Assembly: GCA_025449115.1 (NCBI GenBank)
Contig: JAHLKC010000006.1
Span: forward strand, 393,501-457,500
Source: Chytridium lagenaria
Taxonomy: Eukaryota; Chytridiomycota; Chytridiomycetes; Chytridiales; Chytridiaceae
Reading direction: 5' to 3'
DNA length: 64,000 nucleotides
The notes under the pieces were generated by a model. The model was not told the DNA's origin, made no database searches, and saw only the letters and a program-made list of their open reading frames with translations. This document shows positions 1 to 64,000 of this stretch, one piece after another (within the stretch, counting starts at the first letter, position 1; each line of letters starts with the position of its first letter). The translations under genes were made by a program, and so were the position numbers.

Positions 1-3000
1 GCAGGACCAAACATCAGCATCGGTCGATGATGTGCACGGACTTCGGACGGTTGCCTGGTCAAATTGGCCTTGGAGAAACAAGATGGGACCGTCATCTTAT
101 AAGTTTGACTACTTCATCTCCTACCGTGTATCATCTGAATCTGCGCTGGCCCGCGAATTGCGTCTTGAACTTGAATTGAGGGGTAAAAAAGCCTTCCTCG
201 ACCAAGAAGAGCTTAAAGATGGAGAGGTATGCTTCTTCACAATAGTGTGATACTCTTTGCTAAATAACTGCAAAGGATTGGAGGCAAGGTTTCGTGACAG
301 GACTTAAACGCTCCAAAGTCGTTATTCTGCTCATTTCTAAAGGTTGCATTGAGCGAATGAAGAGATCCTCGAGGGATGTCGACAATGTTCTCCTGGAGTG
401 GGAGACGGCTCTTTGTGCACAGGACATGGGCTTTTGCCATGTGATTCCAGGTACGCGGGCAAAGCTATTTGGTTCTTGGTCACAGTCTGACTTTTTACGA
501 ATTAGTTTTCATCGGATTGGGAGAGCTTGACTTTAAAGAGTATCCGAAGGAACGAGCCAACATGACATCGAAGGAAAATGCGAATGATATGGTGTGCCAG
601 CAGAGTGCATTCACCACGCTCAGCCAAGTTCAGGCGATCGCTCGAAGAATCGACCATCCTTATCCCAAGGAAGGGTGCTACGATGAGCTGATCGACGCTA
701 TAGTGAAGGAGATTGATGTATTCGATGGATTGCATATCAGCAAGGCCTCTCGCAGAGCGATGCTTGCTTATTTTGAGCTCGCATCGATAGATGCGTTTAC
801 ATCAGAGCATAAGGATCCTCTTAAAACGTGGATGAGCGATTCAGTTCACATTCTCATATACCTCGAAAGCATTTCGATAAGGCCCGAGCAGTTTTGGAAC
901 ATAACAACACATGGAAGCATTTCACTATCGGCGGTAAAATTTATTCCAGACCTACTAGTTTACTTGACGTTCTTTTTTCAAATCAGATATGGGGTCTTTG
1001 GAGGATTTAAGGGCATTTTTGAAAATCGTTATGATGAAATCGCCACGAAGCGTTGATATCCAAGGCAAGTTAATGAGTTTTGATACCCTTTTATATCTCT
1101 ATGCATGCTCTTGAAAATCTGATTCTATTTTATTACTTTTACATCATGCTCATTTTCGCATTATGCTTTCTTTTATCATTTCAGGTCGTACGCTGGATGA
1201 TGAAGAGTTTAAAGCACTTTTTACATTTTGGGTGGCTTGCAAGGATATGCCAAGTATCGCGTTGACTGGTGGGTTTACCGCCGCCTGGACCACCTTTATT
1301 GATTCTCTTTACAGAATGTACAATAGAGGATGAACGCGACTTTGGTTCTTTCTATTCGTTAGTTTCTTCTATATCCGGTATCGAAGAAATTATATTTTCG
1401 GGCGGAGGTTTGAGTTTGTCGCCTTCCTTTTTTTCTAATTTCCTCTAAAGATATGTACATGGATACATTTACGACGTTTGTTGCTGAAAAGTTGATCAAT
1501 GCAGTCAAAACCAGCGAAAAAATTTCAAGCATTAGGCTGTCATGTAGTTTGCATTTGATTTTGCTTTCATTAACTTTTTTTAGCATTGTCGTTTGAAGAA
1601 GAAGCTTTTGAAAAATTGATGAAAGGTTTGAAAGATACAGCGGTTAGCAAGCTGGATTTGTCCGGTACGCAATTGTTCTCCCGCATTTACTAATTTTTCT
1701 AGGAAATATATTAGATAGCCCTGCCGAGCTTATCGGCGAGTTTTTAAGAAATAACACGACTTTAAAGGACTTTACTTACTCAGGTGAGCTTAGCTTCGAA
1801 AGTGATTTGCTGAGTATTGTCTTATTTACTTTTGATTGATGTAGACAATTACCTTGATGACGAGCAACTCTTACTGATTATCGATGGCTTGAAGAATAAC
1901 ACCACCATTCGCAGTCTCAAGCTCCACGGTATGCAATATTTAGTTACCTTTTTATCCTCATATGAATATTTTGTGATAGGCGCGAATCCCGACAATGTTA
2001 CATGCGATGGACTGATTAGCCTCTTTACAACCTTGAAAACCACCAAACTGGAGAATTTTGAAATGAGCTTTGTGGATGGTATTGAAATCTGAACTTCTGA
2101 TGGTATTATTTAAATACTGACACTGTCAACCTTTTTATTTTAAAAGGCACCGCAACGTTTAATCAGGAATGTTCTGCGGCTTTTGCGGATTTCATATCTC
2201 GGACAACATCCCTTAAAACTCTTGTCTACATCGGTAAGGCCTGCCTTTTTTTTTTTTTTTTATGTTTTTTCAAACGTTGTGGTTTTTAGTTTGGGGGGCA
2301 TTACCTTTACATTCGTTTTCTCATCTAATGCATTACCGATCAAAGGTGGAATCTGCGGAGACACTGAGGCAATCCAGACAGCAGCAACAGCTCTCGCCAA
2401 CAATAAGTCTCTCCTCAGCGTGGATCTTTCGGGTAAGCATTCTTTTATTAATGAACTTTGCCTGTTGCATTGTCTCAAATCTTCTTCTCAGGTGCATTCT
2501 TGGACTGCGAGAGGTTTAAAATCTTGGCGTCGGCTTTAAGCCAAATGGATCAGCTAAAGTCTTTGAATATGTCAGGTAAGTTTTCTTTGAGATGCCACGT
2601 TCATTTCTTGATTTACTTTACTGAATTACTTTGATTATAGGAAACAACGTCTCTGACATGAACATTGAGCAATGGATTCAGCCTCTGTTTTTCCATGAAG
2701 TCACTCGAATCGTTGCGTTTGAACAATAACCGTCTTCTCGGAAACGGGTGCTTGAAGTGCATCGCAAAGATGATTGAGAAAGGAACCTCCATCGCGCATC
2801 TTTACCTAAACTGTTTGTATTCAAGTTTTCTCCCCTCACCCAGTATCGCTATATTCAACACTTTCAAACCTTTTTATCCTTTGGTTAATTATTTTCTTAC
2901 TTACGACTGTTCATTTACATCGAGGCTAAATTTCATTTATAGACAACGGATTTACGGATGAAGGTGCCTACGAATTCGCCTTGGCTCTCCAAAAGTCAAA

Positions 3001-6000
3001 AACGATCCAAAGTGTTGAGATTGAAGGTAAGGATGATTCGATCCCCGATAAATTAACACTGATATCATTATATTCATAGGAGTGCTGTCTTCAAGCAAAA
3101 CCGTCCATGCTTTAATCGAAGCTTTCAAGATTAACAACAATCTGTTACTCAAGTTTGATAACGAAGAAGGTTGGTTTTAGTTCTGAAATTTTGGGGTTTT
3201 AATATTGTGTAGTTTTAAACGATCTGGTCAAATACGAATACACTCTACCGATTCTTTTCCATAAGAATAATGCCGCCAATATTATCCAACCTAGTTCTAC
3301 GGGTACGTACGATACTTTTAGCGCCAAGTCTTTAGGATTTTTCTAAAGTCTTCTGTTTCCGTTTTACAGCAGCCTCGACTGTTATCAAGTTCAATGAAAG
3401 TACGTGTTGGTCTTTAAAAGTTACGATTGCTCCCTTTTTTTTTAAATCTTTTAACATAATGGCTTTTACAGATATTTCAGACACGACAGCAACCGCACAA
3501 CAAAAGGAGACAAATATCAGCACCACAATCATTGAGACAAAATCACGCATTCTAAAGGCATCCGCTCAACTTTCAGAGAAGGAAAAGGACATTGACTACT
3601 TTAAGAAAATCCTTTCCGCTGTTCAATCCATCGGTGCCATCTTTAAAAGAATGAGCGTCACCCACAACTACCTCAACTTTGATCCAACCTGGCCTATCGA
3701 ACTTAAAAACGAAGAACCCTCTATTGTTTTAATGGATCGCATCATGGACCAAGACCGAGTCATCTCAGATATGGATAAAGCGATTATCCGTGAAATCGGG
3801 CTTCGTTTAAGAGCAAAGAAGGTCAATAAGACGATGGTTGAATGGCTATCACAGTCCGACGACCATGAGGATAAGGCTGACGAGGAGGATGCTGCGGAAG
3901 TGATTTTGGACGATATTATGGATCAATTGAATGAAGTGGATGCTGAGGTGGCTGATGAGGCGGAAAATGGCCATGAGGAGAGCAAGAATGAGGAAGTTGG
4001 GGATGGAGAGGGACATCAGGAGTCTGGCGAAGGTGGTGTTTCTGGAGAGGTAGAAGGAGGAGAGGATGCAGAAAATGGGGATGATGATAACGAAAATGGC
4101 GATGATGATTATTACGAAAATGATGATGAAGAAGAGGAAGAGGAGGATGTCGAAGATGATGCTTATAGTTTTGTGTATGATGAGTCTCTCGACCCCGAAA
4201 ACAAAATGGTGACATTTACAGTGCGAAAGTCACAATACCCAACAGTCAAGGTACATTTAAATTGTGTGCCATGATTAACTTTTTGTGTAGTTTGTGAATC
4301 TCCGCAAAGCAGCCGTAGAAAATGATTCAAAGACCTTCCCAACCTTGGTCATTGTGTTTCTGTCTGAATCGATTATCTCGGGCTTGAGTGAATCAGAGGA
4401 GAAGGTTTGGGCGGCAATCAACGCTTGGGATTACATGATGCGTTTGGCGGATGAGACGTTTTTAGTTGTTCTTCCCAGTGAGTATTTTTGACTTGTATTG
4501 GTCGCATTTTACATGTTCTTATTCTTGTTGCTTCACATAGTCTTTGTTGCGACAAATGGAGAAGGGGGTGGAATTATCGGGAATATGATGACGAAACTAC
4601 GACACGCCCTATACTTGGTGAGCTCGAAGGGTTCCGAAACCTTAAAAGACAATCAGGTCGTTCAGGACGCATCGAAAACCGCAGCTGCAGGCAAGACTGA
4701 GAATGCAGAAAAGTCAGTCGCACGCGCCTTTGACACGATCAATAGACTTTTCAAGCTTCAAGGCCTTGTCGTCGAAAATCTTCAACAAGTCAAGGAATTA
4801 GTCGAAAAGATTGTAGAGGACTGCAGGCTTCAGTTGTGCAAGCAGGAAGCCGTAAGGTCTCCCAATATGCAATTGTTGAAGAACTCTGATACGAGGAGGC
4901 CGTCGCGAATGGCTTTACGACGGGGCTGTTTAACTTGAGCGATGATATCACAAGCAAAAACATCACCATTGTCGAGGCATGGCTTCCGCAATCTGTTTTC
5001 ACGAAATTCGAAGGTGTTCTGGGTTCGAAAAGGAATCAACTACCACTTTGACCACTATTATGGAGACGTTTGCCAAGTGCGGTGCTCTTGAGTCCATTGA
5101 TCTTGATGGTAATTCTTTGAATTTTCATTTTCAGTACTGGTACTAAAACACATTTGCAGCTGCTCTCTTCCGCGACTCGAATGATGGAACCGACGACGCT
5201 CTTGCTATTTTGACAAAGACCTTGAAAAAGTCTCGGTTGATTTCGTTAAAGTTGCATAGTAAGTGTCCAAAAGAAAACTGTATACGTGAGGTCTTTCATG
5301 CACTAACGATTTTGAATTTTATGAACATGATCGGTGGTAAGGCAGCACCTGGGTTGGCGAAAGCGGTATCGCAGCATCCCACTTTGAAAGAGCTTCATCT
5401 TCACGGTATACCTCAGTTTTTTTATTCCATTCACGGCATCATCTAAAAAATTATTAATTCTTTAACTTGTATTTGATATTAGGATTTGCGCTACACTTTA
5501 CGAAAGATATAGCTTTGGTTTGATGGAGAACAGGTTCTTACGAAATTGACTTTGAGAGGTGAGAACATATTGATATTCTTGATGATATACGTCAAACGTC
5601 ATTTTGATGTTATCTTTATTTAGGCGGCCGTTATGATGTGAACACATGTTGTGCCCTGCCGCTATGAATGACGAAGGCGTTAAGGCCCTGTCTGATCTTC
5701 TGCTGAAGAACAAGACATTGACTCATCTCAGTCTCCAAGGTACAGTTGGTTTTCAAGCGTTCCACATTTACTTACCTTGCATACCTTAGGTAACTCCTTG
5801 ACAACAAGTCACATGGAGCAAATCGGTGCCGCTCTTGCAAGGAATACCACTTTGACCTCCCTCGACCTTTCCTGTAAGTGAATTTAAAAGTTAATCGTGC
5901 TTTTTTCTTTCATAATTCTCTCTGTTCAGTCGGTTTTCTAAAATATTTCGAATAGACTGCCAGCTGCCTGACAACACAGTCGAGAGATTGACGACTTTCC

Positions 6001-8003
6001 TTCTTCCCAACCGGTCGATTGCCAATCTGGACTTGAGATGTAAGTTGGCCACCGATATTCTTTTTCATCTAACATGATATAGTCAACATGTTTGGATGTG
6101 AGGCTGGAAAGAGCATTGCTGCCCTGTTGGAAAAAAGTCACTCATTAAAATCTCTCAACTTGGCTGGTAAGTTTATTTTTGTATTCTATATGCTTTGAAG
6201 TCCTCTCTGCGCTTTACTTTCGTATTTTCGTTGCCGGTTTGTCATCTTATTCATAATCACTATCATTATAGACGAGAGAGCGACTGCTGCTGCAATGGAA
6301 GAGGGTCTTGCGGCGATATTTAAGGCGCTTGCATCCAATAGATTCTTGCAAGAACTTAATTTATCTGGTTTGTTATCTTTCAATTCAAATTTTTGCTGGA
6401 TTTTGTTCCAGAACGTTGCTTATATTGTTTATTGATAATTTACCAATTTTTGTGTAGGGAGAGTGATGAACTCGGAAAGTATTGCGGCATTCCCGAAGGC
6501 TTTGGAGAAAAATGGCAGCTTGCACAATATTTATATTAACGGTATTATTATACTTATTTTACAAAGCTTCGCAGGCTAATTCTTTGTAATGATGTTTAGA
6601 CTGTGCAATCGAAGCTGGTGACATGTTAAAGATTGTGACGATACTTTCAAAGGCAAGACGCTTTAAGACTGTTGATATCGGCAGTATGTGTTTTTTTTAT
6701 CAATTTGTCTAACCTCGGAAGGCAACGAACTCGATGAGCAATGCTTTTTGCAAATTGCTGAGTGGATCAAGCATGATCATGTCATGCAAATATTCAACGG
6801 AGGATTAAGCACTCGTGAGTAAAATGAAATTGCTGCATTTACTAACATTTTTAAGACCGAGAATATATATCTGCAACGGCCTCGTCCGCTATAATCAGCG
6901 CCGTTGAGACCAGCAATACCCTTGGTTGAATTTGATATCGAATTACCTAGTATCCGGAATCTATCCAAGCGAGGCTTGACCGGAATGTGTGGATCCAATG
7001 CACCGAAAACACAAGGGAGGCATGGAGATATGCCATCTACCATAACGACAAGGATGTCAAGTCCCACCTGAGGAGCCTGGAGAATTTCGCAGCCTTCTTT
7101 GCTAAAGACATGCATTTCCTTATTTTGATGGCATGCGAGTTTGGGGACATTGAAATGCTTAAAGCTGATTTCGAGACGGCTTCAGTTAAAGTGCTGGATT
7201 TGCCGGACCCTAATGACGGGATGACACCTTTGGGTTGCGCCATTCGTGGGGGATTCATCGAAGTCGTACGATTCCTCCTTTACCACGGTGTGTCGCCAAC
7301 AGCCTCGATTGGATACGGCAACAAATCCCGGCATTCTTCTACGCTGCAGGCACCTATGGACGTATTGACATTGCAAAGTTGATTTTGGAAGAGGCCTCGC
7401 CTAATCCTGATGAAGCAGTGGATGACGTTGCTGGCGAATTCACTCGACACGGGATTTACGGCGCTTCATAAGGCGGCTTTGAACGGTTACTATGAGGCTG
7501 TTGATGCAATCATAAAATGTGGTGGTACCCCTGACTTGGTTGATGCTTTTGGATCCACCGCATTGCATGTTGCTGCACGTGGACAAATTCAGGAGGAAGA
7601 TGTAGAAGGGGAGGAAGATGGGAATGACGAAGATTACGTTGGTGAGGAAGAGGAGGGTGACGGAGAAGGAGAAGGAGAAGATGAGGGTGAGGGTGAGGGT
7701 GAGGAAGAACAGGACGGTGAGGAAAGACTGAAGGGAAGAAGCGGTGACTGAGAGTAATGAAGAAATACAAGAACCCACAGCAGACCAAGTGGACAAATCA
7801 GAAGCCACTGAGGACGACACCAAGCCTAAAGTTGATCACGCTCGTGTTATTGAGATTTTGATCAATGCTGGAGTTCCTGGAGGTGCCTTAGACGGCAAGG
7901 GCAGGACGCCTTTGCAAATTGCTATCGAGAAAAAGAACAACATCTCGTCAACGTCTTGCAGAAATTGACATCCGAATTGCCTGCGACGGACCATGTCGAG
8001 TAA
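1..8003 (+). CDS. TIR-LRR-LRR-ankyrin receptor-like protein, copy 1 (5' end outside window)
   Basis: Multi-exon gene entered just before its TIR domain; copy 2 shows that roughly 200 N-terminal residues are missing. Order seen: TIR (exons about 1-226, 276-450, from 506), an LRR array with one repeat per small exon, an unknown central region with an acidic tract, a second LRR array, then ankyrin repeats ending in a TAA at 8001-8003 that aligns with the stop of copy 2. TIR domains act as signalling adaptors or NAD-cleaving enzymes, and LRR and ankyrin repeats bind ligands or partners; a cytosolic sensor is therefore inferred. I see no signal peptide, membrane segment, kinase or NTPase motif. 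Against copy 2 the reading frame is broken by single missing bases, for example near 855, 4890, 5030, 5525, 7740 and 7935. It could be a decaying copy or an intact gene with sequencing errors. Confidence 0.8.
91..545 (+). other. TIR domain of copy 1
   Basis: Three exons encode a typical TIR fold. Strand A reads FDYFISYR, the strand B/BB-loop region reads KKAFLDQEELKDGE and continues after the intron as DWRQGF. A SKVVILLISKGCIERM block follows, then the helix with DNVLLEWETAL and strand D with HVIP/VFIG. The acidic WE in that helix lies where NAD-consuming TIR proteins carry their catalytic glutamate, so enzymatic activity is possible but unproven. Donors at 227 and 451 and acceptors ending at 275 and 505 join these pieces in frame, and copy 2 has the same exon structure. 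Confidence 0.88.
1584..3169 (+). repeat. First LRR array, copy 1: one 27-28-residue repeat per exon
   Basis: About ten ribonuclease-inhibitor/NLR-type leucine-rich repeats, each in its own exon of 81 or 84 bp, for example 1584-1664, 1703-1783, 1845-1928 and 2943-3026. Each exon ends after the first base of a codon following an L-x-L-S/H-G motif, so all introns are phase 1 and exons can be gained or lost without changing frame. Typical units read NNTTIRSLKLHG and GFTDEGAYEFALAL. More degenerate coding sequence linking the TIR domain to the array lies at about 1060-1270. Confidence 0.82.
3459..4940 (+). other. Central unknown region with acidic tract, copy 1
   Basis: The long exon at about 3470-4250 begins with a helical stretch (KSRILKASAQLSEKEKDIDY), then a region around LNFDPTWPIELK, and ends in an Asp/Glu-rich tract (about 3850-4170) followed by KMVTFTVRKSQYP. 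Further exons (about 4291-4478 and 4541-4940) encode a conserved domain with FPTLVIVFLSESIISGL and a helix ARAFDTINRLFKLQGLVVEN. It is conserved in copy 2 at 13000-14530. I do not recognise the fold. A structure prediction of the exon at about 4541-4940 would be the useful test. Confidence 0.6.
5045..6830 (+). repeat. Second LRR array, copy 1
   Basis: About eleven further LRR exons of the same type as the first array, ending in motifs such as LKELHLHG, LTHLSLQG, LTSLDLS, LKSLNLAG and LQELNLSG. The exon at about 5790-5873 is again 84 bp and phase 1. One-base losses break the frame near 5030 and between about 5510 and 5540. The last units (about 6600-6820) are degenerate and lead into the ankyrin block. 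Confidence 0.8.
6960..8003 (+). repeat. Ankyrin repeats with inserted acidic tract, copy 1
   Basis: Ankyrin-type units are visible as DGMTPLGCAIRGGFIEVVRF, TALHKAALNGYYEAVDAI and STALHVAARG. They are then interrupted by an Asp/Glu/Gly-rich insertion (about 7590-7830), after which a last unit reads VIEILINAGVPGGALDGKGR followed by TPLQIAIEKKN. Upstream is a conserved helical lead-in (RNVWIQCTENTREAWRYAIY). Frame breaks lie near 7330, 7460, 7740 and 7935; copy 2 reads through the corresponding block uninterrupted. Confidence 0.82.
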
Positions 8004-8791
8004 ATACTTTAATTTCAACCACTTTTTTATTTCGCAGTGATTCCGTTCAGCTGCGTGCCTTCTTAATCATATGTTTTATGTTCCCCTTAGCCCGCACAAG
8101 TGGTGGGTCATATTCATAAATACCTTTGTATTCTAGTCGTTTCCCAGTTTTACATACAACTAAAAATCAGTCATTAAGGAGATATGCTTCTTTTCAATAT
8201 CACTTAGACTCATACAGTGCCACCATGAAACTTTTCTTTGACCTTCAATAATCCTCGGGGGTGACGTTCAATGCTTGCACCGCTGCTCCAGGTTTAGCTG
8301 AATTCAGTTTTAAAAAACCATTATCTAGTCGCCAAGATGGGTGGGCTTATGTGAGCAGCAATAGATGGGGTCACCTCTAGAGTGCCTATCTTTGCATCCG
8401 ATAATTCATGTACCTATCAAAACCCATTGACATTAAACGTGAACTCACCACCGTTATTTGAAGCGACAACAGTGTGCGGTATCCACTGGCTGTTGAAGCC
8501 CACCTTCTTTACGAAATGCATTCACCATCAATATTGTCTTTTTTAGACGGGGCCAAGAGGTTGCTGTAGCCATGCAAAGTCCATTTTCCTCTTAAATTTT
8601 TGTCATCGCACGCATCCCACCCCAATAATGGATGGATGGATGGCGTGGCATAACAGACCGCAAGTTGTGCAACCTTTAATGGAAGGCTTCGCTTTTAAAG
8701 ACCGAAAAAGCGTCAGTATTGCCACTATTACATCACATCACCAACATCACCAGAAGAAGCCCCAAAGTACTGCTCCTCTGCTGGTTCTGCG
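8004..8791 (+). other. Intergenic region between the two receptor copies
   Basis: No convincing gene. It should hold the 3' end of copy 1 and the promoter of copy 2. A short GGAT tandem run lies at about 8628-8642. Confidence 0.5.
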
Positions 8792-11700
8792 ATGGCATAT
8801 CGTAAGTGTCCGACGTCGGCAGTGACCATCTCATTTGCCGGCTCAATGCTTAATCCAATACTGCTGAATCTGAAACTGCTCTTGCAGCTTATCCAAATGG
8901 CAATCCCCCATCTTATGTCGCCGACTCCATGACACCCCGGCTGAACAGCTAGGAACACCTCCCGTTCCTCCTCGGCGTATAGCCTCCAATCGTGCTGAAA
9001 CGGACGTTGTCGGCCATTTGAAAAAAACAATGCAGAAACTGCAGGAAACACTCGACAACCGCCAGAGTCAGATCGCTCAGTTAACGGCGGTTATTAATAG
9101 CTCTGAAACTACCGCTGCAGCCGCCGTTGTTCCATCCGTTATGAAAATGACTCCAGCATCACCAGATGCACAAGATGCACAACGCTCACTACCAAATCCT
9201 GGCTTCCTGCCGAACTTCAATGGTAGTAGTCTGTCACTTCACACTTATACTAACGCATGGTTTATAGACACTGCGATCGAGCTGACTATTCGAAAGTTTC
9301 TTGAAGTCACTGACCAAGAAGATTTCTCTATCACTTCTGATGAAGCCTTTCTTAACATTTTAAAAACTGTCGATGAGAAACTTAAGAGACGACTAGTGGC
9401 CGACGAGTATAAGCTTGCCGAAATCAAGGCAAAAATTAAAGATAAGGAAAGAGAATGGCAAGATCAGACGTCAGCATCATCCGATGATATTTATGAGCTC
9501 CGGACAGTCGCTTGGTCCAGCTGGCCTTGGAAAAACAAGATGGGAAAATCGTCCTATCACTACGATTACTTCATTTCCTACCGAGTGGCATCCGAGTCTG
9601 CCTTGGCGCGAGAATTGCAGCTTGAGCTTGAACTGAGGGGTAAAAAAGCATTCCTTGATCAGGAGGAACTCAAAGACGGAGAGGTACGATGTCAGTCATG
9701 CGATTTAATCTAAACTTATTCGACGGAAAGGATTGGAGACAGGGATTCGTTACAGGGCTTAAACGTTCCAGAGTCGTCATTCTGCTTGTCTCCAAAGGCT
9801 GCATTGAACGGATGAGAAATTCATCACAGGAAGTTGACAACGTTTTATTAGAATGGGAAACTGCTCTGTGCGCGCAGGAAATGGGCTTTTGCCATGTGCT
9901 TCCAGGTATGCAGCTTAAATATAGCTTTGGCCTTTAGTCTAATTATACTTAACACATTACAAAGTTTTTATTGGGGTGGGAGAGATAGATTTTCAGACAT
10001 TCCCTAAAGAACGAGCAACCATCACATCAAAAGAAAGCTCAAGTGATATGATGTGCCAGCAAAGTGCATTTACAACTTTGAGTCAAGTGAAGGGAATTTC
10101 CCGGAGACTTTATCACCCGTTTCCAAAGGAAGGGTGCCATGAGGAGTTGATCACTGCTTTAGTGAAAGAGCTTGATGTATTCGGAGGAGTATACAACGAC
10201 AAGGTTGCTCGGAGAGCCATGCTTGCTTACTATGAGCTTGCATCTATAGATACATTTACGTCAAAACACAAGGACCCTATAAAGACTTGGATAAACGATT
10301 CGCTGCAAATCATTCACGTACCTCGAAAGCTTCTCGACAAGGTGCGGGCTGCATTAGAGCAAAACAAACGTGGAAGCATTTTTCGATCGCGGTATGTCAA
10401 GAAAGCGTTTTTGATTGAATTGAAGCATGGCCTTATCGCTTTTAAATTTGCTGTGTTGTTTAACATTTTTCTACCGTAGATATGGGGTCTTTCGAAAATC
10501 TTAAGTCTCTACTTAAAATCGTAATGCTCAAGTCACCTACTAGTGTCGAAATTCAAAGTAAGTATACTGTTTCAATTTATCACCCTCGTCGCCCATATGA
10601 TCCTTGAAGCGGATAATTTTTCATTTTTTTTTTGTCGACCTCAAATTAGTTTACTACCTCCTTGACAACGTTCCTTTGACGAATGCATCACTTTCTTTCC
10701 GTCTCTTCACATTTTACCTCTTTCACACTTTCATCTCTAACTTTTTCATGAAAACGTTTCCGTGTACCTACCTATATATTGAAACTCTCTCTAATATCTT
10801 TTACAGATCAATACGTTGATCAGGAAGTGTTGAAAACATTTTTGGCGTTTTGGCGTAGTTGCGCGGAGTTTGAAGAGCATTTCCCTGAAAGGTAAGTCCT
10901 GGTTGTCCCTTAAGCGGCTTAAAATTAAATTTTCAAATAGAATGTTCAATAGAAAACACTACAGTTGTTACATTCTACAACGTTCTCGCTTCCTTAGACA
11001 AATACGAAGAGATCAAATATTGTGGAGAAGGTAGTTTTGCTCATCGTTGTGTAGCAAAGACTGGCTGCATTGTAACACTATTCCATACAGATTCAGTCGA
11101 ATCGGAAGATAAATCCTCTTGAATCCGCTCAGGCTTAATTAATGGAGTAAAAATCTCGAAACACTGAAAAGCATTGAGTTGTCATGTTAAGATCTGAACT
11201 CTATCTCAAACTCACGAATGTTTAGGCTAGCTATTGACGGCGAGACCTTGGAAGTGTTGTAAAGGGTCTAAAAAATACGGCAATAAGCAGGCTCACGTTA
11301 TCGGGTATTAAAACTTGTTTACGTCCATCACTAAACTCTTCGCAGCAATTGCTGGTGATAGTCTAAAAAATGACGGAACTATTCTCGGGGATTTCTTTAG
11401 AGGAAACACGACTTTAATTGACTTCGATTACTCGAGTGAGTCTATTAAATTATATGTAACCTAGTACCTAACCGTATTCGTCGTTTACAAGATAATGAAA
11501 TCAGCGATACTAAGCTTGTAGCGTTTTCCGATGGACTAAAGAATAACACCACTATTCGGAGTCTGAAGCTTCAGGGTAGCTCTTGCTTGTCAAAAAAACG
11601 CTGTTGCTAAAATACACCTTGTAGATACGGATTGCGCCGACGTTACAAGTGATGGGCTTAAACTCATTTTTCAAGCCTTGAAAACAACCAAAATGGAGTA

Positions 11701-14700
11701 TTTTGAAATAACTTTCTTTAATGGTAATGATTCCGGGCTGGTAACTTTTACTAATTACACTTTCTTTTCTTCGTTAATAAGGCGTCGTGTCCATTAAGAA
11801 GGAATTAGCTATGGTTTTTGCAGATTATATCTGTTCGACGACATACCTGAAGAACTTATCTTTACAGGTTCAGCTTGTTTTTGAATTAATCTCGTTTTCC
11901 CCCCGATTTCCCCTCTTTCTTAACATAAACTTCATCGGTACATTGGTTAAAATCGCCGTACAGGAGGGACCTGCGCAGACGATGGAGCGATATACATTTT
12001 GCGTCAGCACTCGGCAGGAATAAATCTATCATTTCTCTAGACTTTCCGGTAGGACATCTAAATTAATAATTTGATTTATAGTACCTTGGTAATTTCTAAC
12101 CGTTGCAGAGAACACTTATAATGACGAAACTTTGAAATTCTGGTTGCATCACTCAGCAGAATGGATCAGCTCGAAAGTTTAAATTTGTCCGTTGTTATAA
12201 CTCGCTTACGTTTGCTTTACTTTTTGACTAACTTTATAAATCATAGGAAATTGCATATCAGACGAACGAGCCGAGAAATGCATTCAACTACTGTTTTTCC
12301 ATGAAATCGCTGAAATCTCTGTGGTTGAGAACAATCGACGTCTTGGAGATCGGGCTCTTAAGTGCATTGCCAAGATGATCGAGAGAGGGACCTCTGTCGC
12401 ACATCTTTATTTAAATTGTGGGTACCTTTCTTAACTTCTCCGTCGACCAGAAATCATCCACCTTTGTCGCTCTTATTTGCTCATCCAACGTTTTCATTAG
12501 ACAATGGTTTCACTGATGAAGGAGCTTACGAGTTTGCCGTTGCTTTGAAAAGCGCAAAAAATATAAAAAGTGTCGAGCTTGAAGGTATGGTGTTCGTGTC
12601 AATATAGAACTAACATCGCACTCTATTTCAATAGGAGTGTTGGCCTCCATTGACACCGTCCACGCTTTAATCGAAGCATCGAAAATCAATAAAGGATTGC
12701 TACTCAAGTTTGATAATGAAGAAGGTTATATTGAGTTAAATTTGATATTAACAGCTATCAGCACTCACAATCTCGTCAGATATGAATACAACTTCCCACC
12801 TTGTTTCACTTAAATAACGCTCCACCTGAAATGTCTTCTGGCAAAAGTCTGTGCTCATCTTATCGATTATTCAGGATTTAACTAACCGCAATGCACAGAT
12901 GATTCGACTATAATCAAATTTAATGAAGGAAAGTATCTCGCATCTACAACTCGTTTTCGGTGTATGGGCAAAATTTGTGGACTTACACTTTCTACAGATA
13001 TCTCCGAAACAGCTCCGGCAGAGCAACATACTGTTGCTAGCACAATATCTGACACAAAGTCAGAGATTTTAAAGGCGGCCGCTAAACTATCCGATACGGG
13101 AAAAGAACATTGATTATCTCAAGGAATTCTCCATGCTGTAGAAACAATCAGCTCAACTTTCAAGAGGGTGAGAGTCACTCACAACTACCTTAACTTCGAC
13201 CCATCTGGCGATTGAGCTGAAAGATCCACAACCCTCTGTCGTCTTAATGGATCGAATTTTAAATGAAGACCATGGGATTTCAAATGAGGACAAATCCATT
13301 ATACTGAAATAGGGTTCGTCTAAGAGCCAAGAAGGTTATATGAATGAAAGACTGGCTTCTGCAGTCCGATGCGGAAGAAAAGGTGAAGAAAAGGACGTAT
13401 CGATGAGATTTCGAGGGCGATTTGGACTATTTGTTGAGAATTGTCCAACAAGCGGAGGAAGATCTAAAAGATGGGGACGAAGCTGGTGAAGAAGGAGAGG
13501 AAGCGACGACGAAGGGGCTGATGAGGATGATGAAGAAGAGGAAGAAAGGATGATGAGGAGGATGAAGGGGAGGATGACGAGGAGGATGACGAGGAGGATT
13601 GAAGAGGACGAAGAGGATGAAGCTGAAGAAACGAAGAGGCGACATTAGGATGACGCTGAAAGCTTCATCCAGGACGAGATTCGGATCCTACTAAAAAGAT
13701 GGTCACATTTAACTGTTAAAAAGTCGGAGTACCCGAGAGTGAAGGTATGAAATAATTATGTTATGGTTCTGACTCGTCGCATTAAGTTGTGAATGTCCGC
13801 AAAGCAGCTGCAGGCAGTGATGCCAATACCTTTCCCACACTTGTGACCGTGTTTTTGTCGGAATCGATCATCTCAGGTTTAAGGCCTCCGAAGAGAAGGT
13901 ATGGGCTGCCATTAACGCTTGGATTATATGATGCGTTTGGCGATGAGACATTTTTGGTCGTTTACCAAGTGAGTTAGCTACGTCTTTTGCACTGGACCTT
14001 CAGCATATTAGCCATTAATCACATTTCTATTGTATGTGTACATTAGTTTTATTGCTTCGAATGGAGAAGGGATAGGAATTATTGGAAGCATGTTGACAAG
14101 CTCCGACATGCTCTTACTTGGTCAGCTCTAGGAGTCACGAACTCGATCGAACAAGGAAGCTATTGACAATGGACCGAACTCCGAAGCCGAACACGCGAAA
14201 GATTCTGAAAAGTCAGTTGCGCGCGCTTTTGACACGATCAACAGGCTCTTTAAGCTTCAGGGCCTTGTAGTGGAAAACCTCCAGCAAGTGAAGGGACTAG
14301 TAGAAAAAATTGTGGAGGATTGCAGGCTTCAGCTTCGCAAGGAGGAGCGGGTATCGGCTCCGTATCAGCAAATGCTTCGAAATTCAGATTATGAAGAAGA
14401 TATTGCTGGTGGCTTCGTCACTGGGCTATTTAAATTTTCGAAGGCTTGGATCACAAGCGACAACATTCATTTCGTTGAAACGTGTTGCCTAGCCAGTTTT
14501 CACAAAGTTTGAGGGAGAGCTTGGTTGGGAAACGGAGTGACCATACTTTAACCACCCTAATGGGAAACGTTTGCTAAGTGCCGTGCGCTTGAGTCTATTA
14601 ATTTAGACGGTAAATCTAACTCTGTCATTTTATTTCTGCAAGTGATCCGAATTTAAACTCTTTTCTTTCTAGCTGCTCTTGACAAGACTCAAATGACGGA

Positions 14701-17442
14701 ACAGACGATGCTCTCGCGATTTGTCCAAGCCTTAACTAAGTCTCGCTTAATATCGTTAACTTTGCATAGTAAGCGAGAATTCTCCTTTTTTATAACTTCA
14801 TTTAACAAATAATTCTCGTAATAACTTCATTTAACTAATAATTCTCGTACAACTAGTGAACATGATCAGTGGTAAAGCGGCACCTGGATTGGCACGAGCT
14901 GTTTCGGAGCACCCTACGTTAAAGGAACTTCATCTACTCGGTACAGACAAATACATTGTCAATCTATATTCAATTCACTAACGACTTTTGTTTCACATTC
15001 GTAAAATTAGGTTTCGCCTTTCATTTTACTAAAGAGATAGCGTCAAAGCTTAAGGAGAACAAAGTGCTGACCAAATTGACACTACGAGGTAAAATATTTA
15101 GATGAATGCCACTAAAATTGTAGGTGGTCGATATGATGTTGATAATAAATTCAAACCCGAGGCTCTAAATGACAATGGAATAAAAGCCCTGTCGGATCTT
15201 TTGCTGCATAACAAGACCTTGACACATCTTAGTCTTCAAGGTATCATTCTTTTTTCTTTTGTAACTAAGAAGAATTGGGATTCTTATTGGCAACGTGTCA
15301 ATTACATGACTAATTTTGTGCAGGTAATATTCTAAGTCCTAAACATACGGAGCAACTTGGTGCCGCCCTTGCCAGAAACAATACTTTGACATCTCTTGAT
15401 CTTTCATGTAAGTGCTGACACGAAAAAATTTGATTAGCTTTGAATGAATAAGTTGATTTTATTGGTTTGTTAATTTTCTCTTTTTCATAGACTGCCAGCT
15501 TTACGACCAAGAGGTTGTAACATTGATGACTTTCCTTCTTCCGAATCATTCCCTTGCTCACCTTGACTTAAAATGTACGTTGTATCAGGTTTAAATGATT
15601 ATGTTAATTTTTTCCCATAGATAATATGTTCGGAAGCGAAGGTGGAAAGAGTATTGCTACTTTGTTACAAAACAGTCGTTCCTTGAAATCGCTTAATCTG
15701 GCTGGTATGGATTCTGGACATTTTCTTCACTCTTACATCTGCCCACCTTGCGCTCGTTTGAACCTTTTTTTAACTTTCTCATTTATTAAAATCATGCGTA
15801 CTAAATATGAAAAAGGTGACCCGAAAGCTGCTGATACTATGGAGGAAGGTCTTTCAGAGATTTTGAAAGCGCTTGACTCCGCCAAGTACTTGAAAGAGCT
15901 TAATTTATCAGGTTTGTTTTGTCTTTCGTCCTTTAATTCGTTTTTCTATTTCCCTAATCGAACCATTATTGCAATACTAAACTGTTCTTACAGGAAGAAA
16001 GATGGACTTCGAAAGTCTTTCTTTCTTCCCACATGCACTGGAGAAAAACACAAGTCTTCACACGGTTATCATCAACGGTAGCCCTTTATAATTCAACTGT
16101 ATGCTGACTAATTTTGTGTTATATTGCTATAGACTGCAGCATTCAAGCTAGCGAGATGTCAGCAATTTTGACTGTGCTCGCAAAATCAAAACGATTTAAA
16201 AGCGTTGAAATATTAAGTAAGTTAGTTTATTAACACATCTAACTTTATAAAGAAAACAATCTTAACGAGGAATGTTACATTAAGATAGCTGATTGGATTA
16301 AATCTGATCGCGTTTTGCAAAAGTTAAAGGCTCAACCGTGGGTGAGTCGAAAAAAAGGGAAATAATTATCGGTGTTAAACTTGATAAGGCCTGAAAAAAT
16401 GTCTACGGATGTCGCTTCGGCTTTAACTAGTGCTGTTGTGGGCAGCAGCACTCTGACCGAATTTGATCTCGACTTACCGGAAGTGGCTAAAGCCATTCAG
16501 GAACGGCTCGATAGGAACGTTTGGATGCAGATTGCCGAAAACACAAGGGAAGCTTGCGATATGCTTTCTACAATGAAGATAAGGAAGTGAAATCACACTT
16601 GAGAAGCTTAGGAGACTCCCGCCTTTTTCAAAAAGGAGCACATTACCTTATTTGTTTGCGTGCGAGTTTGGGGATATTGACATGCTCAAAGCTGACTTCG
16701 ATACGAAATGGGAGACTTGCTTGATAAGCCCGACCCTAACGATGGAATGATGCCCTTGGGTTGCGCCATACGGGGAGGTCACGTTGAAGTGGTCAAGTTT
16801 CTCTTACGCCACGGAGTAAGGCCCATCGCTTCCATCGAGCAAGGGAAAAACGTCCCCGCTCTATTCTATGCTGCAGGTGTTTACGGGGACGTTGAGATCG
16901 CAACTTTGTTGATGGCAGAATCTCCATCGATCGATCCCGACGAAGCAGTGGATGACGTTGACGGAGACTTTACTCGACGCAGTTTTTCTGCCCTCCATAA
17001 GGCGGCTCTGAATGGATACTATGAGGCTGTCGAAGCTCTCGTGAAATGGAGTGGAAATCCGGCGTTGGTTGACGCCTTCGGGTCCAGCCCATTGCATGTT
17101 GCCGCACGTGGATATATCGAGGAGGATGATAATGACGATGACGAAGAAGAGGAAGAAGAAGAGGAAGACGAAGAGGATGAGGATGAAGATGACGAGGAGG
17201 AGGGAGACGACGAGGAGGAGGGAGATGAGGACGAGGACGAGGAGGAGGACGATGAGGAAGAGGACGATGGCCCTGAAGTTGATCACGCACGGGTTATAGA
17301 GATTTTGATAAAAGCTGGATTAAGTCTTGATGCTAAAGATGGGAAAGGAAGGACGCCATTACAGATTGCGACAATGAAGAAGAAACAGGATCTAGTCGAT
17401 GTCTTGCAAAGATTAGCGTCTGAGCAGTCTGCCAAGGCTTAA
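8792..17442 (+). CDS. TIR-LRR-LRR-ankyrin receptor-like protein, copy 2
   Basis: Full-length paralogue of the preceding gene. A small first exon (8792-8801, MAY) is followed by a GTAAGT donor, an acceptor at 8887 and a long exon to 9683. That exon holds a proline-rich start, a short predicted coiled coil (MKKTMQKLQETLDNRQSQIA) and a helical linker, then enters the TIR domain. Further exons (9731-9905, 9965-10391, 10480-10557) complete TIR and linker. LRR array, central acidic region, second LRR array and ankyrin block follow in the same order as copy 1, ending at TAA 17440-17442. Frame breaks relative to copy 1 occur near 8940, 13100, 13200, 14540 and 14735, and are densest in the central region, which may be truly decaying. 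Tandem head-to-tail arrangement implies gene duplication. Function as an intracellular sensor is inferred from architecture only. Confidence 0.8.
9550..10005 (+). other. TIR domain of copy 2
   Basis: Same exon structure as copy 1: YDYFISYRVASESALARE, KKAFLDQEELKDGE, then DWRQGFVTGLKRSRVVILLV, the DNVLLEWETAL helix and HVLP/VFIGVGEID. The putative catalytic glutamate position is kept. Donors follow 9683 and 9905; acceptors end at 9730 and 9964. This version has no frame break inside the domain, which suggests continuing constraint. Confidence 0.88.
10800..12735 (+). repeat. First LRR array, copy 2
   Basis: LRR exons corresponding to those of copy 1, with units such as NNTTIRSLKLQG and GFTDEGAYEFAVALKSAK. 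Splice positions match the copy 1 introns, while intron sequences have diverged strongly. Several units carry frame breaks or weak splice signals, and the first units (about 10800-11450) are hard to read. Confidence 0.72.
13000..14530 (+). other. Central unknown region with acidic tract, copy 2 (frame-broken)
   Basis: Aligns with 3459-4940 of copy 1, for example the segment around VTHNYLNFDP and the domain beginning VNVRKAAAGSD. The acidic stretch (about 13380-13660) is interrupted by several one-base length changes and stop codons. The downstream helix (VVENLQQVKGLVEKIVEDCR) and the GGFVTGLFKFS segment are intact. This is the most damaged part of copy 2. Confidence 0.6.
14540..16230 (+). repeat. 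Second LRR array, copy 2
   Basis: About eleven LRR exons with ends such as LKELHLLG, LTKLTLRG, LTHLSLQG, LTSLDLS, LKSLNLAG and LKELNLSG, in the same order as copy 1. Frame breaks near 14735 (ILTK-like motif in copy 1) and in some splice junctions. Confidence 0.75.
16521..17442 (+). repeat. Ankyrin repeats with long acidic insertion, copy 2
   Basis: From 16708 one uninterrupted frame encodes ankyrin units (DGMMPLGCAIRGGHVEVVKF, VPALFYAAGVYGDVEIA, SALHKAALNGYYEAVEALVK, SSPLHVAARG). A tract of roughly 48 almost purely Asp/Glu residues follows (about 17122-17268), then a final unit (RVIEILIKAGLSLDAKDGKG) and the stop. The insertion sits between two ankyrin units, as in copy 1, but differs in sequence and length, and is built from GAG/GAC-type triplet repeats likely to change length by slippage. 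Confidence 0.85.
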
Positions 17443-17872
17443 TTATGGTCACTTGCTTTTAATTTTTTAATGGACTCAAGCACTTGTAGAATCAACGCAA
17501 AATGGCCAGTTTTTCCCGATCATTAAGCAATTTTTCTTACATTTGTTTTTTACGTTAACGTTTTTGGGCATCTTTGAGTCTTGTCTGATCTGCCTTTTTA
17601 AACCCCTCTTTTGCTACGGCATTGTTCTTGCTTTTCGTAGCTTTCGTCACTTTTCACCTTTGCAGTATAATCTTTCTTTCAAGCCGCTCTCGTTACTTAT
17701 ATTCCCTTTTTAACACGCTTACGCAAACTTTCTGCAAAATAAAGTCGCAAACACTTTCAGGTTATATTTAAAAAAACTATTTTGGGAATATAAAAACAAA
17801 CTCAGCAACTCTTCAATCCAAAAGCTCAGCAAAAGCACACAAAAAAAAACAAAAAGCCCAAAAGCTCCCATG
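17443..17872. other. Convergent intergenic region
   Basis: Lies between two genes that end towards each other and should hold both 3' UTRs. T-rich; no other feature seen. Confidence 0.5.
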
Positions 17873-20800
17873 CTAGCATTCTTCTCCCAAAATTGTTTGC
17901 ATTCCAAAACAAACAGGAAATAATAATACAGTGAATAAATACTGCAAAGGAAAAATGCGAATCACGCCATAACACTGCAACCAGCCCCTCCATGTGTTGA
18001 CTGCAGGGAGACAATCTCTAACAACGCACTCTTCATCCTCGCCTTCTCCTCTGTTTTTTTTCCCAACAGGCAAATCTTCAGACAATACCAACTCTAAACC
18101 TTTCTCCAAAGCCAACCATCTCAGCACAGGCAATGTGACGGGCCTCAGAGTCATCATCAGCCTTTGAATCAAAGAATCATTTCTTGTGAAGCTATGGATC
18201 ATCAGATTCCCGTTACCCTGCTCCACCAGTAGCTGCATCATTTCCAATACAGTCTCGGGCTGTCCAGGCGCAGCCTGTGCGCAGGCAAACAATAGCCCTT
18301 CTTTACACTCTCCACCATGGTTGACACCATCCTTTAACCTCTTGATCAAAAACCTGACCATCTGAAACACCTTCCTGCGTTCCGCCACTGACATATTTGC
18401 GTGAAATTGGAACACGTATGTGACAAAGTGACGAAGAAGAGCCGTAAAAACCTCTAAAGAAAACTTGGTTTGCTCACAATAATGGTAAACGACTTTCAGC
18501 GTTTCCAATTCAGCATCAATGAAAGCTGCGGAGCAAAGAGGAAGGGGTATATTCGACTTGATTTTGGAACTGTTTTTGACCTTTCGAAGCATCCACTTTG
18601 CTATCTTGCACCGATTACGTCGAATGTGATATTCAATGCTGTTAAATCCGTTCCTCATGATTCTCTCAAATTTAATTGTTGCATGTTGGAGTGCGTGACG
18701 CGTGACGGCAAACTCGGACTTTGGATCCACCTTTTTCAGCTCGTCTACAAGAGCCTCCTGTTGAATGGTGCAGCTTCGAAGATCCCATAACTCTTGATCA
18801 TCTTCAATATCAGAGATCATCCTCGTGTCATCTAAGTAGAGTGCACGATATTCCATGTCCTTTTTTTGTATTTCATCACTCAACGCAAAGAGTATGTCAA
18901 GTTTCGCGACAAGTTTAATCATGTCAGAATTTTTCGAACTTTTTGTGCGAAACCGAACGTAACCCCACACCTCGCTTCTCTGCAGGGCGATGTCGCGGTA
19001 AATTCCTTTACACATGATCCGCTTAAGCACATCTGGCCTATCGTAGGTGAAGATATGCTCAAGGAAAAGCTCAGCCGGATTCTCGACGTCATCTGCACTC
19101 GAAGTGGAAAAAATCTTGGTTTTCTTGCACACGCACACGATTTTCTTTGCCGAAGATTTTGTCTCAAAGAGAGAGAGGGCAGGGTTGCGTGCTCGTGCGC
19201 TAAGGACGCGATTAAGGATCGTCTGGAGTTCGGGCTTGATAAGATGTGATGACTCTATCTCCTTTCGATCATCTTGCGTGAGATAAATGGTTTGACAGGA
19301 AATAAGTGCTTTGGCGACAACCAAAGACCGAGGGTAAACGCTGGCCATAGCAAGCTCGACGGCCAGTTTTTCATCAGCGTCCTTCACTCCCAAACATCGA
19401 CAAACCCGTGTTTAAGTAGCCAAATACATACGAGAGAGCTTCCCCGAGATGCCGCAACATGAAATATTGTTCGATTGTTTGAAAAGAGAGTCTTTCGAGG
19501 GTCAATACCACAATTCTCGATGAGCCAAGCAACAACAAAGACCGCGTCTAAGCCTGAAGCCAGTCCAAGCAGAACTCGTCCGAGAGTAGTATACTCATTA
19601 CAGGCATACCAAGAGTGCTCCTTAGCTATAGCATGAAGGAGTCGTGCCGCCATAGGGATAAATGAAGGCACAACACACAATTTCTCGCACACAGTACATT
19701 GGACTGTCTTCACAATGTTGACTCCATTTTGGCTAGCGACATCCCAGAAATCTTGAAGGCAGTGAGTGCAAAACCTATGGCCACACTCTAATGTAATAAT
19801 ATCACATGTTAGGCAGTATGGTTTACAACCACATTCAACCTTATTACTATCAACTAAAACCCCCAACAGATCTGTATCCATCATTTCCACCGGCGGCTTT
19901 GGGCGAATGGCATAATCGAGACGGAGATTATTGCTTCGAACAAGAAAATCGAGAATGTCGACCTGATTTGCCTCTACTAAAAGATCCAACCGAGGTAAAC
20001 ATATTGGACCCTCAACGTGAACACGTGCAGCAATCATCTTGACAATACGGAAGCGTTCACGGGTGGGAACGTTATCATACCTCTCCTTTGGATCCATCTT
20101 ACCCAGGAGACTCGGCTTCCCCGGCTCGTTAAATAGATACCTTGCAATCCTCCTCAAAGCGTGAAGCTGCCCATTCCACTCACTCATCACGGTCGTCAGG
20201 AAATGATGTTCCGCCCATGAAAAGGTTGTTGAGACATCCGTTGGCCAAATCCGTCTCATTTGGGAAAGTTTTCTCAATAAAGTCTTCCTGCAAATATTGG
20301 TTTCCGACCCATGCTTTGGCGTAGAGAGCCTCCTGACTGCGGTTGAAATACCATCCTCCCATAGCAGCTGCATCAGCTGCAGAGATACCATCCCATTTAA
20401 CAATACCTGTTCCAGTCGATGAAGCTACAGCTCCAATCCCGCAGTCCAGAAGTATCCTCACCCTCCGTTCAAATCCCAAAGCACCCACATATTTTAAGCA
20501 ATTAAGAAGCTGAACATTCTCTTCCATAGTCCAACGACCAGGATAAAGACGTAGCTTATTCTCCAAAAATCCATCAGCAATGTCAACACAAAAGGCGTTC
20601 AGCTTTATCTTCCTTATCAAGTCTTTGACGAGAGGTTGAAGCGGCAAAGCATTGTTAGCTTGATAAACTATCCGTTCTAAAAACCCTGAAGTTTTGCGCC
20701 TGTAACTAGTAATCTCTTCCATGAACACTGACGGATGCCGCATGAAGGCGTTGAACACATCGACTCTGCCTCTCTCCAGGGCAAGCTCATACGGCGTCTG

Positions 20801-21118
20801 TTTCTTCTCGGACTGACCATTCAGGAAGCTCCTTGCATTGTAGCGATGAAGAAGATAGTCGATGATTGGAATCGCTCCATGGATAACAGCAGAGTGAAGG
20901 AGATTATATTCGTAGTGGTCGGGAGACTTTGATAATGGAGGTACTTTGCCGTTGCTCAGCACCCAATGAAGTAAAGCGACAAAGCCCTTTCGAACGCAGC
21001 AAAAAGCGATTTCATTCCATTCCTCTTTTGTATGGGAGACCTTTGCCAGAGCTGCGGGAGTGGAGAGGAGGTCGTTGAGACGACCGACCTCCTTATCGAT
21101 GCCTCTTGCGAAGTACAT
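17873..21118 (-). CDS. Ankyrin-repeat protein with internal RING-type zinc finger
   Basis: Three long minus-strand frames (21118-20180, 20403-19384, 19393-17873) overlap and continue each other, giving a protein of about 1,080 residues if two one-base breaks (near 20190 and 19388) are read through. Ankyrin-like units appear near the N terminus (YNLLHSAVIHGAIPIIDYLL) and in the middle (RTIFHVAASRGSSLVCIWLL). Between them is a RING-type cysteine/histidine cluster. The remaining C-terminal half is alpha-helical looking with no known domain, ending in a hydrophobic segment (IRIFPLQYLFTVLLFPVCFG). Ankyrin plus RING suggests a ubiquitin ligase that recruits substrates, which is inferred. It is convergent with the receptor-like copy 2. 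The junction near 20190 could instead be a small intron. Confidence 0.75.
19686..19820 (-). other. RING-type zinc-binding motif
   Basis: Within the ankyrin gene the minus strand reads CLTC, six residues, CGHRFCTHC, a spacer of about 20 residues, then CTVC. The spacing Cx2C-x6-CxHx2Cx2C-xn-Cx2C fits a C3HC4 RING, and the CGHRFC block resembles RING1 of RBR ligases. An upstream CGC pair could also bind metal. Confidence 0.7.
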
Positions 21119-21652
21119 CTGCTTGTTTGATGTCCGATTTGTTGCAAGGAAAATTCAAATTCCGACACATCGTTTGAACATATATATTTGTCGAAGTTAT
21201 TTCGTGTGTGGTCATTATATAAAAATGCTGTCCGAAGTATAATTTAACAAAATGACGACAAAAGATCGGTAGCTGCCATCTTTCTTAACATTTCCAAAGC
21301 CTCTGCAGTGTCAAGTTCATTTCTAGTATCTGCAATGGCATCAAATTCGAATTAAGGAAGAAATGAAAAAGTTAAAAAACATTTGCAGAAAAAGTATGAA
21401 TGAAAAAGACGTCAAGGTCCTATCAGAGTAGATGAATGTACAATTAAACTGTGAGTATTATGTAGACTAAAACTGACTGAAGTAGAAATAAAATAAAAAG
21501 AGATAAAAGAACAGTAATAGGCACAGCCTTCAACAAGAAAAGTGGACAAAGCCGATTGTAGGAACTTAAAAATCACTATAAATAACCGAAGCGACGAAGG
21601 ATATGAAAAAGGGTGCGAAGCCAAAGAGTTATAGTAGACGATTTCAAGTAGA
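21119..21652. other. Intergenic region
   Basis: Upstream of the ankyrin/RING gene and downstream of the ABC ATPase gene. A/T-rich; no supported gene. Confidence 0.5.
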
Positions 21653-22555
21653 TCATTGCGAACCCATCACCAACGGCGGACAAGTCGCGATCCGTCGTTC
21701 TTGTTCCGGACTATGAGTGATCCAAATGCAATTCATCAAACATAGCGTCTGTTCGACAAGTAAAGCCGTTGCAGGGTCAAGTGCGCTTGTAGGCTCTATC
21801 AAAGCAAATAAATTAGAATTGAATGTATTTATTAAAAGAAAAAAAACACCCACCATCTAAAAGAAGTACATCTGGCTCCTTTGATACGGCAATGGCGAGT
21901 GCGATCCTTTGAATTTCGCCTCCAGACAGTTGGTTCCAAGGTTTATCCCAAGAATCTCTTGAAAGACTCCATGTTTCCGCGATAGCAACCTGGAAATATG
22001 ATTGAATTAAAAAAATGCAACGCAACAACAGAATACCAAAGGTAACACGTACAGGTTCACGTTGCTTTCTTTTATGCACCCATGTCTTCTGAGACGCAAA
22101 ACTCGACATTGTGGCTATGAAATCATTGGGAGTTCCAGGAAGTACGGGGGGAGTTGAGGGACGTAATGAATGTGAGTTCTCCACAGAGGAATGCCATAAT
22201 CCATGGGAGATCTAAAGCTCGTAAGAATTTTTGTTGAAAGATTATCTAACAAAGCAACAGCACAGTGTATCAAAAACAAACCTTCCATCCAAAGTAACGA
22301 TTCCGTCGTCATAAGGGATAAGCTGTGCTATACATCGAAGAAGGGTACTCTTGCCGCAACCTGAGAGCAAACATCCTTTAAAATCAGCTATTTTTCATTA
22401 CATCAGCAAGAAATAAACCACGTACCACTAGGTCCCCTGATCACCATCACCGTTGGCTGCGTCTGATCAATCTGAAAAGAAAACTCTACGTCGGAGAAGA
22501 GTTTCCTCCCGTCGACAAGGGTCTTGCTGAAACCTTGGACCTCCAACATTGCCAT
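21653..22555 (-). CDS. FetA/STAR1-like ABC transporter ATP-binding subunit
   Basis: Five exons by splice signals: 22555-22436, 22360-22282, 22211-22053, 21990-21854 and 21795-21653, about 212 residues. Motifs: Walker A GPSGCGKST split by intron 1, a Q-loop region HYVPQLPP, signature [12 protein letters not shown], Walker B DVLLLD then EPTSALDP split by intron 4, and H-loop WITHS. It is a single nucleotide-binding domain without membrane helices, like bacterial FetA (YbbL) and plant STAR1, which work with a separate UPF0014/FetB-type membrane partner. The partner is not in this window. The substrate is not predictable. A run of six G on the plus strand (22146-22151) coincides with a one-base frame break inside exon 3. 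The gene is head-to-head with the RsfS-like gene. Confidence 0.85.
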
Positions 22556-22623
22556 CTGGACAATTCCTCTGATTTGAAAAAACGTAAAAAGTTATGTCAT
22601 CAGGAAAGGTGCTGGTGTTAAAA
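22556..22623. promoter_or_regulatory. Compact bidirectional promoter
   Basis: Only 38 bp separate the ABC gene ATG (22555, minus) from the first in-frame ATG of the RsfS-like gene (22594, plus), or 68 bp from the more likely ATG at 22624. Both transcripts must start in or near this stretch, so co-regulation is likely. No TATA element is evident. Confidence 0.5.
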
Positions 22624-23949
22624 ATGGCATGCTCATTGACGCATGCAACGAACATGTTGGGCCAGCAAAGATCTTTCAGGTGGATATCGCAGTGCCCTTC
22701 GAGGCTGTTTAGTCAAAGATTCTCGAAACCCGCTTTCCTCTCCATCATCACTCCTTGCCGCAAAGTCTCCGTCATCTCCAACCCACGCAACGACCCCGAA
22801 AGCAACGGTGATGACTCCACTTCACCCAATACCATAGGAAGAGGCAGAAATAACCAACGATTAAGAAGATCATCTGAGGATGATGGGGAAGCCGACTTCA
22901 CAATTAATGCACTACGTCTTGAAGGTCGAGGACGGAAACGGAGGGGTGATGTTTCCACAGACGCATCCTCATCTTTGACAGCCCGGGAAAGGGTCATGCA
23001 GATGGAGGCTGAACTGGAGGAAGAAGAAGTAGAGGTGGAGGATCGTCGTCAAGTTCGGGATCGAGCCAAGAAACGTGTAGAGAACCTTTTAGAGGAAATA
23101 CCTGAGGACTCGATAATGGCAGATTCTGGGCGCTCTGAAGTTCAACAGAAAGATTCAGATGATTGGTATCTTGGTTCAACATTTAACAATCCTGAGGGTG
23201 TTGAGAAGCCGACGGAGAATGCTGTGAATGAAGGAGAAACGGCGGAGGTTATGCCAACTTGGATGCGGGTGCAGAAAAGGGCTGAGGCAAGAAAAGGAGG
23301 GTGAGGAGGAAAAGGAGGAAGTTGAGGACGGGATTTTGACGGTCGGTGAAGTTGTGAATATGTTGGAGACGGAGAGAGGGAGGAATTTGGCCGTGTTGGA
23401 TGTGAGTGGGAAATGTGACTGGACAGAAACGATGATTATTGTGGAAGGAAGGTCAAAGAAGCAGCTGTTTGCGCTTGTCGATGGAGTTAGGAGAATGGTA
23501 ACTTCATACTTACTTAACGACAGTAGTCGTGTTTTTTTTCTTTTCATGTATATGTATATAACTGAATTTGATTTTCTATCAGGCCAAGAAGTTTGCCGCC
23601 ACAGACTCAACCGTTCCCGGCAGTCTTGTTATCGAAGGCGCCAACTGTGACGACTGGATGGTTCTCGACCTCGGCCGTGTCGTCATCCACGCCATGACAC
23701 CAGAGGCTCGCGCTCAATACGATATTGAGGGTCTGTGGACCTCCCTCCCGGAATCCGAGCACAACTTTAAAGGTGATGATGTGGAGGAGGAGGAAAAGAT
23801 GTTGGAGGTTGTTCAAAAGAGCTTGGGCGGGGAGACCTGTGAGCGTGGTTAAGACGAAGCAGCTTGAAGTTGAGGATATGATGGATGAAGAGGAAATGGT
23901 GGCAAGGATGAGAAGTGGGGAGGTGGCTGGGAGGAAGAAGAGGAATTGA
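22624..23949 (+). CDS. Mitochondrial ribosome assembly/silencing factor, RsfS (Iojap/MALSU1) family
   Basis: The N terminus (MACSLTHATNMLGQQRSFRW) is basic, hydroxylated and free of acidic residues, like a mitochondrial presequence, so ATG 22624 is preferred over 22594. A long low-complexity linker follows, then the family domain: EVVNMLETERGRNLAVLDVS, MIIVEGRSKKQLFALVDGV, an intron 23498-23582, GSLVIEGANCDDWMVLDLG and VVIHAMTPEARAQYDIEGLW. RsfS proteins bind uL14 of the large ribosomal subunit and block premature subunit joining. Two one-base breaks (about 23285-23305 and a GGGG run at about 23831-23836) interrupt the frame. The acidic C-terminal tail ends AGRKKRN. Stop at 23947-23949. Confidence 0.87.
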
Positions 23950-24045
23950 AATACTAAAGCTTCGCTCTCCAATGACCAATGTAAAACTATGCATCTCGAT
24001 TTTAATATTTATTTGGTTATAGGTGGATGAGAGAGAATGTGCTTT

Positions 24046-25396
24046 TTAACGTTTATCTAATTTAAAACTTTTTCGATAACGTCCAAAGCTCAAGAAGAAT
24101 GAATAAATGTAAGTGAGGTAGATAAAATTCCAAACTAGACGTAAAAGTGGATCAGATATGAAAAAAGTTCTGAAGAACGCGTTAGACATCCTATCACCAT
24201 TTAACGCCTTGCACAGGGTTTTGAAGAAGGCCCGACCCTGGGCATCTGGTTCGGGTAACCTCCCCCCTGCAATGTTGACTTGAAGAGACGCATGAAGCAA
24301 CCTCGGTTGTCCCAGCTGCGCATCTCTCTCCTTTCTCCAGGTCGTAAACTCCTCTTTCACAACCCCATCCTTGACATGCTTGTTCCTTTCCTTCTGTTCC
24401 GCGACGGTTGCAAACGGCACGGGATCTTTGCGCGGGTCTGCAGGGTAATCATGCCCAAACATAGATTCGGGAAGATTCAGGGTGGATGAGCAGCTTTTTG
24501 GTGATGGAGTGGAAAAGATCGTCGGCGGAGCCACCGGGGAAATCGCAGCGAGCTGTACCGACATCTGGGAGGAAGATGACATCACCTGCGTACACGCTTT
24601 CGCCGATGATGAAACTGTTGCTGTCGGGGGTATGGCCGGGCGTGTGGAGAGCAATGGCGGTGGTGTTGCCGATTTGGAATGTTGCACCGTCAGTGAAGAG
24701 GATATCTGACATGGAGGTTACTTATGTAAAACTACGGCATAGATGAACGAGCATTGGGCATAAAGAAAATCGTCAACACGAAAATGAGGGAGGAGAAAGC
24801 ATACCAAACTGGCTGCCATCAGTAGGGAAGGATGGGTGAAGATCGTATTTGGCCATGACGTTCTCCTGCACCAAAGTAATATTCTTCCCGATACCAACGG
24901 GGACGCTTCCGCCGAGCTTGGTTTTCAAGTAGTTGGCTGCAGTCAAATGGTCCTGGAGAAACGAGGCCAAGTTAACATGAGAAGAGAAGAAAGGAGGTCA
25001 AAGAAGAATCTAAACGCAAAGAAAACCGCATGAACGTGTGTCTCTAGGATGTATGAGATGTTGAGTTTCTCTTGCTCAATGAAGGAGAGTAGGCCATCGG
25101 CATCTTTGGTGTCAATCTCTCCCGTAGCAATGTTGAACCCGAGGACTACACGGAAGCGAGGTGGGTATTTAATATGGGGATGCTTGCGCAATAAGCGTAT
25201 GGATGGATTCCATGGAAAGAAGTGGAATGGAGCATGAGAATGGAATGCTCACCAGAGTCGATGATGGCGGCTTGACGAGTTGCTTCGTCAATGACAAGGA
25301 ATGTCCATGTTGATGTGACAGTATCAAAGAAGGCATGAGTAAGTGTCCATCACATTCGGGATAGAGTGCAAAGGAGCGAGAGGAAATGACGGCCAT
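24046..25396 (-). CDS. Metallo-beta-lactamase-fold hydrolase (ETHE1/glyoxalase II-like)
   Basis: Four exons: 25396-25253, 25145-25027, 24952-24805 and 24705-24046. The metal-binding motif THVHADHL is completed across intron 2. Other ligands are in HTPGHTPDS, GDVIFLPDVGTARCDF and FGHDYP. The start FDTVTSTWTFLVIDE and the C-terminal block LQVNIAGGRLPEPDAQG match a group of single-domain MBL hydrolases common in proteobacteria. Such enzymes act on thioesters or glutathione persulfide; the substrate here is not determined. One-base breaks occur near 25345 (between MAVISSRSFALYP and the FDTV block) and near 24452. A hydrophobic extension after the conserved core (WNFIYLTYIYSFFLSF) is unusual and may be a membrane anchor. 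Confidence 0.83.
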
Positions 25397-25977
25397 GGTT
25401 TGGTTTGTTCTTGTCTGGTTTATGATTTTGGCGAACGGAGCTCTTTGCTTTTAGGGTCTTTATTTTTTGATGCTTGATATTTATAGGTAAAAAGGTTTCG
25501 CAAATTGCGGAACTCCGAGAAAGAATGGTGTCAGCAACACGGAACTCGGTGTTCAAGCCTATTTTATGATAATTGCCTACCCTATCTGCCCGTTCAATGG
25601 GCAAACTCCTGCGATACCATGCGATGCCATGGTGCATACTGTAGTCAAGCAATAACACTCCACTGATCCATTTCTTTTGTGCAGCAACGTTGGTTATTAT
25701 TATTCATGATGAATTGAACTTTTATGTGGATGCATTAAACTTAACAAAGTGTACTCAATAATACACGAAATCTGTATAAATATGCCTTACTCCAAACAAC
25801 CATCATCTTTGATTTGGGATACTAACTACGACGTGTTGTTAGATGGGGTCTTGAGAAACGGGTGCTGACATTTCCTTCCCCTCCAAAGCAAAAAGCTTGA
25901 TTTTTTGCCCTCAACAAGACTATATACCTGCCGTTTACTAGCACATACGCATTTTAGTTTACTGTCATCTTTAGCAG
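25397..25977. other. Divergent intergenic region
   Basis: Separates the MBL hydrolase (minus) from the first ceramidase gene (plus) and so contains both promoters. No gene supported. Confidence 0.5.
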
Positions 25978-27392
25978 ATGGGGTTCAATCTGACGCCAGC
26001 AGGTCTACCGGGCATTGGGGGTAAGTCATTGTCATTGACATTCATGATCATGATCACATCGATGCATACCCGTTTCATTTACAAGTGTTGACATGGTGGC
26101 ATGCCAATTCTTTCTTCGTTCCATCCTTCATCGCTCTAACTGAGATCCTCGACAGCCCTGTCACTAGCACATTGGATTGGGTAGGTTCCTCTATATCTCT
26201 CAAGTCTAACTGGTCAAGTGCGAAGAAAAACTACTGGGTGTCCTACTACATTGCAGAGTGGTGGAACTCTCTGTCGAATGCATTTTACGCCTGCTTGTCG
26301 ATTATTGGTCTTGTGTGTTGTTGGCGAATTGTGGCGGAACCGAGATGCTACTTGCTTATGTTTCCCTGCTCGTTGTTGGTTTTGGAAGCTTTCTCTTCCA
26401 CGCCAGCTTACTCTTTGAAACTCAATGATGGTCTGTATGATTCACAAATATTCTTTGATACCATTGTGTATTCTGATGGTTAATACTGACGGACCTTTTT
26501 TCATTCTTTACTTACACCACGAATGTTGCTTGTGGTATACTCGCAGGATGAGCTTCCGATGATTTACGTAAGAATTCTTTCTGAAGCACGATTCTGACTT
26601 GCCTCACAGTGCGCTTGCATACTTGTCTACAATATTCTCTTGACCTTTCCACCAGAGAAGAGGCGTATGCTAACGGCTGTTTCCCTCTCTTTTTGTTAGT
26701 AACTACGCTTACCTCGAAATATCTTTATCTAACAATCTTCATTCTCTCATGTGCATGGATTATATAGACGCCGTTGCTGTCACTGTGCTGTATCTTTACA
26801 TCATCAACCCTGTGTTCCATCAGGTTTCGTATGGCCTTCTTGTGTCGATCATGGTCTTTGTGCCTATTTTCCAAATCCGACACATTAGCACCATTCAACC
26901 TAAAGGAATTGCTACGAAAATTGCCTTTCTTTATCTTTTTAGCGTGGCCACGTACATGGGAGGGTTTGTTTAATGTGATTAGCTGTCGTATACTTACCAG
27001 CCCTTTAGATTCGCGATATGGAATTTTGAAAATTTCAATTGTGATGCTGTGAGGCAGACAAGAGAAATCGTCGGTTATCCTGTCCGCTCGTATTGGAACT
27101 TCATGCCTGGTAGATAACATTTTTATCACGCTGTCTTCGCTTTTGGCCTTTGTTTGTTTCCCTTAGCATAGTTCGAGACCTAATCAGGGTGATTCTCGGT
27201 TCTAGGTGGCACCTAGGCACCGGTTTAGGGACATACGGCAGCGTACTGATGCAAATATACCTTCGCCAACTGGCATTGGGAAGACAGGACGTGAAACTTA
27301 TCTGGGCCCCTCTTCCATTCCTTATTTCGGATCTGTCAAGAGAGCAAATTTTGAAAAAGAATAGCCAAAAAACTAAGAAGAAGAGGCATTGA
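25978..27392 (+). CDS. Alkaline ceramidase (ACER/YPC1 family), tandem copy A
   Basis: ER-membrane enzyme that hydrolyses ceramide to sphingoid base and fatty acid. Spliced exons give the family order: GxWG, PVTSTLDW, KNYWVSYYIAEWWNSLSNAF, GFGSFLFHASLLFET, DELPMIY, YIINPVFHQVSYGLL, and the histidine block LHAWWHLGTGLGTYG formed across the intron at about 27109-27186. The Ser, Asp and three His positions used for zinc binding in this family are recognisable. It ends KKKRH, a C-terminal dilysine (KKxx) ER-retrieval signal. Single-base length changes break the frame near 26225, 26350 and 26430, each at a conserved motif, so they look like sequence errors. Start 25978 follows from the short first exon ending at 26020. 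The paralogue lies 370 bp downstream. Confidence 0.87.
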
Positions 27393-27760
27393 GCTTGCTT
27401 TTTGTTTTACTTTCGTCGGCCTTATCAACGGTGTATTTGCGCTCTCATTCCCTTTTGTGTATTTATATTGAAGCGGTTGTGCCTATTTCCCATTGTTTTT
27501 TCTACGCCTTTTTTCACGTAAACATGCTGCTCCTATCATTTTTTACAGCAATGAATCCGTTTTCTGTAAAGGTTGGTTTTGCAGACGTCATAAAATAAAG
27601 CCGACCTTTTTTTTTATATTGTTTTTGAAGAGACACAAGAAGGGTTTTGCACCAGCGCCTTTTATTCTGATTTCAGCACTCTTGTGACTTGCTCGTGACT
27701 TCAAGACTGACACTTTCAAATATGCGCCTGTTGTACGTACGACTTCGATTTTTATAGAAC

Positions 27761-29102
27761 ATGGCGAGACATACTGGCGAAGGCCTCGCTCCCTCTGGGG
27801 TCGACGGATATTGGGGGTAAGCGTCGATGACGATGCCGCATGCACAATGACGCCGAGTGGGAATGCTTTGATCCCGTGCTCTCCAGCATCAACCTTGAAG
27901 GAAGCTTGACGGCATGCGATGCGTAGTCATGAGAACTGACATTTTACCTGTTGCAGGAATATCACCGCTACAATCGACTGGTAAGAGTTCATCTTGAGGA
28001 CTTTCTTCATCGAACCATATCTCTTACTGATCCCATTCCCTTCAGGTGCGAGACGAACCATGCAGTTAGCCACTATGTTGCCGAGTACTGGAATACGCTT
28101 AGCAGCGTCCTTTATATGATTTTAACGGTCGTGGGGCTGTTTTCAAGTCGTGTAGTTTCTGCGGAACCTCGTTATTGGATTGGATTGCTGTTCTTTGGAA
28201 TGGTTGGTGCAGGTATGTGATGTTTTGACCTGTCTGCAAGTTCTGACGGTTTTGAAGGCAGCGCTTTGTTTCATGGAACATTACTCTTTGAAATGCAGAT
28301 GCTGGTAAGGGACATAATGTTAGTGATGGTTCAGCTGACTGTGATTTTGCGTCAAGGACGAGGTTCCCATGATATTTGTAATGTCGTTTCTCTTGAAGTA
28401 GTCTAATACTGTCGAAGTGTGCCAGTATTCTCGTTCACAATATGATCCTCCTCTTTCCAGGCATGGAGAGGTTCCAGTATCCTGTCAAAGCTCTGATGTC
28501 ATTCTGTAAGCGAACACTTTAAATCGCTCTAATATCATATAGACGCCGCTGCTGTGCTTTACAGCCATGTTCAGCTTCCTGACCCCGCGTTCTTCCAATT
28601 GACTTATTCGGCTCTTGTCGCAGCTCTTTCCTTATGCCCGTGTTTCTGATTCTGTTCCTTAAATATCTTCGTGAGAAAAGTTCTACCAGGGGGCTTTGGA
28701 GGTTGTACTTTTTCAGCGTGTCGACTTATGTGTTGGGGTAAGAGGCTTGTTTTGTTGTTGTAAAAGGGAGCACATTTTGATTTAAACTGCAGAACGACTC
28801 TATGGATAAAGGAACATCATGTTTGTGAAGATCTCAGAGAATGGAGGGAGCAAGTGGGGTATCCTCTTCGCGTTGTATCAGAGCTTCACGCATGGTGAGT
28901 TATTCTTGTCATCACCGTTTGTTCTGATTATACTTATCGTAGGTGGCATATACTCACTGGCGTTGGAACCTACGCGCTGAACATCTTCTGCCTGCGATGT
29001 CGCTCCGCCCTTCTAAAAGTTACCGATCACGAACTCGTCTGGCGATGGTGGCTGCTCCCTACCATTGTTCAGATTCGAAAACCAAAAACCAAAATGGAAT
29101 GA
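27761..29102 (+). CDS. Alkaline ceramidase (ACER/YPC1 family), tandem copy B
   Basis: Paralogue of copy A. The first exon from ATG 27761 encodes MARHTGEGLAPSGVDGYWG, then NITATIDW, CETNHAVSHYVAEYWNTLSS, GSALFHGTLLFEMQML, DEVPMIF, a helix with YSHVQLPDPAFFQLTYSAL, and LHAWWHILTGVGTYALN, with TGA at 29100-29102. The conserved Ser, Asp and HAWWH residues are present. The C terminus KTKME fits the KxKxx variant of the dilysine ER signal. Introns sit at the same places as in copy A (after GYWG, after the DW motif, before DEVPM, inside HAWWH), proving tandem duplication. A frame break lies near 28635. Intron 1 (about 27817-27950) is longer than in copy A. Confidence 0.87.
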
Positions 29103-29516
29103 TTATCGGTCTCCTAGTTTGTTTTTTACTTTCTCGGCGCTTCGCTCACATGCATTGCTTTTGGAAGTCTTTGTAACTTTTTCTTGTTACGCTGCGGATG
29201 GAGAGGACCGAAAAATGATCCACGAAGTTATCTTTAATGTATTTTATATTTGAATAGACGTCATGGTCATTGCATTTCTGGAGTTTTTACATGCCGTACT
29301 ATAAATTAACGTGAACGCTGCGCGATCCCCTTGTGATGACGAGTCAACGCTTAAACTAGGTATAGAGACCAGAACTCTATAAACTTCAAATGTTTTGATA
29401 TAAATAGATATAAAAATTTCCTTTCGCATGACTAAGCATAAATAGTCTAATCAGAAGAGCGTACCAAGAGGATACTGATGACGCGTGTTCGATTCCGAAC
29501 CCACCCAAATAATAAC
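29103..29516. other. Intergenic region
   Basis: 3' flank of ceramidase B and 5' flank of the tRNA gene. Nothing else supported. Confidence 0.4.
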
Positions 29517-29586
29517 GGTTTCGTAGTGTAGTGGTTAGCACATCGGTTTTTGATACGGTAACCGAGTTCGAATCTCGGCGAGACCT
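29517..29586 (+). tRNA. tRNA-Gln (anticodon UUG)
   Basis: Acceptor stem GGTTTCG pairs with CGAGACC (one G-U). The D arm has the eukaryotic B1-type AGTGGTTA loop closed by GTGT/GCAC, and the T arm is CCGAG-TTCGAAT-CTCGG, so A-box and B-box promoters are present. The loop TTTTGAT gives anticodon TTG. The anticodon stem is poor (TCGGT against ACGGT, three of five pairs) and the variable loop is only two bases, so two or three bases may be missing from the sequence, or the gene is degenerating. A T run follows at 29586-29590, suitable as a Pol III terminator. Confidence 0.8.
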
Positions 29587-30135
29587 TTTTACCTGTTTAT
29601 ATTTTTTTTTTCTTTAAGTATGCTACTTTAACATCAATATTTAACTAGAGCAAAATTGAAGTCCCTAGAATGATAAATGTTTAAATAAATACATACATAA
29701 TTACATATATGCAAAGATATCTCTACAAATATTCGGCTACAAGACCTGAATGAAGCTCCACGGCTCTTTTTTTCAATATTATTCCTCGCGATCGATCGTT
29801 CTGCAGTCCTTCACGTAATGAGAAGCCCGGCCTTACCATATCCATCTTCCCAACTTGATATAATTGGAACGCGTTTCTTTGCGTAGTCTGATAAAATTTA
29901 TCCGTCCTGGTTCCCCGAAACGACTACCATGCATTAAACCATCATACATCCACCCCGCATTCTTTTCACATCCCGCCATCTATGAGATCATGGATTGTGA
30001 CGAAATTATAATATTTTAAACATGAATACTAACAGATAAAAACAAGAGGAGAACAAGTATAAGTCAATAGAACTGAACAATCACAAGAAATAATCGCGAA
30101 TGAGTTAAGATGTTCTTGCGAAAACAAAAAAGAAT
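29587..30135. other. Intergenic region
   Basis: A/T-rich stretch after the tRNA terminator. No gene supported. Confidence 0.4.
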
Positions 30136-30964
30136 TTACTTCTTGACACTCTTCGCAACGGACTTACTGGCAGACTTCTTGGAAGTGGTCACATTGGTCA
30201 CATTGTAGCTGACTTTAGCCGTTCGATCACTCATTTGACGGCCTAAGTAAGAGACAGTTAAAGTTTTAAAGTGATCGTTAAAGAAGACCTACTAGGTATC
30301 TAATCACGTAATGATAGATATTTACCTTTGGGTGCCGAGCTGGTGGATTTAGGGTCAGCATTAATGGTCTCTGCATTTTTCCTGGGCCTTCCCTTCGGCT
30401 CTTTTTGTAAGGAATTCCACTATCAGCTGCAGTCGTCTTAGACTTGTTGTTTCGAGATGGACCACCTTAATGTACGAAAAAAGTTAATACATATCATAAC
30501 TTTCAAACATTACCCTTTGCTGCGGTTTTGGTGTGATAAATAGGCGGGACCGTGCTTTGAAAGTCTCCTTTGAAAATCAAGCAGTTCCCCAACATAACAA
30601 AATTATCACTCAAGCTCCTTCCACCACTTCCAAACGGATTCGCCATCATCGCGAGTTGAATAGCGGCTTCACCTTCATCCATCGCCCATCTCCCTCCATG
30701 TCCACGGCTTTGAACGGCCCCCGGGTTACGAGGAGGTGGCAAAACCAAAAGCCCTTTCGCGTCGCCATCAAAACATAAGGGAGGAGGCGATCCGCTAAAC
30801 CCAGGCAAAAACCGCTCGTGCCATTGAAACGGTGGCGCAACGGAGAAGTAGGTGTTTGGTGTGGGGATCATGGGGAAGGCGTTGTGGGGGATTGGGTGCC
30901 AGGGAGTTCCGGTCATAAATCCACTGAAGCAAAGGGACATACTGGAGCGTGTCGAGAAGTGCAT
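30136..30964 (-). CDS. Small AT-hook protein of unknown function
   Basis: Three exons: 30964-30514, 30465-30326 and 30242-30136. The first encodes an aromatic, Gly/Pro-rich N-terminal region (about 150 residues) with no known domain. The second carries an AT-hook, PKGRPRK, in the frame KEPKGRPRKNAETINADPKS; reaching it needs one base more than the sequence shows in an A run near 30400. The third gives a basic Ser/Lys tail ending SKSVAKSVKK. AT-hooks bind the minor groove of A/T-rich DNA, so a chromatin role is inferred. The design, a short last exon with a basic tail, resembles the A and B repeat genes downstream, though sequence similarity is not evident. Confidence 0.65.
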
Positions 30965-32594
30965 GGTGAATGTTGACGAGGTTTAATCAGGCTGCACGAG
31001 GGTGGTGTCGTAAAGGATGTATTGCTGACAGAAGGTATTTTGATTGTAATTAGATGTGTATAGTAGATGATGCTGATATTCGTTTACGAAGGACAAGATA
31101 GTGACTAGGTGATGTCAAAGATGAGCAATGGTGGGCTTCTAAATCCGCACGGTCGAGCGTCGATAGTCTGTCAAAGTTAAAATTATAAGAAGAGAACAAT
31201 GGCCAAAGTACCTGTTATTTTATTGCAAAACACTTCTATTAACGCATGGGATTTTCTGTCAGAGCTAGGACCTAGGCCGCTGGCGTAACCATTCCAACAC
31301 TCAGACAGGCGGCGATCAACCATCTGTGGAAATCACAATTTTGGGGCGTTGAGAAGCTGTCCTGGCCGTAGATAAATGAGGCCGTGAAGGTAAATGGTTT
31401 CTTTGCTGAGTGATTGCGTGTTGCGATTTCATATATATTTGACATTTGGGTTTCGAAGAGAATGAAGGAATATGAGCAGCCGAGAAAAGAAAGCGACAAA
31501 GAGTGCTGGATCCGTTAACAGGTGATTAGTGGAATGGGGGAAAAGTTTAGAAAACTAAAGTATTTCAGCATAATGAGTCTGCGAGAAGCCGTTCCATCGA
31601 CAAAAAAATAATGGAGATGGTTATACATACATCGTTGAGCTTTACCCAATCATCTCATTGACCATCGGACACGCGCAGTAACGAGAATGCTCATGATTGT
31701 ACAAAGTAATGGCGTTAATGAATTCCAATTCAAGGGGGAACGACTGATTTTAAAGCAAAAGGATAGCAGGCGCGATTGCCATGCACAGACCAGAAGTTAA
31801 TATTGTGTCCCTTTTGCCGATGTCAGCCGATGTCACCCTCTTATTTCGTCATTTGCGCGTCATTCTGAAACGTACAATTTTCTCTCAAGCTACTATGTCG
31901 CGCGCGTTAAACACAGGGACGCAAAGAGAACGTCCACATCCAGATGCATGCTTGATGATGTTATCTTTATAAAGGAAGTTTACTGCTAAGAGAAATTGAA
32001 TTATATCGGAAGACCATGAGATAAAATCAACGTACCGGGTCCTAAAATTAACGTACCTTAGGCGTACCTCACCAGAAAATAGAGGGTGCATTAATACATT
32101 TCATTCCTACAGAGCCGAGGCTTCAGAGGGGCAGTAGTTAACCTTCACACTCCACTGATGAATAAAGGCGAGAATGTGCAAAAATTATTCTTGCAAATTT
32201 TCAAAATAAATGGCGCAATTCGCATAGCTTCTTTTGGGGCTTTCTACCTTTGCACCGCAACAAGGTTAACTACTTTTCATATTCATTATGGACACGAAAG
32301 AGAACGACGACTCGCACACAACTCACAACTTATAAGCGGATTTCACTCACAAGTCATTTATCAAAGTAACCGTTAATGAGAACGATTTCTACTCTTTAAT
32401 TCATATGAAGAAGGAAGAATAGTTTATTCCTTCATAATAACGCCATCTACAGTTGCTCTTGTTAGCCATCCATCAGTAAAGAAAACATGTTTTCTCTATG
32501 AAGATATGGCGCGTTTCTACGTAAGTTTCAGCTTTAAAACCTACAGGGAATATGTATGTGGATGTGGTGGAAATTTACAATGAGGATGACAGTC
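30965..32594. other. Intergenic region, 1.6 kb
   Basis: Only short unconvincing open frames. The minus-strand frame at 31272-31499 shows no recognisable protein. Confidence 0.4.
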
Positions 32595-32896
32595 TGCAGC
32601 CGGGTTTAAAGAAAATCACGACGAGACAGCTGTTAAAGCTTGCACAGAAAAGCATAGTCATTTCAAATGGGATTCAGCAAAAAGCTTCATTAGGTCGCAA
32701 TCGAAAATAACGGAAAGCGAATCGTTAAGGGCCAGGATCTTTGAAGGGGAGCTTAAAACTTTTTTGAGCCAAATGTTGGATGTGGTGGCCGAGCAGTTAT
32801 GCCCCGACGTCGTTGCGAGCATGGTCAGTTCGTCGAGTAAATGCTTGCAAAGGCAGTACGTATTCAGTGGAGCGGTTGGAATGGCAGATGTCTATA
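32595..32896 (+). pseudogene. Orphan coding exon(s) of unknown gene
   Basis: A stop-free frame of about 100 codons encodes FKENHDETAVKACTEKHSHF, a lysine/serine segment, then RARIFEGELKTFLSQMLDVV, AEQLCPDVVASMVSSSSKC and GAVGMADVYR. It is preceded by an AG acceptor-like site and ends at an AG/GTAAGT donor (32896). No downstream exon can be joined confidently. It may be a gene truncated by repeat A, which starts about 170 bp later. Function unknown. Confidence 0.4.
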
Positions 32897-33297
32897 GGTA
32901 AGTGAAAATGTAAACATGCATGATGGTTTCCAACGTCCTAACTACGTACCATTAGATGGTCTTTTCCTCATCTTTATCTTTAGAAATTGATGCTGAACGC
33001 ACAGCATCTTCCTCTATAACCTCTTTCTTTGCCGTCAGTTCTTTGTTGTGAAGAATTCTATCCACTCTGACCTTCTGGTCTGTATATGAGTGATTTACTC
33101 CTCTTCTCCTCTGCACACACTCTCTATACATGTTTATCGTTATGTTTTTTTTTTTTTTTACCTTACGTTGCTTGTTGTTTTATTTCATCAAGAGAACCGA
33201 GAAGTGAGGCAATCCATGTTTGTGGAGATCCTTCCGCTTATTTGGGTTCCGTCCTCAGAAATATTATTGACAGACTCACACAAGAGAAGATAAAAGT

Positions 33298-33570
33298 GTT
33301 TACATCCTACTATTCCCATCTTATTCTCTACCTTGTAACGCATCCTAAAGCTCCTTACCTTCTGTTGAAACAACTCGCGGCTCATCATTCAACTTCTGTG
33401 ATCCATCAACGCACCACCTATTTGCCTTAGCACTTTGTTTACATCCTGCTATTTCCGTCTTAATCTACCTTGTAACGCATCCTAAAGATACTTAACTTCT
33501 GTTAAAACATCTCGCGGCTCACCTTTCGCCTTCTGTGATCCCTCAACGCACCTACTTGCCTTAGCACTTG
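33298..33570 (+). repeat. 139-bp tandem duplication upstream of A gene, left copy
   Basis: Two units begin with GTTTACATCCT at 33298 and 33437 and contain CCTTGTAACGCATCC, CTCGCGGCTCA and GCCTTAGCACTT in the same order. The same pair is present in the right A copy (about 52258-52525), so the tandem duplication predates the A duplication. It lies in the leader or promoter of the A gene. Confidence 0.8.
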
Positions 33571-33970
33571 TACTCAACCCATCACTCTCTCTACGTTCCA
33601 ACCACCGTCGTTCTTTATCGCCAAGCAATCAAAACCCAGCCAGCCTCTTTCAACTCTTTGTCGATCACTCCCTCTAAATAATCCATCCTCGCCTCGTCGC
33701 CTTCATCGCTACCAGCATCACGACAAGCTCCTACCACATTCACTAAGACTTTTTTGCACCACCCCGCACCGCGTCTCTCGTCATCATCTCCATCACCGTC
33801 GAGTCTGACTGTTCACATCGAGACCCCCTTACGACCCACTCAATCCAGATCTATCAAGATCGGTCCATCTCCACAACACACGAATCTCAAGGCTATAATC
33901 CCTTTTCCTCTCTAAGGTGTGTTTGTTCCATCTCTACCATTAACTCACGTCCATTCTAGTTTCACCATCA

Positions 33971-34780
33971 TGCTCAAGATTGAGACCCATCCAGAGGTCT
34001 TGAAATGCACCTCAAACCTCGACCTCTTGGCAACTCTTGCTGGATTGGTCGACCACCGCACTGAAGAAGTCGCTAAAACGGAGACCACTTTTCCCGCGCC
34101 TATCATTGACGATGCACCCGCTGTGATTCTCCAACTCGTTGGGGCGGCGCTTGCCGTCGAGCAAAACGCGGCGGGTTCGGCGGAGCCTGTTGCTCAAGTC
34201 GAGACCATCGTCATCCCCGTCGCCCAAGCTGGAGGTAACTGTGATGTGGTAATTTATGTTTAATGTTTGGCGTGATAGGCTCTTCCCTCCGCCCCAAGAG
34301 GACGTGCAAGGCCCCGATCAAGTTTGCCGAGACCCCTTACTCTGCTACTCAGAGCAAGACCAAGAGGCGCGCAGCTAAAAAGGCTGCTACCAAGTTGAGA
34401 TTAAGATGGAGGAGGTGTTGGCGGTCATGGAAAAGGTGCCTGTGATGTTGCAGGAGACCCCGATGGTCATGGAGGACCCGATGGTCATTGAGGACCCGAT
34501 GGTCATTGAGGACCCGATGGTCATTGAGGAGCAGGTTGTTCAGGAAGAGCCTGAGACTATTCCTGAGACTGTTCCCAAGACCCCCAAGAAGAGACCTAGC
34601 AGGGCTTCCTGCAATCGCACAAGTGGTTCCAAGGTCAAGTCCGCAGGCTCTTCTACTGGTGAGGACATTTTTCTTTGGTCTATAACGTTGTCGTTCTGAC
34701 ATATCCCTTTTCTTGGTATTATTTTTATAGGCGCGTCCAGGAAGAAGGTGACTACGGATGCCAGGTTCACCCCCATGTAG
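33971..34780 (+). CDS. Repeat A gene, left copy (A1): small Lys/Glu-rich protein
   Basis: Three coding exons (33971-34234, 34279-34658, 34731-34780) preceded by a likely 5' UTR intron (GTGTGT at 33917 to TTCTAG at 33960). The N terminus (MLKIETHPEVLKCTSNLDLL) is followed by one unit of a 35-residue module with PAVILQLVGAALAVEQNAAG, a basic segment (TKRRAAKKAAT), four MVIED-type hexapeptides, a second basic patch (KTPKKRPSRAS) and the tail ASRKKVTTDARFTPM. The high charge suggests a nuclear or nucleic-acid-binding protein, which is inferred. No known family. Relative to the right copy one C is missing near 34392, which breaks the frame. Confidence 0.7.
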
Positions 34781-34975
34781 ACAGTCGTCGTCCTCAAGAA
34801 AGATATTTATTTTGATGCTTTTGTTTTATGTTTATTCAGGCTCTCCTAATTTCATTATTTATTGGTTTGGATTCGTATGCTGTTTTGATGCGACTCCCTT
34901 AATTGTACAAATTATCCTTTTATTTCTTCTCATCACTAATAAAAGCGTTTATAGAGCCGTTACGGCATAAGTAAC

Positions 34976-36124
34976 TGCGTTGCCAGGATATCCATAGCAT
35001 ATATCATACTATACTTGCGCAAATGAAAATTAAGCCAGATTTTGAGGTCAACACCTCTACATAGCAGGCATCTACAAAGAAAAGCTCGTCAGCATCATCT
35101 GTTCCTTACAAAGGGAGAATGCAACTCAGTCCACATTCACATGCACCTTCTTCTATGTCCCTAATCGCTTAACCTTAAACCAAAATAATGCGCAAAGAAT
35201 ACCATGACCTCCATCCATGTCCGTACCAAGCCATTAACTCCCGATCCCACGCTTGACATCCGTCCGTTTTCTATTCACCGCTCGCTCCACAACGCATCCT
35301 CTAGATCCACATTTAGTCATACTCTTAGGGTTCCTAACCTCACTCGTCACCCTAAAACCCGTCAGACTGTACCAAGGTACAAGAAGGACTATTCGGCCAG
35401 CCACAGTATCCACAATGATCATCGTGATAAATCCGCCAAGTATCTCCAGATGGCAACCCCAAATACTCACTCTTCAAACACAATTATCTCCAGCAAAGAG
35501 CGGCGGTCTGCTTGAGTGCCACATCTTCGACGACCCCACTCATTCGGTTGTTACAAAGGTGATAGTTACACGTCTGATAGATCTCGACCCTCAGCAGCAC
35601 TCAGTCCAAACAATAGTAACATAATTGCAGAATGTATCGACGGATGCAGTCATAGACAAGTGACGACACAGAAAATTGCGCACATCCTTCGTCAGAGCAT
35701 CCGCTAGCATCATGAACGACTCAACGACATCAAAGGAAGTTATCAATAAAAACATACGTGAATCCATGCGGGAACAAGAATTCAAGAAGTCCTCCTTGGA
35801 GATAAGATAACCATTGTACAAAGTAGTCCAGATAAAGCCACTGGAAATGAAGGCCGCTTTAAGCTAAAATGTCCTGTAAGACTTGATGCCAGAGACGTCT
35901 CATGTTTTATGGTATCCAGTTGTCTACCTTCTGCATACACATGCAAAGGTCCAACCAAATAGAAGCTAGCGCATCTGAAGAGAAGATGCTACATTAGAAA
36001 ACCTTGAACACCATCAGCATCCATAAATCAAGGGGCGTCGGCAGCAACGATGGTCATTTCCATGCGCCACAAGCCGTAACAAAAACCAGCGAAGATAAAA
36101 AATAGATTATGAACCCAAAGGGTG
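34976..36124. other. Unassigned region between repeats A and B
   Basis: Several overlapping open frames on both strands (for example minus 35821-35591 and 35470-35234, the latter hydrophobic) but no convincing gene model or known motif. Confidence 0.35.
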
Positions 36125-36295
36125 TCTATTCAAAGACTCTATACAAAACCGTCAGAAGAGCGTTCACAACGTTATCGCATCCAAACATTAAATTATCGCA
36201 TCTAAACATTAAAAGGAAACCACCCCAAAAAAAACTGTACAGAAATAAACATCTCGGAAAATCCAAAATAAATAACAAACAACGCCAAAACATCA

Positions 36296-37238
36296 TCACA
36301 ACTTCTTCCTCCTCCTGGTCTTGGACCCGACCGGGTTAAAACTTGTTGCGGCAGCCTTACGGACCCTCTTCGCAGAGCCTATATAAGAGATAGTCAGACA
36401 GTGTACAGTTGATTATGAAGGAAAAGTGCAGCTTACGGGATGATTTGGAAGTAGCGGGCAGCGATGTTGTAGGTGCAGACTCCATCTCAACCTCCACCGG
36501 TTGCACTCAGGTTTCAAAACTTCTTTCTTCATGCCATGAACGGAACTTCGTCCCCTGCATCTCTTCCCGTCGTGTAAAGGGCAGTTATTTTGAAGACCAG
36601 CCCCATGATCAGCGCAAATCTCACTCCGCTTTCGGCTCCTCACTGGCCCGGCTATCAAAAATTAAAGATGGGAACACGGTTGACTGGTTAAAACAAAAAA
36701 TCTCACTTTTCAGGAAACAGTTCTTGCCTTCCTTTTTCGCTGGGAGTGGGACGATGATCTTGGGAGGGGGGTTTGATCTGAGCGTTCTTGAAGTAGTCGT
36801 CGGATCCGTAGAAACCATCTTCATCGTCAGACTTGTAGAAATCCTCAGCCATGGGTTCCAACAACAATCGACCCAAGCGTGCGTACTTTGACTCCACCAC
36901 CGTCTCACTTTTCGTCTCCACCAGCTCAGATTCACTAACCTGCTGATCGACGTCGGCCGCCTCAGCTTCATGACTGGCAGGGCCCGTATGGCTGGTCATA
37001 GCAACTGGTGACACACTCACGTCACCTTCAGCCGACTTGGCGACTTGGAGCGAGCCCTCAACCCATCACCAAGTGACACAGGTGAGACTGGTTCGGCGAA
37101 TCCGGGAAGGAACCTGCTGTAATCCTTGCGGATGGTGGCCGTTGGCTTGGGAGAGACATGGGTTGGGCTGGGGGAACCGGAGAGGATCGGAATGTTGAAA
37201 CCGACGATTCCGGCAGCTTGGAGAAGAAGATTTATCAT
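36296..37238 (-). CDS. Repeat B gene, left copy (B1): unknown protein with basic tail
   Basis: Exons 37238-36707, 36651-36437 and 36378-36296. The start MINLLLQAAGIVGFNIPILS could be a weak hydrophobic leader. The middle holds a conserved acidic, aromatic block (LLLEPMAEDFYKSDDEDGFY), and the end is strongly basic (RVRKAAATSFNP, KTRRRKKL). Compared with the right copy, one C is missing near 37068 and one C is extra in a C run near 36764, so the frame is lost and regained. No family recognised. A nuclear location is plausible from the tail. Confidence 0.7.
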
Positions 37239-38373
37239 CGCTGAATAGGTAAGGTTGGTAAAGGTGGTGGCCGAGGTAGACGTTGTGGTGTGGATGGCAT
37301 TGTGGTAGTTTTAAATTCAAGAAGAAGTCAGTAAAGCCAGTATTGTATAAACAAGACCATCTTACCTTTGTGAGTACTGATCGGATAAAGAAAAGAACGC
37401 TATCAGACCCAGCTTTTCTCGATGGCCTTAACGTTGATCAAGCTAAACAAATACGAGACACGGGTAAACAAGCTGAGCATAGATTAATAAAGGTAAACAA
37501 TCATACACACCTTAAAAAAAAGGAATCCAGCGAGATAGGAAGGTAAAGTGAATGATGACTCGACTATGTTTGCAATGGATGACCGATGGAAAACAACCAG
37601 CGACAAAAAGTTTGAAAGCTGGAGTCAACGAAAACCGTGACGAAAGAATCAACAAAGTTCAATGCGCCGATTTCTTCTATCGACTCGAAGTTTCTCTGCA
37701 AGGAGTTTCTGTTAGCCTTGAGTGTTTTCGGTTGTCGGGGTACACCCTTTAATAAAGACAAACAATCAAACACCTTAAAGTAATGACCAGCGAGACGGGT
37801 AGGTAAGATGATGTCTTGAGGTTGATAATAACAACTTATATTTGCAAGTAACGACGGACAGTAAACGACGAATGAAGAAAGCTTTGAAAGCCAATGTCAA
37901 CGAAACCCTTCACGAAAGATTCAACAGAGTTCAATGCGCTTAATCCTTCTATCGACGACCTCAACGTATCTCTGAACGGAATTTTTGTTGGAGAGTGTTT
38001 TGGGTTGTCGGAGTAAACATTTTGGCCCCTTGGGCTGAAAGGATTGACCATGAAAATCTTGGGGAGTCATAAGAAGGTGCGTCGTTGGGACGATGTTTTG
38101 TTTGTTTACGTATATTAGTAGTAGAAACTTGTGGCGAGAATACGATGGGAAAAAGAGTGATTGTGGGTGAAATTCGGTGGGAACAGATTAGGATGGGAAG
38201 GGTTGGAGGGAATGAATCCGATGATGAATGTTGAAAGGAGTGGAATGGAGGAAAGGGAATGCAAAGAGTATGTCGCGGTAACGGCTTTTGAGTGGAGGTT
38301 CCATGCATCAAAGTCCATACGAGGCACGATGATGGTTGGATGATGAGTATGTTTCCCCAATCAACTGTACATG

Positions 38374-38682
38374 CTAAAATCTCTTGATCCAGTACCATGA
38401 GAGGTGAAGCATTGGATTCGAAAGAAGACCGTCAAGGACTTTTTTTTTCCAAGACGATTCGTGCTTTGCGTTTTGCGAAGGCACAAACTTTTCGACTTGA
38501 GCTGACATTTTGGTGCACAAAATAGCTAATCGGATCGTTTCTTTTTCTGGTGCCCCTTCTGTCGACGTCACGCATGTCCCATCAATGGTGGCGGCTTGAA
38601 TGGGGACGACGGCCCTTTTTTTTATCACACCAAGAGGTATATAGTTTTGCGGAAGTTCTATGAGACAATGCGCAACTTTCAT
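38374..38682 (-). CDS. Repeat B upstream ORF, left copy
   Basis: A 102-codon frame shared with 49080-49382 of the other arm. The common part includes ATIDGTCVTSTEGAPEKETI, RLAILCTKMSAQVEKFVPSQ and LDGLLSNPMLHLS, preserved at protein level, but the start regions differ. It may be an exon of a larger gene or the remnant of one. Function unknown. Confidence 0.4.
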   Translation of the reverse strand: MKVAHCLIELPQNYIPLGVIKKRAVVPIQAATIDGTCVTSTEGAPEKETIRLAILCTKMSAQVEKFVPSQNAKHESSWKKKVLDGLLSNPMLHLSWYWIKRF

Positions 38683-38945
38683 GTTAGTTCTTTCAGCAAC
38701 ATCCCTACATTTGGTATATTTTTATAATATGGCGCATCCGCATTCTTATAAGAAAAAGAATTGGTTCTACTTGGAGCTTCTTTCGAGCAGCGCAGGTCTC
38801 AACCGTCGCTATCGACTCTGTCGAGTTCCCCCCAATTCCACCAATTAAACAATTTATGTTCCATCAGCCAATCACATTACAATTAATTGACCAATGTCGT
38901 GCTACGGGTAGAAACCTCTCCAACTTGAAATGGTTTGAACTTTGA

Positions 38946-39847
38946 AAAAATGCGATTATAACATTAGGAGAGGAGAAGAGAGAAGACGGTTGCAAGTGCA
39001 AAAGAATATGGAGTGGTCCAGATTTACAGCAATGCTACTAAAATATCCCCACTGTGCAGGTGGGAGGACGAGTGAAGATCTGAAGACCGGAAGAGAAGCT
39101 GTTTATTCGTCTTTTCGAGCCCAACGCCATCTTTACTCTATTTTGACATCAATTAAGAATCAAAACTACCTACAGCACAACAAACACTCAAACAACTCTA
39201 CAGCACAGATCCTAGCGCAATCCCAACCAACAGTCCATCAACATCAGCACCACAACCCACAGCATCCTAGAGCAATTCCAAACAACACTCCATCAATACA
39301 GCAACCACTCCTAACCTAAAGGCCCTTTTTACAACACCGCAACACTTTCCAGCATTAACAACAAGAGTTCTACCATCAATAATCAGCGTCAACCCATACC
39401 CATCGCGTGAAAACCTGCTATCCGTTAGCCTTGCTTAATCCCAACATAACCCAACCTTCCCTCATACCGTCAACCGTTCTCTTTGAATCTTCCATTCGCT
39501 ACAGTATTAATACTAATTCCACAGTAATCAAGGTGTGTTGGTTGAAGCGTTGGCATCTAAATACTGACTCCACTGATTCACAACAGCATCAACCAACCTT
39601 CCCATTTAGAACCCTTTGACAAACACCATCACCTGTGACCGCGACAGGTATATTTGCATTGACGACATCACCGCTTATTAACCTGTCAAAGTCTAAAAAT
39701 CGGTGGAGGATATCCCACAAGCCGATACAATGGAAAGCGCCCCAACGCAACCCATAGTCTGGTCCATGCTTGAGCGAAACTTGGTTAGAATCTCAACTCC
39801 ACTAAACGTTTGTCCTAACCATCCCTCATCATTAGATTTCGCTCTCC
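38946..39847. other. Intergenic region inside the spacer
   Basis: Between the left B arm and the SR-rich gene. The plus frame at 38942-39319 is low-complexity Asn/Gln/His and not supported as coding. Confidence 0.4.
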
Positions 39848-41217
39848 ATGGATGACACTTGGAGTCCTTGCTCCACCGACTCCCTCCCCTTCCGGTTCCA
39901 ACTCGTCAACTCTATCCACGTCATCTCTCAAAACCAATACCTCACCACAGCCGAGCGTGTGAGTTGTCAGAGATCCTCCAACTTATCCAGGAATTCCATT
40001 ATGAGCTCCCTAATTGGGACATGGTCGCGATCGATGACCGTGCCGAAGGGGAAGCTCAGTTGAGGTGGAAGGAGTTTACGCTGATTGAAGAGGGATTGAT
40101 CGAGTTGGAGATTTTGTTGACGGAACGCCGTATAGTGAAAGAGGCCGAATTGGCGCTTATTCGGGAGATTGTGGAGCGATCGGCACGTCAGGCTCGTCGT
40201 GCAGAGCTGGAGCGAGGTTAACGGCAGAAATAAAAACGCCTTAGACAGGTGGAGGACAAATCGTCGGTGACAGCATCTGGAGATTCTCGTCGTTATTGTA
40301 ATCGCAATGTTACCACAGTGAGGACCATGCCGTTCCATCCACTTCCCGCAAAGCCTACGTCCAACCTAGTGTCTGTGAGTCGACACGACGATGGGGGCCG
40401 CGAGAGTAACCGCAATAACCTCACACCCCCCACTCACAAGTCCATCAGCAACGCGTCCATATCTCCAACCATAAAGAAAACAACACACTTCAACACCGCC
40501 TCTCATCCTCCCGCAGCCGCAGCCGCAGCCCGGCACCTCGTGATAGATCATCTCGTACGGTGCGTCATGATGATTTGACAAGTACGAGGCAAGAGCTCTC
40601 GTGATCTTCACAGGCGCTCAGACAGGAACGACATGTATACACCGGCTGGTCTCTCCACCATGGAAAACCGCCGTCGGGAGGATAGGGAGCGGGAAAACTA
40701 CCACAACGACCGCTCCAACTCTCGCGTGTCAGACAGGAGGGTCACCTACAATGCACACCCCCCCCGCCGTTCAAACTCCCGCAGTCGCAGCCCCTCATCC
40801 CGTGACCGCACATCCCGTAATGATCGCTATGAATCTGCAGAAAGATACAACGCAAAGCACTCTATTCCCTTTGATAATCTCGACCGTTCAGAAAGGCGCA
40901 ACTCTGCTCCACTTTATCCAACTGGCCTTTCCACCAACGTCCCTCTCGTACAGCCTCCCGCTTCTATGTTGAACTGCAACAACCCGCTTCACCTCCCACC
41001 ACAGACGCTTCTTCCAATGCTGAGAGGACGGAGCCGGCCGCGTCAAGCAGGAGGTTAGGAAGAGATGAGAGCGGAGGGAGAGGAGGGTGAGAAGCCGTAT
41101 GATGGGGAAGGAGAGGAGGGATGCGAGAAGGAAGTGAATGTTGAAGGTTTAGACGTTTTTGATCTTGACGAGGTTTTCTGCGCGCGCAAGTCACGCTGCC
41201 GAGTCTGCCAATGTTGA
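39848..41217 (+). CDS. SR-rich (Arg/Ser dipeptide) protein with C-terminal cysteines
   Basis: Read through single-base frame breaks, the protein starts MDDTWSPCSTDSLPFRFQLV. A charged helical region follows (EILQLIQEFHYELPNWDMVA, then EFTLIEEGLIELEILLTERR). An RS-rich half contains SRSRSRSPAP, SNSRSRSPSSRDRTSR and a long Arg/Asp/Asn stretch (MENRRREDRERENYHNDRSN). The C terminus is acidic and ends DLDEVFCARKSRCRVCQC before TGA 41215-41217. RS domains are typical of splicing factors, but no RRM is seen, so a splicing link is only suggested. The CxxxxxCxxCxC tail could bind zinc. Breaks occur near 39960, 40220, 40590 and about 40970-41075. Confidence 0.6.
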
Positions 41218-42062
41218 AGAGAGTAAGTAATCGGAGGAAATCAAATGCCTGGAAGATCGTCTCGTTTGAAATTCTGGGACAGTGTTCTACATTGTTTAGT
41301 TTTTTTTTTTCTCATGCCTGCCCCCAACTCTATAGATTTCTTTGTTGACGCCTTTTAGAAACGTATGTTTTTTGTACAGCTTTAGACCTATTTATAGACT
41401 TGTTGGCGCCTTTTAGAAACGTATGTTTTTTGTACAGCTTTAGACCTATTTATAGACTTTTCCTTCAACCTAAACCTTGTTTCACTACTTCTTTGTTCTG
41501 GTTCATCATTCATGTATGGATTGAAATTCTCATGTTCAAGACTTTTTTTTACGGCTTGTAATATACTTCAGTTACATGAATAGACTTCCCCAATCAATTT
41601 CCCCAATATTAAACCTCCTTGCGATAAGAATCGGAAAACATATAAACATTGTGACAAGGAGATTGAGAGCGTAGACTTGACGAATCGGTGTCGTCTTGTG
41701 GTCCTTATTCATACATACTTTCTTTCTTGCCTTAACAAAAAATGGGATCCCAATACATCCACGAATTTTTGGTGGTTAGGATGGAATGTAATCAAGGTTC
41801 CAGATCATATATAAAGAATCATAACCTTTTATTCGGGTATACAATATGGACGTCTTTTTTTAAAAGTCCCGATACACACACGATGCCGTTAACGTTAAAA
41901 TAAATTATGAACGGAAAAAAAAGCGTTATAAAAGTTCCACATCTACAATAAAGCATCACCCTTTTATTCCGTAATAACACCGCATCTACAATAAACGATA
42001 CATCCCTTTTTTTTTGGTAACAAAAATACGAGGCAAAATAAAATAAATAAAATACGAGGCTC
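41218..42062. other. Intergenic region
   Basis: Between the SR-rich gene and the end of the Pro-rich gene. Contains the 58-bp tandem repeat listed separately. Near 41935-42000 the phrase CATCTACAATAAA occurs twice. Confidence 0.5.
41342..41458 (+). repeat. 58-bp tandem duplication
   Basis: Two adjacent units begin TTGTTGACGCC (41342) and TTGTTGGCGCC (41400) and are otherwise identical by eye, including ACGTATGTTTTTTGTACAGC. The near identity points to recent origin. It lies in the presumed 3' UTR of the SR-rich gene. Confidence 0.9.
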
Positions 42063-43332
42063 CTAAAAAGTAAATATATCATATGAGATCTCGTTGACCG
42101 TTCGGCCCGCTAAATCACACTCCTCATCCCTCCACCACACCCCACTAACACGCCTACCATCCCTGACGGTGTTTCCTCGACGCGGTGGGAATGCATGGAG
42201 GTTGCGAGGTATGGGTGGATGCGGAGGTGGCGGTTGAGACGGACGTCGAAGCGGGTGGAGGGGCGGTGGGGGGGAAAGGAGGGGAGGCGTGTTGAGACGT
42301 GAGGGAGGAGGGAGGGGTTGGATGTGGGGGAGGAGGGAGGGTGGGGATGTGGGTGAGGAAGGGAGGGCGGTGATGTGGGTGAGGAAGAGAGGGGTGATGA
42401 TTTGGCGGAGGAAGGGGGGGGCGGTGATGTGGGTGAGGAAGAGAGGGTGTTGAAACAATCCATGAGGAAGGGATGGGAGTTGAGATGCGATATGTTGAAA
42501 ACGGTGAACGAGACAAAGACACCTCTGTATCCATAGATTCAGGACGATGTGATGATACCCCCCCCCCATCCGTGACATTATACAATGCCGATTCATTATG
42601 AAGTGGTGTGAACAGTGAGATGTGAACCATGCGTCGGCGGTTTCGAGGTCTGTGTTTGTGATGTCGTTGATGGTGGGAGGGGTGGGGGTGGGGTTGGGGG
42701 ATTGGGGTATGGCGGTGGAGGTGTGTGGGGATGGGGTTTGGGGGAGAGTTGGGGTGGGGTTTGGGGTGGAGAGGGGAGAGTTGGGGTGGAGATGGGGCTT
42801 GAGGACGGGGTGGAGGGGTTGGGAGTGGTTTTGAGAGGATGACGCGGAATTTTGGGGGTGTGGTGGAAGGGATGGACGACGGAAGATGGTGAGGAAGGAT
42901 AGGAAGGGACGATGACGGATGGTTGGAGCGGATGAACGACGTGGATGGGGGGTTGAGGTGGAGATGAAGGACGTGGGGAGTTGATTGATGAGGTGGTGAA
43001 TGTACTTTGAGTGGGTTTAGGAGGGTATGATGGGGTGACGCTGATGGTGCTTGGGGGTGTTGGGCGGGTGGTCTTGGTGTGTAGTGGTTTTCTGAAGGCC
43101 ATCGAAGAGGGGGTGGTGGAGTATGACGTGTGGAATGGATGGAATGATGGATGGATTCCATGTCGTTGTCATCGTCGTCGGTTTCTTGCCACCATGATCC
43201 TGGGGAGGCGGTGCGGTATTCGACGTGCTCGTCGTCAGAGGAGGTTCGGAAGGAGGTGATGTCCATGGTGGTTTCAAAGGGGATTGGGGTGGAGGCGATG
43301 AGTTCGAGAGAGTGTAGTTTGTGGGTGGTCAT
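42063..43332 (-). CDS. Pro/His/Ser-rich low-complexity protein
   Basis: The start MTTHKLHSLELIASTPIPFE leads into an acidic patch (ETDDDDNDMESIHHS), then hundreds of residues dominated by Pro, His and Ser. A less biased island (NESALYNVTDGGGVSSHRPE) follows, and a C terminus best read in another frame ends TVNEISYDIFTF (stop 42063-42065). Extreme strand asymmetry (G on plus, C on minus) spans the gene. No domain recognised; it is probably disordered. The unusual N- and C-terminal stretches support coding, but the middle could be inflated by repeat composition. Confidence 0.5.
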
Positions 43333-45873
43333 TTATTTTTATTTTGGTTGGGATGGGTGAAGAGAGAGGGTTGTAGAGGTTGCGTTTTATTTCAAGTGAA
43401 GAACGTCAGATCATGTTGTCACATCATTGATATGGAATCAAGGGGAAGATAAGATGTGACATTAGTAGTCAATGACATGGAGGGGTCTTTAATGAAGGAG
43501 GCACAGCTCATTGGTCCCCCTTCAAAAGTATAAAGCACGTGTTTGACTAAGCCACTCAAATTATATTTAATTACTCATCTTGTATTACATCCAACAAGCA
43601 CTTGATTCATTGGCTGGACGATCATTATCAATCAATCGTTATGAATATGCCATACTGCCCATACACTAACTGCTACTGGCACATCACACGCAACGATGAC
43701 TGTGTGAATGATTGAATATTTAAAAAGTACGTACTGGGTTAGCTTTCGCAGCAGAAATAAACAGAGAGAATTAAAGGTTATTACAGATATAAACATAAAA
43801 AGGAAACCCATCTTTTGCTGCTTTAGTAAAGGTAGCTCTTCAACTGCTACAGCTTTCCTGGTCCCTCGTATAGATAACGACGAGCCTACAATTAAAAAAG
43901 AGGGCATAGAGGGACTGTTGTCTTCACAGTTTCACCATCAACAGTCTTTCCGACGGTACAGGATCCTATCTTCATTCTAGGCTCCTCACTTTGAATATCC
44001 TCCACCACCATCTCAAAAGAAGACTCATACTCGGAACATTCCTTACAGGGATGTTGAATCGCATCCTCTCGAATATTGTTGATCACGAAAAGCATTTGAC
44101 AGAGTGGATGGTCGTTTTGATCCATTAAACGGACGAACGAGTAGATACGATTCCAGACAAAATGGGTTGCTTTATTATATATCCAATTTCTAAAGAATAA
44201 TCGAATAGAGAGCTTTTCAATTTTAGACTCTTATCACAGTTTAGCAGTCCCTCCAAAGGCAAGGATCGTTTGTTGAAATGGAGAAGATATGGACAGAAAC
44301 GGCAGGCATTTCTTAGATGGGGTGGAGTAAAGGAGAAAAGGTTCTATGATCTCAGGATCATGGGAGGAGAGACGTGAAAGTCTCCGTATCCATTTTTAAA
44401 AGAGTATGCCATTGAACAGAGACTATATGATGTAATGCGCTTTCGACGTCTAACGGCCATTGAAACGGCATCATTTGAAAGGGGACCCCGAATACGTCAA
44501 TAACGCTCAATCAACCAGAAGGTAACCAATGAAGATACAAGCGCCTAGACTGCATGTCATCTCCCAAAATGATGGCTGTTCAAATATAAAACCCAACTTT
44601 TTTAATAACATGTTTCGAGACCGCAACCGACAATATGACCAAAAGTACAAGCATGCACTATGCAAGGCTCAACGCCCTTTCACATTTACTAAAACAATAT
44701 GCAATTCAATTCATTTCCAGTGTCGAGATGGCGCCTGGGTATGTGAAATAATTGATGTGGCGCATGGAGCCTTTTGCAGTCAAGTTTATGTATATGGCTA
44801 TGGGCGGAGGAGCACTCTGTTTGTTGACTGATGAGGATGACGGTTCGTTCACCCCACGTCCCTTTTATGTTTTAAAAGTACCTTTTTTCAGTACATATTT
44901 GATGGGAAATGCATACATAAAACAATGAATAAAAGCAGTAGTAAAACAACGGTTCATACAATGTTTTATTAATTATTGTGATGATGATGATATATAGTTT
45001 TAATCTCATGTTTTACATTTATTTAGTTTGTTTGTGATGCACATTCATTTATAAATTAAATACTTACTATGAACCGGATAAAATACGCAGAGAAGTAGTA
45101 ATAAATAAATATAAACAAGAAATGTAACCAATGAAATAAAGGTGAATATTCAAACTGAGTTTTAATTCATCCAATGAAAATAATATCAAATAAATAAATA
45201 AAATTAAATAATAAATAATTAATCTAATTTCAATGCGCAGAGGTGATACAAAACGCCAAACTTTCTACATATGTATATATATGGAATAAATAATAATAAT
45301 AATAATATTTAATAAAATAAAAACAAAAAAACAGAACTGACCGGATCCGCCATCAATTCATTATCATTCATAAATATATAATAGTAAACAATACGCCAAA
45401 ATGTAAATAATAATAAATTACATAAATATAATAATATTCAGTTTTTAATCTCCCGAATGAAATAAAATAAAATAAAATAAAATAAAGTAAAATGGCTTTA
45501 CCCATGTTTAGGGATGAATGAATGAATGAATATAATATATGGTTATTAGGATAACTGTTGGTTTATTACTTTATTATATAAATACTTGGAGCCCTCACCT
45601 TCCCACCTCCCCCCTCAAACCTAGTGTCATCAGAGGAGTCCGTCCATAGCATCCATATCAACTGCCATCATCCCAATACAATCCATCCATTTTTGCATCA
45701 GCCCATCAACTGCAACTAACTACTCAAAAAGAGAAATGCTCCATCGCGACCAGTGCTGAACAACTCTCTATATATCGAAACAGGCAAACTACACCACTAA
45801 TAGCAGGAGTTGTAACAGCATTTGAATATCGTCATCATCATCAATCATCACACCACAAAGAGTAAACAGAAGC
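43333..45873. other. A/T-rich intergenic region, 2.5 kb
   Basis: Includes microsatellites: AAT units at about 45288-45309 and AAATA units at about 45459-45488. Two small frames are possible genes: minus 44125-43892 (MDQNDHPLCQMLFVINNIRE start, 77 codons) and plus 44529-44831 (100 codons). Neither has a recognisable motif. Confidence 0.45.
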
Positions 45874-47640
45874 ATGAACGACGTTCATCATCAACCAGCA
45901 AGACTTTTTCCTCTCCACACAAAGGACGTTCATTGCTCACATTACACATCCCCTACTTCTTCCTCCACCACTACTCATCATCTTCAACTTGGGCTGCATC
46001 CTTCTTCTCTTCTAGCAGCAGCAGCAGCAGCAGCAGCACCCCAGCGCCTCTTCATCCAAACGGCAGAGTTCTCTCACCACCGGCGGGCCGGCTGGTGGCG
46101 TTCCTATTGCATACCCCTCTCCTCCCCAGTCTCTTCTTCCTGCAACAAAATCGACCACCCCAATCAACCCTACTCCAACGCCACCATGTCCCAACCACAG
46201 GAGCACTACCTCCAAAGCAACGCCTACTGCACAAGCACGTCCGACAACACTCTTCACGCCATCGGACATGCACCGCCGTATGAACCTCACTCCACGCCAA
46301 CTTCAACATCGGGTGTCACACCGAAATCGGACGTCATGGCGCCGGCACCCAACAACATGCAATCGGCATCCGCTTCCGCCGTTCCAGCCTCTGCGCCCTG
46401 GTCAAACAGTTCTCATCACTACGCCAGCGATAAAGCGTCGGGTCACCGCGGGTCTATCTCTTATTCACATGACAGTCAACCAATTCTTTATCAAAATCAT
46501 CATCAACCCCAACATCAGCAGCAACCTCTTCACTCCCCATCTTTGAGCCCACCCTCAAGTGTCTGGACTACAAACGCTGCAGACCTCCATCACTCACACC
46601 CCTCCGCCTCCAACAGAACCACTGCACCCTCCCTCTCTTCCTCAACTGACTCTCACCACCACCAACAAACCCAATCCAACAAAAAACTCCAACGAGGCCG
46701 TCGCAAGGCCTCCATCGCAAAACTTTCCGACACCCTCTTCCCACCTCGTCGACGCGTCTCCTCCTCCTACTCTCTCGAAGCAATCCCCACATCCCCTTCC
46801 TCCCCCTCCTCCACCCCAACCACCACCGTGCGCGACCCAACCCCAAAACGTCCCTCTCGTAGGGGATCCCTTCGATTCGACAACGAAAACACTGACCCTG
46901 CAAGACCTTACCCCCTTCTCCGTGTCGACATAAGAAGACCTTCCACCTCCTCAGATTACACCGCTACTCCCTCCACCGCCATGCCTGCTCCCACACCATC
47001 CACTGCAAACCAACCCCCTCTCGTGCATCCCCCATGACCTACCAATTCACTGAAATGGCCACCCACAACCTCCCAACCGCACAACCCAAAGAAGCGCCCC
47101 AACTCCCCCATCATACAACCAATACACCACCCCAACATCCATCCATCACCAACCCCAACCCCACATCCATCCACCTCAACCCGCACCGCCCCTCCCGTCC
47201 TCCACGTATCACCCTCCCCTCCTTCTCCGAACTCCAAAAACACGTCAACCGCGCCACATCCTCCCTCCCAACCTCCCACCCCTTCCCAACCCCCTCCAAA
47301 CCTCCCTCATCACCCCCTCCGACCCCTCCCACTTTTCCCTCCGTCTCCCATCCCCACGTACCCCTCTCACCTCCACCCACCGTCCAACCTCCCCACGCCG
47401 CTCCTTTCCCTGCCCGTACCCTTCATGCGGGATGGTGTTTACTCGACGTCAGAATATGATATGTCACGCTACCCTTCATACTGGGATGCGACCGCACGCG
47501 TGTGGGAGTGAGGGATGTGGTGCGAGGTTTCGGAGACGTCAGGATTTGTTGAGACATGTGAGGTGTGTGCATGATGAAGGGAGTGGGGGGAGTGTTGGAG
47601 GGAGTGTTGGGGAAAGTGAAGAGATTTCTTATTCTTTTTT
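45874..47640 (+). CDS. C2H2 zinc-finger protein with disordered N-terminal region
   Basis: From ATG 45874 the protein is Ser/Pro/His/Gln-rich for about 500 residues, including a poly-Ala run and basic islands (KKLQRGRRKASIAKLSDTLF, KRPSRRGSLRFD). At the end are two adjacent C2H2 fingers (about 47411-47577): CPYPSCGMVFTRRQNMICHA followed by TLH, and CGSEGCGARFRRRQDLLRHV followed by RCVH. This design is that of fungal sequence-specific transcription factors. The long frame (45874-47037), the middle frame (to about 47430) and the finger frame are separated by two one-base breaks in C runs. The exact stop after the fingers is unclear because of a T10 run at about 47635-47644. Confidence 0.75.
46015..46038 (+). 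repeat. GCA triplet microsatellite encoding poly-Ala
   Basis: Eight GCA triplets in frame with the zinc-finger gene, giving eight alanines after HPSSLL. Likely length-polymorphic. Confidence 0.9.
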
Positions 47641-47785
47641 TTTTGAACGCGCTGGTTCGCGTTTCTGCCTTTTTTTTCCGTACGTTTACCTGTTTTCCGT
47701 TCAACGTTTTTCTTGTATTTTTTTTTTTAACATACTTTTTACCTCCTTTTTTCTTTCCCACCTCGTATGTACCCACTTTTTTTGA

Positions 47786-47918
47786 TCTTGACGCTCAAAT
47801 AAAACAATAACCGTATTCCAACAAAAAAAAGAATCATCACACCATCACAGTCCCGTGTTTCTAAAATCTTAATAAAATTCCTACCCCATTTTGTATCTCG
47901 ACCGGCGCATCGGCGCAT

Positions 47919-47959
<41 letters not shown>

Positions 47960-48804
47960 CACTTTTTATCAATCAAAAAATGATGCGGCCAAAAAAAATG
48001 ATGAATGGACGCCACAGGGCATGTTTTTCAGAAAGTCCACATACAGTTTGTTTTTTTTGGATACGGCGCGGGGTCATTTGTTTTTATTTTAGTGTGATTT
48101 GTGGTTATGCGTCTACCCACTGTTGCTTTCTGGGAGTTGACGAGGTGGTTGGTGGAGGTAGGATTGTGAGTGTCCTGCGATGAGCGAGTGTATAATGGAA
48201 GGTACAGAACACTTTAACCCATGCACTGCGTCAAAGTGACGTTGTGCTTTCCATGGTGGGTATGGGATATCCTCCATCAATGTCTTACAGGTGAATGTCG
48301 TCCATGGAATGTCCCGGGTACGTTGTTGCAGCTAAAAGGTAATGTTATTTAAAATGGAAACTTGGTCGATGCTTCATAGCAATGAAGCGTTGCTACATTC
48401 CAGCTTTAATGTTTTGGGAACGCTGGAAATAGGAATGTGGCGGATGGAAGAAAGGAAGGTGGTGGATTATGTTGGGAAAGGCAACCGATATGGTCACGAT
48501 GAGTATGGGTTGACGTTTGGTGCGCAGAAGTCTTGGTGTTGGGGTGTTGTAAAAATTGGGTAAAAGTGGTGGTTGTGGTGAAGTGTTTGGCTGAGATGTT
48601 GTAGGTTGTGTTTGAGTGTTTTTCGAAAAAGACGAATGGAATAGCTTTTCTAAAGTCGCTCTTTAGATCACTCGTCCGCTCACCTGTACAGTGAGTATAC
48701 TTTCTAGCATTGCTGTGATTCTGGACCTGAACTGTCCTTTTGCATTTGAAGCGTCACCTCTCTTCTCTTCCCCCTCTCCTTCTTGTTATTTTAAATCTGT
48801 AACG
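47786..48804. other. Intergenic region between zinc-finger gene and right B arm
   Basis: No gene supported. Contains the long A tract listed separately. Confidence 0.4.
47924..47955 (+). repeat. Uninterrupted run of 32 A
   Basis: Pure poly-A, about 300 bp downstream of the zinc-finger coding region. Could be a slippage-prone tract or the tail of an old retro-inserted sequence; no target-site duplication was identified. Confidence 0.9.
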
Positions 48805-49079
48805 TCAAGGTTAAAACCAACGTTGAAAATTGGAGAGGTTTCTACCCGTAACACGACATTGGCCGACTATTTGTAATGTGATTGGCTGGTGGAATTTTAA
48901 TTGTTTAATTGGTGGAATTGAGAAACTCGACTCAGTCGTTGATGGCGATGGTGGAGACCTGCGCTGCTCGATAGCGACTCCATTTAATAAAAAAGCCTGA
49001 TTCAGAATATATTCAACTTGCGCAGGTTTGCTTTCAACTATCTGCTTTCAATCTCGACCAGTTACTGTTGTAATGCACG

Positions 49080-49382
49080 ATGCTATTAGTAACTGGAACG
49101 CGGAATATCCATGTCTTTTCAAAACATTATGTCCAGTGTTTTAAAGGGCTTACCGCCCCGTTCTTAAATCCCCCATACACGGCTTGGTGTGAAACGAAGG
49201 GTATCGTCGCCCCCGTGCAACCCGCCACCATTGATGGGACATGCGTGACGTCGACAGAAGGGGCACCAGAAAAAGAAACGATCCGATTAGCTATTTTGTG
49301 CACCAAAATGTCAGCTCAAGTCGAAAAGTTTGTGCCTTCGCAAAACGCAAAAGCACGAATCCTTGGAAAAAGATGTCCTTGA
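49080..49382 (+). CDS. Repeat B upstream ORF, right copy
   Basis: Counterpart of the left-arm frame, sharing TIDGTCVTSTEGAPEKETIR and KMSAQVEKFVPSQNAK. It then stops early (ARILGKRCP) because of a one-base difference, while the neighbouring frame continues with LDGLLSNPMLHLSRYWI. The N-terminal part differs from the left copy. Confidence 0.4.
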   Translation: MLLVTGTRNIHVFSKHYVQCFKGLTAPFLNPPYTAWCETKGIVAPVQPATIDGTCVTSTEGAPEKETIRLAILCTKMSAQVEKFVPSQNAKARILGKRCP

Positions 49383-49799
49383 TGGTCTTCTTTCGAATCC
49401 AATGCTTCACCTCTCACGGTACTGGATTAAAGAGATTTTAGCATGGACGGTTGATTGGGGAAACATACTCATCATCCAACCATCATCGTGCCTTGTATGG
49501 ACTTTTATGCATGGAACCTCCACTCAAAAGACTTTACCGCGACGTACTCTTGGCATTCCCTTACCTCCATTCCACTCCTTTCAACATTCATCATCGGGTT
49601 CATTCCTCCATCCCTTCCCATCTCAATCTGTTCCCATCGAATTTCACCCACAACCACTTTTCTTCCCATCGTATTCTCGCCACAAGTTTCTACTACCACT
49701 ATACGTAAACAACCAAAACATCCCAACGACGCACCTTCTTTAAGACTCCCCAAGATTTTCATGGTCAATCCTTTCAGCCCAAGGGACCAAAATGTTTAC

Positions 49800-50260
49800 T
49801 CCGACAACCCAAAACACTCTCCAACAAAAATTCCGTTCAGAGATACGTTGAGGTCGTCGATAGAAGGATTAAGCGCATTGAACTCTGTTGAATCTTTCGT
49901 GAAGGGTTTCGGTGACATTGGCTTTCAAAGCTTTCTTCATTCGTCGTTTACTGTCCGTCGTTACTTGCAAATATAAGTTGTCATTATCAACCTCAAGCCA
50001 TCATCTTACCTACCCATCTCGCCGGTCATTACTTTAAGGTGTGTGATTGTTTGTCTTTATTGAAGGGTGTACCCCGACAACCGAAAACACTCAAGGCTAA
50101 CAGAAACTCCTGGCAGAGAAACTTCGAGTCGATAGAAGAAATCGGCGCATTGAACTTTGTTGATTCTTTCGTCACGGTTTTCGTTGACTCCGGCTTTCAA
50201 GCTTTTTGTCGCTGGTTGTTTTCCATCCGTCATCCATTGCAAACATAGTCTAGTCATCAT
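49800..50260 (+). repeat. About 273-bp tandem units in right B arm
   Basis: Two diverged units start CCGACAACCCAAAACAC (49801) and CCGACAACCGAAAACAC (50074). They share the order: GCGCATTGAACT, CTTTCGT and a closing TTGCAAATA/TTGCAAACATA. The same pair lies inverted in the left arm (about 37560-38015). They probably form the leader of the B gene; the translated similarity (for example VESFVKGF against VDSFVTVF) may be incidental. Confidence 0.7.
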
Positions 50261-50567
50261 TCACTTTACCTTCCTATCTCGCTGGATTCCTGTTTTTTCA
50301 AGGTGTGTATGATTGTTTACCTCTATTAATCTATGTTCAGCTTGTTTACCCGTTTCTCGTATTTGTTTAGTTTAATCAACGTTAAGGCCATCGAGAAATA
50401 CTGGGTCTGATAGCGTTCTTTTCTTTATCCGATCAGTACTCACAAGGTAATATGGTCTTGTTTATACATTGCTGGCTTTACTGACTTCTTGAATTTAAAA
50501 ACTACCATAGCCATCCACACCACAACCTCCTACCTCACCACCACCTTTGCCAACCTTACCTATCGCG

Positions 50568-51516
50568 ATGATAAATCTTCTTCTCCAAGCTGCCGGAATC
50601 GTCGGTTTCAACATTCCAATCCTCTCCGGTTCCCCCAGCCCAACCCATGTCTCTCCCAAGCCAACGGCCACCATCCGCAAGGACTACAGCAGGTTCCTTC
50701 CCGGATTCGCCGAACCAGTCTCACCTGTGTCACTTGGTGATGGCGTTGAGGGCTCGCTCCAAGTCGCCAAGTCGGCTGAAGGTGACGTGAGTGTGTCACC
50801 AGTTGCTATGACCAGCCATACGGGCCCTGCCAGTCATGAAGCTGAGGCGGCCGACGTCGATCAGCAGGTTAATGGATCTGAGAAGCTGGAGACGAAAAGT
50901 GAGACGGTGGGGGAGTCAAAGTACGCACGTTTGGGTCGATTGTTGTTGGAACCCATGGCTGAGGACTTTTACAAGTCGGACGATGAAGATGGTTTCTACG
51001 GATCCGACGACTACTTTAGAAACGCTCAGACAAAACCCCTTCCCAAGATCATCGTCCCACTCCCTGCGAAAAAGGAAGGCAAGAACTGTTTCCTGAAAAG
51101 TGAGATTTTTTGTTTTTAACCAGTCAACCGTGTTCCCATCTTTAATTTTTTGATAGCCGGGCCAGTGAGGAGCCGAAAGCGGAGTGAGATTTGCGCTGAT
51201 CATGGGGCTGGTCTTCAACATAACTGCCCTTTACACGACGGCAAGAGATGCAGGGGACAAAGTTCCGTTAATGGCATGAAGAAAGAAGTTTTGAAACCTG
51301 AGGTGCAACCGGTGGAGGTTGAGATGGAGTCTGCACCTACTACCACATCGCTGCCCGCTACTTCCAAAACATCCCGTAAGCTGCACTTTTCCTTCATAAT
51401 CAACTGTACACTGTCTGACTATCTCTTATATAGGCTCTGTGAAGAGGGTCCGTAAGGCTGCCGCAACAAGTTTTAACCCTGTCGGGTCCAAGACCAGGAG
51501 GAGGAAGAAGTTGTGA
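50568..51516 (+). CDS. Repeat B gene, right copy (B2): unknown protein with basic tail
   Basis: Exons 50568-51099, 51157-51375 and 51434-51516 give one continuous frame of about 277 residues, so this copy looks intact. Order: MINLLLQAAGIVGFNIPILS, a Ser/Pro/Thr region, the acidic DDEDGFYGSDDYF block, a basic patch with four cysteines (RSRKRSEICADHGAGLQHNC, then PLHDGKRC), a VEVEMES segment and the tail TRRRKKL. The Cys/His spacing (Cx3Hx7CxxHx4C) is a possible zinc-binding knuckle, not a known family. Expressed function unknown; likely nuclear by charge. Confidence 0.75.
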
Positions 51517-52937
51517 TAATGTTTTGGCGTTGTTTGTTATTTATTTTTGGATTTTCCGAGATGCTTATTTCTGTACAGTGTTTTTTGGGGTGGTTTCCTT
51601 TTAATGTTTGGATGCGATTATTTAATGTTTGGATGCGATCACGTTGTAAACGCTCTTACGACGGTTTTGTATAGCGTTTTTGAATAGAAATACCGTTAAG
51701 GTTGATAATAAAAATTTTTAACATCCGCAGACTTCAACGGCAAGCTCCCAAACTTTATGGGTGGCCGAGCCCTTCTTCCCCTTTATTCCTTGAGAGGCCT
51801 CGCGTTAATCCGGGGATGGTCATAGCCTCGAGAAGATAGTTGCAACGCCAGTATATTTTTGTTAGAATGGGGTTTAGGATGTTTGATGGTGAGCGTAAAC
51901 ATGGTTGATGGTGTACCGCTTTCCAAACATCATTGTTTGGTCTTTTTCTCATTTCCCTCCCAAAATATGGTAATAAACGCACGGCATCATCCTCTTCGTC
52001 CTCTTTCTATTATCAGGTTTTCTTTTTTTTGATGAGCTGCATCCTCGGTCTATATATGTATGATTAACTCCTCTCAACCCTAACCCCTCCCATATCTATC
52101 CTTATGTTTTTTCTTGTTTACCTTACGTTGTTTGTTGTTGTATTTCATCAAGAGAACCGAGAAGTGAGGCAATCCCATGTTTGTGGAGATCCTTCCGCTT
52201 ATTTGGGTTCCGTCCTCAGAAATATTATTGACAGACTCACACAAGAGAAGATAAAAGTGTTTACATCCTACTATTCCCTACCTTGTAACGCATCCTAAAG
52301 CTCCTTACCTTCTGTTGAAACAACTCGCGGCTCATCATTCAACTTTTGTGATCCCTCAACGCAACACCTATTTGCCTTAGCACTTTGTTTACATTCTGCC
52401 AATCCCGTCTTAATTTCTACCTTGTAACGCATCCCAAAGCTCCTTACCTTCTGTTGAAACATCTCGCGGCTCACCTTTCGCCTTCTGTGATCCCTCAACA
52501 CACCTACTTGGCTTAGCACTTGTACTCAACCCATCACTCTCTCTACGTTCCAACCACCGTCGTTCTTTATCGCCAATCAATCAGAACGCAGCCAACCTCT
52601 TTCTACTCTTTGTAGATCACTCTTTCTAAATAATCCATCCTCGCTTCGTCGTCTTCATCGCTACCAGCATCACGACAAGTCCTACCATATTCACCAAGAC
52701 TTTTTTGCACCACCCGCACCGCGTTTATCATCATCATCTCCATCACCGTCGAATCTGACTGTTCGTATTAAAACATCAAAACGCTCTTACGCCCATCTAC
52801 CCACTCAATCCAGATTTATCAAGATCTGTCCCTCTCCTCAGCAAACAAGTCTTAAGGCTAAAGTCCCATTTCCTGATCTCTAAGGTGTGTTTGTTCCATC
52901 TCTACCATTAACTCACGTCCATTCTAGTTTCACCATC

Positions 52938-53976
52938 ATGCTCAACATTGAGACCCATCCAGAGGTCTTGACATGCACCTCAAACCTCGATCTCCTGGCA
53001 ACTCTTGCTGGATTGGTCGACCACCGCACTGAAGAAGTCGCTAAAACGGAGACCATTTTTCCCGCGCCTATCATGGACGATGCACCCGCTGTGATTCTCC
53101 AACTCGTTGGGGCGGCGCTTGCCGTCGAGCAAAGCGCGGCGGGTTCGGCGGAGCCTGCCACCCTTCCCGCGCCTATCATTGACGATGCACCCGCTGTGAT
53201 TCTCCAACTCGTTGGGGCGGCGCTTGCCGTCGAGCAAAACGCGGCGGGTTCGGCGGAGCCTGCCACCCTTCCCGCGCGTATCATTGACGATGCACCCGCT
53301 GTGATTCTTCAACTCGTTGGGGCGGCGCTTGCCGTCGAGCAAAACGCGGCGGGTTCGGCGGAGCCTGTTGCTCAAGTCGAGACCGTCGTCATCCCCGTCG
53401 CCCAAGCTGGAGGTAACTGTGATGTGGGTAATTTATGTTTAATGTTTGGCGTGATAGGTCCTTCCCTTCGCCCCAAGAGGACGTCCAGGGCCCCGATCAA
53501 GTTTGCCGAGACCCCTTACTCTGCTACTCAGAGCAAGACCAAGAAGCGCGCAGCTAAAAAGGCTGCTACCCAAGTTGAGATTAAGATGGAGGAGGTGTTG
53601 GCGGTCATGGAAAAGGTGCCTGTGATGTTGCAGGAGGCCCCGATGGTCATGGAGGACCCGATGGTCATTGAGGACCCGATGGTCATTGAGGAGCCGGTTG
53701 GTCAGGAAGAGCCTGAGACTGTTCCTGAGACTGTTCCCAAGACCCCCAAGAAGAGGCCTAGCAGGGCTTCCTGCAATCGTACCAGTGGTTCCAAGGTTAA
53801 GTCCGCGGGCTCTTCTACTGGTGAGTCCTTTTTGTTTTTGGTCTATAATGTTCTACTTTGAGGACTTTTTTATTTGGTCTATAACGTTGTCGTTCTGACA
53901 TATCCCTTTTCTTGGTATTTTTATAGGCGCGTCCAGGAAGAAGGTGACTACGGATGCCAGGTTCACCCCCATGTAG
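52938..53976 (+). CDS. Repeat A gene, right copy (A2)
   Basis: Exons 52938-53412, 53458-53820 and 53927-53976, in one continuous frame. It differs from A1 by three copies instead of one of the 35-residue module, and three instead of four MVIED-type hexapeptides. Basic segments (KKRAAKKAAT, KTPKKRPSRAS) and the tail ASRKKVTTDARFTPM are conserved. Intron 1 is 45 bp and stop-free, so its retention would add 15 residues; in A1 it is 44 bp, which argues that it is really spliced. Function unknown. Confidence 0.75.
53061..53375 (+). repeat. Three 105-bp in-frame tandem units in A2
   Basis: Units start with CCCGCGC at 53061, 53166 and 53271, a period of exactly 105 bp, and differ by only a few bases. 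Each encodes the PAVILQLVGAALAVEQNAAG module; the left copy has a single unit at the same place. Expansion therefore occurred after the A duplication or was lost from A1. Confidence 0.92.
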
Positions 53977-54599
53977 ACAGTCGTCGTCCTCAAGAAAGAT
54001 ATTTATTTTGATGTTTTTGTTTATGTTTATTTAAGGCTCTCCTTATTTCTTATTTATTGGTTTGGATTCGTATGCTGTTTTGATGCGACTCCCTTAATGA
54101 TTACATGTACAAATTATCCTTTTATTTCTTCTCATCACTTATTATAATAAAAGCGTTATTAGAGCCCTTGTGGCGTATATTATTGCCGTATGCATTTGTT
54201 GAATGAAGGGATGGTCTACTTCTCTCCTCCGTCTTTGGCAAGTATATTTTCATATAAAGACTGTTGGTGAGTCTCAGGTTGTCTAATACACCTGAAAGGC
54301 TTTTTTGAGGCAACGGCTGGATGAAAGTCAAGTGTAAGGGAACGATGGGATCCTCTGAGAATGGTTGTAGTGAAATTAGGATCTTGGATCTGCGATTCGT
54401 TGATGATGGATCGGGAAGGTTGGGCATACTGTTGGAGGTTTATGTAGAACAAACAGGATGTTTGATGTCCAATGTTTTAGCGATATGAAGTCGTTTGTAA
54501 TAAAGTATCCGTAACCCCCCCGCTTTATCTGAAATCACTCATTCGAATGCATGATTAGGACATTAAAACTTCGAATGCATGAATAGGACATGGAGACTT

Positions 54600-55000
54600 G
54601 TCCTCTTAACTTCTTTCGTCACGGTTACATTGACACTTGTTTTCAAGGCTTTCTTCCGTGGTTGCCTATCTTTTTGAGTTAAATAGTACTGGAGCCATTT
54701 ATATCACCACCTTCTACCTCCACCGCCACGTCCTTACCAGCCTTGTCTATCAGCGATGATGAATCTTCCTCAAAAGCTGCCGCTCAAATCATCGGTATCA
54801 CTATCAGCATTCCGCACGTCTCCTGTTCCCCTTAGTCCAACCCTAGCTTTTCTTTTAAGCCGACGGTCACCATTTGCCAGGCTTGCTGCCGGTTTCGACG
54901 GAACAGTCTCTCCTGCACTGTCACTTGGTGATGGGTTGCTCCAAGTTGCGAAGTCTCCTGAGCGTGACGTGAACGTGCCATTCGTTACTGTGTAGTCGCT
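54600..55000 (+). pseudogene. Third, decayed fragment of the repeat B gene
   Basis: The frame from 54756 (MMNLPQKLPLKSSV) aligns with the B1/B2 start and continues with matching landmarks (FARLAAGFDGTVSPALSLGD, LLQVAKSPERDVNV). It ends in a stop at 54993-54995, with no later exons visible. Upstream sequence also resembles the B leader (CTTTCGTCACGGTTACATTG). Much more diverged than the two arms, so older. Confidence 0.65.
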
Positions 55001-55468
55001 CGTTGAAGTAAAGTAATACAAATCAGATTGATTCTAACCCTATTGATGATTGGATAGTACTCACGTGACTTGCCGATGATTTTTAAAATACTGATGATTG
55101 GATATCATTCACGTGATCTTTATCCCAGCCCATCTCTGGAGGTCTGGGCCTTCCTCCTTTTCCTGAAGTTCTAACCCAAAGGCTTTTTTTTTCACTTTTC
55201 ACTAAATATTAAGAGAATACAGTCATGAACTTTCAAACTGCCATCATGGGTGAACAGGAACGTGCGCAAATTTGTCTTTTTATAAAAAAAAAAGGAAAAA
55301 AGTTAAAAAGATATTGCAATGTAAATAATTATCCTATTATAATGTAAATGTTATCTCAAAATACAGAAAAATCGAATAATAATAATACTAAAATGTAAGG
55401 AAATATTTGAGGCTAGGCAATAATTTTTATTTAATTTGTAATACAAACATATATAGAAAGGGGTTAAT
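55001..55468. other. Intergenic region, possible transposon left end
   Basis: A/T-rich; two similar phrases containing ACTGATGATTGGATA or GATGATTGGATAGTA lie at about 55044-55105. I could not find terminal inverted repeats. Confidence 0.35.
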
Positions 55469-56549
55469 CTAGGCCATGCTGCTTCGAGCCCGCTTGTTGG
55501 CCTTGATCGTCTGTCCAGCAATCTGGAAAGACAATCCCACCGCAAAGGGATACTGAACCTCAGACAGACCTTCAGCCTTGGCGGAGCGCATTTTACTGGT
55601 AGTGTATATTTTCCGCTCCAGTTGGCAGGTAGAATCAATAGGCTCGGGTAAAGCAAACGAGTATTTAAAGTTGTCCACAGTGCGGTCATCTGGGAAATAA
55701 CGGTGGACAGCCGCACAAATGGGTTGCGCAAACTCTTCTGCGTCACTCATTATTGGGCTGTTGGTTGGATCAAAGTCGTCTTTCGAGGTAAGGCGGCACC
55801 TCATATCATATTCAAAATATTTACCGCCATCGAGAACTTTATACTCAAAATCAAAACCCGCAATAAAGCGAATAATAATCTCACAGTAAAATCGGCCTTT
55901 GTGTTCGTATCGCACAATCTCGTGTAACCGTAACGTAGTCTCAACCGGCATTTTTCGAATCTTGGGTAATCGGTATTTCTCCATGGCCTTTGTTGCCGCA
56001 GCTGTGGTAGGTTCCAGGCCAGGTACCACAGGATCACTGTCTAACTCGTTTCCAACTTCCGTATCGTCGGTGTCATAATCCTCGTGGAACACAGGCCGCT
56101 TTGGGGGACCACCCTTTGCGGAAGAGTAGGACGGAGGCGGCGACTGGGCTCTTGGTGTTTGATCGGATCGCTGCAATCCAGACAAGGCCATGGGCCGAGA
56201 AGAAGCAGGCCTAGACCCTTTCAACGGAACTTCAATTTCCGCCAAGTCTTCCTCTGATGGCCAAGGGTGATCTGGTAATTACCAAAGATTTATGTTAAAC
56301 ATCAAGAAAAAAAAATAATTATATTTAAAAAAAAATTGTATTACCTTTGTTGTTTAATTTCTTGCGTGCGGACCGGATCTTATTCGACAAGGTCTTAGGG
56401 CTCCAGGCAGCAAAATAGGGCACTGCCTCGCGAAGTCTCGCTCCGGTCCAAGGTGGGTTGTCGCACTCTGAAAGCTGTTTTGCCAGGATCATATCATTTT
56501 TAGGGGTTTGCCAGGTAATTTTGACGGTAGGTACGGGGGTTTTAGGCAT
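55469..56549 (-). CDS. Myb/SANT-like DNA-binding protein, transposon accessory gene
   Basis: Two exons (56549-56345 and 56271-55469) join in frame to about 335 residues. The first exon carries ITWQTPKNDMILAKQLSECD and VPYFAAWSPKTLSNKIRSAR, with tryptophans spaced as in a Myb/SANT trihelix. A Ser/Pro-rich linker follows, then a conserved-looking globular half (RFYCEIIIRFIAGFDFEYKV, AAVHRYFPDDRTVDNFKYSF) with no family I recognise. In Harbinger elements the Myb-like partner binds transposon DNA and assists nuclear import of the transposase; that role is inferred. The gene has no frame break. Confidence 0.65.
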
Positions 56550-57670
56550 GATCGTAGTAAATATTGGAAGCTAAGAGGTAAAAGTTGTGTTGGGTTGGGT
56601 GGGGTAGTGAGTCATTTATGAGGTTTGGCTACCATTTTATATGTGATTTGGCTAATAAATATTTAGCTTTGTTTATTTACAATATAGCGGAAAATAGCGG
56701 TTAAACAAATGAATAAAGAGAAGGGTAGTTCATTAGATTTGACCCTTTTTTGATAGGATTTATTTACCCTTTTTGGTAATATCATATGATTACATTAACT
56801 TAATTTCGCGTTGAAACAGATAACTTAGGGCTTAGCCCATAAAGAAGAGTTCAACTGTTTCTATAATGGTTATTAAAGTTCATTTTATTATGGTTTTCTA
56901 ACATTTTCGAAGTAAGTGTTTCTAGTTTTATGATTGAAGCTACACCTCTTAGTTGACTCAATTGAGACAACTAAAAAAGTAGCTTCACATATAACTTTGG
57001 AATGGGTTGAAATCAGATTTCGAGATTAAGGACATCTATAAAAGAAAGGGCCCTCTAAACATTACCAGTACTTTGATAAAATAAATTCGAGAAAATATGC
57101 TATGTACACGAAACTTGTACCATTTTGTGAGGCTTTTTTTCGCGCATCACGCTCATTTCACCCTCAAGCATTTATCCCCATACATCCAGAGATATGTGGA
57201 TTTTAGTCAAAACGACTAAATTGACTACTTTTAGTCGTGTTTACGCGACTAAAAGTAGTCATTTAGTCATTTTAGTCGACTAAAATGACTAAATTAATTT
57301 TCATTTACTTTTCTTAAATTAAAGTTGCAGTAATGTTCTTAACGGATTTGAACTCTTGCACCAATTATGGATACTGAAAAAAGGAAGGCAAGAAGACAAA
57401 TGCCCACCAGAAAGTTTATAATAATGTATCCAAAGTCTTGAATATTTTCCCGCCAATATAATAGAAAATCACGGAAAAATATTTATTAATCAATAACTTA
57501 AAAAATGATAAAATGATGATTTTAATGGCATGATGGCTAAGTTAAAAGACACCTAACGCCACCAGATATCTTATAAATAAACCCGTAAAATAATTTATTA
57601 TTACAATAACCATAATACAATATTATTATATACATTCTGAAACACCCCGCCTGATCTGATTTTAACCGCA
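56550..57670. promoter_or_regulatory. Divergent promoter region of the transposon genes
   Basis: A/T-rich, gene-free stretch between two divergent start codons. Must hold both promoters; contains the palindrome cluster at 57201-57294. Confidence 0.5.
57201..57294. repeat. Cluster of perfect palindromes built from TTTAGTCG/CGACTAAA
   Basis: A 15-bp perfect inverted repeat has arms GACTACTTTTAGTCG (57223-57237) and CGACTAAAAGTAGTC (57246-57260) around an 8-base loop. Directly after it is a perfect 34-bp palindrome with no spacer (57261-57294) whose left half is ATTTAGTCATTTTAGTC. Upstream, TTTTAGTC and CGACTAAA occur again at 57201-57220. The word AGTC or GACT appears about ten times in 94 bp. 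Confidence 0.95.
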
Positions 57671-58715
57671 ATGGAGGAGACTGTGGAAGACACAGAAAGA
57701 GCAAAGTTTCTGTTAGACGCATCAAGAATAATAAGTCGGTTTAAACTTTTTGGTTTTTCTTTATTTTATATTACGATATATATAACATATTAAATTATTA
57801 TTTCATTACTTTTTAGAGGTCGCACTGAAACGTGCTACAAGGGGTAGATTTGGTCACACCGTGTGGCATCGGAGGTTCAGTGCCCACTTTGGTTGTGACC
57901 ATGAGACTGGTCTAGAACTTTGGGAGATGGTGCGTCCACAAGCGGTTCAATCTCGCTTGTTGCGTATCCATTTCTTTTGGACGCTTTACTTTTGAAAACC
58001 TATCCGACCAATGACGTGGCAGCCAGCAGATTCAATGTTTCTGCCACCTCCTGGCGCACAAAGGTCAATTCAATGCTGACCATCATGAGTAATATCAATA
58101 CGGTAAACCATTTTATTTATTTTTTTTATTCTTTCACATTATATTCATCGTCTCACCAATTCCAAATTAAGATCTTTTGGGAAGACAGGTGGGACGACTG
58201 GGATTACCGCCATCCTTCAGCGTATGTGGACGGTGTTGACTTTTTAGTTCAAGAGGACCGACCATTGAACAAAGGACTGTATAGTCACAAGTTCAAACAT
58301 GCTGGTTACCGTTACCAAGTTGCCACTGCACTGGGCTCTTCAAAAATCGTTCATATTTCTGGAGGGTGGAATGTGGAAGTTGGCCAGACCTAAAGATGGT
58401 TAGAGAAAGCCTTGTCCCCCTCTTGGATCCCGACGAGACTATTGCCGCAGATAGAGGCTACCGAGGTGAACCAAAAATCATGACAAAATTAAACGGTAAC
58501 ACGGCAGAAATTAAAAAACATAATTACAACCTGAAACAAATGGGTGCTCGCCATGAAACTATTAACAAAAAGATCAAAGATTTAGGGCGTTGTCATCCCT
58601 TTTTCGAGGTGACAAAAAAAAACACGCCGTAATTTTTCAAGTTGTTGCAAATATTGTTAATTTATCCATGCAACGAGAACCTTTGTATTCAATTTTACCG
58701 AAATTGCAATTTTAA
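57671..58715 (+). CDS. DDE transposase (PIF/Harbinger-like, DDE_Tnp_4 type)
   Basis: The first exon starts MEETVEDTERAKFLLDASR. The following exon encodes WHRRFSAHFGCDHETGLELW and LKTYPTNDVAASRFNVSATS, and after an intron (about 58102-58170) comes the catalytic core: IFWEDRWDDWDYRHPSAYVD, GVDFL, GLYSHKFKHAGYRYQVA, WPDLKMV, AADRGYRGEP and ARHETINKKIKDLG. The aspartates in DGVDF and AADRG and the glutamate in HET are the probable catalytic triad, with WPDLK as a further conserved block. The C terminus reads KHAVIFQVVANIVNLSMQRE and ends at TAA 58713-58715 once one extra A in a run of nine (about 58612-58620) is discounted. Further one-base breaks lie at a T run near 57990 and near 58380. Either a decayed element or sequence error. 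Confidence 0.78.
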
Positions 58716-61700
58716 AATAAAAGATATTTCATTAGCCGTACATTTTGCTCCTTTATTATTATTAGTGGAAAATGGAAATACATTTAAAAAATTTTCAGTT
58801 TTATAGAAATTTTATATTTCTTATGCATATATTGATTTTAACCTTAATCTCCAAATAAATAATAATATTTTGTATCTACATTATTCCCCGTTACGAAAAA
58901 TGAAAATTGGATGTGCTTTCTCAAATTTGCGCACGTTTCCAGCGAAAAGGCAAAAAAGAATCCACGCCTGTCATCATCTTGTTGTGTTGACCCCTCTTTT
59001 CCTTCCAAACATCGAACGTGGAATTCTATTTGTAAACGTCTTTGGCTTGCCTCACGGAGAAACGCTTGGGATTGGGACATATTCAGGGTCGGAAGCTCCA
59101 CCCTCCTTCCTAAAGACAAAAAAAGGAAGGACTATTTATTCACTTGGCATGCTGTCAGATAGAAAACTTTGCCGAGAAGGGGTTTCACCTCTTTAGGCTC
59201 AAATCTTTGGCGCAAAGGAAAAGTTTGGACGATGGCGCGCAGCGACGTAATGGCGGAGGGGGCGGGGATTTCACTCCGAAAAAAAGGATTTAGGCGCAAC
59301 CCCGAAGGCTGGAATTAATATTTCAGGATGTGATGGAAAAGTGGTTTTGGCTTTTTGAAACAATCTTGTGGCTGGATGTCGTCTTTCAGCTTTCTCAGAT
59401 TTTGTTGCGATTATTGATAAAAGAGTGAAATGGGTTAATTCCCTTAAATTGATGATGCGCCTTGTCTTTGAAGACAGGAATGATAAAGAAAGAGAAGAAG
59501 AAAGAAAGAGTAGTGTAAGAATAAATAACTTTTGAGTTTATATTAAAGCCTGAAACTGGTGAGAATGTAGTAGAAGCTCATGAAGCAAGGGTCTCGTCGG
59601 GTGATTTCAGAAACGGCCTATTAATGTTTTATTTAGTCGGAAGATTTCAGAAACGTCCTATTAATGTTTTACCTAATACCATATGGCTCTTTTTCATTAC
59701 TAATATGGTTTTGATATATTAATTAGTAATCTATTTCCCTTTTCTCATTTCACGCTTTATGCTTTACGTGTCAATAATATAGTGTTTCGAGGCTGGAATT
59801 AAAGAAATATCAAACTGTGGGAGATTTTTGAAACGCATTTAAAACATATCTGAAAAAGGGTGAAGCAGATTGCCTTAACTCATTTAAAAATAACGATACC
59901 GCCTTATACACATGTCCGCGTGGCTTATAATAAATCAAAGATTGCATTCTACGTCACCGTGGAAATATCCACAAGTCATAGGAAACATCTGTAAAGATGC
60001 TTGCATATTTCCTCTAATCCACTCCAGTTTATCACAGTTTTATTCAGTTTGTACAGAGCCGAAATTTCTAAGGCCTATCATTATTACCTTTACAATAAAT
60101 ATTGCCTCGTAAATGTTTATTAGTAAACTCCAACTTTATTCAACTTTCAATCCACGATTTTATCGTTGTCTTCCATCTGCTCAAGTTGACTCAGGCATTC
60201 CGCATTGCTCGTTTCTTCAAGATCTGTGCCCCATACTGCACAAAAGTTTAGCTCCACGCAGTACTTGTTTCATACTCGGCGGTTTGGCATTGTCATTTCG
60301 ACTTTGACTTGGCGTCGCTGACTATTTGTCGGTTGGCAGTAAATGAGGTAATGATATGCTCTGCTGTGAGACTTTGTCTCGGATACCGTCCTGTAGTGTA
60401 AGTCATACGGTACCATCTCACTATGAACCTGCTTTTGAACTTCAAAAAAAAAGCGGCAAGTGCCTTGCCTTCACCTTTAGACGTATATATAAATAAAATT
60501 CGCGATAATAAAAATATCTCCATAAAAGACACATCTGATATCAGCAGATAAAAGTTGAAGAAAAAAAGCACCCAAAAAGATATCAAGGTTTTCTGCACGC
60601 ACTGCACCACGATTATCCTGCCGTCATCTTTTTTCGAACATGCGCGGCGCAGCCATTTTTGAACCCTCAAAATGGGACTTGAGAGATTCAGGGCCAATTT
60701 AAACAAATAAATAAATTATAAAAAAAAAGGGGCAAAAATCTCTCATTTTTTTTTTGATTTTTTTTTTTTTCTTTTCCTTTTTTTCAAGGTAAAAAGACAT
60801 TGTCACGTTGCAGCACTTTCATTGGAAGGGCGCGCGGGCTGATGCAATGACGTTCCTGTGTCAGGCGCAAACCATTGAGGTTTTGCCGAGGAGAAGGGGA
60901 AGAAGGGCGAGTGCCCAGAATATTCCAATGATGAAAAAAGATATGGAGAGATAGCATTCATACATCCACGAAAACGAAAGCCTGTATCTTTTTAACATGG
61001 ATGCTCAAGATCAGACAGACAATGGCGCGGACAAGACTGGGTGACGCCGTCTTGAGCAGTGTGCTGTATTCCGTGGAATGCATCATGGATGTTAGGATGT
61101 ATCTGTTTACGCCTTTATGAAAAGTGGATGGGCTGGAGCCTTGGTAGTTTGGTCGGTCGGTCCCCTTCATGGACAAAAAAAAATGGAAAGTTGTTAGGTC
61201 AGTATGAATATCGTTGAATCGTTTCGTCTTTTTTGTCTTTTCTCTTTTGCAAATCCATGACTCTTTCTATTACGATCCCAACTACTTTTGCGGTGCTTTC
61301 TTTCCCCATGAAACATTCCAAATAATTAATAAGAGATTAAAAAAATGAAGAGATAAAAAAAGCGTTGATGGAGCAAAAAGCAATACTGTCAAAGCTTGGC
61401 CCCTCTGGAAGCGAGATGACACTCCTTTCCGAAATCAACGCAACCTTACCCTTGGCACACAACGTCAGAACATGCCCAGAAAGGGCACTTTCCGTCCGTC
61501 CCTTCCAGACTCGTATCTATTTTACCACAACACATTCGTCCCGCATGCGCCTAAACCAAAAGGGCCATAGATATTAAAAAAGAGTCAAAAAAAATATGTT
61601 ATGTGGAACGGGCGCGCACCCGACAAAAAATGGCTGGAAATATTTTAATGGCTGTCCAAAAACAAAAAAAATAAAATCTGGTTTAGGCGCAAACCCAAAA

Positions 61701-62690
61701 ATGGCTAAAACCCAGTTTGTTTCGGAGTATTAGAGTAACGCCAGCCATTTGAGTGGAAAAAAAAATGCTCTGTCATTCAATTAGTAAAATGCTGCATATG
61801 TTGAGGTGGACGCCGACCCTTCTGAAAATAAAATAAAAAAGAAGGAAGTTGATATTGTGTTGGCGTACTGTGGTATGCGCCATGTCTATTGTTGACTCTT
61901 TTACAGTAGTTAACAATGGAGAATGGATTTGGCCAACATGGATTCAGGGAAAATGAAGTAAGCGTTATGTACTTTGTTGATAGAGTTGGAAACGGATGAG
62001 AAGGTAACATCATCCATGAAAAAGGGTGTTGACAAATGATTTAAGGATCAAAAGTCTATGTTAATGTTTTATCGTAGCCCTGAGTTATGTCCTTTTCATT
62101 TCCCCCCCCTCCCTCTCCGCATCATCCTTAAGCGTACGTTTTACGTGTCAAATGTGCCGTTTTACTTTACGCAATCAATGAAATAAATTTCAAACATATC
62201 TGAAACGCATTTAAAACATATGAGCGATTTCATTGAAATTGCAAAATTGAGAGAAATTGAAATCTGGGATACCGCGCCTTGGGCAAAGATTGGGAAATAT
62301 CCCAGAGTTGTACATGTACAAGCCAGGGAAACAAGAAACTCTGCCAGGAGGGACAGGAGGAGGAAGGAGGAGGGTACGAACCTGTTGCGTAGCAGTGAAG
62401 GAGGAGTGGGACGGAGGAGGGAAAGGCTAAGGGCAAGGCGTCAACCCTTTTAAATTTATATTTTTTTACTAAATGCACGTAAAACCAAAAACTGCTTATT
62501 TAATTATTTATTTTATCACCTTTTTCCACTTAACCCTGTTTCCCTCTTCCTCTGTTTGGGATAATGGTGAAAAGTCACTGTTGGATCTCTCCTCTCCTCT
62601 CCTCTCCCTTTCTTCCTCTTGAGCAAGCCAGCCTTTACCATCACCGTTTACATGCTGTGATATTAGCCAACTACCTTTTTACAAAGGGCT
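58716..62690. other. Gene-poor region, 4 kb
   Basis: Many short open frames on both strands (for example 58870-59196 plus and 60706-60293 minus) but none with recognisable motifs or splice structure. G/C-rich words such as TTTAGGCGCAA (59290 and 61683) recur. A/T homopolymers are common. Confidence 0.4.
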
Positions 62691-62699
62691 AAAACTACT

Positions 62700-64000
62700 C
62701 TGTCAATTTCTTGTCCCCTCCTCCACCTCCACCAGAAACGCCTTCTTCTCAATCTCAACGCACTTCGTCGTCTACCGCAAGCGACGTTTTGCCAAACTAA
62801 AGCTTCAACATCCGTCACCATACCACCTTCAATCGAGCCCTCATCCCAGTTGGGGCCCCGCTCAAGCGGAACGCTCCGACAATCCCTCAAACAATCAGAA
62901 CGGCCGTGGGGCAGTAGCAGCGTTGACGGACATAGAGGAGGAGTCAATAGTGAAGCCTACGCATTGATCTCTGCCCTTACACCGCGCCATCACTGTGCAT
63001 CAGGCTCGTGGGACACATCTCCCGGATCGGTTTTTGGAAAGCAAAACGTCACCACCAGCGCCACCAACGACATTCAACCTTCTGCTTCAAGACGGTGGAC
63101 CGGGTCTTTAAACCTTTCAACAACGGCAGCACGGCCTGAATCCAGTCTTTCCTCACCTCCCCCCGACATGGCTGAAGAAGATATTGAAGAAAAGGTGAGG
63201 GGTGAAACCGCTTCGGCCCTCATGGCCATCGCTGCAAGAGCCCGTGAGAGCAGCAAATCACCCCCAAACGCCATCAACCCCGTAACGGCTTTCACATCCA
63301 AGAGTTCTCCTAGGATTTCCTCACCTTTAGCGTCCCCGGCCATGTCTCTTGCACGAGTTCATGTCCCATCCTTTTCCATCGATTCGCTTATTTCAGCCCC
63401 ACTCAAACCATCCGCTTTATCCTTCAAGCCTTCCTCCTCCCCAATGATGCCTCTTTCCGTGTCCTCACCAAAGCCTTCCAACTCGCCCGCGGCGGATGCA
63501 ACCCATCTTCCAAGCATTCGCCCTCTTACATGCCGTCGATTCACCTGCTTCCTTTCCTCAAGGACCCCCTTCTTCACATCAGCCCATGGAGTATCAAAGC
63601 TCTTCACATCAGTCCATGGAGTACCAAAGCGTCTGCTCAACAAAGAACCACCCGCATCCATCCTCTCCACACCTCAACCTCACTTTAAAACCATGGACCC
63701 CACCACCCCACATCACCCCTCTCCCACGCTTCCCAAACCCATCTCCACCACCGCACCCAGACAACATCTCAAGACCCTCCACACCCACCTCCTACCTCCC
63801 ATCCACCTCCCACCGTCCTCACCCTTCCTTCTCCCCATCCCCAACCCCCATCCACCAAGACCCTTGCTACACAAGCGTCCTCCCCAACTTCATCTCAACC
63901 TCCCCAACCCTCTCCCTCTCCCTCCCCCCACATTCCAGCTCAACGCGGTCGTCCCCGTCAAACCCCATACCCCCTTCTTCACCGTCCACCCTCCCGTCCA
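62700..64000 (+). CDS. Ser/Pro-rich protein, 3' end outside window
   Basis: From about 62808 a plus-strand frame stays open for hundreds of codons, with natural-looking content such as SLKQSERPWGSSSVDGHRGG, SSLSSPPPDMAEEDIEEKVR and ETASALMAIAARARESSKSP. A further piece in another frame (about 62700-62795) reads PPPPETPSSQSQRTSSSTAS. After about 63500 the best frame changes (SHQPMEYQSSSHQSMEYQSV) and becomes very Pro-rich to the window end. No domain is visible and the start codon is not identified. The composition fits a large disordered regulatory protein, which is only a guess. Confidence 0.55.
   Translation, partial: MSISCPLLHLHQKRLLLNLNALRRLPQATFCQTKASTSVTIPPSIEPSSQLGPRSSGTLRQSLKQSERPWGSSSVDGHRGGVNSEAYALISALTPRHHCASGSWDTSPGSVFGKQNVTTSATNDIQPSASRRWTGSLNLSTTAARPESSLSSPPPDMAEEDIEEKVRGETASALMAIAARARESSKSPPNAINPVTAFTSKSSPRISSPLASPAMSLARVHVPSFSIDSLISAPLKPSALSFKPSSSPMMPLSVSSPKPSNSPAADATHLPSIRPLTCRRFTCFLSSRTPFFTSAHGVSKLFTSVHGVPKRLLNKEPPASILSTPQPHFKTMDPTTPHHPSPTLPKPISTTAPRQHLKTLHTHLLPPIHLPPSSPFLLPIPNPHPPRPLLHKRPPQLHLNLPNPLPLPPPTFQLNAVVPVKPHTPFFTVHPPV
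63569..63628 (+). repeat. 30-bp tandem duplication in the Ser/Pro-rich gene
   Basis: CTTCACATCAGCCCATGGAG and CTTCACATCAGTCCATGGAG begin adjacent 30-bp units, giving the repeated peptide SSHQ-P/S-MEYQS. Confidence 0.85.

Follow-up and report, generated by a model that had tools for sequence, protein, structure and literature searches.

Tandem chytrid genes encoding two TIR domains, two leucine-rich repeat arrays and ankyrin repeats: candidate receptors in which no NTPase domain was found

In the chytrid Chytridium lagenaria, two paralogous genes arranged head-to-tail encode proteins in which a coil, a TIR domain (TIR1), a leucine-rich repeat array (LRR1), a second TIR domain (TIR2), another array (LRR2) and ankyrin repeats follow one another, by computation, in this order. 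We propose, with about an even chance of being right, that these proteins are large, probably cytosolic receptors in which TIR1 would act as a SARM1-like enzyme and TIR2 as its catalytically dead partner, replacing part of the switching otherwise performed by a NOD domain. The genes occupy positions 1-17442 of the window, by which we mean the whole 64,000-nt stretch analyzed (GCA_025449115.1, contig JAHLKC010000006.1, positions 393,501-457,500, forward strand).

Gene layout and domain order

The original prediction had placed two adjacent genes in this region and had read from each, in order, a TIR domain, LRRs, further LRRs and ankyrin repeats. Pfam matches and a two-gene alignment bear out this order: in gene 2, the TIR domain matched PF13676 (E 2.4e-13) and the ankyrins PF12796 (6.5e-21), while in gene 1 the first LRR array matched PF00560 (8.1e-5) and the second PF13516 (1.1e-7). 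The two genes do lie side by side, but gene 1 is incomplete in the window: its similarity to gene 2 continues into the adjoining DNA, as far as about -567, and an ATG in frame lies there too. The central region, which yielded no Pfam match at E 0.01, had been described as unknown and acidic; it is instead largely folded and contains the second, degenerate TIR domain with an acidic insert.

Aligned base by base, the two genes have similar exons, differing mostly at third positions, and dissimilar introns. From this alignment the exon limits of gene 1 were placed by hand; its introns follow the GT-AG rule except for one GC donor and one acceptor reading TA. Gene 2, modeled on the gene 1 template, has 32 introns, a few of which are doubtful. 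Most LRRs (window 1185-6814 and 10807-16345) occupy an exon of their own, about 84 bases long and flanked on both sides by phase-1 introns; such a layout would allow shuffling of repeats. Public databases contain homologous single proteins, about 1,800-2,600 aa long, that share this domain order, which favors one gene per locus. Beyond gene 2, the minus strand at 17873-21154 carries one or more neighboring genes, whose adjoining frames match ankyrin weakly and RING below threshold. Farther along, GC skew is strong, and opposite in sign between blocks, within 42001-48000 and 62001-64000 (+0.42 at 42-44 kb, -0.45 at 46-48 kb and -0.34 at 62-64 kb), and none of three long ORFs (42.1-43.3 and 45.8-47.0 kb) matched a Pfam family.

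Table 1. Features of the two genes, in window coordinates.
Feature	Position	Strand	Remarks
Gene 1	1-8003	+	34 exons; the first starts outside the window, near -567
Gene 1 TIR1	97-600, approximate	+	exon end 226; exons 276-450 and 506-; 'DNVLLEWE' retains the glutamate
Gene 1 conserved linker after TIR1	600-1064, start approximate	+	
Gene 1 LRR array 1	1185-3302	+	exons 5-18, mostly one repeat of about 28 aa per exon, phase-1 introns
Gene 1 helical region and first half of TIR2	3472-3870, end approximate	+	strand A and helix A by model reading
Gene 1 acidic insert within TIR2, probably disordered	3870-4190, approximate	+	equivalent stretch of P0002 has low pLDDT
Gene 1 second half of TIR2	4190-4635	+	exons to 4250, 4291-4477 and from 4541; 'INAWD' replaces 'LLEWE'
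Gene 1 conserved region after TIR2	4635-5108, start approximate	+	
Gene 1 LRR array 2	5160-6814	+	exons 23-33, phase-1 introns
Gene 1 ankyrin repeats	6856-8003	+	acidic insert at about 7590-7740
Gene 2	8888-17442	+	start uncertain, possible ATG with donor at about 8793; stop codon 17440-17442
Gene 2 TIR1	9553-10080, approximate	+	exons to 9683, 9731-9905 and from 9965
Gene 2 LRR array 1	10807-12846	+	
Gene 2 TIR2 and preceding helical part	13013-14150	+	acidic insert at about 13400-13640; densely frame-broken in the assembly
Gene 2 LRR array 2	14673-16345	+	
Gene 2 ankyrin repeats	16389-17442	+	acidic insert at about 17120-17275

That no NTPase accompanies the TIR domain had also been predicted, and this held in the proteins scanned. 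Pfam detected no NB-ARC, NACHT, ARM or SAM domain in the window proteins or in the public relatives P0001, P0003, P0009 and P0012, and neither NB-ARC nor NACHT is among the listed domains of P0001-P0013. The domains listed for the public relatives include PF27087. A P-loop pattern occurred in one of 17 proteins, within an LRR array. A possible degenerate P-loop in the middle of the protein, 'NGEGGGIIG', was dropped: it directly follows the final strand of the TIR1-matched block, and its P-loop character is not conserved. In a crude scan for membrane spans, hydropathy maxima ranged from 1.24 to 1.92 in the 17 proteins and stayed at or below 1.59 for this genome's three genes; values above 1.6, seen in nine proteins, always fell within TIR, LRR or linker regions. 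The proteins may well be cytosolic.

A glutamate-bearing TIR1 and a glutamate-less TIR2

The original prediction had raised NAD cleavage as a possible TIR output, and the first TIR domain does keep the glutamate aligned with SARM1. A TIR1 profile searched against the PDB had SARM1 as its top match (1.4e-10), aligning the 'LLEW' glutamate with a SARM1 glutamate that we take to be E642; the AlphaFold model of TIR1 (pLDDT 85.7) likewise gave its best Foldseek rows to SARM1 (3.0e-6), and an entry titled E642A is among its Foldseek matches. A PDB sequence search with query A1 returned no match at E 1. Of the 24 TIR1 rows among domain matches below 1e-10, 19 retain it. The other five come from P0008, P0010 and P0011 (Phlyctochytrium planicorne), whose annotated TIR1 diverges after 'LKDGE' and misses the glutamate exon, through either a gene-model error or a real loss. 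TIR1 appears to be a working, NAD-cutting TIR domain, as judged from its sequence and model.

TIR2 belongs to the TIR superfamily by both fold and homology. It would be very surprising if it were instead some other Rossmann-like or GTPase-like fold that merely resembles TIR, since hhalign relates it to TIR1 at E 4.7e-7, domain models cross-match in the set of 25 sequences (the TIR2 model with gene 1 TIR1 at 1.8e-6, the TIR1 model with Zopfochytrium TIR2 at 7.2e-6), the first 23 Foldseek rows are all TIR, and the introns are similar. Among the families listed by VIA, it matches best one chain of the heterodimer formed by the RPS4 and RRS1 TIRs. The glutamate is absent from all 18 TIR2 rows, drawn from 17 proteins, with A, T, S, C, F or I in its place, and TIR2 is apparently catalytically dead. 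The Pfam copy used detects only one of the two TIR domains in these proteins. No homology was found between the regions preceding TIR1 and TIR2, nor between the two regions following them (0.3-1.4%), and a tree gave no resolution of TIR2 as sister to TIR1. A search with the central region matched only P0001 itself and P0007, probably because its query words fall in a variable stretch.

Both TIR domains are strongly constrained, and LRR1 is the fastest-changing folded part. Between genes 1 and 2, dS is saturated at 2.75, whereas dN is 0.27 overall, rising from 0.08 in TIR1 and 0.14 in TIR2 through 0.215 in LRR2 and 0.228 in the ankyrins to 0.39 in LRR1 and 0.529 in the acidic insert. Mean identity across the family is 61.6% for TIR1, 32.0% for TIR2 and 22.6% for LRR1, the lowest of nine regions. 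This pattern suits, and does not prove, a fixed output and a fixed partner combined with a changing sensor.

As assembled, both genes are frame-broken: the gene 1 reading contains 14 X, and the aligner called 43 breaks in gene 2, the majority at 12.0-14.75 kb; some breaks may be alignment artifacts. The third copy in this genome, on contig C62, showed 14 called breaks and two stops, in part artifacts of alignment, with six of the 14 breaks in a poorly aligned part of LRR1. Taken at face value, the 14 breaks of gene 1 and up to 43 of gene 2 would make both genes pseudogenes with a working copy elsewhere, and dN in gene 2 is slightly higher in the break-dense stretch (0.284) than in a break-poor one (0.229). 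We nevertheless regard this reading as quite improbable. Saturated dS with such low dN, above all in TIR1, means that constraint lasted until recently, and the gene 2 breaks are mostly confined to one 2.7-kb stretch. Moreover, the same aligner called 13, 4 and 4 breaks in HSP70-type loci at C12:418225-423053 (L028) and C11:75001-77500 (L030), against none in the template, a gene on C29. Breaks aside, both C12 proteins show good conservation; the C11 protein is distant and has a called stop, which leaves its break count less sure. Breaks in HSP70-type genes point to single-base errors in the assembly, and together with the long-standing constraint this makes assembly error the better, if unproven, explanation.

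Relatives in other chytrids and further TIR loci in this genome

The original prediction had suggested a taxon-wide search for the same domain order; that order recurs in several chytrid genera, and the family extends beyond this genome. Protein searches scored 7,992 and 7,988 candidates, those sharing most words with the query, and 106 of the best 120 of 132 matches in the first search were animal ankyrin-2-type by name and were set aside as repeat-only. We then scanned 25 sequences with domain models, three from this genome and 22 public, leaving out the animal ankyrins. The five domains occur in the full order TIR1-LRR1-TIR2-LRR2-ankyrin in 16 of them (gene 1, gene 2, the C62 copy, P0001-P0008, P0010-P0012, P0121 and P0122), with a partial TIR1 in P0008, P0010 and P0011. 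P0009 has the flanks of TIR2 without its core, and P0013 (Zopfochytrium) is without ankyrins. P0041, P0124 and P0125 (Obelidium, Physocladia and Rhizoclosmatium) are TIR-LRR only, P0126 is TIR only, and P0123 (a JGI metagenome) and the starfish proteins P0127 and P0128 gave an LRR match only. Apart from repeat-only matches (animal ankyrins, P0123, P0127 and P0128), all listed relatives are fungal, and the eight species whose lineage was checked, a count that leaves out P. bullatum, are Chytridiomycetes.

Doubled forms occur in Chytridiaceae and Blyttiomyces and simple forms in Chytriomycetaceae, making plausible a series from TIR-LRR to doubled forms to forms with ankyrins, its direction being inferred. 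Tandem copies may recur: P0001 and P0002 lie on contigs of equal size, P0008 and P0010 have consecutive gene numbers, and P0121 comprises two units in one protein. P0001-P0012, P0121 and P0122 belong to the same family as the window genes, 13 of these 14 having the full order. Two of the 14 are named 'NAD(+) hydrolase sarm1' in public databases, two 'NACHT, LRR and PYD domains-containing protein 14' and ten hypothetical protein, names that are presumably automatic. P0002 (Dinochytrium kinnereticum, 2632 aa) also lists PF03462 and PF00472, which we take to be peptide-release-factor families, and is probably an annotation fusion with a neighboring gene.

The companion statement that TIR domains are scarce in fungi was half right, since this genome has at least eight further TIR-like loci plus two on C36; reports of TIR in Chytridiomycota NLRs are noted in the passages cited (PMC9815663). 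TIR2 itself is present at three or more loci, the third being the C62 copy with the same domains. Further TIR-like loci lie on C35, C36, C8, C300 (L024), C76 and C17 (L026), those on C17 and C36 in groups of three (on C36 at 101933-102205, 175999-176163 and 184756-184911). Whole-genome Pfam searches gave no match to PF01582 and three to PF13676, all on C36, whereas protein queries succeeded; the few genomic matches are probably due to splitting of the TIR exons. At C35:22001-31900 (L021), a TIR-like exon is accompanied by NPHP3_N (5.4e-15) and WD40 (1.5e-24) by Pfam. At C76:175001-184900 (L025) such an exon is followed by NPHP3_N (4.3e-25), a NACHT match below the cut-off and WD-like repeats seen by eye, and at C8:202001-211900 (L023) by WD40 (1.2e-74, Pfam) and NTPase motifs seen by eye in an ORF matching no family. 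The C35 and C8 TIR exons have no Pfam match alone and count as TIR through their E values against the protein from the window (9.1e-10 and 7.0e-8, respectively). We regard the C35, C8 and C76 loci as candidate TIR-NLR-like receptors, each putatively a single gene.

Known systems, proposed mechanism and alternatives

SARM1 offers the closest solved sequence and structure for TIR1, glutamate included. It has the order ARM-SAM-SAM-TIR and, to our knowledge, no NOD NTPase. The chytrid proteins share with it the TIR domain alone: they lack ARM and SAM matches and have LRRs and ankyrins, a TIR toward the N terminus and a second TIR that is glutamate-less. Plant TIR-NB-ARC-LRR receptors resemble them in an N-terminal TIR joined to LRRs and in the RPS4/RRS1 match of TIR2. 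RPS4 and RRS1 pair their TIR domains in trans, one partner being weak; the chytrid proteins, by contrast with such STAND receptors, have no NB-ARC or NACHT match and carry the second TIR on the same chain, between the LRR arrays. Toll-like receptors have an LRR ectodomain ahead of the TIR; in the chytrid proteins TIR1 comes before both LRR arrays. Fungal NLRs, as well as the TIR-NTPase/WD40 loci of this genome, are similarly intracellular, with an N-terminal TIR or TIR-like domain and repeats; they differ in combining a STAND NTPase with WD40, ANK or TPR repeats, while the present family has LRRs and no NTPase found. Doubled TIRs have precedents in the sources as cited: Dictyostelium TirE has two diverged tandem TIRs in one protein, missed by prior Pfam HMMs, and differs in its RCC1 repeats, with no LRR array mentioned between the TIRs there (PMC13142454), and a mollusc Toll receptor, Toll-2, gained an extra TIR, its tandem TIRs lying together at the C-terminus (PMC4929906). 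The family is a variant of TIR-repeat receptors, not wholly apart from them.

In the mechanism that we propose, LRR1, perhaps with LRR2 and the ankyrins, would bind either a ligand or a protein under guard. TIR1 would be an NADase of the SARM1 type, or a related nucleotide enzyme, and off at rest; the dead TIR2 would pack with TIR1 or with the TIR2 of a neighboring molecule, either keeping TIR1 inactive or seeding TIR assembly and so taking over part of the switching role that the NOD NTPase has in NLRs of plants and animals. Cell death or defense could then follow from NAD loss or a nucleotide signal. Such a protein might have originated by doubling of a TIR-LRR unit within one gene, followed by loss of the active site in the second TIR; the anatomy fits this course. 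We infer the sensor role and the NAD cleavage from sequence. A bolder form of the proposal, possible though on balance somewhat doubtful, is that an NTPase-free intracellular immune receptor of fungi, in which an in-chain dead TIR, set between the two LRR arrays and bearing a long acidic insert, gates a SARM1-like NADase as a pseudoenzyme switch replacing the NOD domain, operates beside TIR-NACHT-WD40-type receptors in the same cell.

Many TIR domains are adaptors, and repeats and acidic inserts suit scaffolds. Both TIRs could accordingly be interaction modules, like MyD88-type adaptors, with a structural glutamate and a developmental or cytoskeletal role rather than one in defense. We consider this unlikely, given that the glutamate is retained in TIR1 wherever the model has its exon and never in TIR2, itself under constraint, and that the nearest solved relatives of TIR1 are the SARM1 NADases. 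Another reading assigns the receptors to self/non-self fusion or mating, as for the HET-domain proteins of Dikarya, instead of pathogen sensing. In its favor, LRR1 is the most variable folded part, and HET domains, which serve allorecognition in fungi, are described in the passages cited as distantly related to TIR (PMC4986451, PMC10197012); the copies found in this genome, at least three, count as few, and we hold this reading rather unlikely. Receptors built on a live and a dead TIR remain our preferred interpretation.

TIR2 makes the finding stronger than the account first given. The earlier statement that no described family has this order agrees with our search: no description of a TIR1-LRR1-TIR2-LRR2-ankyrin family was found in open-licence PMC, within which the family is undescribed, and one could exist elsewhere. 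The cited passages of earlier surveys report LRR pattern-recognition receptors as absent from fungi, one chytrid being named, Toll-like receptors as confined to metazoa with an exception, and no fungal proteins combining NB-ARC with LRRs (PMC2939053), as well as no LRRs in fungal NLRs (PMC4986451). In contrast to these surveys, the chytrid family joins a glutamate-bearing TIR to LRR arrays in several genera, adds in cis a second TIR that lacks the glutamate, and has no NTPase found, and one of the two TIRs in such proteins is overlooked by the Pfam copy used. The family raises two directly testable questions: whether a TIR receptor can switch without a nucleotide-binding domain, and whether dead TIR partners regulate live TIRs.
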